Source: a virus
IMG/VR virus record: IMGVR_UViG_3300044825_000469
Coordinates: 1-41,316 of that record
Length of the DNA: 41,316 nucleotides
Strand: one strand, 5' to 3'
Made by a program: the position numbers and the translations under genes. A model generated the notes under the pieces. The model saw nothing but the letters and a program-made list of their open reading frames with translations. It did not search any database and was not told where the DNA came from. Below, piece after piece: positions 1 through 41,316 of the stretch. Every line of letters begins with the position of its first letter. Position 1 is the stretch's first letter.

Positions 1-268
1 CAGCCACACGCTACTTCCCCAGTTGCGTGTGTGGGTGGCGACTTCCACGGATGAGAAGAGGGTGAGGGCATATGGCCCAGCACGAGTATGATCTGCCTGA
101 CGATTTCGATGATTACGATGATGGTGCCATGACGCAGGTGCGTCGGGCACATAAGGCCGCTGTGAAGCGGTTGAAGGAACTTGAGGGTGAACTTCAAGGT
201 TATCGTGTCGAATCACGTAAGCGGACAGTGGCAGACGTTCTCGCGTCTCGCGGTTACAACCCGAAGAT
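1..268. repeat. Left copy of terminal overlap (circular closure)
   Basis: Bases 1-268 recur at 41049-41316. The first 127 bases are identical. The rest differ at only four sites (128, 203, 215, 230), all third codon positions of the scaffold gene and all silent. The simplest reading is a circularly closing assembly of about 41,048 bp in which the two ends came from slightly different strains. A true direct terminal repeat is less likely, because phage replication would normally keep its copies identical. Confidence 0.9.
5..31 (+). promoter_or_regulatory. Leader hairpin upstream of scaffold gene
   Basis: CACACGC at 5-11 can pair with GCGTGTG at 25-31 (7 bp, 13-base loop), 40 bases before the scaffold start codon. 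It is repeated at 41053-41079. It could be an mRNA leader structure or, with the hairpin at 41002-41028, part of a processing or attachment region. There is no T-run after it, so it is not an obvious terminator. Confidence 0.4.
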
Positions 269-575
269 CGCTGATTTGATCCCAGGGGATATCACTAACG
301 AAGCAGAGATTGTTTCTTGGCTTGATGAGAAGGCCGATGTGTTCCAGCCCACGACTGTGGCTGCGGACAGCGATGGCTCTCAGAATGAGCAGATGGACTT
401 TCAGCAGGATGTGATGGTTCCCCCTGGCTATCAGCAGTTCAATGAGGTTGTGAACGCGGGACAGGCACCGGCTGGTGACGAGTCGCAGATCATGGCAATG
501 ATTGCCGCTGCAAAGACACCGGAAGACCTGAACAGGATTCTGTTCCAGGGTTCCGGTGGTCCCCCGGTGTACTGA
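72..575 (+). CDS. Capsid assembly scaffolding protein (candidate)
   Basis: A 167-residue acidic protein directly upstream of the major capsid gene, the usual place for a scaffold. It has an Asp-rich N-terminus (about residues 7-19), a predicted coiled coil rich in Arg/Lys/Glu (about 23-50), a segment around 58-75 containing ASRGYNPKIADLIP, then a Gln/Pro-rich tail. This layout is typical of actinophage scaffolds. The purine-rich GAGGGTGAGGG sits just before the ATG. Identification rests on position and composition. A minor capsid or decoration protein is the main alternative. Confidence 0.7.
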   Translation: MAQHEYDLPDDFDDYDDGAMTQVRRAHKAAVKRLKELEGELQGYRVESRKRTVADVLASRGYNPKIADLIPGDITNEAEIVSWLDEKADVFQPTTVAADSDGSQNEQMDFQQDVMVPPGYQQFNEVVNAGQAPAGDESQIMAMIAAAKTPEDLNRILFQGSGGPPVY

Positions 576-619
576 CCAGTAGTCCAATAACTATTTGCGA
601 AAGGTGGTGAATCTCAACT

Positions 620-1576
620 ATGCCTAATACCTACACTGGTACTAGCACGATCAGCAATCAGACTGGTATGACTAACCTTGTCCAGACTGCTTATGATCGT
701 TATGTTGAGATGGCACTGCGGTCGCAGCCGCTCATCCGTGACATTGCTGATAAGCGGCCCGTCCAGCAGGCCATGCCAGGTTCGTCTGTTGTTTTCCAGA
801 TTTATTCTGATCTGGCCCAGGCAACTTCGACCCTGACTGAAAACGTTGATCCTGATGCTGTTGCGCTGAGCAACACGACCACGGTCACTGTTACTCTGAA
901 CGAGTACGGCAATGCTGCCCTGCTCACCCGCAAGCTGGGTCTGTTCTCGCTGTCCGATGTTGATCCGGCTGCTGCTGACATTATCGCGTACAACATGGCT
1001 GACTCGCTTGACTCTGTTGTGATGACGGAGCTGCGTGGTGGTAGCAATGTTCGTTTCGCCCGTGACTCGTCCGACACTCCCACTCAGACTTCTGAGGTTG
1101 AGATCACGGACATCATCAAGGCTGACGACATTCGCTTCGTTGTTGCGAAGCTGCGTGCGAACCTTGCGGTTCCGCGTCAGGGTAGCCTTTACGCTGCCTA
1201 CATTCACCCTGAGGTTTCCTTCGATCTTCGCAAGGAGGCTACGGGTGGCGGGTTCCAGGATCTCCACAAGTATGATGCTACGGAGAACTTCTGGCCTGGA
1301 TTCATCGGTACGTTTGAGGGTGCTTACTTCATTGAGACTCCTCGCATGTACTCGGCAACGGATGGCGCGACTTCTGCTCGCGTGTACCGCACGATCATTG
1401 TCGGCAAGCAGGCACTGGCTGAGGCTGTTGCTGAGGAGCCGCACACGATCATGGGTCCGGTTACGGACAAGCTGATGCGTCACCGCCCTCTGGGCTGGTA
1501 TGGCGTTCTCGGGTGGAAGCGTTACCGTGAGGCTGCGCTTTACCGCATTGAGTCGGCTTCGTCTATCAACGCCTGA
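620..1576 (+). CDS. Major capsid protein, N4-gp56 family (HK97 fold)
   Basis: 318 residues. The N-terminal part (about 15-60) followed by LTENVDPDAVALS and the NEYGNAALLTRKL stretch matches the N4-gp56 type of major capsid protein, an HK97-fold shell subunit. The conserved order is an ENV/EGV-P turn, a beta strand, YG, then the long spine helix with SLDSVVMTEL. Length is usual for the family. AAGGTGGTGA precedes the start. It lies 44 bases after the scaffold gene, as expected of a head-assembly cassette. No protease gene is seen nearby, and N4-gp56 capsids do not always need one. Confidence 0.9.
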   Translation: MPNTYTGTSTISNQTGMTNLVQTAYDRYVEMALRSQPLIRDIADKRPVQQAMPGSSVVFQIYSDLAQATSTLTENVDPDAVALSNTTTVTVTLNEYGNAALLTRKLGLFSLSDVDPAAADIIAYNMADSLDSVVMTELRGGSNVRFARDSSDTPTQTSEVEITDIIKADDIRFVVAKLRANLAVPRQGSLYAAYIHPEVSFDLRKEATGGGFQDLHKYDATENFWPGFIGTFEGAYFIETPRMYSATDGATSARVYRTIIVGKQALAEAVAEEPHTIMGPVTDKLMRHRPLGWYGVLGWKRYREAALYRIESASSINA

Positions 1577-1644
1577 TAGTTGATGTTCCTGCGGGGGTCA
1601 CTCATATGGTGGGGTGGCCCCTGCGGGGCATTGAGAGGGATCTG

Positions 1645-1965
1645 ATGTCTTGCAGGACCGGGTGTATTACGAAAGACCATGAGACTTATGGGCAGTGCTT
1701 GAGGGCTGCTTCTTTGCGTGTGGGTTGGTCCCGCTCGCATCTTGGGATTGATGCTTCACGGGAGAAAAGTAAGAACCGTGAGCTTGATCTTTACGCTGAG
1801 GCCCGTCAGGCGGGGATTCAGCCAGCAACTACTAGGACTCCAGACATTCATAAAGCGTTTGAGTTGTCTGCGAAGGCCGGGGCAGCGTTTGATGCCACGG
1901 ATAACACATTCAGTAACGGTGCCCATTACAGCCCCAAAACGGGGCAAGTTGTTAAGTTCGATTAA
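1645..1965 (+). CDS. Small post-capsid protein of unknown function
   Basis: 106 residues from an ATG preceded by GAGAGGGA. The frame is open upstream to 1606 but without a ribosome site. The N-terminus MSCRTGCITKDHETYGQCLR has three cysteines and a histidine that could bind metal, followed by a charged helix (DASREKSKNRELDLYAEARQAG). It sits between the capsid and a structural gene, so a virion or head-completion role is likely. I recognise the general pattern from actinophage genomes but know no function. Confidence 0.7.
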   Translation: MSCRTGCITKDHETYGQCLRAASLRVGWSRSHLGIDASREKSKNRELDLYAEARQAGIQPATTRTPDIHKAFELSAKAGAAFDATDNTFSNGAHYSPKTGQVVKFD

Positions 1966-1974
1966 GGAGAACAG

Positions 1975-2403
1975 GTGGCGAACGCTGTCTTCCCGAAGGC
2001 CAAGGAAGGTTTCCTTGACGGGAGCATTGACTTGGATACGGCTACGATCAAGGTTGCCCTGGTGCGGGGCTACACGTATAACACTGCCCATGACACGGTG
2101 TCTGATGTGACTGGTGCTGGTGGCACGCTTCATGCTACGTCGTCTGGCTTGTCTAGCAAGACTGTGACGAATGGTGTGTTTGATGCGGCTGATGTGACGT
2201 TCACGACGCCTGCGTCTAACACGAGCGATCATGCGCTGCTGCTGTTCCAGTCGTCTGCTTCGACTGGTGGCGCTGATGTGGCTGATACGAGTCAGCGTGT
2301 GATTGCGTGGATTGATTCGGGTACTGGTATCCCGATTAAGCCTGCTGGCGGTGACATCACCGTGGTGTGGGATAACGGTGCCAACAAGATTTTCAGCCTC
2401 TAG
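1975..2403 (+). CDS. Virion structural protein (head or tail accessory)
   Basis: 142 residues, GTG start after AAGGAGA. The sequence is beta-rich with small polar residues. It contains TATIKVALVRGYTYN near residue 20, a central Thr/Ser/Ala stretch, DHALLLF near 87, and a C-terminal DITVVWDNGANKIFSL. Small proteins of this pattern occur in the structural modules of many tailed phages, but their place in the particle is not settled. It is the first gene after the 106-residue post-capsid gene and runs straight into the repeat protein at 2410. Confidence 0.65.
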   Translation: MANAVFPKAKEGFLDGSIDLDTATIKVALVRGYTYNTAHDTVSDVTGAGGTLHATSSGLSSKTVTNGVFDAADVTFTTPASNTSDHALLLFQSSASTGGADVADTSQRVIAWIDSGTGIPIKPAGGDITVVWDNGANKIFSL

Positions 2404-2409
2404 TCCTGA

Positions 2410-3210
2410 ATGACCGTTATTGATGTAACGGAGCGCCCAGTTCTGAAACTGGGTCCTGACCTGTTCAGGTTTGCTTACCCTGACGGGGTTGCTTCTTCTG
2501 CTGCTGTGGGTACAGCTCAGGTGAATGCGACTGTTGCCGTGTCTGGGGTTGCTTCTGTTGCCGCTGTGGGCACTGCTGCGACTGTGGCGTCTGTGGCTGT
2601 GTCTGGTGTTGCTGGTGCTGGTGATATCGGTTCGCCTGCTTTGTCCGCTTCGCTCTCTGTTGCTGGCATTGCTGGCACTGCCGCTGTTGGGACAGCTAAA
2701 ACGGTGGCTAAAGCTCCTGTCGCGGGGATACCCTCAGGAGCCTCTGTAGGCAACGCTGAGGCGTTTATATCCATGAACCCTTCTGGGTTTACCTCTGCTG
2801 GTTCTGTTGGCTCTCCGAGCCTTACACCTGTAATGTCGCCTACGGGTATTGCTGGGTCTGAGCAGTTTGGGGATGCGGACACTCTCGCCACCGTGTTCAT
2901 TATCCCTGGCCCTGTGGATCCCAGTAACGATTTCGGTAACGCTGTGGTGACGAAGAAGGGCTGGATTTTCCGGCCACCTGTCAGCACTTACCAGTGGCGT
3001 CTGTTCAAGGAGTATGAGGGTATTTCCTTGTTGAAGGAGAGTGGCGTGTGGTCTGAGGTCGCTCATCCTGATCTTGAGCGGACGAGGAATGCCCAGAAGT
3101 ATTTGGCTGGTGGTCGTGATCATGTGGTGTCTACGTCGTTGAAGGCTGAACTTGAGGGGCTTGGTTACACGGTGACTGAGGAGATCGTGACCACGGAGGA
3201 GTACCTGTGA
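2410..3210 (+). CDS. Ala/Gly/Val repeat virion protein
   Basis: 266 residues. About residues 25-170 are a degenerate repeat of roughly 16-20 residues built on a GVAS-AAVGTA pattern (for example AVSGVASVAAVGTA). It resembles the hydrophobic beta repeats seen in phage fibres and decoration proteins. The C-terminal third (about 185-266) is different: charged and globular, with a WRLFKEYEG segment and an acidic end. Its last codon overlaps the next gene (GTGA), so translation is probably coupled. Virion function is inferred from position. The repeats could vary in number between strains. Confidence 0.65.
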   Translation: MTVIDVTERPVLKLGPDLFRFAYPDGVASSAAVGTAQVNATVAVSGVASVAAVGTAATVASVAVSGVAGAGDIGSPALSASLSVAGIAGTAAVGTAKTVAKAPVAGIPSGASVGNAEAFISMNPSGFTSAGSVGSPSLTPVMSPTGIAGSEQFGDADTLATVFIIPGPVDPSNDFGNAVVTKKGWIFRPPVSTYQWRLFKEYEGISLLKESGVWSEVAHPDLERTRNAQKYLAGGRDHVVSTSLKAELEGLGYTVTEEIVTTEEYL

Positions 3211-4094
3211 CGACGTTTGACGATTTGACTAACGATGTGCTGTCGATGCTGCGTGGTTATGTACGTTCACAAGAGTCTGTGACTGCCCTAAATGGCAGTC
3301 TAAATGGGACAGCGACCACATTCAATGTGGATAACGGTTCCCGTCTGGGCATGGGTCGGGCTGAGATTGACGACGAGCTGGTTTACATTGACGCGATCAC
3401 GACGAACGCTGTGGCCCTTCAGCCGTGGGGTAGGGGTGTTGATGGCACGACAGCCACCACCCACTCCGATAACGCCCGTGTCACGTTCAATCCACTGTTC
3501 CCTCGCCACTATGTGAAGCGTGCCATTAACGACACTATCGCCTCTATGGGTGTAGAGTTAAAGGCTAAAGACACTCACACGTTCACGTTCCTGGCAGCCA
3601 CGAACACCTACTCTATTCCTTCCACGGTGGATGAGGTGAGCCAGGTTACTTGGAAGACTGTTGGCCCTTCGGGCCGTTGGGAGACTGTTCGCAGATGGCA
3701 GATCGACCTTCAGGCGAATGTGACTCAGTACACGACAGGCAAGACGATCACTGTATGGGATTCGGTTGTTCCTGGCAGGACTGTGCAGGTTCAGTTCCTG
3801 AAAGACCCGACTCTTCTGTCAGCGGGTTCGGACACGCTCACGACTACAGCGGGTTTGCCTGCATCGTGCCGGGATGTTATTGCTCTTGGGACGGCTGCGC
3901 GACTTGTGTCGTCAATCGATGTGGCACTGCTGGATCCGTCGTCAGTGCAGGCAGGCTTTTTTGATGAGCGTCGCCAGATCGGCTCCGCTTCTAACGTGGC
4001 TAGAACTTTGTATGCGCTATATCAGCAGCGTCTTGCTGAGGAGGTTGGTCGTTTCCGTGGCGAAATCAACACACCCATTCACTACCGGAAGTAG
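3207..4094 (+). CDS. Head-tail adaptor / neck protein (candidate)
   Basis: 295 residues, GTG start overlapping the previous stop by four bases. The N-terminal part (about 25-95) holds a beta module ending in GRGVDGTTATTHSDNA. The remainder has PRHYVKRAINDTIASMG, a long beta region, and C-terminal helices (QQRLAEEVGRFRGE). The helix plus beta layout and the position between capsid and fibre genes resemble tail-tubular-A or neck adaptor proteins of short-tailed phages. The module at 25-95 recurs in the next gene. The exact assignment is inference. Confidence 0.6.
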   Translation: MTTFDDLTNDVLSMLRGYVRSQESVTALNGSLNGTATTFNVDNGSRLGMGRAEIDDELVYIDAITTNAVALQPWGRGVDGTTATTHSDNARVTFNPLFPRHYVKRAINDTIASMGVELKAKDTHTFTFLAATNTYSIPSTVDEVSQVTWKTVGPSGRWETVRRWQIDLQANVTQYTTGKTITVWDSVVPGRTVQVQFLKDPTLLSAGSDTLTTTAGLPASCRDVIALGTAARLVSSIDVALLDPSSVQAGFFDERRQIGSASNVARTLYALYQQRLAEEVGRFRGEINTPIHYRK

Positions 4095-4099
4095 GATAG

Positions 4100-5074
4100 A
4101 TGCCTCGTAGATATTACTCGTCTACTGCGGTAGCAACAACACTGTCTGCTTCCGCTAATAATTCAACCACAAGTATCACAGTTACTGCCTTGTCTGGGTA
4201 TCCTGTGTCTACTCCGTGGACTGCGATCATTGACCCTGACACTGCCTCTGAGGAGGTGGTGACTGTCACTAACGTTGCTGGCACTACCCTCACAGTTACT
4301 CGTGGTGTTGATGGCACTACGGCTGTATCTCATTCTGCTGGAGCTGTGTTTAGGCATGGCGTTTCTGGTAGGGATTTCGATGAGGCGAATAGCCATGTGA
4401 ACGACACGACTACGGACGTTCACAGCCAGTACGTCACAAAAGCCCTAGTTGACGCCAAGGGCGACCTCATCACCGCCACCGCTGCGGACACCCCCGCGCG
4501 CCTAGCTGTGGGAACGAACGATCATGTCCTCACGGCTGACTCGTCTACGGCTACGGGGTTGAAGTGGGCTGCGGTTTCGGGCCTGCCCAGCCAGACCTCT
4601 AACGCGAATAAGTTGCTGACGACGAATGGGACGGCGGCGTCGTGGACTGACACGCTGTCGAATCTGATTCAGCTTGGCCCTATGGAGCGGTTCAATGTGG
4701 TGGCGTCTGCGGCGACGGGCACCGTAAATATTGACATCAAGACGGCTGCTGTGTGGTTTTACACGACGAACGCCAGCGCGAATCACACGATCAATTTCCG
4801 TGGGGATTCCTCGACCACGTTGTCTAGCCTTCTGGCGGTGGAGGATGCGTACACGGTGGGCTGGATTGTCAATAATGGGACGACGGCGTATTACCCGACG
4901 ACGATTCAGGTGGATGGGACTGCGGTGACGCCTAAGTGGTTGAACGATACGGAGCCGCCTTCATCGTCGCAGGCTAATCAGACTGCCGGTGTGGATGCGT
5001 TCACGTTCACGATCATCAAGACTGCCGCGACCCCCACCTACACGGTGTTGGGCGCCTGGGCGCAGTACAGGTAG
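4100..5074 (+). CDS. Tail fibre / receptor-binding protein
   Basis: 324 residues. Residues about 20-90 carry the same module as the preceding neck-like protein (TRGVDGTTAVSHSAGA). Then comes DAKGDLITATAADTPARL followed by VLTADSSTATGLKWA, a segment very common in phage tail-fibre proteins. The C-terminal half is a Thr/Ser/Gly-rich beta domain ending LGAWAQYR. ATG six bases after the upstream stop, with a purine-rich GGAAGTAGGATAG before it. Fibre assignment is good; receptor specificity cannot be read. Confidence 0.75.
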   Translation: MPRRYYSSTAVATTLSASANNSTTSITVTALSGYPVSTPWTAIIDPDTASEEVVTVTNVAGTTLTVTRGVDGTTAVSHSAGAVFRHGVSGRDFDEANSHVNDTTTDVHSQYVTKALVDAKGDLITATAADTPARLAVGTNDHVLTADSSTATGLKWAAVSGLPSQTSNANKLLTTNGTAASWTDTLSNLIQLGPMERFNVVASAATGTVNIDIKTAAVWFYTTNASANHTINFRGDSSTTLSSLLAVEDAYTVGWIVNNGTTAYYPTTIQVDGTAVTPKWLNDTEPPSSSQANQTAGVDAFTFTIIKTAATPTYTVLGAWAQYR

Positions 5075-5082
5075 GCGCGGGT

Positions 5083-5622
5083 ATGCCTATTGTGGGTCAG
5101 TTTGGTTCGCTGGCGGGGTTTGGTGTGCTCCCTGGTGGCGCGTTGGAGTCCATTGCCACGGTGACGGTGGGCAGCGGCGGGGCGTCATCCATCACGTTCT
5201 CAGATTTGCCCAGCGGGTTCCAGCACCTTCATGTGCGCGGTCTACTCATTGGCGTTTCTGCTAATGACGCGGGAGCGCGCCTAAATCAAGACAGCAGCGC
5301 GACGGCCTACTCTTGGCATCGCCTAAATGGAAACGGCGCGAGCGCCACGGCAACGGCTGGAACATCTACCAATAACTCCTATGCTGCCGTTTACACAACT
5401 ACTTATGGTGCCGCGTTCTGCATGGACATCCTTGACGTGTCATCTACATCAAAGAACAAGACAATGAGAATGTTTGGCGGTTGGGACGCCAATGGCTCGG
5501 GCCAAGTGTTCCTCCACTCTGGTCTCTACATGTCTACGAGTGCTGTCAACGCTGTGACCATCTTTGGCGTCAGCAACTTTGCCCAGCACTCCACGCTTGC
5601 CCTGTACGGGGTGCGCGCATGA
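5083..5622 (+). CDS. Fibre-domain protein, paralogue 1 of 3
   Basis: 179 residues, nearly all one beta-rich domain. It begins IATVTVGSGGASSITFSDLP, continues with RLNGNGASATA, and ends with a hydrophobic strand and LALYGVRA. Together with the next two genes it forms a tandem set sharing the sequence order I-T...S-FS-IP...(Y/F)xDL...LRGNG...LYGI. Such single-domain proteins often make receptor-binding tips or fibre caps. Nine bases separate it from the upstream fibre gene. The shared order is read by eye. Confidence 0.65.
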   Translation: MPIVGQFGSLAGFGVLPGGALESIATVTVGSGGASSITFSDLPSGFQHLHVRGLLIGVSANDAGARLNQDSSATAYSWHRLNGNGASATATAGTSTNNSYAAVYTTTYGAAFCMDILDVSSTSKNKTMRMFGGWDANGSGQVFLHSGLYMSTSAVNAVTIFGVSNFAQHSTLALYGVRA

Positions 5623-5655
5623 CGCTAATGACACAGTTACAGACGGGGGTGGATC

Positions 5656-6156
5656 ATGGCTAGGACCTATGAGCCGATTGCCTCTACGACGATCAGCGGC
5701 TCGTCGACCAGCACGTTCAGTTTCACCAATATCCCCGCGACATTCACCGACCTTGTAGTGGTGGAGTACCTCAGTTTCACGGTTGGCAGCAACCAGCGAG
5801 GAATCAACTTCGGAGATGCCTCCACCTCCACGCTTTACTCCAGCACGAATCTTCGCGGTAACGGATCTGTGGCAGCATCAGTTCGGTTCACAGGCGGTGA
5901 TGCTGTTGGTTCGACACCGGGAGTGGCTGAGAGTGGTACTGGGTGGATGACGATTGTCACTCAGGTCATGTCTTACGCGAACACAAACATAAATAAGACG
6001 TTTCTACAGAGCACCGCCGATTCCTCGTCGTATGTGTATCGGACAGTCGGGCTGTGGCGAAATACCAGCGCCATTGACACCGTCAAGTTGTTTGCGATTA
6101 CTGGCGCGTTTGCAGCGGGGTCTAGGTTCAGTCTCTACGGAATCAAGGCGGCGTGA
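5656..6156 (+). CDS. Fibre-domain protein, paralogue 2 of 3
   Basis: 166 residues, GGGGGTGG ribosome site just before the ATG. It opens with EPIASTTISGSSTSTFSFTN and IPATFTDLVVV, has NLRGNGSVAASV in the middle and ends RFSLYGIKAA. The same landmarks occur in the genes on either side, so it is a divergent tandem duplicate. It probably supplies an alternative or additional receptor-binding subunit. It could also be a decoration protein. Confidence 0.65.
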   Translation: MARTYEPIASTTISGSSTSTFSFTNIPATFTDLVVVEYLSFTVGSNQRGINFGDASTSTLYSSTNLRGNGSVAASVRFTGGDAVGSTPGVAESGTGWMTIVTQVMSYANTNINKTFLQSTADSSSYVYRTVGLWRNTSAIDTVKLFAITGAFAAGSRFSLYGIKAA

Positions 6157-6193
6157 TGTCAGTAACCCATGAGTTTCGGACAGGGGGCCGCTG

Positions 6194-6703
6194 ATGGCGA
6201 CGACATGCAGGCTGATCGCTAAGCAGACCCTCGGATCAGATGCCGCCTCGGTGACGTTCAGCGACATACCGGGGAGCTACACGGACCTGCTCGTCTACAT
6301 CTCCACCCGGTCCACCAAGACATCATCCGGCAACTGGGCAGACGTTCGCATCCGGCCCAACAGCGCATCTACGAACCTGTCTATGAGGATGATGTACGGG
6401 GACGGGTCGTCAGCCGCGTCCGCGTCGTACACGGATTACGCCTATTTCTGGGCGCCCAGCACCTCCTCGACTAGCAGCACGTTCGGGAACGCGTACATCT
6501 ATTTTCCTAACTATGCAGGCAGCACGAATAAGAGCCTGTCAATGGAGTCGGTGACTGAGCACAACGGGACATCGGCGCTGATTGTCGCTGGCGCTGGCCT
6601 GTGGTCGTCGACCGCTGCGATTACTAGCCTGATGATTGAGCAATCGGGCGGCAACCTCGTGTCGGGGTCCACTTTCTACTGCTACGGCATCACTAAGGCA
6701 TAA
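6194..6703 (+). CDS. Fibre-domain protein, paralogue 3 of 3
   Basis: 169 residues. Landmarks are RLIAKQTLGSDAASVTFSDI, PGSYTDLLVYIS, MMYGDGSSAASASYTD and the terminal STFYCYGITKA. It has the same plan as the two preceding genes, with the closest N-terminal match to the general phage pattern of 'I...TLGS...ITFS-IP..Y.DL'. It is followed at once by a small chaperone-like gene, as fibre genes often are. Confidence 0.65.
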   Translation: MATTCRLIAKQTLGSDAASVTFSDIPGSYTDLLVYISTRSTKTSSGNWADVRIRPNSASTNLSMRMMYGDGSSAASASYTDYAYFWAPSTSSTSSTFGNAYIYFPNYAGSTNKSLSMESVTEHNGTSALIVAGAGLWSSTAAITSLMIEQSGGNLVSGSTFYCYGITKA

Positions 6704-6711
6704 GGAGCCTC

Positions 6712-6948
6712 ATGTCTGACACACCCATCGCTGTCATCGTGAATTGCGAGACAGGCCAGGTTGAGGAGCGACCCCTGACCGCTGAGGAGATCGCGCAGCG
6801 TGAGGCCGACGCGGCTGCCGCTGCCGCTGCGGAGGCCGAGCGACAGGCTGCCGAGGAGGCCAAGGCTGCCGCTAAGGCGTCGGCTATCGCCAAGCTGGAA
6901 GCCCTCGGCCTGACCGCTGATGAGGCGTCTGCCCTGCTTGGCGTCTAG
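6712..6948 (+). CDS. Small Ala-rich helical protein (fibre-associated)
   Basis: 78 residues, AAGGAG ribosome site. The N-terminus (IAVIVNCETGQVEERPLTAEEI) is of a type often found in small proteins next to phage tail fibres. The rest is an Ala/Glu/Lys-rich amphipathic helix (about 30-62) and a short C-terminal turn, GLTADEASALLGV. A fibre-assembly or trimerisation role is plausible from position and helix content. No catalytic motif is visible. Confidence 0.65.
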   Translation: MSDTPIAVIVNCETGQVEERPLTAEEIAQREADAAAAAAAEAERQAAEEAKAAAKASAIAKLEALGLTADEASALLGV

Positions 6949-7488
6949 TCGCCAATCTAGGGGTTAATTCCTACTGTCCATAACGGCGCGGCGGCCTGGC
7001 CTCGATGTCGGCCAAGCGTGCAACCATGTTGCTGTGGTTCCCCTATGAAGCGCCACACGATTGGGTCAAGAAAGGGAACAGCCCAGTCTCTAAAGTAAGA
7101 GTTCCGAACATCGGCATGAGCCTGCCTGCGGATTCAGTAGCCCCAGAGTTGTGGATCTGGTGTTGTGCTAAACCACAACACGGCACGAGCCTGCCGTTGC
7201 ATTTATGCACACATTCTCAATGTCGGAGGATGACTTCCGGCTGTGAGAAGTCGGAACAGGCATGGCTTTATTCCCGCTTAGCCGGAACAAGCCTGGCTTT
7301 ATTCCTGCTTATGGACAAATCTGTCAATGATGTTTGACATCTGTCCACATGTAAAGAATCACGCTCAAATTTTACTTATCCGCACGGATATAGAAAGTTT
7401 CCGGCTTTTTCTTTGCATGTCCCTGCCGCACTGCAATGCAGTAATGCAGCCGTTCAGCCTGCATCCTGATGCCGGATAAGGAGAGGTT
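6949..7488 (+). other. 540-bp non-coding stretch with repeats and hairpins inside the late operon
   Basis: No convincing gene. The open frame at 7005-7337 lacks a ribosome site and has unlike composition. The stretch holds a perfect 8-bp hairpin (GTGTTGTG 7160-7167 with CACAACAC 7174-7181), a tandem 28-base near-repeat, the recurring short motif 'CGGCAYGAGCCTGCC', and two DnaA-box-like sequences: TATGGACAA at 7310-7318 and CTGTCCACA at 7341-7349. It may contain a terminator/promoter pair, a structured RNA, or the remains of a lost gene. Confidence 0.5.
7253..7311 (+). repeat. Tandem 28-base near-repeat, 31-base period
   Basis: The 28 bases at 7253-7280 (GGAACAGGCATGGCTTTATT...) recur at 7284-7311 with about three differences and a three-base spacer. 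Related shorter motifs stand at about 7110 and 7181. It may be a duplicated protein-binding site or duplicated hairpin. Confidence 0.6.
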
Positions 7489-7492
7489 ATGG

Positions 7493-7618
7493 ATGACGAC
7501 ATCTGGGACTTCCTCGGATACGTTGAGTACGACGAAGACTGACCCGTACAGGTGCGCCAAATGTTGGCGACCTTTTGTTGTGCCCTCCCTAGCTAGAGCC
7601 TGCGAGGAAAAACATTGA
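7493..7618 (+). CDS. 41-residue Cys-rich miniprotein
   Basis: Reads MTTSGTSSDTLSTTKT followed by DPYRCAKCWRPFVVPSLARA and CEEKH. The CxxC pair with a later Cys and His could bind zinc. Three facts support it: AAGGAG at 7477-7482 at good spacing, a stop (TGA 7616-7618) that overlaps the TTG start of the next gene, and a protein-like C-terminus. A competing start at 7489 in another frame would give only a 17-residue acidic peptide. Function unknown. Confidence 0.6.
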   Translation: MTTSGTSSDTLSTTKTDPYRCAKCWRPFVVPSLARACEEKH

Positions 7619-9501
7619 CTGTCACGACTGACATTACCGATAGCGTACTGCTTGATATCGGTGTTGCCTATTCCGCTAGCTTGAACTCGTTCACTCTTGG
7701 CGCGTTCGCTTACGAGTGGGCTATCGCTGGTCAGCCGTTCCTGGGTGTGGCTTCGGACGAGTTCCCGTTGACTCGTGCGTTCACTTCTGTGAACAAGGAG
7801 CAGTTCGATAACAGTCGTGATCCTGGCGAGCAGTCTTTGTCTGGTTGGTGGCTGAGGTCGCAGCGTGATTTTTCTGGTGGTGCAGGTATCACTTACCTTG
7901 AGCCACCGGATAATGAGCGTTTGATGACACGGTTCAACAGGTCGCAGGGTGTTGATGTGTGGACTCCTGGCGTGTTGAAACTGTTGCCTACGGTGCGTGA
8001 AGGTTTCACTTCGACTGGTTTGGCGAATGTTGCGTCTGCTCGTGACGAGGCCAATAACGTGTGTTATGCGTTTGGGCTTACAGGTAATGGTGGTGTGAAG
8101 AAGTGGAATGGCACTACTGCCACGACTATTACTGGTTTCACTGAGAATGTGGAATACCTGGCTTCGTATGGTTCTGGTGTTTTCGCTTTCCATGATGACG
8201 GTATTGATAAGGTTGCTGCGTCTGGGACTACAGCGAGTTCGCTGTGGACACATTCTAAGAACACTTCTGGTCGGGGCTGGTGGGTGAAGCAGCGTCTGAT
8301 TGCTGCTTGGGGTGCTGACCTGTACGAACTTGGCGGGTTTACTGGTGGCAATTTGCCTTCCGCGTTTTACACGCATCCGCAGTCGGATTGGACTTGGACT
8401 GGGGCTGCTGAGGCTCCTGCCGCTATTCTTGTTGCTGGTCATGCTGGTGCGCTTAGCACGATCTACAAGTTTACTGTGAGTGAGACTGACGGCGAACTGC
8501 CTACGCTTACGTCTGCGGTGACTGTCGCTGAGATGCCTGCTGGTGAAATTATTCTTGGCTTGTTCTCGTATCTTGGTTCCTACATTGTGATTATGACGAA
8601 TGTGGGTGTCAGGATTGGTTTGCTCGGCGGTGATGGTTCCGTCACCTATGGGCCGTTGTCGTACACGGGTGCAACTACTGGCTATGCGGCTGGGTTTGAC
8701 AGGTTCGTGTATGTGGGTGTGGCGAATGTCGGGTCTGGTAAGGCTGGTGTAATCCGGTTCGATTTGTCGAATCTTGATCCTGAGGGTCGTGCAGCGTGGG
8801 CTGCCGACCTTGACACAGGTAAGACAGGTTCTGTTGACGGGGTGTGTACTCTTGGCTGCACAGGCAGGATCGTTGTCGGGGTGAACAGTAACGGCCTGTA
8901 TGAGCAGCATCCTACTCAGCTTGTGTCTAGTGGTTTCTTGTACACGGGCCAGGTCAGGTATAACACACTGGAGAATAAGTCTTTCCGCTTTTTGAATCTT
9001 CGCAGGTCTGTGCTTGAGGGCACTGTGGCTGTGTCTAGTGTGCAGCAGGGTGGAACTGAAGCTGCCTTGTACACGTACCCTGATGGGTCTTCAAATGTTG
9101 AGGTGCAGGTTGTTCCTTCTGTGCCTATTGAGTCTCTTGGTTTGAAGATCACGTTGACTCGTGATTCTTCCGATAACACTAAGGGTCCTGAGATTGCTGG
9201 TTGGCAGTTGAAGGCTCTTCCTGCTGTTCCTCGTAAGCAGCAGTGGCGGTTGCCACTTCTTTGTTTTGATGAGGAGACAGACAGATTTGGTCAGAGGATT
9301 GGTCATCCTGGCTATGCGACTACTCGCTGGCAGAATCTGCGTAATGCTTTGGTGCAGGGTACGCCGGTTGTGTTGCAGGATTTTTTAACTAAAGAAACGT
9401 ACACGATTCTCATTGAAGATCTGCAAATGGTACAGACTTCACCTCCGCGTCAGCAGTCTGGTATGGGTGGCGTGCTTGTCGTGACCTGTCGGGAGTTGTA
9501 A
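7615..9501 (+). CDS. Large tail protein, beta-propeller-like (tail tube B / nozzle candidate)
   Basis: 628 residues, TTG start overlapping the upstream miniprotein stop (TTGA). The protein is rich in beta strands with repeated short Gly/Trp/Tyr-containing blades from about residue 120 to 440 (GNGGVKKWNGTTAT, LASYGSGVFAF, YLGSYIVIMTNVGVRIG). The C-terminal domain ends QSGMGGVLVVTCREL. Large beta-propeller-like proteins between the neck/fibre genes and the lysis genes fit a tail-tubular-B or hub role in short-tailed phages. This rests on position and strand pattern only. A long opposite-strand open frame here is a shadow. Confidence 0.65.
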   Translation: MTVTTDITDSVLLDIGVAYSASLNSFTLGAFAYEWAIAGQPFLGVASDEFPLTRAFTSVNKEQFDNSRDPGEQSLSGWWLRSQRDFSGGAGITYLEPPDNERLMTRFNRSQGVDVWTPGVLKLLPTVREGFTSTGLANVASARDEANNVCYAFGLTGNGGVKKWNGTTATTITGFTENVEYLASYGSGVFAFHDDGIDKVAASGTTASSLWTHSKNTSGRGWWVKQRLIAAWGADLYELGGFTGGNLPSAFYTHPQSDWTWTGAAEAPAAILVAGHAGALSTIYKFTVSETDGELPTLTSAVTVAEMPAGEIILGLFSYLGSYIVIMTNVGVRIGLLGGDGSVTYGPLSYTGATTGYAAGFDRFVYVGVANVGSGKAGVIRFDLSNLDPEGRAAWAADLDTGKTGSVDGVCTLGCTGRIVVGVNSNGLYEQHPTQLVSSGFLYTGQVRYNTLENKSFRFLNLRRSVLEGTVAVSSVQQGGTEAALYTYPDGSSNVEVQVVPSVPIESLGLKITLTRDSSDNTKGPEIAGWQLKALPAVPRKQQWRLPLLCFDEETDRFGQRIGHPGYATTRWQNLRNALVQGTPVVLQDFLTKETYTILIEDLQMVQTSPPRQQSGMGGVLVVTCREL

Positions 9502-9773
9502 TGGGTTACGACACACCGGATTGGGTTCAGATCGTGCAGGACGCTGCGATTGTTTTGGCGTTCTTGACGGCCCTTATTGGGGCAATTGTTGCTGTCGGTC
9601 GCTTCCTGATTGTGAAGCCTCTTGAGAGGTACATCGACGTTCGAATGCCTAAGAACGGTGGCAAGTCGCTGGGTGACCTTCATGCGAAGGTGGATGACAT
9701 GGCTACACGGATTTCTCGTATTGAGAAGGAGATCGTGAGGATTGATGAGGAGCTTGAACACATTGCTGAATGA
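9501..9773 (+). CDS. Membrane protein with coiled coil, accessory holin-like
   Basis: 90 residues. The start overlaps the preceding stop (TAATG). One strong membrane segment (about 14-38, AAIVLAFLTALIGAIVAVG) is followed by a cytoplasmic basic stretch and a C-terminal coiled coil (about 58-88, KVDDMATRISRIEKEIVRID). This matches the single-span plus coiled-coil proteins that accompany holins in actinophage lysis cassettes. It overlaps the r1t holin gene by about 30 bases. A role in timing membrane permeabilisation is inferred. Confidence 0.7.
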   Translation: MGYDTPDWVQIVQDAAIVLAFLTALIGAIVAVGRFLIVKPLERYIDVRMPKNGGKSLGDLHAKVDDMATRISRIEKEIVRIDEELEHIAE

Positions 9774-10017
9774 TAAGGGTTTCTGGATCGCTGCCGGGGA
9801 GCGTGCCGTTAAGACGTTCGCTCAAGCTCTCGTGGCTCTGTTCGTTGCCGGTGTGACTGTTCTGACGATTGACTGGGTGCAGGGTCTGGCTGTCGCTGCG
9901 ACTGCCGCTGTCGTGTCTGTGCTGACTTCGATTGCTTCCTACAACGTGGGTCCGTTCCTTGGACCGTCCCTGGTGGATGAGGCTGTTGTCCTGCCCGATG
10001 AGGATGATGATCTGTGA
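9745..10017 (+). CDS. Holin, r1t type
   Basis: About 90 residues. Two hydrophobic segments (AQALVALFVAGVTVLTI and AVAATAAVVSVLTSIAS) separated by DWVQGL, preceded by ERAVKTF, match the r1t holin family pattern. The acidic tail ends PDEDDDL. It should form membrane lesions that release or activate the endolysin. The start is uncertain: ATG at 9745, with alternatives at TTG 9742 and TTG 9754, all inside the preceding gene. The last codon overlaps the endolysin GTG start. Confidence 0.85.
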   Translation: MRSLNTLLNDKGFWIAAGERAVKTFAQALVALFVAGVTVLTIDWVQGLAVAATAAVVSVLTSIASYNVGPFLGPSLVDEAVVLPDEDDDL

Positions 10018-10637
10018 GTACGGGTGTGTGGCTGAAGGATCTGGTGAAGGTTCTTCGTCAGGCTGGTGTGCCTGTTGAGGGTATGACGTACAAGTACGGC
10101 AGGTACGCTGGGAAGACATGGAAGCAGGTGGGGTGGAATGGCCTCGGGTATTCTGAACTTCGGGGTATCATGTGGCATCACGACGCTTCCCCAGTGGGGG
10201 ATTCACCGGGTGCTCTCAATTGGTGCATGTACTCTGATCTTGCTCCGTGCGCTGCTATCTGGGTTGACCGTTACGGCAAGTGGTTTGTGTATGCGGCTGG
10301 TTTGACGAATCATGCTGGGGTTGGTTCTTCGGCTCTGGCTCCTAATTCGACGGGTAACCAGTTCTATCTTGGGATTGAGACGGATCACAATACTGGGGAG
10401 AAGTGGACAAAGGAGCAGGTGTCTAGCCTGCGGAAGGGCACTGCTGCCCTGATGAAGCATTATGGGCTGGATCCGAAGGCGGCTCTTGAGTTTCATAAGA
10501 GCTATGCTCCCGGTCGGAAGAATGATCCTGATGGTCTGGATCTTCGGACTGAGCGTCGTAGGGTTGCTCGCCTGATGAAGTCAGATCAAACTGGTATCAA
10601 AAGTCTTCTTGATCGGTGGTTCAACCTTACAAAGTAA
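10014..10637 (+). CDS. Endolysin, N-acetylmuramoyl-L-alanine amidase (Amidase_2/PGRP)
   Basis: 207 residues, GTG start overlapping the holin stop. It cuts the bond between muramic acid and the stem peptide. Zinc and catalytic residues are visible: WHHDAS (His55/56), TNHAG (His100), LGIETDH (about 119-125), and FHKSYAPGRKNDP with His161, Lys169 and Asp171. No separate wall-binding domain is recognisable. The last 35 residues are basic and may bind the envelope. A strong terminator lies 30 bases downstream. Confidence 0.92.
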   Translation: MSTGVWLKDLVKVLRQAGVPVEGMTYKYGRYAGKTWKQVGWNGLGYSELRGIMWHHDASPVGDSPGALNWCMYSDLAPCAAIWVDRYGKWFVYAAGLTNHAGVGSSALAPNSTGNQFYLGIETDHNTGEKWTKEQVSSLRKGTAALMKHYGLDPKAALEFHKSYAPGRKNDPDGLDLRTERRRVARLMKSDQTGIKSLLDRWFNLTK

Positions 10638-10667
10638 AAATCAATCTCAGCCATTCTGAGAGGCTTT

Positions 10668-10710
10668 CCCCCTCCTAGGGTCTTCGGATACCTGGGAGGG
10701 GGTTTTGTCT
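10668..10710 (+). terminator. Rho-independent terminator of the late operon
   Basis: A 12-bp stem, CCCCCTCCTAGG (10668-10679) with CCTGGGAGGGGG (10691-10702) and one T-G wobble, closes an 11-base loop. It is followed by TTTTGTCTT. It lies just after the endolysin gene and should end late transcription. Confidence 0.9.
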
Positions 10711-10819
10711 TGTCTACGGCCCTTACAGGGCCATACAGGGTCATCCTAGAGGGTGTCTTTAGACTGCGGCAGGAGTATTAGTTAGGTCACTGTCTAATAA
10801 TAATATAGTATTACCTATA

Positions 10820-10847
10820 GAGCCAGCCCACTAAGGGCTGGCTCCTT
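10820..10847 (+). terminator. Second hairpin terminator
   Basis: Perfect 10-bp stem GAGCCAGCCC (10820-10829) and GGGCTGGCTC (10835-10844) with a five-base loop, followed by CTTT. The short T-run makes it weaker than the upstream terminator. It may act as a back-up terminator or as a leader structure. Confidence 0.6.
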
Positions 10848-10851
10848 TACC

Positions 10852-10882
10852 TATATGTACAACCTGTACATATATCTGTACA
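10852..10882. promoter_or_regulatory. TGTACA palindromic operator candidate
   Basis: TATATGTACA (10852-10861) and TGTACATATA (10865-10874) are perfect inverted arms with a three-base spacer. A further TGTACA stands at 10877-10882. A related palindrome lies at 24655-24668 in the other control region. A site for a dimeric regulator is likely. Confidence 0.55.
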
Positions 10883-11032
10883 AATATACCTATACCTGTA
10901 TCTATATAGGTAACAGTGTAACCTACTATCGCCGTTGTAAACCAGCCGCGACACGCCGAAGAAAAAACTCAATGCCGTTGACTGTCAGGCCCTTGCGCTA
11001 CCGTATCTGCATCTACTACTGATGGAGGTGCA

Positions 11033-11410
11033 ATGACAGAGAAAGCTCTCTACGAATTCGGCAACGCTTTTGCCATGACAGGCAGCCCCACCTGGGCTGT
11101 TGACAACATCAAGATGGTCGAAGAGATGGCGAAGCGTGACTACGTTGGCACGCTGGAGAAAGTTCTTGACATCCTCACCGATGTTGAAATCGTTCAGCCT
11201 TTCAAAGTGACTGAGGCTCCGGCTACGGATGCTTTGCACAGGTGGAAGAACTACGGCTGGCATGTGTCTTTCAGGTCAGACCAATACACTACGATGCGGG
11301 AACACTTCGCATGTAAGATGCGGCACGAGCCGTACATTCTGACCAAGGAATACGTTATGGATCTGATGGATCGCTATATTACTCAGGCTGTTTGGGAGAG
11401 CAATGAGTGA
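11033..11410 (+). CDS. Unknown early protein
   Basis: 125 residues, first gene of the replication operon, GGAGG nine bases before the ATG. The protein is helical and charged, with MVEEMAKRDYVGTLEKVLDIL (about 23-43) and WKNYGWHVSFRSDQYTTMREHF (about 72-93), and no motif that I recognise. Its end overlaps the start of the nuclease gene by eight bases, so it is probably co-translated with it. A role in recombination or replication is suggested only by its neighbours. Confidence 0.7.
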   Translation: MTEKALYEFGNAFAMTGSPTWAVDNIKMVEEMAKRDYVGTLEKVLDILTDVEIVQPFKVTEAPATDALHRWKNYGWHVSFRSDQYTTMREHFACKMRHEPYILTKEYVMDLMDRYITQAVWESNE

Positions 11411-11594
11411 CACTCCAGTACCGCACATCTCCTACAGCCAGTTCTCCACCTACGTGGACTGTGGAGAAAAGTACCGCTTGACAAGGATCGTTGGCGTAGT
11501 TGAAGATCCTGCCTACTGGTTCGCCGGAGGCACCGCCGTACACACGGCCACAGAAGCCATTGACCATCACCTGTTTGAGGAGTATCAGGCATGA
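11403..11594 (+). CDS. Cas4/RecB-like nuclease, N-terminal part (split gene)
   Basis: 63 residues: HISYSQFSTYVDCGEKYRL then FAGGTAVHTATEAIDHHL. This is the usual beginning of RecB/Cas4-type exonucleases: an S-x-S/Q helix, the first cluster cysteine (Cys20), and the GxxxH motif (His47). The protein ends where the next ORF begins (ATGA overlap). That ORF carries the active site and three further cysteines. Either two proteins assemble into one enzyme, or frameshifting joins them, or a mutation has broken the gene. Confidence 0.7.
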   Translation: MSDTPVPHISYSQFSTYVDCGEKYRLTRIVGVVEDPAYWFAGGTAVHTATEAIDHHLFEEYQA

Positions 11595-12274
11595 ACCCAC
11601 TACTGGAGATCGGGCTTGATGCTTTCAACAAGTCCCTGAAGCAAGAGGTTGACCAGTTCCCTGAGGGCAAGACACCTCGTGCTGGTGGCAGGCCCACCAA
11701 GGCCATGCCGAACGGTGAGGACTACGCCTGGTGGATGGCTAACGGGCCAGCGTTCGTGCAGTCATGGATCACCTGGCGGCAAATGAACCCGTCCCTGCAC
11801 ATCCTGAAGATGGAAGACGGCAAGCCTGCTATCGAACTTGATGTCCGCGTGGACATTGAGGTCGATGGGGAACTGATTCAGTTGAAAGGTTTCATCGACC
11901 GCGTGTTCGTTGACACCAATACTGGTGAAGTGCTGATCGTTGACCTGAAGACAGGGAAGTCCACGCCTGCACCTATGCAGCTTGCTTTCTACCGTCGCGC
12001 CTTGAAGGCAGCGTACGGCATTGACGCACCCTACGGTGCGTACTGGATGGCCCGTGAAGGATCCCTGTCATCCATCCATGATCTGACCCCGTTCACGGAT
12101 GAGATGGTTGACTACTGGGTGGCGAAGACCTACGCTGGTGTGCAGGCCGGAATCTTCCTGCCCCACGTGACCACCATGTGCAAAGGCTGCGGTGTCCGCA
12201 CCCACTGCTACGTCCACAATCCTGCTACACTGTTTGCACCATCGTTCAATTTGAAGGAGGCTGTCAATGTCTAG
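11591..12274 (+). CDS. Cas4/RecB-like PD-(D/E)XK exonuclease, C-terminal part (split gene)
   Basis: 227 residues. Active-site elements are visible: GFIDR (Asp103), IVDLKTGK (Asp118, Lys120) and QLAFY (Gln130, Tyr134, the QxxxY motif of the RecB family). Near the end CKGCGVRTHC supplies Cys197, Cys200 and Cys206, matching the three C-terminal ligands of a Cas4/AddB-type iron-sulphur cluster. The fourth ligand would be Cys20 of the preceding 63-residue ORF. The role is probably end processing for recombination or replication. Confidence 0.8.
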   Translation: MNPLLEIGLDAFNKSLKQEVDQFPEGKTPRAGGRPTKAMPNGEDYAWWMANGPAFVQSWITWRQMNPSLHILKMEDGKPAIELDVRVDIEVDGELIQLKGFIDRVFVDTNTGEVLIVDLKTGKSTPAPMQLAFYRRALKAAYGIDAPYGAYWMAREGSLSSIHDLTPFTDEMVDYWVAKTYAGVQAGIFLPHVTTMCKGCGVRTHCYVHNPATLFAPSFNLKEAVNV

Positions 12275-12731
12275 CACCGAAGCACCATTCTCCGCTAACA
12301 TGCGGGTCCGTATCGCAGACCACGACGTTCAGCTCACTGTCCGTGGTAACTCTGCGTCAGAGTTCCAGATGCATTGGGCTGAGATCGCGGAGAACATGGG
12401 CACATTCGTTGAGTCCGTGACTCTCACTGTTGCCGCATCGAATGCGTCAACCCTGTACCAGCAGCAGGCTGCACCGCCTCCTGCACCTGCTGCCCCTGAC
12501 GGCGGCTGGAACGTCGCACCACAGGTTGCCCCCCAGCCTGCTGGCCCCCCTGCGGCGTTCCAGTCCGCTGTCGCTCCTGCCTGTGCACACGGTGCACGTA
12601 ACCCCGTATCGAAGGTTGGGGCTAAGGGGCCGTGGAAGGCGTGGATGTGTAACGCGCCTCAGGGTGGAGCCAAGTGTGACCCTGTGTGGATCAAGCGGGG
12701 CACACCTGAGTGGGACACGTTCCCCGCCTAA
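12267..12731 (+). CDS. Small nucleic-acid-metabolism protein with C-terminal zinc-ribbon-like motif
   Basis: 154 residues, strong GAAGGAGG site. The N-terminal domain (1-65) is a short beta/alpha unit. The middle (70-108) is a Pro/Ala/Gln linker. The C-terminal part carries CAHGARNPVSK, GPWKAWMC and CDPVWIKRGTPEWDTF, so three cysteines and a histidine can form a metal site. It lies between the nuclease and the ATPase. The linker-plus-tail architecture resembles single-strand-binding accessory proteins, but I cannot assign it. Confidence 0.7.
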   Translation: MSSTEAPFSANMRVRIADHDVQLTVRGNSASEFQMHWAEIAENMGTFVESVTLTVAASNASTLYQQQAAPPPAPAAPDGGWNVAPQVAPQPAGPPAAFQSAVAPACAHGARNPVSKVGAKGPWKAWMCNAPQGGAKCDPVWIKRGTPEWDTFPA

Positions 12732-12734
12732 GGC

Positions 12735-13517
12735 ATGAGGCGTCTTGACCGTGCAGTCGGACAACTGGACAGGGGCGGGGCTATCATCCCCGCCCCGTTC
12801 AAGTCTTTCTCCGACTATCAAATCACCATCCGTAGAGGTGAGGTGACAATGATTGCTGGCCCACCGGGTGCAGGCAAATCAACCCTCGCCCTGTCTATCG
12901 CTGTCCTGTCAGGTGTACCAACATTGTATGCCAGCATGGACACGCACGAGGCCACGATGGCCCTGCGTACCACAGCCATGCTCACGGGACTGTCGCAGCA
13001 TGAGGTGGAGAACCGGATCCAAGCTGACTCCAGTTGGGCTTCCGACATTCTCTCCAAGCATGCATCTCACATCTCATGGATGTTCGATGCGTCCCCGTCC
13101 CTGTCTGACCTGGCTGACGAGGTTGCCCTGTACCGTGAGGTGCACGGTGACAACATGAGGCTGCTCGTGGTGGACAACGCTATCGACGTTCTGCATGAGC
13201 ATGGGGACGAGTTTGGTTCCTTGCGCTCCCTGATGCGGGAGTTGAAGTGGTGGGCTCGTGACACTGGCGCTGCTGTTCTCGTGCTGCATCACACCAGTGA
13301 GCAGTATCAGGGCAACCCGTGCCCACCTAGGGCAGCCCTGCATGGGAAGATCGCACAGATCCCCAGCCTCATCTGCACCCTAGCCTCACCTAGCGATGGC
13401 CTTATGGCTGTCGCACCCGTGAAGAACAGGTACGGTCCCGCTGACCCATCAGGGTCCACGGCTTTGTGGCTGGAGTATGACCCTGCCCGTATGCAGATCA
13501 AGGATATTAACCTGTGA
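12735..13517 (+). CDS. RecA/DnaB-type ATPase (replicative helicase-like)
   Basis: 260 residues. Walker A GPPGAGKST (42-50), Walker B-type LLVVDN (143-148), a VLVLHHT strand (181-187) and PRAALHGKIAQIPS are those of RecA-fold helicases of the DnaB/RepA kind. It is short and lacks the N-terminal DnaB domain, so it resembles compact hexameric phage helicases. With the split primase downstream it probably forms the replication unit. The alternative is a RecA/RadA-like recombination ATPase. The stop overlaps the next small gene (GTGA). Confidence 0.8.
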   Translation: MRRLDRAVGQLDRGGAIIPAPFKSFSDYQITIRRGEVTMIAGPPGAGKSTLALSIAVLSGVPTLYASMDTHEATMALRTTAMLTGLSQHEVENRIQADSSWASDILSKHASHISWMFDASPSLSDLADEVALYREVHGDNMRLLVVDNAIDVLHEHGDEFGSLRSLMRELKWWARDTGAAVLVLHHTSEQYQGNPCPPRAALHGKIAQIPSLICTLASPSDGLMAVAPVKNRYGPADPSGSTALWLEYDPARMQIKDINL

Positions 13518-13618
13518 ACGACTGCAAGCATGAAGGTTGCGTGCGCCTAATGACATTCGAAGGCGACGAAAACTTGGTGTGCTGTGACTGTGGGGTGGAA
13601 ATTCATGGATGCCAGTAG
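13514..13618 (+). CDS. 34-residue zinc-ribbon miniprotein
   Basis: Reads MNDCKHEGCVRLMTFEGDEN followed by LVCCDCGVEIHGCQ. Two CxxC-like knuckles (C..HxxxC and CCDC) fit a minimal zinc ribbon. The GTG start overlaps the ATPase stop by four bases, and the end overlaps the following nuclease start, as in a tightly packed operon. DNA or protein binding is likely; no known function. Confidence 0.65.
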   Translation: MNDCKHEGCVRLMTFEGDENLVCCDCGVEIHGCQ

Positions 13619-13997
13619 CAGGGCCAAGTCGAACAAGCGTAAAGGCGCAGCGTTTGAGATTGACCTGGAGCAGTTCTTCAGGGAGAAGTTCCTGAACACT
13701 ACGCGCCTGGTGCGCCGTGGCAAAGACGACGAAGGTGACCTGCTCATCCGTGTGCATGACCTTGCCGTTATTCTTGAGGCTAAGAACGAGAAGGCCATAA
13801 ACCTGTCAGGCTACATGGCTGAAGCCACCAGTGAGGCCCTGCGCTGGGAAGCTAAGCATGTGCATGAACCCATGCCTGCTGATCTTGTGATCGGTGCCGC
13901 TGTTGTGAAGCGGCGAATGAACCATGTGTCCAAGTCCTATGTTGTAATGGAGGCCGATGACTTTGCCGCACTCCTCCTACACCTACAAAAGAGGTGA
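13605..13997 (+). CDS. PD-(D/E)XK nuclease, Holliday-junction-resolvase-like
   Basis: 130 residues from ATG 13605 (GTG 13584 would add seven). KGAAFEIDLEQFF near residue 12, DDEGDLLI near 41, and VILEAKNEK near 54 give the E...D...E-x-K active-site order of PD-(D/E)XK nucleases. The small size and the place between helicase and primase suit a junction resolvase or recombination nuclease. The C-terminal part contains a beta hairpin with VVKRRMNHVSKSYVVMEAD. Confidence 0.75.
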   Translation: MDASSRAKSNKRKGAAFEIDLEQFFREKFLNTTRLVRRGKDDEGDLLIRVHDLAVILEAKNEKAINLSGYMAEATSEALRWEAKHVHEPMPADLVIGAAVVKRRMNHVSKSYVVMEADDFAALLLHLQKR

Positions 13998-14007
13998 CCT
14001 GTGGACA

Positions 14008-14349
14008 GTGTTGAAACACTACGGATGGAAAACACCTTCCCCAAGGAACGGGTGGCAAACCATCTCCTGCGGTCTACACACAGATGTGAAACCGTCCTGC
14101 CGGGTGAACAACGACACGGGCGGGGTTGCCTGCATGTCATGCGGGTTCAAAGGCGACGTAGTTGGTTTAGTCAAGGAGATTGAAGGAGGTGACTGGCGTA
14201 ATGCTTTCCGAATCGTTGAAACTGTCTCTAGCGGAAGCGGTGAAGAACTATCACGGGAGCGTGGACGAGGTAGCGGGGTATCTGGCAGCGCGAGGGATTA
14301 CCAAGGCAGCAGCAGAGCAGCATCTTCTCGGGTACGTCACAGCAGATAA
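14008..14349 (+). CDS. Primase zinc-binding protein (CHC2 domain, split gene)
   Basis: From GTG 14008, ten bases after GAGGTGA; ATG 13957 is an alternative. CGLH (Cys21, His24) and CMSCGFKGD (Cys42, Cys45) form the CHC2 zinc finger of DnaG-type primases, used to recognise template. After about residue 73 the sequence turns into Ser/Gly/Arg-rich low complexity that lies over the start of the Toprim gene. That tail may be non-functional, or the frame may be joined to the next by frameshifting. Confidence 0.75.
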   Translation: MLKHYGWKTPSPRNGWQTISCGLHTDVKPSCRVNNDTGGVACMSCGFKGDVVGLVKEIEGGDWRNAFRIVETVSSGSGEELSRERGRGSGVSGSARDYQGSSRAASSRVRHSR

Positions 14350-14821
14350 CGTTGCTGTCGGGCATGAGCAGTTCATTGGCCGCATGTCTATCCCCTACAT
14401 CACCCCCACAGGCGTGGTGGATGTCAGGTTCCGTGCTGTGACAGAGGAGCAGTCCCCGAAGTACCTGTCCCGCGCAGGGTCGGAACACATCCTGTATAAC
14501 GTGATGGCTTTCCGGCAGGCATCAGACCACATCGCTATCTGCGAAGGTGAGATTGACTGCATCACGGCAGGCTTGTGCGGCATCCCCGCAGTCGCCTTAC
14601 AAGGAACCTCAGCATGGAAACCCTTCTACGGCAGGGCATTCCTTGACTATGAGCGTGTCCTGGTTTTGTGTGATGGGGACCAGCCAGGTAAAGAGCTAGG
14701 TAAGAAGATCGCTACCACCATAGATCAGGCAGTGGTAATCCACATGCCGGATGGTATGGATGTGAACAGCACCTTCCTCAGTGAAGGTGTCGAAGGTATT
14801 CGTAGGAGGGCTGGTGTCTGA
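14201..14821 (+). CDS. Primase Toprim protein (DnaG-like catalytic part)
   Basis: 206 residues. ATG 14201 follows a perfect AAGGAGGT (14183-14190). The frame is open to TTG 14180. Toprim motifs are CEGEID (Glu115, Glu117, Asp119) and VLCDGDQPG (Asp158, Asp160), the metal-binding catalytic residues of primases. The N-terminal part, with EVAGYLAARGITKAAAEQHLLGY, is the usual segment preceding Toprim. The start lies about 149 bases inside the zinc gene in another frame, so the primase is made as two polypeptides unless frameshifting occurs. Confidence 0.85.
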   Translation: MLSESLKLSLAEAVKNYHGSVDEVAGYLAARGITKAAAEQHLLGYVTADNVAVGHEQFIGRMSIPYITPTGVVDVRFRAVTEEQSPKYLSRAGSEHILYNVMAFRQASDHIAICEGEIDCITAGLCGIPAVALQGTSAWKPFYGRAFLDYERVLVLCDGDQPGKELGKKIATTIDQAVVIHMPDGMDVNSTFLSEGVEGIRRRAGV

Positions 14822-15239
14822 CAAGGATGCACGACGAGGATTGGGAACGGCTCATGTTCGCCTTACAGGGACTTGGGCTAGTGAGAATCCACCTAGACAA
14901 GCAGAAGGGATTCATCGGGGGCTACCTGCCGCCAGTCAAGGACTAGAACCGTCCTTCCTCATCGCTGTCGCTCGCGTGTTCGATGAGGCAGAGGATCTCA
15001 TGGTTGGACGTCACAGGGACTATGGACCGGGCAACATTGCCAACGGCTACCCTGACCCGCTCACTGCCCTGGTGGTCCGCATGGGTGACAAGATGGAACG
15101 CATCAAGCACCTGCTGTCATCGGACACACCTATCTACGGTGAGCGTCTACGTGACTCGTGGATGGATCTCGCCAACTATGGCCTCATCGGAGTCATGTGC
15201 ATTGACGGTGACTGGCCTGGTGTGAAGGCACGCAAGTGA
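14814..15239 (+). CDS. DUF1599-like (nucleotide modification-associated) protein
   Basis: The conserved part reads AVARVFDEAEDLM, RHRDYGPGNI and VVRMGDKMERIKHLL. This is the DYG...R-x-DK-x-R pattern of DUF1599-type proteins, a MazG-like helical family linked to nucleotide pools or base modification in phages. The start is uncertain. GTG 14814 follows AGGAGG, but its first 45 residues look unlike protein and lie over another small ORF. GTG 14976 would give a compact domain. The end overlaps the next gene (GTGA). Confidence 0.65.
   Translation: MSDKDARRGLGTAHVRLTGTWASENPPRQAEGIHRGLPAASQGLEPSFLIAVARVFDEAEDLMVGRHRDYGPGNIANGYPDPLTALVVRMGDKMERIKHLLSSDTPIYGERLRDSWMDLANYGLIGVMCIDGDWPGVKARK
14827..14946 (+). 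CDS. 39-residue unknown protein
   Basis: Reads MHDEDWERLMFALQGLGLVR followed by IHLDKQKGFIGGYLPPVKD. It looks like a genuine small fold: a charged helix, then a beta hairpin. It lies in the frame opposite the doubtful N-terminus of the DUF1599-like gene, and one of the two must be spurious there. The AGGAGG at about 14803 is far from this start, so support is moderate. Confidence 0.45.
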   Translation: MHDEDWERLMFALQGLGLVRIHLDKQKGFIGGYLPPVKD

Positions 15240-15463
15240 CCCTGGATGAGTCAGGGTTCCCTGACGTTTCTGAAATGGTGGACCCGATAGTGAACGTCCA
15301 CCTCGTGTCAGGTGCTGTCATACAGATGGCGCAAGTGTCTATCGTGGAGATAGCTAAACGCCTGCACCACTATGGGTTCGTGTACCTGTCTGATGGTGAA
15401 GGTTCCTACGCCGTGTTCTTCGGGCACGGTGTCGCCGCACTCACAGTGCCTACGGCGACCTAA
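15236..15463 (+). CDS. Unknown 75-residue protein
   Basis: GTG start overlapping the preceding stop by four bases. A compact beta/alpha protein with IVNVHLVSGAVIQMAQVSIV, then IAKRLHHYGFVYLSD and a C-terminal strand. No motif recognised. The small all-in-one size and coupling suggest an accessory of the replication operon. Confidence 0.65.
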   Translation: MTLDESGFPDVSEMVDPIVNVHLVSGAVIQMAQVSIVEIAKRLHHYGFVYLSDGEGSYAVFFGHGVAALTVPTAT

Positions 15464-15477
15464 CGAAAGGGAAAGAC

Positions 15478-16221
15478 ATGCATCGTGCATGGATTATTTC
15501 AGATCTGCAAGTGCCCTACCATGACCGCAAGGCAGTCGATGCCGTGGCCCAAGCCATCAGTGACCTGAAAGGTCCGAACGATATCGTCCTCACCATTGGT
15601 GACGAGATGGACATGCAGACGATCTCCCGCTGGTCACAGGGCACAGCCCTTGAGTGGGAACGCAGCATCGGGAAGGACCGTGACGCCACGGTTCAGGTTC
15701 TGCGGGACCTCCAGGTGCAGCATGTGATCAGATCCAACCACACAGACCGGCTCTACAATCAGATCATGCGACGCCTCCCTGGCCTGCTCGGCCTGCCTGA
15801 GATTGAGTTGCAAAACTTCCTACGCCTACCTGAGTTGGGCATAACATTCCATGAGGACGCTTTCCCATTCGCTACCGGCTGGGTAGCCATGCACGGAGAC
15901 GAAGCCGGTGTCTCACAAATCGCAGGGCAGACAGCACAAGGACTATCCAAGAAGGTTGGCCTGTCCGTTGCCTGCGGTCACACTCACAGGCTAGGGCTAC
16001 AGCCCTACACGCAGTCCGTGAACGGGCGAGCAACCCGTGTCCTGTACGGGTTTGAAGTAGGCAACCTGATGGACATGCGGAAAGCCAAGTACGCGAAGAC
16101 ACATAACTGGCAGTCAGGTTTCGGGATCGTTTACATCGACGGCACCCGTGTCACACCATGCCCTGTACCCATTGAGAAGAAGTCTTTCGTCGTGGAAGGA
16201 GAGCAGTATTCGTGGAGCTGA
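15478..16221 (+). CDS. Calcineurin-like metallophosphoesterase
   Basis: 247 residues. All five blocks of the two-metal phosphoesterase site are present: SDLQVPYH (Asp9, His15), IGDEMD (Asp42, Asp45), SNHTDR (Asn87, His88), MHGDEAG (His139, Asp141) and CGHTHR (His168, His170). The NHTDR variant replaces the usual NHD/NHE. Substrate could be nucleic acid ends, cyclic nucleotides or protein phosphates; the sequence does not say. GAAAGGGAAAG precedes the ATG. Confidence 0.88.
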   Translation: MHRAWIISDLQVPYHDRKAVDAVAQAISDLKGPNDIVLTIGDEMDMQTISRWSQGTALEWERSIGKDRDATVQVLRDLQVQHVIRSNHTDRLYNQIMRRLPGLLGLPEIELQNFLRLPELGITFHEDAFPFATGWVAMHGDEAGVSQIAGQTAQGLSKKVGLSVACGHTHRLGLQPYTQSVNGRATRVLYGFEVGNLMDMRKAKYAKTHNWQSGFGIVYIDGTRVTPCPVPIEKKSFVVEGEQYSWS

Positions 16222-16838
16222 CCGACCGTGAGTTGCAGATCATCACGCAGGGGGCCACGAACGCGCACAAAGCACAACGAGAGTTCGTTCCGTTACCGGA
16301 TCTGATCAATGAGGGTGTGCTGTGGGCACTGGAGCATCCCAAGAAGATCGAACTGTGGCGGGACAAGGGAAAGTATGGGGAGAACCTGCTTCGGCACAGT
16401 GTGAAGCAGAAGTGCCTGTCTCATATCGCTAAGGAACGGCAGCGGGTGTACCGCCTAGAGCGAGAAGACATCGCCTACTACAATCCTGCCGTAGTCAGAG
16501 AGATCCTTCCCGACATTTTCAACATTGAAGACTGGCTGTCATCGGGTGCATCAAACGACATGGACAAGGTGTCGGGTGTGTCCCGACCCAGCGAAGGCAA
16601 CAACAGGCTCGCTGCTATTGTCGATGTGAAGTCAGGTTTCGATTCGCTGTCCGAAGAAGATCAGGGCCTGCTTCGGGATCTGTTCGAAGATGGTGGCCTG
16701 TCTCATCAGGTGCTGGCTGCCACACTAGATGTGACTGAGCGCACTGTGCAGCGACGCGAGGAGCGTGCTATCGGTAGGCTCGTGGACAAGCTCGGTGGTG
16801 AGCCTCCGTGGTGGAACGTGAAGGGAAGAGGCGCATGA
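16212..16838 (+). CDS. Sigma-factor-like helix-turn-helix regulator
   Basis: 208 residues, GTG start overlapping the phosphoesterase by 10 bases. N-terminal helices (DLINEGVLWALEHP, about 30-45, then SVKQKCLSHIAKERQ) recall sigma region 2. The C-terminal LSEEDQGLLRDLF plus LAATLDVTERTVQRREERAI (about 145-190) is a region-4-type HTH. The two are joined by an acidic linker. Such two-domain proteins could redirect host polymerase to phage promoters. The distance from true ECF factors is large, and a simple HTH activator is the alternative. Confidence 0.6.
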   Translation: MELTDRELQIITQGATNAHKAQREFVPLPDLINEGVLWALEHPKKIELWRDKGKYGENLLRHSVKQKCLSHIAKERQRVYRLEREDIAYYNPAVVREILPDIFNIEDWLSSGASNDMDKVSGVSRPSEGNNRLAAIVDVKSGFDSLSEEDQGLLRDLFEDGGLSHQVLAATLDVTERTVQRREERAIGRLVDKLGGEPPWWNVKGRGA

Positions 16839-16960
16839 ACTGGGTGCTGCTAGGTGTTCTTGGTGTGGCTGGGTTCAGTGTGGGCTGGATTGTGGGTCAA
16901 GTTGTGTTGATGCTGCAAGACGACGGCAGGTATGACCTTTGGTGGGATGAAGATGAGTGA
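16835..16960 (+). CDS. 41-residue single-span membrane peptide
   Basis: Reads MNWVLLGVLGVAGFSVGWIV followed by GQVVLMLQDDGRYDLWWDED and E. One hydrophobic helix (2-27) and an acidic tail. The start overlaps the upstream stop (ATGA) and the end overlaps the next start, so it is part of the operon. Function unknown. Confidence 0.65.
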   Translation: MNWVLLGVLGVAGFSVGWIVGQVVLMLQDDGRYDLWWDEDE

Positions 16961-17033
16961 TGCCCTATTCGTGATTGTGTTGTGTGTGTGCGCTATCGCT
17001 ATCACTCTCGCTATGGGTTGGCGTAAACCTTGA
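16953..17033 (+). CDS. 26-residue membrane peptide
   Basis: Reads MSDALFVIVLCVCAIAITLA then MGWRKP: one hydrophobic helix and a basic end. It overlaps the previous gene by eight bases (ATGAGTGA). It is the last rightward gene before the convergent terminator. A short size alone makes it uncertain. Confidence 0.5.
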   Translation: MSDALFVIVLCVCAIAITLAMGWRKP

Positions 17034-17040
17034 CGCGCAA

Positions 17041-17081
17041 CTGGTGCAGACCCCGCCCTCATTGAGCGGGGCCGCACACCA
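17041..17081. terminator. Convergent hairpin between the rightward and leftward operons
   Basis: CCCCGC (17051-17056) pairs with GCGGGG (17066-17071). Flanking CTGGTG (17041-17046) and CACCAG (17076-17081) extend the structure. No clear T-run on either strand. It lies exactly where converging transcripts meet, so a bidirectional terminator is likely. Confidence 0.55.
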
Positions 17082-17088
17082 GAAACAA

Positions 17089-17328
17089 TCAAGCACGAGG
17101 CATTCCCACAATAATGTCAGTGCCCCACACCCCAAGGTCAGACTCGTTCTCTGTCACATCAAGGATCTCTGACCGCCAGATAACCGACAGAATACACTCA
17201 TCCAATGCTGTCGTCACTGGAATACGTAACCGCTCTACCTCGGCAACCCAGTCCTTCACATCCTGCACAGTCACAGACCTGTCATTCAAATACACACCAA
17301 CGTGTGCATCAGACTCAACATTAGCCAT
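17089..17328 (-). CDS. Unknown 79-residue accessory protein
   Basis: Start at MANVESDAHVGVYLNDRSVT, with AGGGAGG upstream; a longer frame to 17379 has no site. The N-terminal strand is followed by a helix VQDVKDWVAEVERLRIPVTT and a beta C-terminus, GVWGTDIIVGMPRA. It resembles a small one-domain protein with no recognised motif. It is the last gene of the leftward block and overlaps the gene upstream of it. Confidence 0.65.
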   Translation of the reverse strand: MANVESDAHVGVYLNDRSVTVQDVKDWVAEVERLRIPVTTALDECILSVIWRSEILDVTENESDLGVWGTDIIVGMPRA

Positions 17329-17509
17329 CACTAGCCTCCCTAATCTTTTCAGCAACAGCCCACAGCTCATCCCGAACAACAGAATCAGGATGCGTAGTAG
17401 CCCACTGCATAAGTATCTGCATTATTTTATCTCTCGTTTCCCGCACACCCAGGCTGTACGCCTGCCTGCGGATCCGGTCATACTCAGGTTCCAGAACATT
17501 GTTCATCAT
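17321..17509 (-). CDS. Unknown 62-residue helical protein
   Basis: Reads MMNNVLEPEYDRIRRQAYSL, then helices (GVRETRDKIMQILMQWATTH) and a charged end. AGAGG lies just before the start. It overlaps both neighbouring genes by short stretches, as usual in this block. No motif recognised. Confidence 0.6.
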   Translation of the reverse strand: MMNNVLEPEYDRIRRQAYSLGVRETRDKIMQILMQWATTHPDSVVRDELWAVAEKIREASDG

Positions 17510-17714
17510 CAACCTCTGTCGGTGCAATCAGGTACGCATGGCACGAGGCACACCGTACATCAAGGAAATAGAAACCAACCTTGCCTTCATCGAACTTCAC
17601 GATGGCAGCGAACTGGTCACAGCCACACAGGCAGGCATGTGTCGGCCCTGCCCAGCGATAATCAGGGCCATCGACACCGATCTCGCTGAACAGGGCAGAC
17701 CACGGCTGGCTCAT
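17484..17714 (-). CDS. Zinc-ribbon small protein
   Basis: 76 residues from MSQPWSALFSEIGVDG. CLCGC in the first half and CASC in the second make a four-cysteine zinc ribbon around a beta sheet (AAIVKFDEGKVGFYFLDV). The start overlaps the stop of the gene upstream (ATGA). DNA, RNA or protein binding is possible. Confidence 0.65.
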   Translation of the reverse strand: MSQPWSALFSEIGVDGPDYRWAGPTHACLCGCDQFAAIVKFDEGKVGFYFLDVRCASCHAYLIAPTEVDDEQCSGT

Positions 17715-17878
17715 GCTGGTGTAACCACCAGTGAGTCGGCACCGATAGCATGCTGACAGTCGCAACCTTTGCACCCGGCATGCTCGGAGGCAGCCAAGTC
17801 AAGGAAAGTTTGCCCACCACCAGCACGCCACGCCTTATTGTGTGCAGCACCCTGCAAGCATGGTTTACAGATCATCAT
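17711..17878 (-). CDS. 55-residue Cys-rich miniprotein
   Basis: Begins MMICKPCLQGAAHNKAWRAG and later has HAGCKGCDCQHAIGADS. The CxxC, CxxCxC and His residues form a likely zinc site resembling small HNH/zinc-ribbon proteins. Start and stop both overlap neighbours as ATGA, good evidence that it is translated. Function unknown. Confidence 0.65.
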   Translation of the reverse strand: MMICKPCLQGAAHNKAWRAGGGQTFLDLAASEHAGCKGCDCQHAIGADSLVVTPA

Positions 17879-18177
17879 CCGGCCCTCGCATTCCTTATCA
17901 CACCCTCATTCATCGACAATGTGGGTGGCTTCAGTTGAATACCCATAGTTCTACGCATCATAGCCCTATGATTAGGTAGCATTCCACCCCACACACCGTG
18001 TTCCTCATGGTGCAAGCCCCACTCCCGGCACGCCTCAAACGTGGGGCATGACTGGCAGGTTGCTTTGATCAGGTTCACGAGGGTGCGGGTCGATGACTGG
18101 GTCGGTGTCGGGTAGAAAATCTCAGGATCCACCTGGCGGCACGGCTCGTCACCAGTCCACTCAGGGTACTGAACCAT
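17875..18177 (-). CDS. whiB: WhiB-family iron-sulphur transcription regulator
   Basis: 100 residues. Four cysteines in the WhiB arrangement (Cys13, Cys41, Cys44, Cys50) should hold a 4Fe-4S cluster, followed by the GVWGG turn (61-65) and a basic C-terminal segment (RAMMRRT). WhiB proteins occur only in actinobacteria and their phages, and act by binding the host primary sigma factor. A phage copy could repress host genes or the host whiB2, as reported for some mycobacteriophages. Stop overlaps the next gene (ATGA). Confidence 0.92.
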   Translation of the reverse strand: MVQYPEWTGDEPCRQVDPEIFYPTPTQSSTRTLVNLIKATCQSCPTFEACREWGLHHEEHGVWGGMLPNHRAMMRRTMGIQLKPPTLSMNEGVIRNARAG

Positions 18178-18404
18178 TATGCCACCTCAGAGGGCATATC
18201 CAGATCCTGCAACTCCTGCTGAAGCTCATCCACAGCCTCATCTGTGTACCCGTACATCTTCACCGCAGCAGCGGCATAGTCAACAGCCCACCGGGGAGTC
18301 CACGGGGGAGGGTACGGAGAGAAACCCTTATCCTTGCAGTAAACATGGTACAGGTAGCGGGCCAGGATAAGCGTGGCACGCTGATCAGCCATAGCATCAG
18401 ACAT
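18177..18404 (-). CDS. Unknown 75-residue protein
   Basis: AAGGAG eight bases before the ATG. The protein reads as two helices around a Pro/Trp-rich turn (YPPPWTPRW), with the acidic C-terminus ELQDLDMPSEVA. The ATG of the whiB gene touches its end. No motif recognised. Confidence 0.65.
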   Translation of the reverse strand: MSDAMADQRATLILARYLYHVYCKDKGFSPYPPPWTPRWAVDYAAAAVKMYGYTDEAVDELQQELQDLDMPSEVA

Positions 18405-18548
18405 TTACAACTCCTTATCGTTTATGTTATCGCTGTGACATTCGCAGCCACACACGTATCGGTTACCAATAGTGACGAAACAATCCTTATGATGCCCAGT
18501 CAGGCACCAGCCAAACTTACTGGTGCCCTTCTTCGCAACCTTACTCAT
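18405..18548 (-). CDS. 47-residue zinc-binding miniprotein
   Basis: Reads MSKVAKKGTSKFGWCLTGHH followed by KDCFVTIGNRYVCGCECHSD. CxxxHHxxC and CxCxCH give at least five Cys and three His, a compact metal site. It overlaps the integrase end by eight bases. Function unknown; its neighbours suggest an accessory role. Confidence 0.6.
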   Translation of the reverse strand: MSKVAKKGTSKFGWCLTGHHKDCFVTIGNRYVCGCECHSDNINDKEL

Positions 18549-19329
18549 TGCTAGACAGTCGTGCAAGAGAACCAACAGCGTTAGCCAACTGGTCACTAGA
18601 CACATTCACATAGATCTGTGTCGTTGCTAGCGACGAATGACCCAGCAGGGTCTGCACTGCACGTAGATCCTTACTGTTCGCGTGCACCTGGCTGGCGAAC
18701 CTGTGCCGCAGGGAGTGCGTAGAGTACCCGTCAGGCAGAACCTTACGCACCAGCCTACCGATCGTGGTCGGGGTCAAGTGCGTGTCACCTGAAGGGAACA
18801 GGAACACATCCTTGCCCCTGTAAGGGGCCAGCCAAGGCTCCAGGTCAGGGTGAATAGGCACGATACGTGTCTTGGAACCCTTACCTGTGACACGCAGCTC
18901 TGTCTCACCAATCATAGAGCCATGCATACCGGCGATCTCAGCCCTTCTCAGGCCCGCAAACCCGGCAAGCATCACCGCAAGACGGGTGCGGTCGTCTGCG
19001 ACCTTCAGGGCCGTCTGAAAGCCCTCCTCAGGGCACGGGTGAGGCACACCTTGGTTCACCTTCACGGGTTTCACCCCATCCATAGGTGAATCAGCTCTGA
19101 GTCCTTCAAGTTTCAACCATTCGAACAGTACCTTCAACGCTGACCGTGCAGAGGCACGACTCGCAGGCTTCCAGTTGTCATTAGCCATGAACACAGCCAC
19201 ATCAGACATGGTGCAAGTCACAGGGTCACAAGTCTTGATGAACCGCTTGATGAAACTCAGGCGCAACTGTCTCGTGCCAGGTGCGTGGCCTTGTGCATGC
19301 ATCCACGCATCAATCTTCGTCAGATCCAT
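18541..19329 (-). CDS. int: Tyrosine recombinase (phage integrase)
   Basis: 262 residues, using ATG at 19329. The full catalytic set is visible: Arg128 (GLRRAE), Lys153 (GKGSKTR), His205 and Arg208 (HSLRHR), His231 (LLGHSS) and Tyr240 (TTQIY). The N-terminal SAM-like core-binding domain spans 1-95. It lacks an obvious arm-binding domain, so it is nearer XerC/D-size integrases. It should insert phage DNA at attB. No excisionase was recognised. The only tRNA-like att candidate is about 21 kb away. Confidence 0.93.
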   Translation of the reverse strand: MDLTKIDAWMHAQGHAPGTRQLRLSFIKRFIKTCDPVTCTMSDVAVFMANDNWKPASRASARSALKVLFEWLKLEGLRADSPMDGVKPVKVNQGVPHPCPEEGFQTALKVADDRTRLAVMLAGFAGLRRAEIAGMHGSMIGETELRVTGKGSKTRIVPIHPDLEPWLAPYRGKDVFLFPSGDTHLTPTTIGRLVRKVLPDGYSTHSLRHRFASQVHANSKDLRAVQTLLGHSSLATTQIYVNVSSDQLANAVGSLARLSSNE

Positions 19330-19639
19330 CGTCGTCCTCCATCTCACTGTAGTAAAAGTCTTCGATCCTGTTGGACCAGGCCATAGCACCATCAGCAAGG
19401 ACACTGATAGCACCGTGAAGCTCACGTGCACGCAGCATGATGTTCAGGTTTATGTCCATCGTCATGCGCCAGTCCTTGTCCTTACCGTTAGGTGTCGGGC
19501 AGCCCTTCTCAACCCACCAGTCCTCACGCCTACCGACATAGGCGTACGTGGCCTGCTGCAAGTCCATCAACTCGTGCGCCTTCAGCGCAACAATCACCTC
19601 ATAGTCGTGATTGCAGTCATTGATAGCGATAATCTCCAT
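19310..19639 (-). CDS. Unknown 109-residue protein upstream of integrase
   Basis: Starts MEIIAINDCNHDYEVIVALK and ends in an acidic DDDGSDED tail. The middle (WRMTMDINLNIMLRARELHG) is helical. It overlaps the start of int by 20 bases, so the two are probably co-translated. It could be a recombination-directionality factor by position only. It lacks the basic HTH of known excisionases, which argues against that. Confidence 0.65.
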   Translation of the reverse strand: MEIIAINDCNHDYEVIVALKAHELMDLQQATYAYVGRREDWWVEKGCPTPNGKDKDWRMTMDINLNIMLRARELHGAISVLADGAMAWSNRIEDFYYSEMEDDDGSDED

Positions 19640-19642
19640 GTC

Positions 19643-19807
19643 TCACTCATCTCCTGTCGTTGTCGTGTCGTTGCCTGCCTCACGGTAGGCAATCAGATCC
19701 ACCATCACATCCTCAGCGATGCAACCTGGCTTATCGAACTCTTGCTCGTACCATTCCATGATCGCCTTGCCACGCAGCACGGCAAGGTCATACTCGTTCA
19801 GCTCCAT
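19643..19807 (-). CDS. 54-residue unknown protein
   Basis: Reads MELNEYDLAVLRGKAIMEWY then EQEFDKPGCIAEDVMVDLIA with a Thr-rich tail. A helix-rich protein with GAGGAGACAAG upstream. No motif. First gene after the hairpin-containing gap that follows the methyltransferase gene. Confidence 0.6.
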   Translation of the reverse strand: MELNEYDLAVLRGKAIMEWYEQEFDKPGCIAEDVMVDLIAYREAGNDTTTTGDE

Positions 19808-19832
19808 AACTTGTCTCCTCTAGTAGGTTAGT

Positions 19833-19859
19833 GTCCCGTAGTTAGCCCAAAGCCGGGAC
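19833..19859 (-). other. Hairpin in the gap between methyltransferase and downstream genes
   Basis: GTCCCG (19833-19838) and CGGGAC (19854-19859) can pair. With the stronger hairpin at 19921-19962 it marks a gap of about 150 bases that probably ends one transcript and starts another towards int. Confidence 0.35.
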
Positions 19860-19920
19860 CACGCTCTGTGCAGAACCGAAACAGGTAGAAGCCCAGTGAA
19901 CTACCCTCGGTCGGCTACCT

Positions 19921-19962
19921 TCCTCACTGTGCACCCATGTCCGCAAAAATGCACAGTCAGGA
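19921..19962 (-). terminator. Hairpin at the end of the methyltransferase gene
   Basis: A 13-bp stem with one mismatch, TCCTCACTGTGCA (19921-19933) against TGCACAGTCAGGA (19950-19962). The stop codon of the methyltransferase lies in the stem. No T-run follows on the minus strand, so it could protect or attenuate the mRNA rather than terminate. Confidence 0.55.
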
Positions 19963-20607
19963 AGAAGACTCAATGAACTGTCTCCCCACATGCTCAGTGT
20001 ACGCAGGTGGGAAGCCTTCCTTCAACTCGTTCCATGTGATCTCACGTGCCACACCCATCACCTCACGGCCATGCTCCACATTCCTGGCCGTCCGGCCACC
20101 CTTCGGGATGTCATCAGACGGTACGTGGTACACACCCCACGGCCTGCCCTGACCCTTATGGTCACAGCCAGAACTCACTAGCGGCACAGCATCGGACAGG
20201 AACAGGCGATGCCTGCGTACACCTAAACCGTACGCCGACCCACACTCAACTGCTGCCTGCTCCATGCCTGGTGCACCTGGCACGTTCTCCACAACCCACG
20301 GCGTAGACTGCGCCCTGAGTAGGGCAAGCGTCGGCGTGAGCAGATCATCATACTTACTCTTCCCCCCTTGTGCGTCACGCAGGTGCTTCGCTCTCGTGTG
20401 AGCTTGACATGGTGGCGAGGCATGGATCAGGTCGAACGTGGACAGGTATTCAACGTCAGCCAGCACAGCCATAGCGTCACCCTTATGGAACTCATACGGG
20501 TAGTTGCGTTGATTGTTGATGTCGTATCCTACGATGTCGGTGAACCCGGCAGCATGGTACCCATCTGAGGCCATGCCAGCGCCACAGAACAAGTCAAGTA
20601 GTCTCAT
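19957..20607 (-). CDS. DNA (cytosine-5) methyltransferase, orphan
   Basis: 216 residues from MRLLDLFCGAGMASDGYHAA, the SAM-binding motif I. ASPPCQ gives the catalytic Cys67, VENV (about 106-109) is motif VI and RRHR (131-134) motif VIII. The family is usually over 300 residues, so the target-recognition domain is very small or absent. No restriction enzyme is nearby, so it probably protects phage DNA against host restriction. Start overlaps the upstream stop (ATGA). Confidence 0.9.
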   Translation of the reverse strand: MRLLDLFCGAGMASDGYHAAGFTDIVGYDINNQRNYPYEFHKGDAMAVLADVEYLSTFDLIHASPPCQAHTRAKHLRDAQGGKSKYDDLLTPTLALLRAQSTPWVVENVPGAPGMEQAAVECGSAYGLGVRRHRLFLSDAVPLVSSGCDHKGQGRPWGVYHVPSDDIPKGGRTARNVEHGREVMGVAREITWNELKEGFPPAYTEHVGRQFIESSS

Positions 20608-20765
20608 CAGTCTGCACCCAACAGTCTTTCTTCTTGCTCCCATTTGATCTGGTTGTCTATCCACGCATCATGTGCTGCCTCTTCGGCTTGACGCTCCTCT
20701 TCATCAGCACACTCAGGGCACAGACCTAGCCTGTGCAGGTGACAGTACATGTCCTTGTCAAACAT
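20607..20765 (-). CDS. 52-residue zinc-binding helical protein
   Basis: Reads MFDKDMYCHLHRLGLCPECA then a long charged helix DEEERQAEEAAHDAWIDNQI. The CxHxH...CxxC motif near the start can bind zinc. Its stop overlaps the methyltransferase start (ATGA). Unknown function. Confidence 0.65.
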   Translation of the reverse strand: MFDKDMYCHLHRLGLCPECADEEERQAEEAAHDAWIDNQIKWEQEERLLGAD

Positions 20766-20877
20766 GGAACATTTCCTTTCCGCAACAGTAGCAGAAACCT
20801 GGCTCGGTCACTGACTCTTGATGCATGTCAAGTTTGCATGCTAGGCACACATCGAATCTTACTGGTGTCGTAGTCAT
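20758..20877 (-). CDS. 39-residue zinc-ribbon miniprotein
   Basis: Reads MTTTPVRFDVCLACKLDMHQ followed by ESVTEPGFCYCCGKEMFHV. Two CxxC knuckles (CLAC and CYCC) form a classic zinc ribbon. AAGGAGG precedes the start at good spacing. It overlaps its neighbour by eight bases. Function unknown. Confidence 0.7.
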   Translation of the reverse strand: MTTTPVRFDVCLACKLDMHQESVTEPGFCYCCGKEMFHV

Positions 20878-21428
20878 CACACAGCCTCCTTCACGGCAGC
20901 AGCAACCTGATCAGCCACAGGCGTATCCGAATACACATCCACAGACACAGCCACAAGAGGCTGATCAATCGGCGTACGAGGGTAATGCACGTAACGGTAC
21001 GGCTTAGCCTCAGGCCACACAATCACAGGCTCCTGATACATCAGCTTACCATCACGAACCACGTGCCGCCACGAACTACCATCCTCACCACGCCACTCCG
21101 TGTACGAACCATCAGGCATGAACGGTGCCACAGCAGCCAGGAACAAATCCTCCTGACCCGTCTTATTGTCATACCCGTACACGTTCACCGCACCATCCTG
21201 CGTGTGAGTCTCGAAACCCAGCATCTGGAAGACCTCAGCGACAGTCTCACAGTCAGTCCAGTCAGCGCTCATCCACGAAAACCACGACTCCTCGGCACCG
21301 TTAGGCCCATAAGACCCGCCACGCTTCAACTCATGCCACTCAGTGTCGATACGACGCACAGCATCAAGCACATCTGCACGCTCAGGGATGCGCCAATCGG
21401 ACTCAATCAACGTAACGTAGTAACCCAT
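20877..21428 (-). CDS. Conserved-type phage protein of unknown function
   Basis: 183 residues starting MGYYVTLIESDWRIPERADV. It contains WHELKRGGSYGPNG and, later, YRYVHYPRTPIDQP. Proteins with this opening are familiar from actinophage accessory regions but have no assigned role. An alternating strand/helix fold seems likely. AGGAG lies before the start. Confidence 0.7.
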   Translation of the reverse strand: MGYYVTLIESDWRIPERADVLDAVRRIDTEWHELKRGGSYGPNGAEESWFSWMSADWTDCETVAEVFQMLGFETHTQDGAVNVYGYDNKTGQEDLFLAAVAPFMPDGSYTEWRGEDGSSWRHVVRDGKLMYQEPVIVWPEAKPYRYVHYPRTPIDQPLVAVSVDVYSDTPVADQVAAAVKEAV

Positions 21429-21463
21429 CACAATCTCCTATCATCTAATGTTGTATGTACCCG

Positions 21464-22102
21464 CTACCTCTTAGCAGATACTGCTTCCGAAACCTTACGA
21501 TGTGCACCGTGTGGCAGAAACGCAATCGTCACAGCACGATCACGCTTCATGCACAGCCTACAGTCAGCGCACGTGACACCACGTGTCTGATTCGGGCACA
21601 CGATCACACGCTTACCCGCCACTACACTACCGATTAGCTCGTCCTCCTCACCCGTAGCCACAAGAACCGTGTCCCAACCGTTACCTATAGCCTTCTCAAC
21701 CTCATCACGTGTCTCACACGATGCATTAGGCACCATGTTCGCAGGGAACTCGGCAGGTGACCTGTCAGGCCACGAGTGCAGGTACGTCCAACCCAACGTG
21801 TCCGGCCTATCCTCGTGCGCGGCACCAACCTGAGCCACATACTCAGGCGTAGGCTCACCCGACACAGCGTGACGCACTAGCGCACCATCAGGAAGTGCAC
21901 GGATACCGTCAGCGGTACGTGACAGATCCTCCGTGCCATGCTTGTCAGCGATCTTGAAAGGCGAGTTACCCATCGTCCCCTGATTCGCATAGCACACACC
22001 AAGGAACGGGCACCTGTCCGGGCACGTGTCACCCGTGATGTAGGTGGCAGCGACCTTACCTGTCTTCTTGTTGTTCGTCTTCGGTATGAAATGCACCTTC
22101 AT
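21464..22102 (-). CDS. DUF7227-like Cys-rich phage protein
   Basis: 212 residues, starting MKVHFIPKTNNKKTGK. Cys-containing motifs occur at both ends: TCPDRCPFLGVCYA (Cys27, Cys31, Cys37), and VIVCPNQTRGVTCADC followed by RLCMKRDRA. The pattern resembles the phage Gp37/Gp68-DUF7227 type, whose cysteines recall a metal or Fe-S cluster site. Biochemical role unknown. Between them is a helical domain with HSWPDRSPAEFPAN. Confidence 0.7.
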   Translation of the reverse strand: MKVHFIPKTNNKKTGKVAATYITGDTCPDRCPFLGVCYANQGTMGNSPFKIADKHGTEDLSRTADGIRALPDGALVRHAVSGEPTPEYVAQVGAAHEDRPDTLGWTYLHSWPDRSPAEFPANMVPNASCETRDEVEKAIGNGWDTVLVATGEEDELIGSVVAGKRVIVCPNQTRGVTCADCRLCMKRDRAVTIAFLPHGAHRKVSEAVSAKR

Positions 22103-22106
22103 GTCG

Positions 22107-22319
22107 TCACCATTGTCTCGGATCGTAGTTATCTGTGCACTCTAGCGTAACGAGAAACACCTCATCAGGATCATTACCGTCATACTCAACATCGATACCT
22201 GTCACGTTAGCAGCCACCGTAGACCACTCACCTGACGTTACCGCTATGACAGGTGTGTCACCCGGTATCTCGGACAGGTGTTCGATGAGCTTGGCGACAG
22301 TCAGCGTAGGCGTAGACAT
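22107..22319 (-). CDS. Unknown 70-residue protein
   Basis: ATG at 22319 overlaps the stop of the gene before it (ATGA). Starts MSTPTLTVAKLIEHLSEIPG; then strands with TPVIAVTSGEW and VFLVTLECTDNYDP. Pattern of a small alpha/beta domain. No motif recognised. Confidence 0.65.
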   Translation of the reverse strand: MSTPTLTVAKLIEHLSEIPGDTPVIAVTSGEWSTVAANVTGIDVEYDGNDPDEVFLVTLECTDNYDPRQW

Positions 22320-22585
22320 CACACACTCTCCTTCGCAAGATTCGGCACACGATCAAGCGTGTCACGACCAACCCAAGATTGGTCAAGGAAGAAACAAGGG
22401 ATAGCGCCACGATCAATCTCAGGATGGGAACGCAAGAACGAAGATGCCTCACAATCCTCCTCAAGATACACCACGCTCGTGGCTCTCGCGTAATACCCGA
22501 AACCCGTACCGTGATTGATAGCGTCAGGGTAGTCAGCCAAAGGCACCTCAAGCCACCCGTGCCCAGGGTCAATGATCCAATGCAT
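22319..22585 (-). CDS. Unknown 88-residue protein
   Basis: Starts MHWIIDPGHGWLEVPLADYP, with GAGGA seven bases upstream. Contains FGYYARATSVVYLEEDCEAS and a helix near the end. A small one-domain protein of a kind often seen in phages ('HGWL-V' opening). Function unknown. Shares short overlaps with both neighbours. Confidence 0.7.
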   Translation of the reverse strand: MHWIIDPGHGWLEVPLADYPDAINHGTGFGYYARATSVVYLEEDCEASSFLRSHPEIDRGAIPCFFLDQSWVGRDTLDRVPNLAKESV

Positions 22586-22587
22586 GA

Positions 22588-22959
22588 TCAATCCTCCTCA
22601 TCTGTGTCGTCTACCTCATGCCAGCACCAGTCCATGCCACCCACACTATAGTGAGCGACACCATCAATCATCGTCACAGGAACAATCTCGGCCTCTAACA
22701 TCTCCTCATAGTTAGCGTAATCGCCACGTGCACGAGGTTGCACAAGCCTCACCATGCCACCATCGACACCATCGATCACCAGATACGGGTCATCGTCATC
22801 CATCCTGTCACGCTCAACAAGTTCAGCCAGCACACGAACCGTGTCAAGCGTGAAGAAAGGGACAGCCCAACCGTTCCAACGCTTACCATCCAACACAAGC
22901 GCAGGCAGCGCAGGATAATAGTCGTCGATGCCTACTGTCGTCCTCGTGTACGTGATCAT
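22588..22959 (-). CDS. Unknown 123-residue acidic protein
   Basis: Starts MITYTRTTVGIDDYYPALPA after ACAGGAGACGAGAC. Acidic, with PFFTLDTVRVLAELVERDRM and the C-terminus WCWHEVDDTDEED. The strand-rich middle gives a compact fold. No motif. An acidic small protein could mimic DNA or bind host factors, but this is only a composition-based idea. Confidence 0.65.
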   Translation of the reverse strand: MITYTRTTVGIDDYYPALPALVLDGKRWNGWAVPFFTLDTVRVLAELVERDRMDDDDPYLVIDGVDGGMVRLVQPRARGDYANYEEMLEAEIVPVTMIDGVAHYSVGGMDWCWHEVDDTDEED

Positions 22960-22981
22960 GTCTCGTCTCCTGTCGTCTCGT

Positions 22982-23221
22982 CTAGTTGACCTTGATCGTG
23001 CCACCCTGCTTGATCACCTGAGCATACCACTTACGTGACTTGTACGGGTCAGGACCCACCACGTAGTACGTCCCATCTGGTGCATGATCCAACGCACCAT
23101 CATACTCATTACCAAACACGGACGTAGCCTCCAGAAACACAATCCGGCCACCCTTCACAGCCTCAGACAGTGCCTTCTTACTAGCGAACCGTGTCCCATC
23201 ATCCGACCACATACCCTGCAT
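22982..23221 (-). CDS. Unknown 79-residue protein
   Basis: Starts MQGMWSDDGTRFASKKALSE following GAGAGGA. Contains a helix (KKALSEAVKGG), strands (IVFLEATSVFG), and DGTYYVVGPDPYKSRKWYAQ. Function unknown. Its stop codon sits inside the recurring CTAGA-type leader motif of the next gene. Confidence 0.65.
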   Translation of the reverse strand: MQGMWSDDGTRFASKKALSEAVKGGRIVFLEATSVFGNEYDGALDHAPDGTYYVVGPDPYKSRKWYAQVIKQGGTIKVN

Positions 23222-23263
23222 GTCATGTCCTCTCATCTAGTCTAGTAGTTAGGTGAACCTAAG

Positions 23264-23440
23264 CTATATCAACCTGATCCCATTATCTTGCGCGTGCACA
23301 GCACGCTCCCACGCCGTATCGTAGCCACGCTGCCACGCTTTCTCCCACAGCATCTGCACCCCGGTGATGACCATAGCCACCGCCACAGGCGACAGGATAA
23401 TCGCCAGATAGATCAACAGTCCCGCCATGAAATCACTCAT
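23264..23440 (-). CDS. 58-residue membrane protein
   Basis: Reads MSDFMAGLLIYLAIILSPVA, then VAMVITGVQMLWEKAWQRGY and a charged end. One long hydrophobic helix (5-28). Start overlaps the upstream stop (ATGA). Unknown function; possible superinfection-exclusion role by analogy only. Confidence 0.65.
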   Translation of the reverse strand: MSDFMAGLLIYLAIILSPVAVAMVITGVQMLWEKAWQRGYDTAWERAVHAQDNGIRLI

Positions 23441-23733
23441 CACACACGCTCCCTCATGTCAGCAAAATCAAACAATGTCCGTGCAGTCTGCAAGATAGCG
23501 TCATGCGCCTCACGCTTAGACGCGAACCCACCCGACGATCCCCGGAACCCCGGCACATCATGCTCTATCTTCCAACGATCCTTGATGTCATAGGACACCA
23601 CGTACCACACTTGCCCGTACGGTTGACGTAGGTCCAGGTCACGATCTGGTCCGACCGGGAACCCTGCACTATCCAAAGCCCGTGACAGTCGCTCAAGTGC
23701 AGCGATGATGTCAGCGTTAGTGATCCTAGCCAT
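23440..23733 (-). CDS. Unknown 97-residue protein
   Basis: Starts MARITNADIIAALERLSRAL with GAGAGGA upstream. Contains GQVWYVVSYDIKDRWKIEHD and a C-terminal helix KREAHDAILQTARTLFDFAD. A small alpha/beta fold. No recognised motif. Confidence 0.65.
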   Translation of the reverse strand: MARITNADIIAALERLSRALDSAGFPVGPDRDLDLRQPYGQVWYVVSYDIKDRWKIEHDVPGFRGSSGGFASKREAHDAILQTARTLFDFADMRERV

Positions 23734-23749
23734 GCGCCTATCCTCTCAT

Positions 23750-24040
23750 CTAGAACTCTCCCATAGGAATGATACCCGCGGAGCGTCGCTCCGTCGCATA
23801 GTCCGGACGATACCGAATCACCGGCGCGTCATCATCCAACGCCGACACCGGCGACAGGATACCGTCAGCATTCACAGTCTCGCGAGGAGTACGGCGACGG
23901 GCACGGGCACCACTAGGAGCCCAACCGTCAGGATGCGACGCAGTACGCAACCCATAAGCACGACGGCTACGCCGCGCAGGGACACGCCCAAGGTCAATCC
24001 ATGAAGAACCGTACACACTCGCGCTAGAAGCGCGAGACAT
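23750..24040 (-). CDS. Arg-rich small protein, first gene of the leftward operon
   Basis: 96 residues starting MSRASSASVYGSSWIDLGRV. Residues about 20-55 are very basic (PARRSRRAYGLR and GARARRRTPRE), so it should bind nucleic acid. The C-terminus is neutral with RYRPDYATERR. AGAGGAGACAAGG precedes the start. As the first gene after the control region it is a candidate early regulator. Confidence 0.65.
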   Translation of the reverse strand: MSRASSASVYGSSWIDLGRVPARRSRRAYGLRTASHPDGWAPSGARARRRTPRETVNADGILSPVSALDDDAPVIRYRPDYATERRSAGIIPMGEF

Positions 24041-24047
24041 AGCCTTG

Positions 24048-24062
24048 TCTCCTCTCGTCTAG
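24048..24062 (-). promoter_or_regulatory. Recurring leader motif (CTAGAYGAGAGGA)
   Basis: On the minus strand CTAGACGAGAGGAGA lies just upstream of the gene at 24040. Similar copies precede other leftward genes: 23741-23753 and 23228-23240 (identical 13-mers), 22976-22985, and 21436-21448. It includes the ribosome site and may add a regulatory or start-associated role, as reported for other actinophages. Confidence 0.5.
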
Positions 24063-24240
24063 TCTGATCTAGCCTTGCTTGCCTATCTAGTACTACCCTA
24101 GCACATCTGGCCTAGCCTTGTCAAGTGATTAGGAACAGGTGAGAGCATGTACCCCGGGCGACCCGTTAGATAGGTGACTATCCCCTACCCCTGTTCCCCT
24201 GTTCACTTGTAACCCCATCTAATCACGATTAGCGACCACT

Positions 24241-24370
24241 GTCAAGCCCACCAGATAACGATCAGATAACAGAGCTTAGCTGAACATTCAACTATCCCAA
24301 AGGCTAGGCATTATCCCACCATAGGCACACCATGTCAAGGCCCCTTAGGTAACGATTAGGTAACAGAGCT
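24241..24370. repeat. Duplicated 36-37-bp site with paired AGRTAAC half-sites
   Basis: Bases 24241-24276 and 24334-24370 align with six differences and one indel. Each contains AGRTAAC twice at an 11-base period (AGATAAC-GATC-AGATAAC, then AGGTAAC-GATT-AGGTAAC). Both halves of a copy carry the same R base, so they vary together. This suggests binding by a dimer on one DNA face. Confidence 0.6.
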
Positions 24371-24400
24371 GGAGGTTAGGCAACCCTAACCTACCCGCCA

Positions 24401-24450
24401 GTAACCTACCCTCCCGTAGGTTACGCTCCCGTAGGTTACCGGCAAGTAGG
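24401..24450. repeat. GTAGGTTAC iteron array
   Basis: GTAACCTAC (24401-24409) is followed by GTAGGTTAC at 24416-24424 and 24431-24439, then a partial GTAGG at 24446. Spacing is 15 bases, with one copy inverted. More TAGGTTA sequences follow to about 24640. Could bind a replication initiator or repressor. Confidence 0.6.
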
Positions 24451-24654
24451 ACACAGTCAGGATAGTCTCTCGCCTAACGGCGTTAGGTGTTGGCTTACCC
24501 TGGCCTAATGTAGGTTAGGCTACCCTTACCTATACCTATACCGTGTCCTATAGTATAGGGTTAGGGTCGCCTACCCTCCCCTACCCTCCCCCTATGGGGG
24601 GATATGCCCGAAGATTAGGCGACCTATGGGCAGGTTAGGTTAGCCTACCCTAAC

Positions 24655-24668
24655 CGTACATGTGTACG
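24655..24668. promoter_or_regulatory. CGTACA-TG-TGTACG palindrome
   Basis: Perfect 6-bp arms with a two-base spacer. Shares the TGTAC core with the operator candidate at 10852-10874, suggesting one regulator for both control regions. Confidence 0.45.
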
Positions 24669-24888
24669 AATGACCCCAGGGTTTTAAACATTGTGTACTA
24701 CATATATATATACTATCCCCTTTTAATTTCGCATAGTATTGTAATCTTGTCGAGCTGCTGTCCTGGCCTGTTTTGTACCTGTTTGTCCGTTTTTTTGTGT
24801 GAGGTTGGTCACATTTAGGTAAATTCTTTGGTTTCAGGTGTCGTAAATGTCAGCCTGGACGAGGATATATATATAGAGGGTTTTATAA

Positions 24889-24909
24889 GCGGCCCCTTTA
24901 GGGGGCCGC
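24889..24909. terminator. Perfect 8-bp GC hairpin
   Basis: GCGGCCCC (24889-24896), loop TTTAG, GGGGCCGC (24902-24909). Lacks a T-run on either side, but AT-rich sequence flanks it. It could insulate the two divergent units or act as a replication-related structure. Confidence 0.5.
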
Positions 24910-25013
24910 GTTATAGGTACTTCTGTCAGATGTTATTTCTGTCAGGTTTAGGTTATAGGCGGGTGTAGTGTGTCCTCTGGGAGAGAACCCTCGCCGTTGT
25001 ACTACAGGTGCCG

Positions 25014-25034
25014 TTGTCCACAGGCTGTGGATAT
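25014..25034. promoter_or_regulatory. Inverted pair of DnaA boxes
   Basis: TTGTCCACA at 25014-25022 equals the DnaA box form common in high-GC actinobacteria. TGTGGATAT at 25026-25034 is the same kind of box on the other strand (one mismatch to TTATCCACA). Together they form TCCACAG-G-CTGTGGA. Host DnaA could start phage replication or regulate the late promoter. Confidence 0.6.
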
Positions 25035-25084
25035 TCTGTTGACCCCCCTGTGGGTGGTCCCTTGATTTAGGGTAGGGGTGTTCC

Positions 25085-26965
25085 GTGGCTGCTAGCTCTG
25101 CTGGTAGGAAGCGGAATGATCTTCCTGCTGAGGCTAAGAAGCGGTTTCTTGAGTTTTATGCTGAGGGGCGCACGATTAATGATGCGCTTCAGATGGCTGG
25201 CCGCACGAGGACGACGTATGAGGAGTGGCGGCGTAAGGATCCGCAGTTCGCTTTGGATGCTGACCGGATCAGGCAGATGCGCCAGGGGGCGCAGCATGTG
25301 AAGGGCGAGCAGATCCCTTTCTCAGAGTTTTCTGAGAGGTATTTGGATGCGCGGGTGTTTCCGCACATGCAGAATGTGGTGGATCTGATTGAGGGGGATG
25401 ACCCGTCCTGGCGTCATCCGGGAATGACGTATGAGCCGGGTGAGCGTGATCTGCTGATCGTGAACATGCCGCCGGAGCATGCGAAGACCACTTCGGTGAC
25501 GATCAATTATGTGACGTACCGGATTTGTATGGATCCGAATATTCGCGTGATCGTGGTGTCGAAGACGCAGGATATGGCGAAGAAGATGCTGTACGCGATC
25601 AAGACGCGCTTGACGCATCCGAAGTATGCGGAGATGATTGCGAACTACGCCCCGGTGGGTGGGTTTGAGAAGAACTCTGAGGCGTGGAATCAGAACATGA
25701 TCTACATCTCGGACGATGCACGCGATTCGGGCGAAAAGGACCCGACCGTCCAAGCTCTTGGCATCCGGGGTCACATTTATGGTGCGCGTGCTGATCTGAT
25801 CATCATGGATGACTGCGTGGATTTGACGAACGCGCACGAGTTTGAAAAGCAGATCGACTGGCTCCAGTCCGAGGTCATCTCCCGTATTAGCTCTACGGGT
25901 GCCTTGCTGGTGGTGGGGACCAGGCTGGCGTCGAAGGATCTGTATTCGGAGATCCGTGAGCCGCAGCGGTATCCCGATGAGGTGTCCCCGTGGACTTACC
26001 TGGCAATGCCTGCCCTACTGGACGCTGCGGACTCCCCTGAGGACTGGGTGACGCTGTGGCCTAGGTCGAATCAGCCAGAGCCTGGGGTGAAGGGCCGTGA
26101 TGCGGAGCCGGACGCGGAGGGCCTGTACCCGAAGTGGGATGGGCCGCGTCTGGCGAAGAAGAGGGCACGAGTTAGCCCAAGAGCATGGGCTCTGGTGTAC
26201 CAACAGCAGCAGGTAGCGGATGTCGGAATTTTTTCTGCCGAGGCTTTGCGGGCGTCTATCAACGGTAACCGCATGACCGGGCTCATGCCAAGGGGCATGG
26301 TGAACTGTCGCCCTGACGGGATGGATGGGCTGATATGTGTAGCTGGCTTGGACCCGGCTATGGCGGGGCACACGGCAGCCGTAGTGATCGGCCTGGACCC
26401 GGCGACACAAAAACGGTTCGTGCTGGACATTTGGAACAAGCCTGCGATGACACCGGACCAGATCAGGGATCTGATCAGGGAGTGGACATCGAAGTACGGC
26501 ATCACTGAGTGGCGTGTGGAAAAGAACGCTTTCCAGTCGATGCTCACCCAGGACCGTGAGGTCAGGGAGTACCTGGCTGGTGCTGGTGCCGTGCTGCGTG
26601 AGCATTTCACCGGATCCAATAAGCATGATGTTGATTTCGGTGTGGCGTCGATGACGACGCTGTGGGCTGGTTGGGAAGACAAGCGGCAACTGATCGAACT
26701 GCCTTCTACTGCTATCAGTGAGGCAGCGAAGTCGCTGGTGGAGCAGTTGCTGATTTGGCATCCTGCCGCACCGAAAACACAGAAGACAGATATTGTGATG
26801 GCTTTGTGGTTCGCTGAGTTGGCGTGCCGTGACCGCGTGATGGCGATGAGCAACTTTGCCCGGTCACACGTGAATAACCCGTTCGCTACCCGCTACGACA
26901 GGTCAACGCGGGCGACGGTTAATTTGAATGATGCGGAACGTGACCGCATGTTCGTGACCCTGTAG
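25085..26965 (+). CDS. terL: Terminase large subunit with N-terminal HTH
   Basis: 626 residues, GTG start. The packaging ATPase has the terminase Walker A variant MPPEHAKTTS (128-137) and Walker B DLIIMDDC (237-244). The RNase H-like nuclease has GLDPAMAG (Asp423), VEKNAF (about 478-483) and TDIVMALW (about 568-575). Residues about 15-60 (AKKRFLEFYAEGRTINDALQ and following) form a helix-turn-helix like that of small terminase subunits. No separate small terminase gene is seen, so recognition and cleavage may be fused. Confidence 0.93.
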   Translation: MAASSAGRKRNDLPAEAKKRFLEFYAEGRTINDALQMAGRTRTTYEEWRRKDPQFALDADRIRQMRQGAQHVKGEQIPFSEFSERYLDARVFPHMQNVVDLIEGDDPSWRHPGMTYEPGERDLLIVNMPPEHAKTTSVTINYVTYRICMDPNIRVIVVSKTQDMAKKMLYAIKTRLTHPKYAEMIANYAPVGGFEKNSEAWNQNMIYISDDARDSGEKDPTVQALGIRGHIYGARADLIIMDDCVDLTNAHEFEKQIDWLQSEVISRISSTGALLVVGTRLASKDLYSEIREPQRYPDEVSPWTYLAMPALLDAADSPEDWVTLWPRSNQPEPGVKGRDAEPDAEGLYPKWDGPRLAKKRARVSPRAWALVYQQQQVADVGIFSAEALRASINGNRMTGLMPRGMVNCRPDGMDGLICVAGLDPAMAGHTAAVVIGLDPATQKRFVLDIWNKPAMTPDQIRDLIREWTSKYGITEWRVEKNAFQSMLTQDREVREYLAGAGAVLREHFTGSNKHDVDFGVASMTTLWAGWEDKRQLIELPSTAISEAAKSLVEQLLIWHPAAPKTQKTDIVMALWFAELACRDRVMAMSNFARSHVNNPFATRYDRSTRATVNLNDAERDRMFVTL

Positions 26966-26973
26966 GAGGATGG

Positions 26974-28806
26974 GTGCCGACAACGGCTGAGGTTTCCAGC
27001 CTCTACAACAGGCTGCGTGTGCAGAACAATGACCGTGATCAGCGCATGCGGGACATTAAGCAGGTTCGTGCTGGGCAGATGGGGATGGTGTTCCCTGAGC
27101 TGTTTCCTGAGGATGGCCCGTTTACTCGCCCTATCGTGGCGAACATGGTGGATGTTGCTGCGCGTGACCTGTCTGAAGTTATCGCGCCTCTGCCGTCTTT
27201 CAACTGCTCCAGTTCTTCTATGGTGTCGGATTCTGCGCGGAAGCGTGCGGAGATGCGTACCCGTATCGCCACCTACTACGTGCAGTATTCGCAGCTACAG
27301 AAGCAGGCTTATACTGCCGCTGATCGCTTTGTGACTTACGGTTTCGTTCCCGGTATCGTGGAGATCGACTGGGACGAGAAGATGCCGCGCATCAAGTGGC
27401 TTGACTCTATGGGCACGTACACAGTGCGTGACCGGCGTGACCGTGTGAAGGCACTGTTTCAGACGATCAACTATCACGTGGATGATCTGGTCGCGAAGTT
27501 CCCGCAACTACAGAACGTGATCTTGCAGCAGGTCCCTGGCATGTCCACAAAGATTGAGGTCGTGAGGTATCACGACAAGGATGTGGACATCCTGTTCCTG
27601 CCCGGTGATGGTGGTATTGAACTGATCCGCACACCGAACCCCGTGGGCAAGTGCCTCGCGGTTGAGGTGCGTCGCCCCGGCCTGGATGAGGATCCGCGTG
27701 GTCAGTTCGATGATGTGATCGCGGTTCAGGTGGCGAAGGCACGTTTCGCGCTACTCGCGATGGAGGCCGCACAGAAGTCGGTGCAGGCACCTATCGCCCT
27801 GCCGCAGGATGTGCAAGAACTGTCGCTGGGTGCTGACGCTGTGCTGCGGTCTACGACACCTGAGAAGATCCGGCGTATCCCGCTTGAAGTTCCTGCTGCC
27901 GCGTTCCAAGAGCAGGGCGTGCTTGACAACGAACTGCGTCAGGGTTCCCGTTACCCTGAGGTTCGTGGCGGCAACCTGGATGCATCTATCGTCACGGGCC
28001 GTGGCGTGCAGGCGTTGATGACTGGGTTCGACACCCAGGTGCGTACAGCGCACGCCATGTTTGCTGAGGCTTACACTGATCTTATCGCCCTCTGCTTTGA
28101 GGTGGAGGAGCGATGCTGGCCGTCGTTCCGTAAGACTGTTCGCGGCAACGACAACGGTACACCGTATGAGGTTACATACTCGCCCGAGAAAGACATCAAG
28201 AACGATTACTCGGTCGATGTTCAGTATGGCCTCATGGCGGGTCTGGACCCTAACCGCGCACTGGTGTTTGGGTTGCAGGCCCGTGGTGACCGTCTTATTT
28301 CCCAGGACTGGCTGCGCCGTTCTTTGCCGTTCTCGCTGAACGCGACAGAGGAAGAGCAGAAGCTGGACATTGAGGATATGCGTCAGGCGCTGCGTCAAGC
28401 AGTGTCTGGCTACGCGCAGGCTATCCCGGTGCTGGCCCAGAACGGTCAAGATCCTGGTGAGATTCTTACCCGCCTTGCTGTGATCATTGAGGGCAGGCAG
28501 AAGGGTAAGCCGATTGAGGAAGTGATCGCTGAGGCTTTCGCTCCCCAAGAGCCGCCACCTGGCATGGTTGAGCCTGCGGATGTTGGCGCTTCCCCGGTCC
28601 CTGGCGCACCTGGCGAGGCTCCCATGCCAGGTGGTGAGTCTATGGAAGGCATTGATGCTTTCGGTAGGCCGCGTGGTGTTGCACCTGGGCAGGCTGGTTT
28701 GCCGCCTGGTGGGCGTCCTGATTTGAACTTCTTGCTGGCTGGGTTGTCGTCAACTGGGCAACCTAACTTGTCAGCTTCTGTGTCTCGTCGTGTTCCGATT
28801 GCATAA
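26974..28806 (+). CDS. Portal protein
   Basis: 610 residues, GTG start after AGGAGGATGG. Directly follows terL, the standard position. Typical portal features: N-terminal helices, the mixed core around FVTYGFVPGIVEIDWDEKMP (about 120-140), a long helical stem/clip region, and a proline-rich C-terminal tail (PQEPPPGMVEPADVGASPVP) that is probably disordered inside the head. It should form the dodecameric gate for DNA. Confidence rests on position, length and overall pattern. Confidence 0.8.
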   Translation: MPTTAEVSSLYNRLRVQNNDRDQRMRDIKQVRAGQMGMVFPELFPEDGPFTRPIVANMVDVAARDLSEVIAPLPSFNCSSSSMVSDSARKRAEMRTRIATYYVQYSQLQKQAYTAADRFVTYGFVPGIVEIDWDEKMPRIKWLDSMGTYTVRDRRDRVKALFQTINYHVDDLVAKFPQLQNVILQQVPGMSTKIEVVRYHDKDVDILFLPGDGGIELIRTPNPVGKCLAVEVRRPGLDEDPRGQFDDVIAVQVAKARFALLAMEAAQKSVQAPIALPQDVQELSLGADAVLRSTTPEKIRRIPLEVPAAAFQEQGVLDNELRQGSRYPEVRGGNLDASIVTGRGVQALMTGFDTQVRTAHAMFAEAYTDLIALCFEVEERCWPSFRKTVRGNDNGTPYEVTYSPEKDIKNDYSVDVQYGLMAGLDPNRALVFGLQARGDRLISQDWLRRSLPFSLNATEEEQKLDIEDMRQALRQAVSGYAQAIPVLAQNGQDPGEILTRLAVIIEGRQKGKPIEEVIAEAFAPQEPPPGMVEPADVGASPVPGAPGEAPMPGGESMEGIDAFGRPRGVAPGQAGLPPGGRPDLNFLLAGLSSTGQPNLSASVSRRVPIA

Positions 28807-28817
28807 GGAGAGTGGTT

Positions 28818-29027
28818 ATGGCCGTTCCGGCAGCAGCGCCTAAGAAGCCTGCGAATCAGGGTGGTAAGGCTGCCGCGTACGTGCAGCCTCCGAATGTGAA
28901 TGTTGCTAACGTGGATAACACGAATGCGCTTCCGCATCGTTATGAGGGTACTGCGAATTCGTGGACGAATCATCAGGTTGCGAAGCAGCCAGGTGGTACT
29001 CGTGGTTCCGGTAAGGGTGCACGCTAG
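28818..29027 (+). CDS. Small basic protein 1 of the post-portal cluster
   Basis: 69 residues, AAGGAG at 28805-28810. Starts MAVPAAAPKKPANQGGKAAA, has an Asn-rich middle (PPNVNVANVDNTNA) and a basic end (GSGKGAR). Disordered, lysine-rich. Likely packaged with DNA or a virion linker. Confidence 0.65.
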   Translation: MAVPAAAPKKPANQGGKAAAYVQPPNVNVANVDNTNALPHRYEGTANSWTNHQVAKQPGGTRGSGKGAR

Positions 29028-29029
29028 TA

Positions 29030-29203
29030 ATGGCTGCTAAGAAGCATCCTGGATTTAAGGCTGTGCAGAAGAAGATTGCACGCAAGCAGGGTGTGTCTAT
29101 GGAGCGTGCTGGTGCGATTGTTGCTGCTGGTGCCCGTAAGGCGTCACCTGCTGCGAAGCGTGCTAATCCTCGTTTGAAGCGTGTGAAGGGTAAGGGGAAG
29201 TAG
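29030..29203 (+). CDS. Lys/Arg-rich small protein 2 (histone H1-like)
   Basis: 57 residues: MAAKKHPGFKAVQKKIARKQ, then a short helix (GVSMERAGAIVAAGARKASP) and a basic tail of RLKRVKGKGK. The ATG overlaps a TAATG junction three bases after the previous stop. Highly basic, so probably DNA-binding. Confidence 0.6.
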   Translation: MAAKKHPGFKAVQKKIARKQGVSMERAGAIVAAGARKASPAAKRANPRLKRVKGKGK

Positions 29204-29204
29204 T

Positions 29205-29276
29205 ATGTGCAATTTTTGTGGGTGCCAGTCGAAGGTTGGTAACGGCTACGGTGGTAGCAAGAGCGGGAGTAAGTGA
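29205..29276 (+). CDS. 23-residue CxxCxC peptide
   Basis: Reads MCNFCGCQSKVGNGYGGSKS then GSK. The CxxCxC motif at the very start could bind metal. The stop overlaps the next start (TGATG). No separate ribosome site can be seen, but the context is a run of packed tiny genes. Confidence 0.45.
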   Translation: MCNFCGCQSKVGNGYGGSKSGSK

Positions 29277-29407
29277 TGAAGGCTAAGGCAGGCAGCACTG
29301 GTGGCGGTGGAAACACCCGCGTGACCGCGAAGAAGGTCGGCGCGAAGAAGATCGCAAAGATGACGAAGCAGGGCAAGATTGATGCCCCGAAGCGTCGGGC
29401 CCGCTGA
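29276..29407 (+). CDS. Lys-rich small protein 3
   Basis: 43 residues: MKAKAGSTGGGGNTRVTAKK, then VGAKKIAKMTKQGKIDAPKR and RAR. Strongly basic, with an alanine/lysine repeat. Probably nucleic-acid binding or a structural glue. Start overlaps the previous stop. Confidence 0.55.
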   Translation: MKAKAGSTGGGGNTRVTAKKVGAKKIAKMTKQGKIDAPKRRAR

Positions 29408-29408
29408 C

Positions 29409-29564
29409 ATGAAGGCGCAGTCGGGAAAGACGGGCAAGGGCGGCGCTGGAGCACGCACAGATAACACCAAGGGTAAGTTGACATACACGGGCAAGAAGGC
29501 TGCGGCAAAGAAGCCTGCTAGCAAGTTTACTTACACTGGCCCCGTCAAGAAGCGTGGCCGCTAA
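29409..29564 (+). CDS. Lys-rich small protein 4 with LTYTGKK repeat
   Basis: 51 residues: MKAQSGKTGKGGAGARTDNT, with the pair KLTYTGKKA and KFTYTGPVKK repeated near the end. Basic and low-complexity. Starts one base after the previous stop. The repeat suggests short DNA- or protein-binding units. Confidence 0.55.
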   Translation: MKAQSGKTGKGGAGARTDNTKGKLTYTGKKAAAKKPASKFTYTGPVKKRGR

Positions 29565-29718
29565 GAAGGCGTTCTGGGATCGACCTAACCCGAAGAAAAA
29601 GTCCACGCCCTTGACTCCAGCTCAGAAGGCTGCTGCTAAGGCGCGGGCTAAGAAAGCGGGTAGGCCGTACCCGAACCTCGTTGATAACTCCGCTGTTCGG
29701 AGGAAGCGTGGCAAGTAA
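29554..29718 (+). CDS. Lys-rich small protein 5
   Basis: 54 residues, GTG start inside the end of the previous gene: MAAKKAFWDRPNPKKKSTPL, an Ala/Lys helix (PAQKAAAKARAKKAG) and RPYPNLVDNSAVRRKRGK. The RPYPNLVDN ending is typical of small actinophage basic proteins. Likely DNA-associated. Confidence 0.6.
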   Translation: MAAKKAFWDRPNPKKKSTPLTPAQKAAAKARAKKAGRPYPNLVDNSAVRRKRGK

Positions 29719-29977
29719 GAAAGATTCACGCCTAGAGCGTGCTGGCGTGTCAGGCTACAACAAGCCGAAGCGCACCCCGAACCATCCCACCAAGTCGCAT
29801 GTTGTTGTGGCTAAGGAAGGTTCGCAGGTCAAGACGATTCGTTTTGGTCAGCAGGGTGTGACGGGTGACAGGCAGCCTACAAAACGGCAGGCGTCGTTTA
29901 AGGCTCGTCATGCGAAGAACATTGCGAAGGGCAAGATGAGCGCGGCCTATTGGGCCAATAAAACTAAGTGGAGCTAA
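29708..29977 (+). CDS. DUF6321-like conserved phage protein
   Basis: 89 residues, GTG start. MASKKDSRLERAGVSGYNKP, then TPNHPTKSHVVVAKEG, IRFGQQGVTG and RHAKNIAKGKMSAAYWANK. This is the pattern of a widely conserved small phage protein (DUF6321-type) usually found near portal or terminase genes. Basic. Function is not known; packaging or internal virion roles are plausible. Confidence 0.75.
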   Translation: MASKKDSRLERAGVSGYNKPKRTPNHPTKSHVVVAKEGSQVKTIRFGQQGVTGDRQPTKRQASFKARHAKNIAKGKMSAAYWANKTKWS

Positions 29978-29978
29978 G

Positions 29979-30482
29979 GTGCCAGCAGCCCTTGAGCTGC
30001 CACCCGATGTTCGCAAAGTAGACGGTCGCTGGTTGCGCGACTGCCCCTCTTGCGGAGGGGTGGTCAGCCACCTACGACGCAACTATGCAGTACATGCCTC
30101 GCTGAACAGCCAGCCTTGCAAGAAGTGCAGCAACGTTTCTAATCATCCTTCAGGGATGGTCGGTAGCGTTCGTGTTGCCTGGTACAACTCGTTCAGCAAG
30201 AGCGCAATCTCCCGTGGCCTTGATTGGGAGATCAGCATTGAGTTCATTGATGCCCTGTACGAGATGCAGGGCGGTGAATGTGCGCTGACCGGGATGCCGA
30301 TTGGTTGGTCTGAGCAGTATTGGGATCACACGGCATCCATTGATCGCATTGACAATGAGCGTGGCTATTGGCCCGACAACGTCCAGCTCGTCCATAAGCA
30401 AGTCAACATGATGCGTGGCTCGCTAGAGATCGAGCGGTTTGTTGAGTTGTGCAAGTTGGTAGCCGACAAAGTTAAGTGGTAG
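29979..30482 (+). CDS. HNH endonuclease, free-standing homing type
   Basis: 167 residues, GTG start. Zinc knuckles CPSC (22-25) and CKKC (47-50) precede the HNH core: GGECALTGMPIGW, SIDRIDNERGYWPDNVQLVH (about 120-139) and NMMRGS. It resembles intronless homing endonucleases that sit between phage structural genes. It could alternatively be the DNA-nicking HNH partner of the terminase, seen in some phages, but its position away from the ends of the packaging cassette favours homing. Confidence 0.8.
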   Translation: MPAALELPPDVRKVDGRWLRDCPSCGGVVSHLRRNYAVHASLNSQPCKKCSNVSNHPSGMVGSVRVAWYNSFSKSAISRGLDWEISIEFIDALYEMQGGECALTGMPIGWSEQYWDHTASIDRIDNERGYWPDNVQLVHKQVNMMRGSLEIERFVELCKLVADKVKW

Positions 30483-30492
30483 GGAGCCGGGT

Positions 30493-30759
30493 GTGGACGA
30501 GGACGACGAGATCATCGAGATCATCGAAGAGCAGCCTGTAGTCGTTGAACCCACACCCTGGTTCAACTCTGACACGGTCGCAACGTCTCTCGCATTCGCC
30601 GCCCAAATGGCTGAGGCCACAGCGGAACATTTCCACAATCTGGCGATGCTGGCGTTGGGTCAGTCGGCACATGAGTGGGTTCTTGCTGATCGTGCTGAGT
30701 TTGTTGAGGAAACCACGGGCGACATTTCGAAGATTGTTGTGAAGGAGCAGGATGGCTGA
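30493..30759 (+). CDS. Acidic 88-residue protein
   Basis: GTG start after AGGGAGCC. N-terminus is a Glu/Asp/Ile-rich stretch (MDEDDEIIEIIEEQPVVVEP), the rest a helical domain (ATSLAFAAQMAEATAEHFHN, then AMLALGQSAHEWVL). Overlaps the next gene by eight bases. Probably a virion or assembly protein. Confidence 0.6.
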   Translation: MDEDDEIIEIIEEQPVVVEPTPWFNSDTVATSLAFAAQMAEATAEHFHNLAMLALGQSAHEWVLADRAEFVEETTGDISKIVVKEQDG

Positions 30760-31177
30760 GGGTCACGGCGGTACGCGCCGACCAAGCAACCCTGCTCCCG
30801 TGTCAGGCCCTGGTGCGTTGTCGCAGCGCACGGATGGTCAGGGCGCTAGGTACATGGCTGGCGGTGAATACGGTGAGGGCCAGGAGATGATGGATCTTCA
30901 GACTTCTGCCCCGATGTCGAAGGCTCCTGCTGCTCCGCGTCCGCGTACTGGTCGCCAGGTGGTGTCGGAGGAGATGGCTCCTCCCACTCCTCTGTTTGCT
31001 CCTACGCAGCGACCGGATGAGCCGGTCACGGCTGGTGCCCCCTTCGGGCCTGGACCGGGACCTACCGCTCGCACCCCCATGTCATCTCTTGCTGGAACGT
31101 TGGAGAAGTTGCTGCCTTACGATGAGGACGGTTCTATCAGACGCCTGTACGCGACAGCGGTACGGCGAGGCTGGTAG
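30752..31177 (+). CDS. Pro/Gly-rich virion-associated protein
   Basis: 141 residues. Starts MAEGHGGTRRPSNPAPVSGP, contains GGEYGEGQEMMDLQTSAPMS, a Pro-rich middle, and a helical end (LAGTLEKLLPYDEDGSIRRL). A disordered linker with a conserved C-terminal helix. I recognise this type as a small protein upstream of the giant internal protein in several environmental phages. Function unknown. Confidence 0.65.
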   Translation: MAEGHGGTRRPSNPAPVSGPGALSQRTDGQGARYMAGGEYGEGQEMMDLQTSAPMSKAPAAPRPRTGRQVVSEEMAPPTPLFAPTQRPDEPVTAGAPFGPGPGPTARTPMSSLAGTLEKLLPYDEDGSIRRLYATAVRRGW

Positions 31178-31181
31178 CTAG

Positions 31182-34100
31182 GTGGCTCGCCCCCAGCTTC
31201 CTGCATCTTCACGGCCCACCTATTTCGGTGGTACACCGACAAGTAACACAGGGTACGACCGGCCTGATCTTCTTCGCGATTCTGTTTACCAGGCTGAGAA
31301 CCGGCCTAGCGCCCTTGATTTTTCAGACGAGGCCATCCAGCAGCGTCAGGTCGTTGTGCGCCAGGGCGCTATTGACGAGTTGCAGGCGGCACGACAATTA
31401 CTCGCTGAAGCGGGTCCGACTGGATGGGTTGCTCCCGGTGCCGTACCTGAGGGTTTTGAGGACGGCACCCCGCAGGCTCGCGTCAATCAAGCGTACATTG
31501 CTTACACGATTGCCTTGCACGGCTCACGGGCAGCGAACCTTCAGAACTACCCGACCCTGGCTAAGGCCGCGATTGAGGCGAACGTTGACGAGGCTGACCT
31601 TGCACGCCTAGTGAACTACGCCGAGGTGGACCGGGCCGCTGAGCGCGTGCTGGGTGCCTTGAACCTCGTCTACAACGAGGAGGGCGATGAGGCGAAGTCC
31701 AGTCTGGGTCAGTATCAGGTTGACAATATCTTGAACTCTGCGAATCCGGTGATGAAGGCCGCGATTCTTGATGTGGTTGCAGAGAAGATCAAGGAGCTTG
31801 AGGCACCGGGTGGGACCGATTCTGCCTCGTGGGCTGACACGCTTATTGAGAACGCCGGACAGATCCTTGACACACTTTTCACTCCGTTTGTTGTCGCTAA
31901 TGAGGCTGTACAGCAGGGTGTTCGTGCTGGAATGTACGGCAGCCAAGTGGAAACCTCTCAGGCGTTCGCCCCGATAGGTATCCCCCAGAACATTTTCGAG
32001 TATTGGGACAAGGTAACCGAAGGCAACTACGACCAGAAGCTGCTGTCCTCAGCACGGCAAGAGTACGGGCCTGCGGCTGTTGACCTTGTCCTTGCGGTGG
32101 AGAAGAAGACCCTTGAGGGTGATCCTGATCCGCTCGTCTCAGTGATGATGGAGCAGGCCAACAACCCCGAGGCCATGAATCTCCTGTCAGACATGCTGTA
32201 CGGGGAGAACTCCACGGGCATAAACATGGCTGAGGTTTCTCGGGCCGTGGACAATGCTGCACTGGGAAACACGGGTCAGTTGTTCTTGACTGGCGTCCTG
32301 GGTGATGTCGGCATGGGTTCTGAGGCTCGCGCCCGAGGAGCAAATGCGACCAACATTGTTGCGACGCTGGCGCTTGATCCGACTCTTCTTGCTGGCAAGA
32401 TCCGTGCCGCCTACATCACGACACGCTTCGCGCTAGAGAAGATCGCCCCTGGCGCGTCTCGCGCTGGTATCAAGTCGGCGCTCAACATGCGTCCAACTCG
32501 CGTGTACTTCGAGGGGCTGTTCAATCAGCTCAACAGGTACGACGAACTGGTGCAAACTAACCCAGGTCAGGCTGCTGTGCTGCGTGAGCAGATTCGCCGC
32601 CAGTACCCCGAGATCCCAGACAACACGATTGATGTGTTCCGTCAGGACGGGGTCAGGACTGTTGATGATCTCGTTGACTGGACTGTTGAAACCAATGAGA
32701 TGTTCACGAAGTTGGCGAAGGGTCAGCCTGCTACTGGGTTGATCTCTGCTGGTGAGTCTGCTGCTCCTGAGCCGCTTGCGAATGCGATCTTCAATCGCGG
32801 TCAGGCTCAGACCCGTGACGCCCTGCTCCCCCGTACTTCGATCGCTCGTCGTGCCCGTAGCAGCTTTGCACGTTCTATCAGTCCACTGATGCCGTCACGT
32901 CGTGGGCAGGCAGTGATCGAGGACGTGTACGGCAATACATCAAACGTTGATGACTTTGTTGAGACTGTGTCGGATGTCGCCAATGTCTCAAGGGCTGGGG
33001 TCATTGAGCGTGCCGGTATTGAAACCGGCACTCCTGGCGCAGTAGGCAAGAAGGTAGACACCGTCTTCAAATACTTCTCGTCTATTGGCATCGGGCATGT
33101 CAACATTGTTGACGGTCGTGACGCGAAGCAGGTGTATCGCTACGCACGCATGTTCCTGTCGCGTAGGCATGCAGCCTATTGGGCTGATATGTGGCGTAAG
33201 GCGACCCCGTCGCAGCGTTACGACATGATGATTGGTCTGAATCGGACGGCTGCTGCGGCTAAGGGTCTGGATCTGACTGATCCTGAGATGCTTGCCCGTG
33301 TTGATGAGCTGGTGACGGCTACGCGGACGAAGACTTCATTCAGTGCCAAGTCTCCTACCCTGTCGCAGGCTGCCGCACCCGTTGAGGCACCTGAGGCGTG
33401 GCCCGGTGGGCCTGCGCTCTTTCACGGTACTAGCAGACCTATTGGTAGGTTCCGTCCCACAGATGAAGAAACCGAGTTCGTTGCTCAGGGCTTTGGCACG
33501 CGCACCTTTGCTCGCTTTGAGGAAGGCCCGCTTTCGGGCGATCAGTCCACAAGCCTGTACGGTGGCATCTTCTACGCCACTGTTGATCGTGAGCGTGCCG
33601 CCACCTACATGAAGAAGGGCGCGGCTAAGCCGGGACGCGCTCGAAAGGCTGATGTTTGGGATGAGCAAGGACGATCCGTAGGAACTATCTATGGATTGCC
33701 TGACGAACCGAAGATGTACAACGTCAGGTGGGTTGGATCGGAGCCTCCACGCTTTCTTGACCTAGATCAGCCTGCGCCGCAGCGGCTGCGTGATCTAGCA
33801 TCCGGTGCAGGATTCTTTGATGAGATCGGCATCAATGCTGCTGACGATTACGCCGACGAGTTCGCGGCCCTACTGAATGACCCCCAGAGCACCGGGGCGC
33901 AGATTCTTGACTTCATCCGCACTAGGGGCGGCAGTGAGGCCTTTGACAATCTGCAAACCGTGTGGATGACACTGGCTGATGAGGGCTTTGACGGCTATAA
34001 GCATGTCGGTGGGACCAAGGCCGGTAGGGGTCAGAAACTTCACGATGTGTACATCTTCTTCAATGAGAACAACATCAACGCTATACCTGAGCCGGAAGCA

Positions 34101-37100
34101 GTCGCGTCAACGATTGATATGACTATTCCGTCTCTGTTCCCTGACGGTTCAGAGAAGGCGCTGTTTGGCTGGCAGACAGCAAGCCACGTCGCCCTGCCGA
34201 ATATCCGTGAGATGGAGAAGTTGGGTCGCTGGCAGCGGTTCGTCTCCGAGCATGGCGGCACACTCGGTGAAGCCATACTTGCAGCGCCTCAGCGTGTAAC
34301 GGATGCCTGGTCACTCGGCACACTCTTCGGTCTGCGGTTCTCCCTACGCTCCGCTATCGAGGACTGGTGGTTCTACGCCGTCATTACGGGTGGGAACCTG
34401 AAGGATCTGTACAAGGGTCGCCGCATGTCCACGATCCTGCGTGAGACACGGGGTCGCAGGCGTGAGACAGCGTTCAGTGGTGGCAAGAAGGATGTCCCTG
34501 CTCTGGGCATGATTAACCGTCGCGCTCGCGCTGTCGGTGACATGCTTGAGAACCGGGACAACTTTGCCGCTCAGATCCTGGGCAGTTTCATTCGCGGCAA
34601 CCTCGATCAGGAAGACGTACAGGCTGCCTACCAGGCCGCTCGCAGGGGCAACTTCGATCCAATGCGTCGCCTAGCTGGTGTCGCTATGGCCTCAGCGCGG
34701 ATGACCGGCTTTTCTTCCGCTGAGAAGGAGTACCTGCTTGATCTTGTGGACGGTCCGTTCGGTCTGAAGATTCTGGATGAGCTTGCCGAGACTGGGCGCA
34801 CACTGAACAGCGGTGGCCTCGTGGATGAGGCTGCACTTCCGATTGCTGGGACGGACACGGTTGGTGTGTCGGCTGGGGCACTGCCCCGCACGGATAACGG
34901 CAAACTGGTCCCGGTTGGTGATTACACTCCTGAGCTGCCTGTTGATCCGGTGCTGCCTGAGTCGTTCCTGTACTGGGAGCGGAACATCAATGGCGTGATG
35001 CTGGGTGATGGCCCTGCTGGGCGTATCGCTGTTGCTTACCTTGATGACCCTCAGGAGGCCATTCGTCGGGTTGCTGACGAGATCCGCAATGACCCCACCG
35101 GGTACGGGTACAAGTGGCGGTTCGCTGCCCTGGAGTCTGAGTCACCGGAAATGTTCGCTGCCCGAAAGGTGCAGGCAGTTCGGGCCATGTTTTCGGATGC
35201 TCAGGGGAACCTGAACGAGAACCTGTGGCGCAAGGTGGTTAGTCCTGATCGTACTGTCCGTGCCTACGCTGAGGCTGAGGATGGCACTCGAGGCCTCATC
35301 ATCGATGCAGGCGTGTTGAGGGCTTTGCCGAAGGAGCAGCGTCCTGCCTATGTTTCGGGACAGGTCTACGGCACTCCTCCCACGGCAAACGGTCTCGGTG
35401 CTTTTATGGACCGCTCGTGGTCATGGATGGGTGAGCAGTACGCACGCATCTCACGCGAGCCAATCTTCCTTGCCAACTACATTGCCCATCGCAGGCAGCT
35501 CGCTGGCTACCAGCGGGAACTGACTGAAGAACTGGGCGAGAAGGCCGCACGCCGCGTCGTCTCACGCATGGCTGAAGACCGGGCGTACTCGTTCACGTTG
35601 TCGTACATGGATAACCCACAGAATAGGTCACTGCTGGCATACAAGGTTCGTAACGTGTCCCGTTACTACCGGGCTACGGAGGATTTCTACCGCCGCGCAA
35701 TGCGTGCGGGAAAGAACTACCCGGTTGGCTTGTGGAAGACGGCCCTGATCTACGACGTTCTTGATGACACGGGTTTTGTGTACACGGACGACAATGGCGA
35801 CAAGTACTTCCTGTACCCAGGAACGAACCAGTTGATGTCCGCGATGAGCGAGGTGTACGGAAAGATTTCAGGCCAGGACCAGATGGAAATGCCGTACCCG
35901 TTTGTCTTGGGTGGCAAGGTCAGGATGCTGGCTCCCTCCACGGACCCGAATCAGCTCACCCCCACCCTTGCGGGTCCGTGGGGAACGATCTCGTGGAAAC
36001 TACTTGCTCGCCGCTTCCCATCCCTATCGCGACTGAACCGGGTCGTTCTGGGTGAATACGGGAGAACGGGCGAGGGCAGTGTCATTGATGACTTCACGAC
36101 ATCGTTCTTCCCCGGTCAGTTGCAGCGTGCCATCAATACTCTCAGTGATGACGAGGTTGATTCGCTTGTTGCGGCGTCAGCGAAGGATGCTCTCACTATC
36201 GCGGTTGTCAATGATTTGATTCCTGAGGACGAGAACACTCCTGAGTTTGCGAACGCCATGGCGAAGATTGACATGATCGCCTGGTCCGCTGTTCTGGGAC
36301 GATTCTTTACTGGGTTTGTGTTCCCTGCGTCACCGCAGCAGTTCAATGCAAATATCAACGAGTTCGCTCGCCGGAACCGTGTGGTGGCTCCGAGGCCGGC
36401 GTTCCTGAAGATGGTGCAGAAGTATGCCGATCAGGGGGAAGAGAACCCTGTGGGTGCGGCTTTGGCGAACTGGTGGAAGTTGGATCAGAACCTGATGCCG
36501 TTTACGGTGAGCCGCACTCAGGATGTGGATGAGGGTGTGCGCGGCACGGCCCCGTTGAAGACTGCTAAGTCTGTGCTGGATTGGTACAACAACAACCGTA
36601 CCGGGATCATCGAGAAGTACCCGCAGACTGCGTACTTCCTTGCGCCTCAGGACGAGGGATTTGACTGGAACACTTGGGGTCTGATCGTCGCAGAGGGTCT
36701 GCGGGTGCCTAAGGCGATGCTGGATAAGAATGGCGATCCTGGCCCGTTCCTTCGGGATCTGTTCGCCGCTCAGGGTGAGTTCCAGTATTACGCGACTATT
36801 GCTGACTATCAGCGGGACATTGACGCCCTGGATCCTCGTGACCCTGAACAGTACCGCCGCATCAGGGAACTTGAGGAGCAGCGGTCTGCTGATCTTGAGG
36901 GTGTTCGCACCAGCAACCCGTATCTGGATTTGAAGCTGGCTGAGAACAGCAACTGGGGTGAGCGTGATGTTGTTGCGGAGCGTGCCCTAACTCAGACGAA
37001 GCGCATGGTAGACGAACTGTTCGAGTCGACTCCGAGGGATGACTGGAATGGCTCCCCCGCTCAGGCAATCCGTAACGCGATCTACACCTACATTGATTAC

Positions 37101-37301
37101 GCGAGTGAGATCAAGATGACGGTGGGCGCTGATGATGCGTCTGAGTACAAGCGTCGCATGCTGCGTCTGGATCTTGAGACTGACCTTGAGGGTATCGCTG
37201 CGTCTAGCCCGAATGCGAAGTTGTTTATCAGGAATGTGTTGATGTCCGATCCTGACATTAAGGTGCTGGACTTGGAACTGGTTGGGGCTGCAAATGAGTG
37301 A
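31182..37301 (+). CDS. Giant virion protein with ADP-ribosyltransferase-like domain
   Basis: 2039 residues, GTG start. Mostly helical. Residues about 742-970 carry an inserted domain: LFHGTSR (His748), LYGGIFYATVD (792-802) with AATYMKK after it, GFDGYKHVG, and VYIFFNENNI near 954. This follows the H...Y...(E/Q) plan of ADP-ribosyltransferases (ART-PolyVal type). Flanking regions read on as one protein. Likely an internal or ejected protein. The ART could modify a host target on entry, as T4 Alt does, but the catalytic residues need a structural check. Confidence 0.75.
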   Translation: MARPQLPASSRPTYFGGTPTSNTGYDRPDLLRDSVYQAENRPSALDFSDEAIQQRQVVVRQGAIDELQAARQLLAEAGPTGWVAPGAVPEGFEDGTPQARVNQAYIAYTIALHGSRAANLQNYPTLAKAAIEANVDEADLARLVNYAEVDRAAERVLGALNLVYNEEGDEAKSSLGQYQVDNILNSANPVMKAAILDVVAEKIKELEAPGGTDSASWADTLIENAGQILDTLFTPFVVANEAVQQGVRAGMYGSQVETSQAFAPIGIPQNIFEYWDKVTEGNYDQKLLSSARQEYGPAAVDLVLAVEKKTLEGDPDPLVSVMMEQANNPEAMNLLSDMLYGENSTGINMAEVSRAVDNAALGNTGQLFLTGVLGDVGMGSEARARGANATNIVATLALDPTLLAGKIRAAYITTRFALEKIAPGASRAGIKSALNMRPTRVYFEGLFNQLNRYDELVQTNPGQAAVLREQIRRQYPEIPDNTIDVFRQDGVRTVDDLVDWTVETNEMFTKLAKGQPATGLISAGESAAPEPLANAIFNRGQAQTRDALLPRTSIARRARSSFARSISPLMPSRRGQAVIEDVYGNTSNVDDFVETVSDVANVSRAGVIERAGIETGTPGAVGKKVDTVFKYFSSIGIGHVNIVDGRDAKQVYRYARMFLSRRHAAYWADMWRKATPSQRYDMMIGLNRTAAAAKGLDLTDPEMLARVDELVTATRTKTSFSAKSPTLSQAAAPVEAPEAWPGGPALFHGTSRPIGRFRPTDEETEFVAQGFGTRTFARFEEGPLSGDQSTSLYGGIFYATVDRERAATYMKKGAAKPGRARKADVWDEQGRSVGTIYGLPDEPKMYNVRWVGSEPPRFLDLDQPAPQRLRDLASGAGFFDEIGINAADDYADEFAALLNDPQSTGAQILDFIRTRGGSEAFDNLQTVWMTLADEGFDGYKHVGGTKAGRGQKLHDVYIFFNENNINAIPEPEAVASTIDMTIPSLFPDGSEKALFGWQTASHVALPNIREMEKLGRWQRFVSEHGGTLGEAILAAPQRVTDAWSLGTLFGLRFSLRSAIEDWWFYAVITGGNLKDLYKGRRMSTILRETRGRRRETAFSGGKKDVPALGMINRRARAVGDMLENRDNFAAQILGSFIRGNLDQEDVQAAYQAARRGNFDPMRRLAGVAMASARMTGFSSAEKEYLLDLVDGPFGLKILDELAETGRTLNSGGLVDEAALPIAGTDTVGVSAGALPRTDNGKLVPVGDYTPELPVDPVLPESFLYWERNINGVMLGDGPAGRIAVAYLDDPQEAIRRVADEIRNDPTGYGYKWRFAALESESPEMFAARKVQAVRAMFSDAQGNLNENLWRKVVSPDRTVRAYAEAEDGTRGLIIDAGVLRALPKEQRPAYVSGQVYGTPPTANGLGAFMDRSWSWMGEQYARISREPIFLANYIAHRRQLAGYQRELTEELGEKAARRVVSRMAEDRAYSFTLSYMDNPQNRSLLAYKVRNVSRYYRATEDFYRRAMRAGKNYPVGLWKTALIYDVLDDTGFVYTDDNGDKYFLYPGTNQLMSAMSEVYGKISGQDQMEMPYPFVLGGKVRMLAPSTDPNQLTPTLAGPWGTISWKLLARRFPSLSRLNRVVLGEYGRTGEGSVIDDFTTSFFPGQLQRAINTLSDDEVDSLVAASAKDALTIAVVNDLIPEDENTPEFANAMAKIDMIAWSAVLGRFFTGFVFPASPQQFNANINEFARRNRVVAPRPAFLKMVQKYADQGEENPVGAALANWWKLDQNLMPFTVSRTQDVDEGVRGTAPLKTAKSVLDWYNNNRTGIIEKYPQTAYFLAPQDEGFDWNTWGLIVAEGLRVPKAMLDKNGDPGPFLRDLFAAQGEFQYYATIADYQRDIDALDPRDPEQYRRIRELEEQRSADLEGVRTSNPYLDLKLAENSNWGERDVVAERALTQTKRMVDELFESTPRDDWNGSPAQAIRNAIYTYIDYASEIKMTVGADDASEYKRRMLRLDLETDLEGIAASSPNAKLFIRNVLMSDPDIKVLDLELVGAANE

Positions 37302-38268
37302 TCGTGTGTATGTTCCCGGCTACGGCTATGTCGGTGGCGAGGACAACACGGGTTCAGCTCGTGGCACTGGTGGATCTCGCCCCAGCCCTGCACCTTCGGG
37401 CCGCGAACGCCGCACTTGGTTCGGTACGGATGCCGTTAGGCGTGCCCGTGAGAATGCAACGACTGTTGACGGGTCACAGAGGGGCAAGTACGGGACTCCA
37501 GATGGCACCCCGTCTGAGGACCCGGTTGCTACGGCACCGAGAGTTCGACCTGATCTGACCCTACCGATCACCTACCGGCCCCCGGTCAGTATGTGGCGTA
37601 CCGCAGATCGGCAAGAGCAGGAGGTGGGCACTCTGCCGCTGCTGTACCGCATTCAGGACGCGGGTGATCTGCGTGAAGCATTCTGGGGTGATCCTGAGTC
37701 TCGGGCGATCATTCAGGCTGCTGCGCGTATCTACTATCGGGACTACCCGAACTACAACGATCAGTGGGCTGAGGGCTGGTGGCAGAAGGACATCATGGGC
37801 GCTGCCCAGAACCCCGGTGCTGTGCCTCCGTGGGAGATGCTGCAACTGATCTTCACTGAGGGCGCGAAGGCTGAGTCAGCGCCTGACGGTTCATCACCGT
37901 CCACCTATGGTGGAGGTAGCGGTGGTGGTGGCTATTCCGGTGGCGGCGGTTACGGCGGTGGCGGAGGTGGTCAGGTCAGCCTGACGAACCCGACCTCCGC
38001 TAAGGGCCTGTTGATGCAGACAATGCAGCAGGCACTTGGTCGTAACCCGACACAGAATGAGTACAGCCAGTTCTTGAAGATTCTGAACGAGGCTGAGATG
38101 GCTAACCCACAGACTGTCTCCTTTGAGGACGGTATGGCTGTCGGTTCCGGGGGTGTTGATCCTGGGGTTCTTGCGATGGAGTTCGCTCAGGACGCTGAGG
38201 ATTACCGCGAGCGTCAAGGTGACCAGTATTTCCAAGTGTTCATGCAGTCGCTGGCTGGGGGTGCATGA
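37294..38268 (+). CDS. Virion structural protein with Gly-rich linker
   Basis: 324 residues from MSDRVYVPGYGYVGGEDNTG; the ATG overlaps the giant's stop by eight bases. The N-terminal half is charged, about 205-232 is a glycine/tyrosine repeat linker, and the C-terminal domain carries SAKGLLMQTMQQALGRNPTQ and NEYSQFLKILNEAEM. This C-terminal type recurs in structural genes of related phages. Probably part of the injected or internal complex. Confidence 0.65.
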   Translation: MSDRVYVPGYGYVGGEDNTGSARGTGGSRPSPAPSGRERRTWFGTDAVRRARENATTVDGSQRGKYGTPDGTPSEDPVATAPRVRPDLTLPITYRPPVSMWRTADRQEQEVGTLPLLYRIQDAGDLREAFWGDPESRAIIQAAARIYYRDYPNYNDQWAEGWWQKDIMGAAQNPGAVPPWEMLQLIFTEGAKAESAPDGSSPSTYGGGSGGGGYSGGGGYGGGGGGQVSLTNPTSAKGLLMQTMQQALGRNPTQNEYSQFLKILNEAEMANPQTVSFEDGMAVGSGGVDPGVLAMEFAQDAEDYRERQGDQYFQVFMQSLAGGA

Positions 38269-39422
38269 TGACTGATCAGCGCATCCCTGACTCTGGTGCA
38301 CCGGCTTCTGGTGGCCCTAATGATGTGAAGAGAAAGCCTGAGGCCATTCGTATCGCGGAGCGTGACATCCGCCTTGCGGAGCAGGCTCTTGCTGATGAGA
38401 AGAAGACGGGTTCAGAGACTTCGATTGCTGCTGCTGAGGACCGCCTGCGGGAAGCTCGGGCGGCTCTTCGCAGGATCCGTAAAGCTGACCCTGGTGAGGA
38501 CCGGCGCGAGGCTCGCCGGGACTTCATGGAGGACTATTTCAATCGTCTTGGTCCCGAGGTGGCAAACCTTGTTAGGACGGATGATGAACTGCGTCAGTTG
38601 TTTGATGAGGCTGTGCGTAAGGGTTGGGATGCTCAGACGTTTAACAGTGAGTTGAAGAAGACTGACTGGTGGAAGGATCCGAAGAAGGGCCTGTCGTGGC
38701 GTAACGCTTTTGAGCTGGAGTTTAACAACCCGCCTGGGGTGTGGAATGAGGCTCTGAAGACTGCTCGGGATAAGATCAGCGAACTTGCGAACGAGTTGTA
38801 CAACATTGTTATTCCTGATGATGTGTTGAATCAGATTGCTCGCCGCTACTACTACCAGGGTTGGAATAGCAACGAGCGTGGCTTGAAGGTGTGGCTTGCT
38901 AGACAGTTCAGGAACCAGTCTGCCGCTCCTGATGCTAACTTGACCCCTGGTGGTGCGCTTCTGGACACGGAGCGCACATTGTCTGAGGCTGCTCGTGAGT
39001 ATGGTTTGACTCGTGATGCTGATTGGGCGCGGAAGACTGCCCAGCGGATTTTGAATCCTAATGCGAAGTATGACGAGGATGACGCCTGGAATGAGTTGAT
39101 CACTGAGGCCGAGTCGAAGTATCCGGTGTTTGCTGGTCGCTTGTCGAAGGATCGTTCGGTTCGTGATCTGGCTTCGGGCTATATTGGTGAGCTTGCTCAG
39201 ATGCTGGAGATCAGGGACCCGAACTCGATTGACCTGTCTGATCCGCTGTTGAAGCGTGCTTTCACGAGTCTTGATGAGAAGAACCAGCCACGGCTGATGC
39301 CGTTGTGGGAGTTCAACCAGGCGATTAAGAAGGATGAGCGTTGGCAGTACACGAATAACGCTCTCAATACTTATTCGAGTATCGGGTCTGATTTGGCTCG
39401 CATGATGGGATTCGTGGGGTAG
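38265..39422 (+). CDS. Virion structural protein, helical
   Basis: About 385 residues; ATG 38265 overlaps the previous stop (ATGA), ATG 38268 is an alternative. The N-terminal coiled coil (about 30-90, rich in E/R/A: ERDIRLAEQALADEKK) is followed by a repeated helical unit: DELRQLFDEAVRKGWDAQTF, then TDWWKDPKKG and WARKTAQRILNPNAKYDEDD. No catalytic motif is seen. Its helical units resemble those of the next gene. Confidence 0.65.
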   Translation: MMTDQRIPDSGAPASGGPNDVKRKPEAIRIAERDIRLAEQALADEKKTGSETSIAAAEDRLREARAALRRIRKADPGEDRREARRDFMEDYFNRLGPEVANLVRTDDELRQLFDEAVRKGWDAQTFNSELKKTDWWKDPKKGLSWRNAFELEFNNPPGVWNEALKTARDKISELANELYNIVIPDDVLNQIARRYYYQGWNSNERGLKVWLARQFRNQSAAPDANLTPGGALLDTERTLSEAAREYGLTRDADWARKTAQRILNPNAKYDEDDAWNELITEAESKYPVFAGRLSKDRSVRDLASGYIGELAQMLEIRDPNSIDLSDPLLKRAFTSLDEKNQPRLMPLWEFNQAIKKDERWQYTNNALNTYSSIGSDLARMMGFVG

Positions 39423-39424
39423 GT

Positions 39425-40867
39425 ATGGCTAAGCAGACTGACGCCGATAAGGCTATTGAGAAGGTCAATCAGCTTCGCCGGGATGGCAAGATCACTCAGA
39501 AGGAAGCGCAGTCGCTGCGTAAGACTGTTCGCAGGAGGGCGACGGCGGTCGGTGCTTTGGGTGGCAGTGACCGCCGGGTGATTTCTGCGGCGAAGCGGAA
39601 GGCGACTGGTGGGGCTTCGGGGCAGCCTCCGAGTGGTGCTAGCCCTGGCGCTCCTTCTGGTGGCCCTAACCCTCAGCCTGGTTCTGGGTCTGGTGGTGGC
39701 GGTTCAGTAACACCTCCCGAGCCTGATGAGGAACCACGACCTGGCTACAAGTGGGTGTGGAACGCGGAGACACAGTCTTGGACTGAGACGAAACGAACGA
39801 AGGATGACAAGCCGACCCAAGTTCTTCCTGAGGGCTACGAGTGGGTGTGGGATGACGCAACGGGGTGGGGATTTCGTGAGGTCTCTGCCTCTGGCGATCC
39901 AGGCTCAGAGTCCGGTTCAGGTGGCGACGGCGAACCAGCGGAGCCAACTGGCCCCGACGCGCAGACATTAGCCACACGAGCCAATGCCCGTGAATACCTG
40001 AAGGGTCTGTTCAAGCAGTTTGGTTTCTCTGACGAAGACAGCGCGAAACTAATGGGCGATGTTGAGGGCTGGATCCAGTCTGGTTTGGCTGATGCTGGTA
40101 CGGACGCGGTGCTGATGAAGTTCCGTGACACGGATATCTATAAGCGCCGTTTTGCTGGCATGTCTGAACTGATTTCTCGTGGTCAGGCTATCACTGAGGC
40201 TGAGTACATTGGACTTGAGTCCTCGTACCGTAATGTCATGTCTAACTACGGTATTGATCCGACATACTATGACTCGCCTGAGGATTATGCTCGCTTGATT
40301 GGTGCTGGTCTTTCTGTGCGTGAAGTTGAGGAGCGGGTTGTTGCCGCGAAGCAGGCAATGAATCCTCTCGTGGCTGCTGAGTTGCGTCAATATTACGATG
40401 TGAGTGACGGTGACCTGACGGCATACATGCTTGGTTTGACTAACGAGCAGGGTTTGCGTTTCAAGGCTGACCGTAATGAGGCTATCCGCACCCAAGAGGG
40501 TATTCGCGGGATTGCTCGTACTGCACAGATTGGTGCTGCTGCGGAGCGTGCAGGGTTCAGCATGGACCGTGCCTACGCTGAGCGTCTTGCTGGTACTTCT
40601 GTGGGTGCAACGATTGACCCGTTCCAGATGGGAACCCTGGCTCAACTTGAGGGCGAGTTCGGTAGGGCTCGTCGTGTCGCTGAGAGGGAGACAACTCTTG
40701 CCGGAATCGACCGTGAAGCGTTTGATCAGAGGGACGCTCTTGCTGCTGCTTTCGGTGATGAGCAGGCGAGGCTCGCGTCGGAGAGGCGTGCACGGCGTGA
40801 GCGTGCGCGGTTCGCTGGCTCGGCTGGCACTGCTGCGGGGTCTCTCGGGGTCGAAAGGAACCTCTAG
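39425..40867 (+). CDS. Virion structural protein with WVW repeats
   Basis: 480 residues. N-terminal basic helix (1-65), a Pro/Gly linker (70-105), then two copies of a short WVW motif, KWVWNAETQSWTE and EWVWDDATGWGF, about 30 residues apart. The C-terminal 300 residues are helical and share the DEDSAKLMGDVEGWIQS and DTDIYKRRFAGM type of units with the previous gene. The last helix is Arg/Ala-rich (AFGDEQARLASERRARRERA). Probably an internal or ejection protein. Confidence 0.65.
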   Translation: MAKQTDADKAIEKVNQLRRDGKITQKEAQSLRKTVRRRATAVGALGGSDRRVISAAKRKATGGASGQPPSGASPGAPSGGPNPQPGSGSGGGGSVTPPEPDEEPRPGYKWVWNAETQSWTETKRTKDDKPTQVLPEGYEWVWDDATGWGFREVSASGDPGSESGSGGDGEPAEPTGPDAQTLATRANAREYLKGLFKQFGFSDEDSAKLMGDVEGWIQSGLADAGTDAVLMKFRDTDIYKRRFAGMSELISRGQAITEAEYIGLESSYRNVMSNYGIDPTYYDSPEDYARLIGAGLSVREVEERVVAAKQAMNPLVAAELRQYYDVSDGDLTAYMLGLTNEQGLRFKADRNEAIRTQEGIRGIARTAQIGAAAERAGFSMDRAYAERLAGTSVGATIDPFQMGTLAQLEGEFGRARRVAERETTLAGIDREAFDQRDALAAAFGDEQARLASERRARRERARFAGSAGTAAGSLGVERNL

Positions 40868-40919
40868 GCGTGGATGACTATAGATGGTACAGGGTTCATA
40901 CGGGACGTTAGTCCTGTTC

Positions 40920-40998
40920 GGGGCTGAATGGAAAGCAGGACTGTAAAACCACACGATGGTGACAGACCTAGACCTGGGTTCGATTCCCAGCAGCTCCA
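40920..40998 (+). other. tRNA/tmRNA 3'-end-like element (att-core candidate)
   Basis: CTGGG-TTCGATT-CCCAG (40974-40990) is a perfect T-arm, followed by CAGCTCC-A, the acceptor end typical of tmRNA. GGGGCTG at 40920-40926 can pair with CAGCTCC, but no convincing D-arm or anticodon arm lies between. It is therefore either a decayed tRNA-like gene or the piece of host tmRNA/tRNA carried in an attP. Integration at tmRNA is known for some actinophages. Confidence 0.55.
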
Positions 40999-41001
40999 CT
41001 C

Positions 41002-41028
41002 CACACCAGATCGGTCGGCCCTGGTGTG
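41002..41028 (+). terminator. Hairpin after the tRNA-like element
   Basis: CACACCAG (41002-41009) pairs with CTGGTGTG (41021-41028). An overlapping inverted pair, ATCGGTC (41010-41016) with GACCGAT (41037-41043), could compete with it. No T-run. May separate the giant-protein operon from the scaffold/capsid unit, or be a recombinase arm site. Confidence 0.4.
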
Positions 41029-41048
41029 CGTCACAAGACCGATAGTCA

Positions 41049-41316
41049 CAGCCACACGCTACTTCCCCAGTTGCGTGTGTGGGTGGCGACTTCCACGGAT
41101 GAGAAGAGGGTGAGGGCATATGGCCCAGCACGAGTATGATCTGCCTGACGATTTCGATGATTACGATGATGGTGCTATGACGCAGGTGCGTCGGGCACAT
41201 AAGGCCGCTGTGAAGCGGTTGAAGGAACTTGAGGGTGAACTTCAAGGTTACCGTGTCGAATCGCGTAAGCGGACAGTAGCAGACGTTCTCGCGTCTCGCG
41301 GTTACAACCCGAAGAT
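41049..41316. repeat. Right copy of terminal overlap
   Basis: Repeats bases 1-268. Differences are C128T, T203C, A215G and G230A (left numbering), all silent. See the left copy. Confidence 0.9.
41120..41316 (+). CDS. Scaffolding protein, partial second copy
   Basis: First 65 codons of the scaffold gene, cut by the window end. The amino-acid sequence is the same as in the left copy despite four base changes. In a closed genome this and the left copy are one gene. Confidence 0.85.
   Translation, partial: MAQHEYDLPDDFDDYDDGAMTQVRRAHKAAVKRLKELEGELQGYRVESRKRTVADVLASRGYNPK

What the first reader, a model, noticed from the sequence alone, without database searches (positions are those of the whole stretch)
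33400..34090. ADP-ribosyltransferase-like domain inside a 2039-residue virion protein
Residues about 742-970 have the H...(GGIFYATVD)...GFDGY...VYIFF pattern of ART domains of the polyvalent-protein type, flanked by long helical regions that read on as one protein. If ejected with the DNA, it could modify host targets at once, like T4 Alt, but in an actinophage with a giant protein. I do not know of this arrangement being described.
Basis: partly seen in the sequence, partly recalled or inferred. Interest (0 to 1): 0.8.

Follow-up and report, generated by a model that had tools for sequence, protein, structure and literature searches.

The report
Swappable effector slot in podophage protein
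A giant protein that a short-tailed phage probably packs in its particle and ejects into the bacterium carries, at one fixed internal site, a domain that looks like a known protein-modifying enzyme (an ADP-ribosyltransferase), and related phages have a different enzyme, an unknown domain or nothing at that same site, which suggests a swappable bay for delivering early-infection effectors.

Summary
The 2039-aa ORF (31182-37301) contains, at residues about 740-972, a domain with all landmarks of phage polyvalent-protein ADP-ribosyltransferases (ART-PolyVal). H748, Y798 and D937 match the family's H-Y-D active site. Pfam does not detect it; a profile from 70 phage ART-PolyVal domains ranks it first among 4,302 tiles (13.1 bits, E 0.026). 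Structure prediction was too weak to prove the fold.

The larger finding is the site. About 120 relatives of the giant protein share both flanks, and this one site is the length hotspot (20 to 1,078 residues). An 88%-identical relative carries a different ART here (28% identical; sharp DNA breakpoints). Others carry GNAT acetyltransferases, unknown domains or a 20-30-residue linker. The giant lies in a conserved portal-giant-three proteins-scaffold-capsid block shared with cultured Streptomyces podoviruses (Beephvirinae gp9, hhalign E 3.4e-10), so it is probably an ejected internal virion protein.

Best reading: a podophage ejection protein with an exchangeable effector bay, here loaded with an ART that modifies host targets early, as T4 Alt does, though it is not an Alt-family enzyme. 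Virion-borne phage ARTs are already described; the carrier family and the internal slot appear new. Packaging, ejection and activity are inferred.

The parts
31182..37301 (+). Giant 2039-aa protein: putative internal virion / ejection protein that carries the slot
   Evidence: Open ORF, GTG start aligned with that of L003; family of about 120 distinct giants; homologous to Beephvirinae gp9, hhalign E 3.4e-10 over 759 columns
31182..33342 (+). Conserved N-terminal part of the backbone (residues 1-720)
   Evidence: 77% aa identity to L003; DNA identity ends at 33342
33343..34115 (+). Variable slot (residues 721-978)
   Evidence: DNA match to L003 stops at 33342 and resumes at 34116; length hotspot, sd 118 and maximum 1018 aa, over 116 giants
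33399..34097 (+). ART-PolyVal-like domain 'ART-A' (residues 740-972)
   Evidence: Rank 1 of 4,302 tiles with the ART-PolyVal profile; motif constellation
33423..33425 (+). His748 of HGT, predicted active-site H in strand 1
   Evidence: H in 71/71 aligned ART domains
33573..33575 (+). Tyr798 of GGIFYAT, predicted active-site Y in strand 2
   Evidence: Y in 46, F in 17, W in 6 of 71
33990..33992 (+). Asp937 of GFDG, invariant Asp; predicted active-site D
   Evidence: D in 71/71; the family's active site is H-Y-D (PMC5512222). That this is the catalytic D is inference
34116..37301 (+). Conserved C-terminal part of the backbone (residues 979-2039)
   Evidence: 89% aa identity to L003; 25% to ct2KA10; aligns with Beephvirinae gp9 from its residue 605 on
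37282..38268 (+). 328-aa protein, same operon (candidate ejection-set partner)
   Evidence: Syntenic homolog in Immanuel3 at 31% and in L014 at 61%
38265..39422 (+). 385-aa protein, same block; homolog annotated 'peptidase' in Immanuel3
   Evidence: tblastn 29% in L216; annotation; phrog_6654
39425..40867 (+). 480-aa protein, same block
   Evidence: phrog_8424; syntenic homologs at 26-32%
25085..26965 (+). Terminase large subunit
   Evidence: phrog_38, E 5.7e-65
26974..28806 (+). Portal protein
   Evidence: phrog_104, E 1.4e-22
72..575 (+). Protein in the scaffold position, the next gene of the block across the circular join
   Evidence: phrog_7813; lies directly before the capsid gene in the relatives read
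620..1576 (+). Major capsid protein
   Evidence: phrog_1357, E 6e-84; 53% identical to Streptomyces Beephvirinae

Best explanation
The 2039-residue protein is an internal (ejection) virion protein of a short-tailed phage related to Streptomyces Beephvirinae. Its conserved N- and C-terminal parts form the delivery chassis. Between residues 720 and 979 lies an exchangeable slot that here holds an ART-PolyVal-type NAD+-dependent ADP-ribosyltransferase. The protein is packed in the head, leaves with the DNA through the short tail, and the ART, now in the host cytoplasm, ADP-ribosylates a host protein (or a nucleic acid or defence component) at the very start of infection, to favour takeover or blunt a defence. 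Related phages load other effectors (a different ART, GNAT acetyltransferases, unknown domains) or none, by recombination at that site. Shown here by sequence: the ART signature, one hotspot slot, cassette replacement, homology and synteny with podoviruses. Inferred: packaging, ejection, enzymatic activity, target.
For: ART: motif constellation, profile rank 1 of 4,302 tiles, H-Y-D and other near-invariant residues. Second ART: the L003 slot hits Pfam ART-PolyVal at E 1.8e-5, below its gathering score, and the 70-domain profile at 21.5 bits. Slot: it is the one length hotspot of 116 giants, with contents of 20-1,078 aa. Window and L003: backbone 88% identical, slot 28%, whereas in 454 other pairs the slot tracks the backbone (84% against 87%); sharp DNA breakpoints at 33342 and 34116. 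GNATs in the L188 slot (PF13673, 34.9 bits, cut-off 23.6) and L081 slot (PF00583, at its cut-off), while giants 74-80% identical lack them. Podovirus context: Beephvirinae homology, conserved TerL-portal-giant-p328-p385-p480-scaffold-MCP order, and Abafar (Beephvirinae) is a podovirus by TEM (PMC11536984).
Against: No direct evidence that the protein is in the virion or ejected. Pfam does not recognise ART-A. AlphaFold models are poor (pLDDT 43 without an alignment, 60 with one) and Foldseek gives no significant PDB match; the viral-library hits to ART-PolyVal proteins (probability 0.63 and 0.44) come from a model built with ART sequences and are therefore partly circular. Only two giants carry an ART, so most relatives do without one. 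The third catalytic position is assigned by alignment only.
Confidence: 0.66

Rival explanations
1. The slot is a fast-evolving, tolerant linker of a structural protein. The ART resemblance in the window is a decayed or fortuitous sequence, and the domain has no enzymatic role.
For: ART-A is below Pfam detection and models are poor; many relatives have plain helical or short linkers there; L018 keeps only the C-terminal half of an ART-B-like domain (BLAST E 5e-7), so decay happens.
Against: In 454 pairs without an effector-like slot the slot evolves at the backbone rate, so it is not a fast-evolving linker; H, Y, D and other near-invariant residues are intact in ART-A; two different ARTs and GNATs occupy the site.
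Confidence: 0.17
2. The ART is active but works late, inside the producing cell or in the particle (for example on phage or host proteins during assembly), rather than being injected as an early effector.
For: The gene lies in the late structural block; the giant could be a scaffold-associated assembly factor; no proteomics exists.
Against: Homology and position match podovirus gp9-type proteins next to other putative ejection proteins. In L014 portal and capsid are 90-92% identical to the window but p328, p385, p480 and the giant only 61, 53, 45 and 31%, the pattern expected of host-facing ejection proteins, which are known to be mosaic (PMC8954989).
Confidence: 0.12
3. The ART is a self-modifying or NAD+-consuming weapon that blocks superinfecting phages or kills competitors, as proposed for MuF toxins.
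For: MuF polymorphic toxins are packaging-module proteins with exchangeable toxin domains, proposed to be delivered by phages (PMC5576092).
Against: No immunity gene: the next gene overlaps the giant's end and is conserved. No MuF match. The variable domain is internal, not C-terminal. No relatives were found in 84,980 prokaryote genomes, which argues against prophage carriage.
Confidence: 0.05

Closest known systems
ART-PolyVal domains of phage polyvalent proteins (Pfam PF18760; prototype in the vRNAP of Roseovarius Plymouth podovirus 1, CBX87992)
   Same: Same landmark order and same H, Y, D residues; inside a giant protein encoded among late genes; predicted to be carried in the virion (PMC5512222)
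   Different: The carrier is not an N4-like vRNAP and shows no metallopeptidase or other recognised domain; the ART is a large divergent form with insertions that Pfam does not detect; it sits in an exchangeable internal slot
T4 Alt
   Same: Would act likewise: a virion-borne ART delivered with the DNA to modify host proteins at once
   Different: Alt belongs to the Alt/VIP2 clade with R-S-E residues and is a separate ~680-aa protein (size from memory); here H-Y-D inside a 2039-aa protein
Beephvirinae gp9 (Streptomyces phages Immanuel3, Manuel, FlowerPower; hypothetical protein)
   Same: Homologous backbone, same gene order, same size class
   Different: No insert at the slot is seen: the post-slot part of the window protein aligns from gp9 residue 605 on
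MuF polymorphic toxins of temperate phages
   Same: Packaging-module protein with exchangeable effector domains
   Different: MuF toxins have an N-terminal MuF domain and a variable C-terminus; here no MuF domain is found, both ends are conserved and the variable part is internal
Podovirus ejection proteins (T7 gp14/gp15/gp16, P22 gp7/gp16/gp20)
   Same: Internal virion proteins of short-tailed phages, mosaic, with swappable enzymatic domains such as a transglycosylase (PMC8954989)
   Different: No sequence relation tested or shown; the swapped domains here are host-modifying, not peptidoglycan-cutting

Membership tests
ART-PolyVal (PF18760) | Match to the curated Pfam model above its cut-off | tested here: not met
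   Window: no match up to E 5, also in the whole record. L003: 25.9 bits, cut-off 31.2
ART-PolyVal (PF18760) | Profile similarity to phage ART-PolyVal domains | tested here: met
   13.1 bits, rank 1 of 4,302 tiles, E 0.026; marginal, and not significant with a smaller profile
ART-PolyVal (PF18760) | Active-site H (strand 1), Y (strand 2), D (strand 5) | tested here: met
   H748, Y798, D937 in the aligned positions; strand assignment not verified
ART-PolyVal (PF18760) | ART fold | tested here: inconclusive
   pLDDT 43 and 60; no significant Foldseek match; weak ART-PolyVal hits from an alignment-guided model
ART-PolyVal (PF18760) | NAD+-dependent ADP-ribosylation | not testable with these tools
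   Needs biochemistry
T4 Alt (Alt/VIP2 clade) | R-S-E active site | tested here: not met
   The domain aligns as H-Y-D; clade definition from PMC5512222
Polyvalent protein | Two or more recognised domains in one polypeptide | tested here: not met
   Only the ART is recognisable; Pfam, NCBIfam and PHROGs give nothing else
Polyvalent protein | Encoded among late, virion genes | tested here: met
Podovirus internal/ejection protein | Homolog in a phage of proven podovirus morphology, same gene order | tested here: met
   Beephvirinae gp9, synteny; Abafar has a gp9 homolog 81% identical to that of Immanuel3 and is a podovirus by TEM
Podovirus internal/ejection protein | Present in virions and lost or ejected on infection | not testable with these tools
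   No proteomics found
MuF polymorphic toxin | N-terminal MuF domain with variable C-terminus and immunity gene | tested here: not met
   No MuF hit; internal slot; downstream gene overlaps and is conserved

The most novel reading that the evidence does not exclude
The giant protein is a natural delivery chassis: a podophage ejection protein with one internal 'cargo bay' into which unrelated effector domains (ARTs of different sorts, GNATs, unknown domains of 300-1,000 residues) are swapped by recombination without change to the carrier, so that each phage lineage injects its own early effector.
Probability: 0.45. Interest if true: 0.75.

Novelty: new variant of a known kind. Interest (0 to 1): 0.52.

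Why it matters
If true, one conserved coordinate in an abundant but almost wholly uncultured podophage family (one hit in 50,697 phage records by tblastn, about 120 distinct giants in IMG/VR) tells where to look for new early-infection effectors, most of them in unknown sequence (for example the 1,078-aa insert of L009). It also makes a question testable in cultured Streptomyces podoviruses: whether gp9-type proteins are ejected and can carry a folded enzymatic domain into the host. It extends virion-borne ARTs, so far noted mainly in N4-like vRNAPs, MuF fusions and myoviruses, to a new carrier.

Tried and rejected
Pfam, NCBIfam, PHROGs and PDB sequence searches with the giant and the segment: nothing significant. 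tblastn of the segment in phages and plasmids and a peptide-pattern scan of IMG/VR with the segment alone: nothing. Giant family in GTDB genomes: none. Direct BLAST of ART-A against ART-B: E 0.08, not significant. hhalign of ART-A against small ART alignments: not significant, so a deeper set was collected. One script read gapped alignment rows by mistake and was repeated. AlphaFold without an alignment: pLDDT 43, and its fold search uninformative; with an ART alignment: pLDDT 60, partly circular. Idea that the backbone is related to the C-terminus of N4-like vRNAP or to Bacillus phage Page gp20: no support (hhalign E 0.16 and 0.34, shuffles 0.34-0.67). Idea that the slot is a generally fast-evolving linker: rejected by the pairwise comparison. 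T4 Alt membership: rejected on active-site residues.

Full report
Observation. The window is one virus record of 41,316 bases whose ends overlap by 268 bases at 98.5% identity, so it is probably a complete genome opened at an arbitrary point. ORF 31182-37301 encodes 2,039 residues without a stop. The named motifs are at the stated place: HGT 748-750, GGIFYATVD 794-802, GFDGY 935-939, VYIFF 956-960.

Is it an ART? Curated libraries miss it, so the claim had to be tested another way. Known phage ART-PolyVal domains were gathered, starting from the prototype vRNAP of Roseovarius Plymouth podovirus 1, in which Pfam places ART-PolyVal at 1023-1096, then by tblastn and an IMG/VR scan (at least 597 relatives). 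A profile of 70 of these gives the window domain 13.1 bits, against at most 4.5 bits in 3,000 shuffles, and it ranks first of 4,302 tiles of real phage ORFs (E 0.026; tiles laid without regard to the slot rank next at 10.5 and 8.1). Alignment puts H748, P864 and D937 at positions invariant in 71 domains and Y798 at the Y/F/W position. This is the H-Y-D set given for polyvalent-protein ARTs (PMC5512222), not the R-S-E of T4 Alt. The signal is good for a set of colinear motifs but modest statistically: a 14-sequence profile is not significant, and the motif expression was loosened to admit the window. Structure prediction did not settle it. The model built with the ART alignment has pLDDT 60 and pTM 0.52; it has no significant PDB match and only weak viral-library matches, among them two annotated ART-PolyVal proteins (E 0.05 and 0.27), and that model is partly circular. 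ART identity is put at about 0.8.

The slot. L003 (IMG/VR) encodes the same giant, 88% identical outside residues 722-985, but between window bases 33342 and 34116 no DNA similarity is detected. Its insert is another ART: Pfam ART-PolyVal E 1.8e-5, below the gathering score, 21.5 bits with the 70-domain profile. Scans with family alignments brought 209 loci and 120 distinct giants. In an alignment of 116, the interval at window residues 753-981 has by far the largest length variation (sd 118, maximum 1,018 aa; next the N-terminus, sd 47). Slot lengths run from 20 to 1,078 aa. Contents: ARTs (window, L003); the C-terminal half of an ART-B-like domain in L018; GNATs in L188 and L081, with a 57%-identical relative of the former in L189; unknown domains in L009, L011, L024/L089, L109, L141; and short linkers in many, including the next-nearest relatives of the window (L007 and L006, 37-39% identical; 25-33 aa). 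As a control, among pairs of giants 70-97% identical that have no effector-like slot, the slot is on average nearly as conserved as the backbone (84% against 87%, 454 pairs). The two outliers are window/L003 (88% against 28%) and L188/L189 (92% against 54%). The exchange therefore concerns effector cassettes and is not general drift of a linker.

What the carrier is. The gene order TerL-portal-giant-328-385-480-scaffold-capsid is kept in the relatives read, and three of the proteins downstream of the giant (328, 385, 480) have direct tblastn matches in Streptomyces phage Immanuel3. The capsid is 53% identical to those of Streptomyces Beephvirinae, and the backbone aligns with their gp9 (hhalign probability 97%, E 3.4e-10, 759 columns). 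Abafar, a member whose gp9 is 81% identical to that of Immanuel3, is a podovirus with a very short tail (PMC11536984). No other window ORF is longer than 628 aa, so no long tape measure is evident. In L014 portal and capsid are 92% and 90% identical to the window, yet the 328-, 385- and 480-aa proteins and the giant's C-half are 61, 53, 45 and 31%: the putative ejection set looks exchanged as a block, in line with the mosaicism reported for podovirus ejection proteins (PMC8954989). No proteomics was found. The host is likely actinobacterial, but this is not shown.

Mechanism. Most likely the giant is packed, ejected with the DNA, and its slot domain acts in the cell before phage genes are expressed. 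For the ART the act would be ADP-ribosylation of a host macromolecule, target unknown. Packaging, ejection and catalysis are inference.

Known or new. Large virion-embedded phage proteins with ART domains, and ARTs fused to head proteins, are described (PMC5512222, PMC9503650), as is domain reshuffling in orthologous polyvalent proteins of Helicobacter phages and exchange of C-terminal toxins on MuF. What appears new is the carrier family, annotated 'hypothetical' in the cultured members read, and the single internal slot with conserved flanks on both sides.

Noticed in passing
L014 (IMGVR_UViG_3300044825_000944) against the window: Portal 92% and capsid 90% identical to the window, but the giant's C-half only 31% and p328/p385/p480 61/53/45%: the putative ejection module looks exchanged as a block between phages with nearly the same capsid.
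   Followed up: partly
L009, residues 820-1897 of its giant: A 1,078-residue insert in the slot with no Pfam match; a part of it is shared with the inserts of L109 and L141.
   Followed up: partly
L018/L019 slot: Slot holds only the C-terminal half of an ART-B-like domain (BLAST E 5e-7 to L003), apparently a decayed ART.
   Followed up: partly
L188 and L189 slots: GNAT-containing slots only 54% identical in giants that are 92% identical elsewhere: a second case of fast cassette change.
   Followed up: partly
L075: The giant is split into two ORFs (725 and 1,038 aa), a frameshift or assembly error near the slot.
   Followed up: no
window 1-268 and 41049-41316: 98.5% identical ends: the record is probably a complete genome with an overlap.
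   Followed up: yes
window 29979-30482: Endonuclease VII-like HNH protein between portal and giant that also matches PHROGs named Srd anti-sigma factor and decoy of host sigma70.
   Followed up: no
window 16212-16838: Protein with a sigma-70 region 4 match, a possible phage transcription factor.
   Followed up: no
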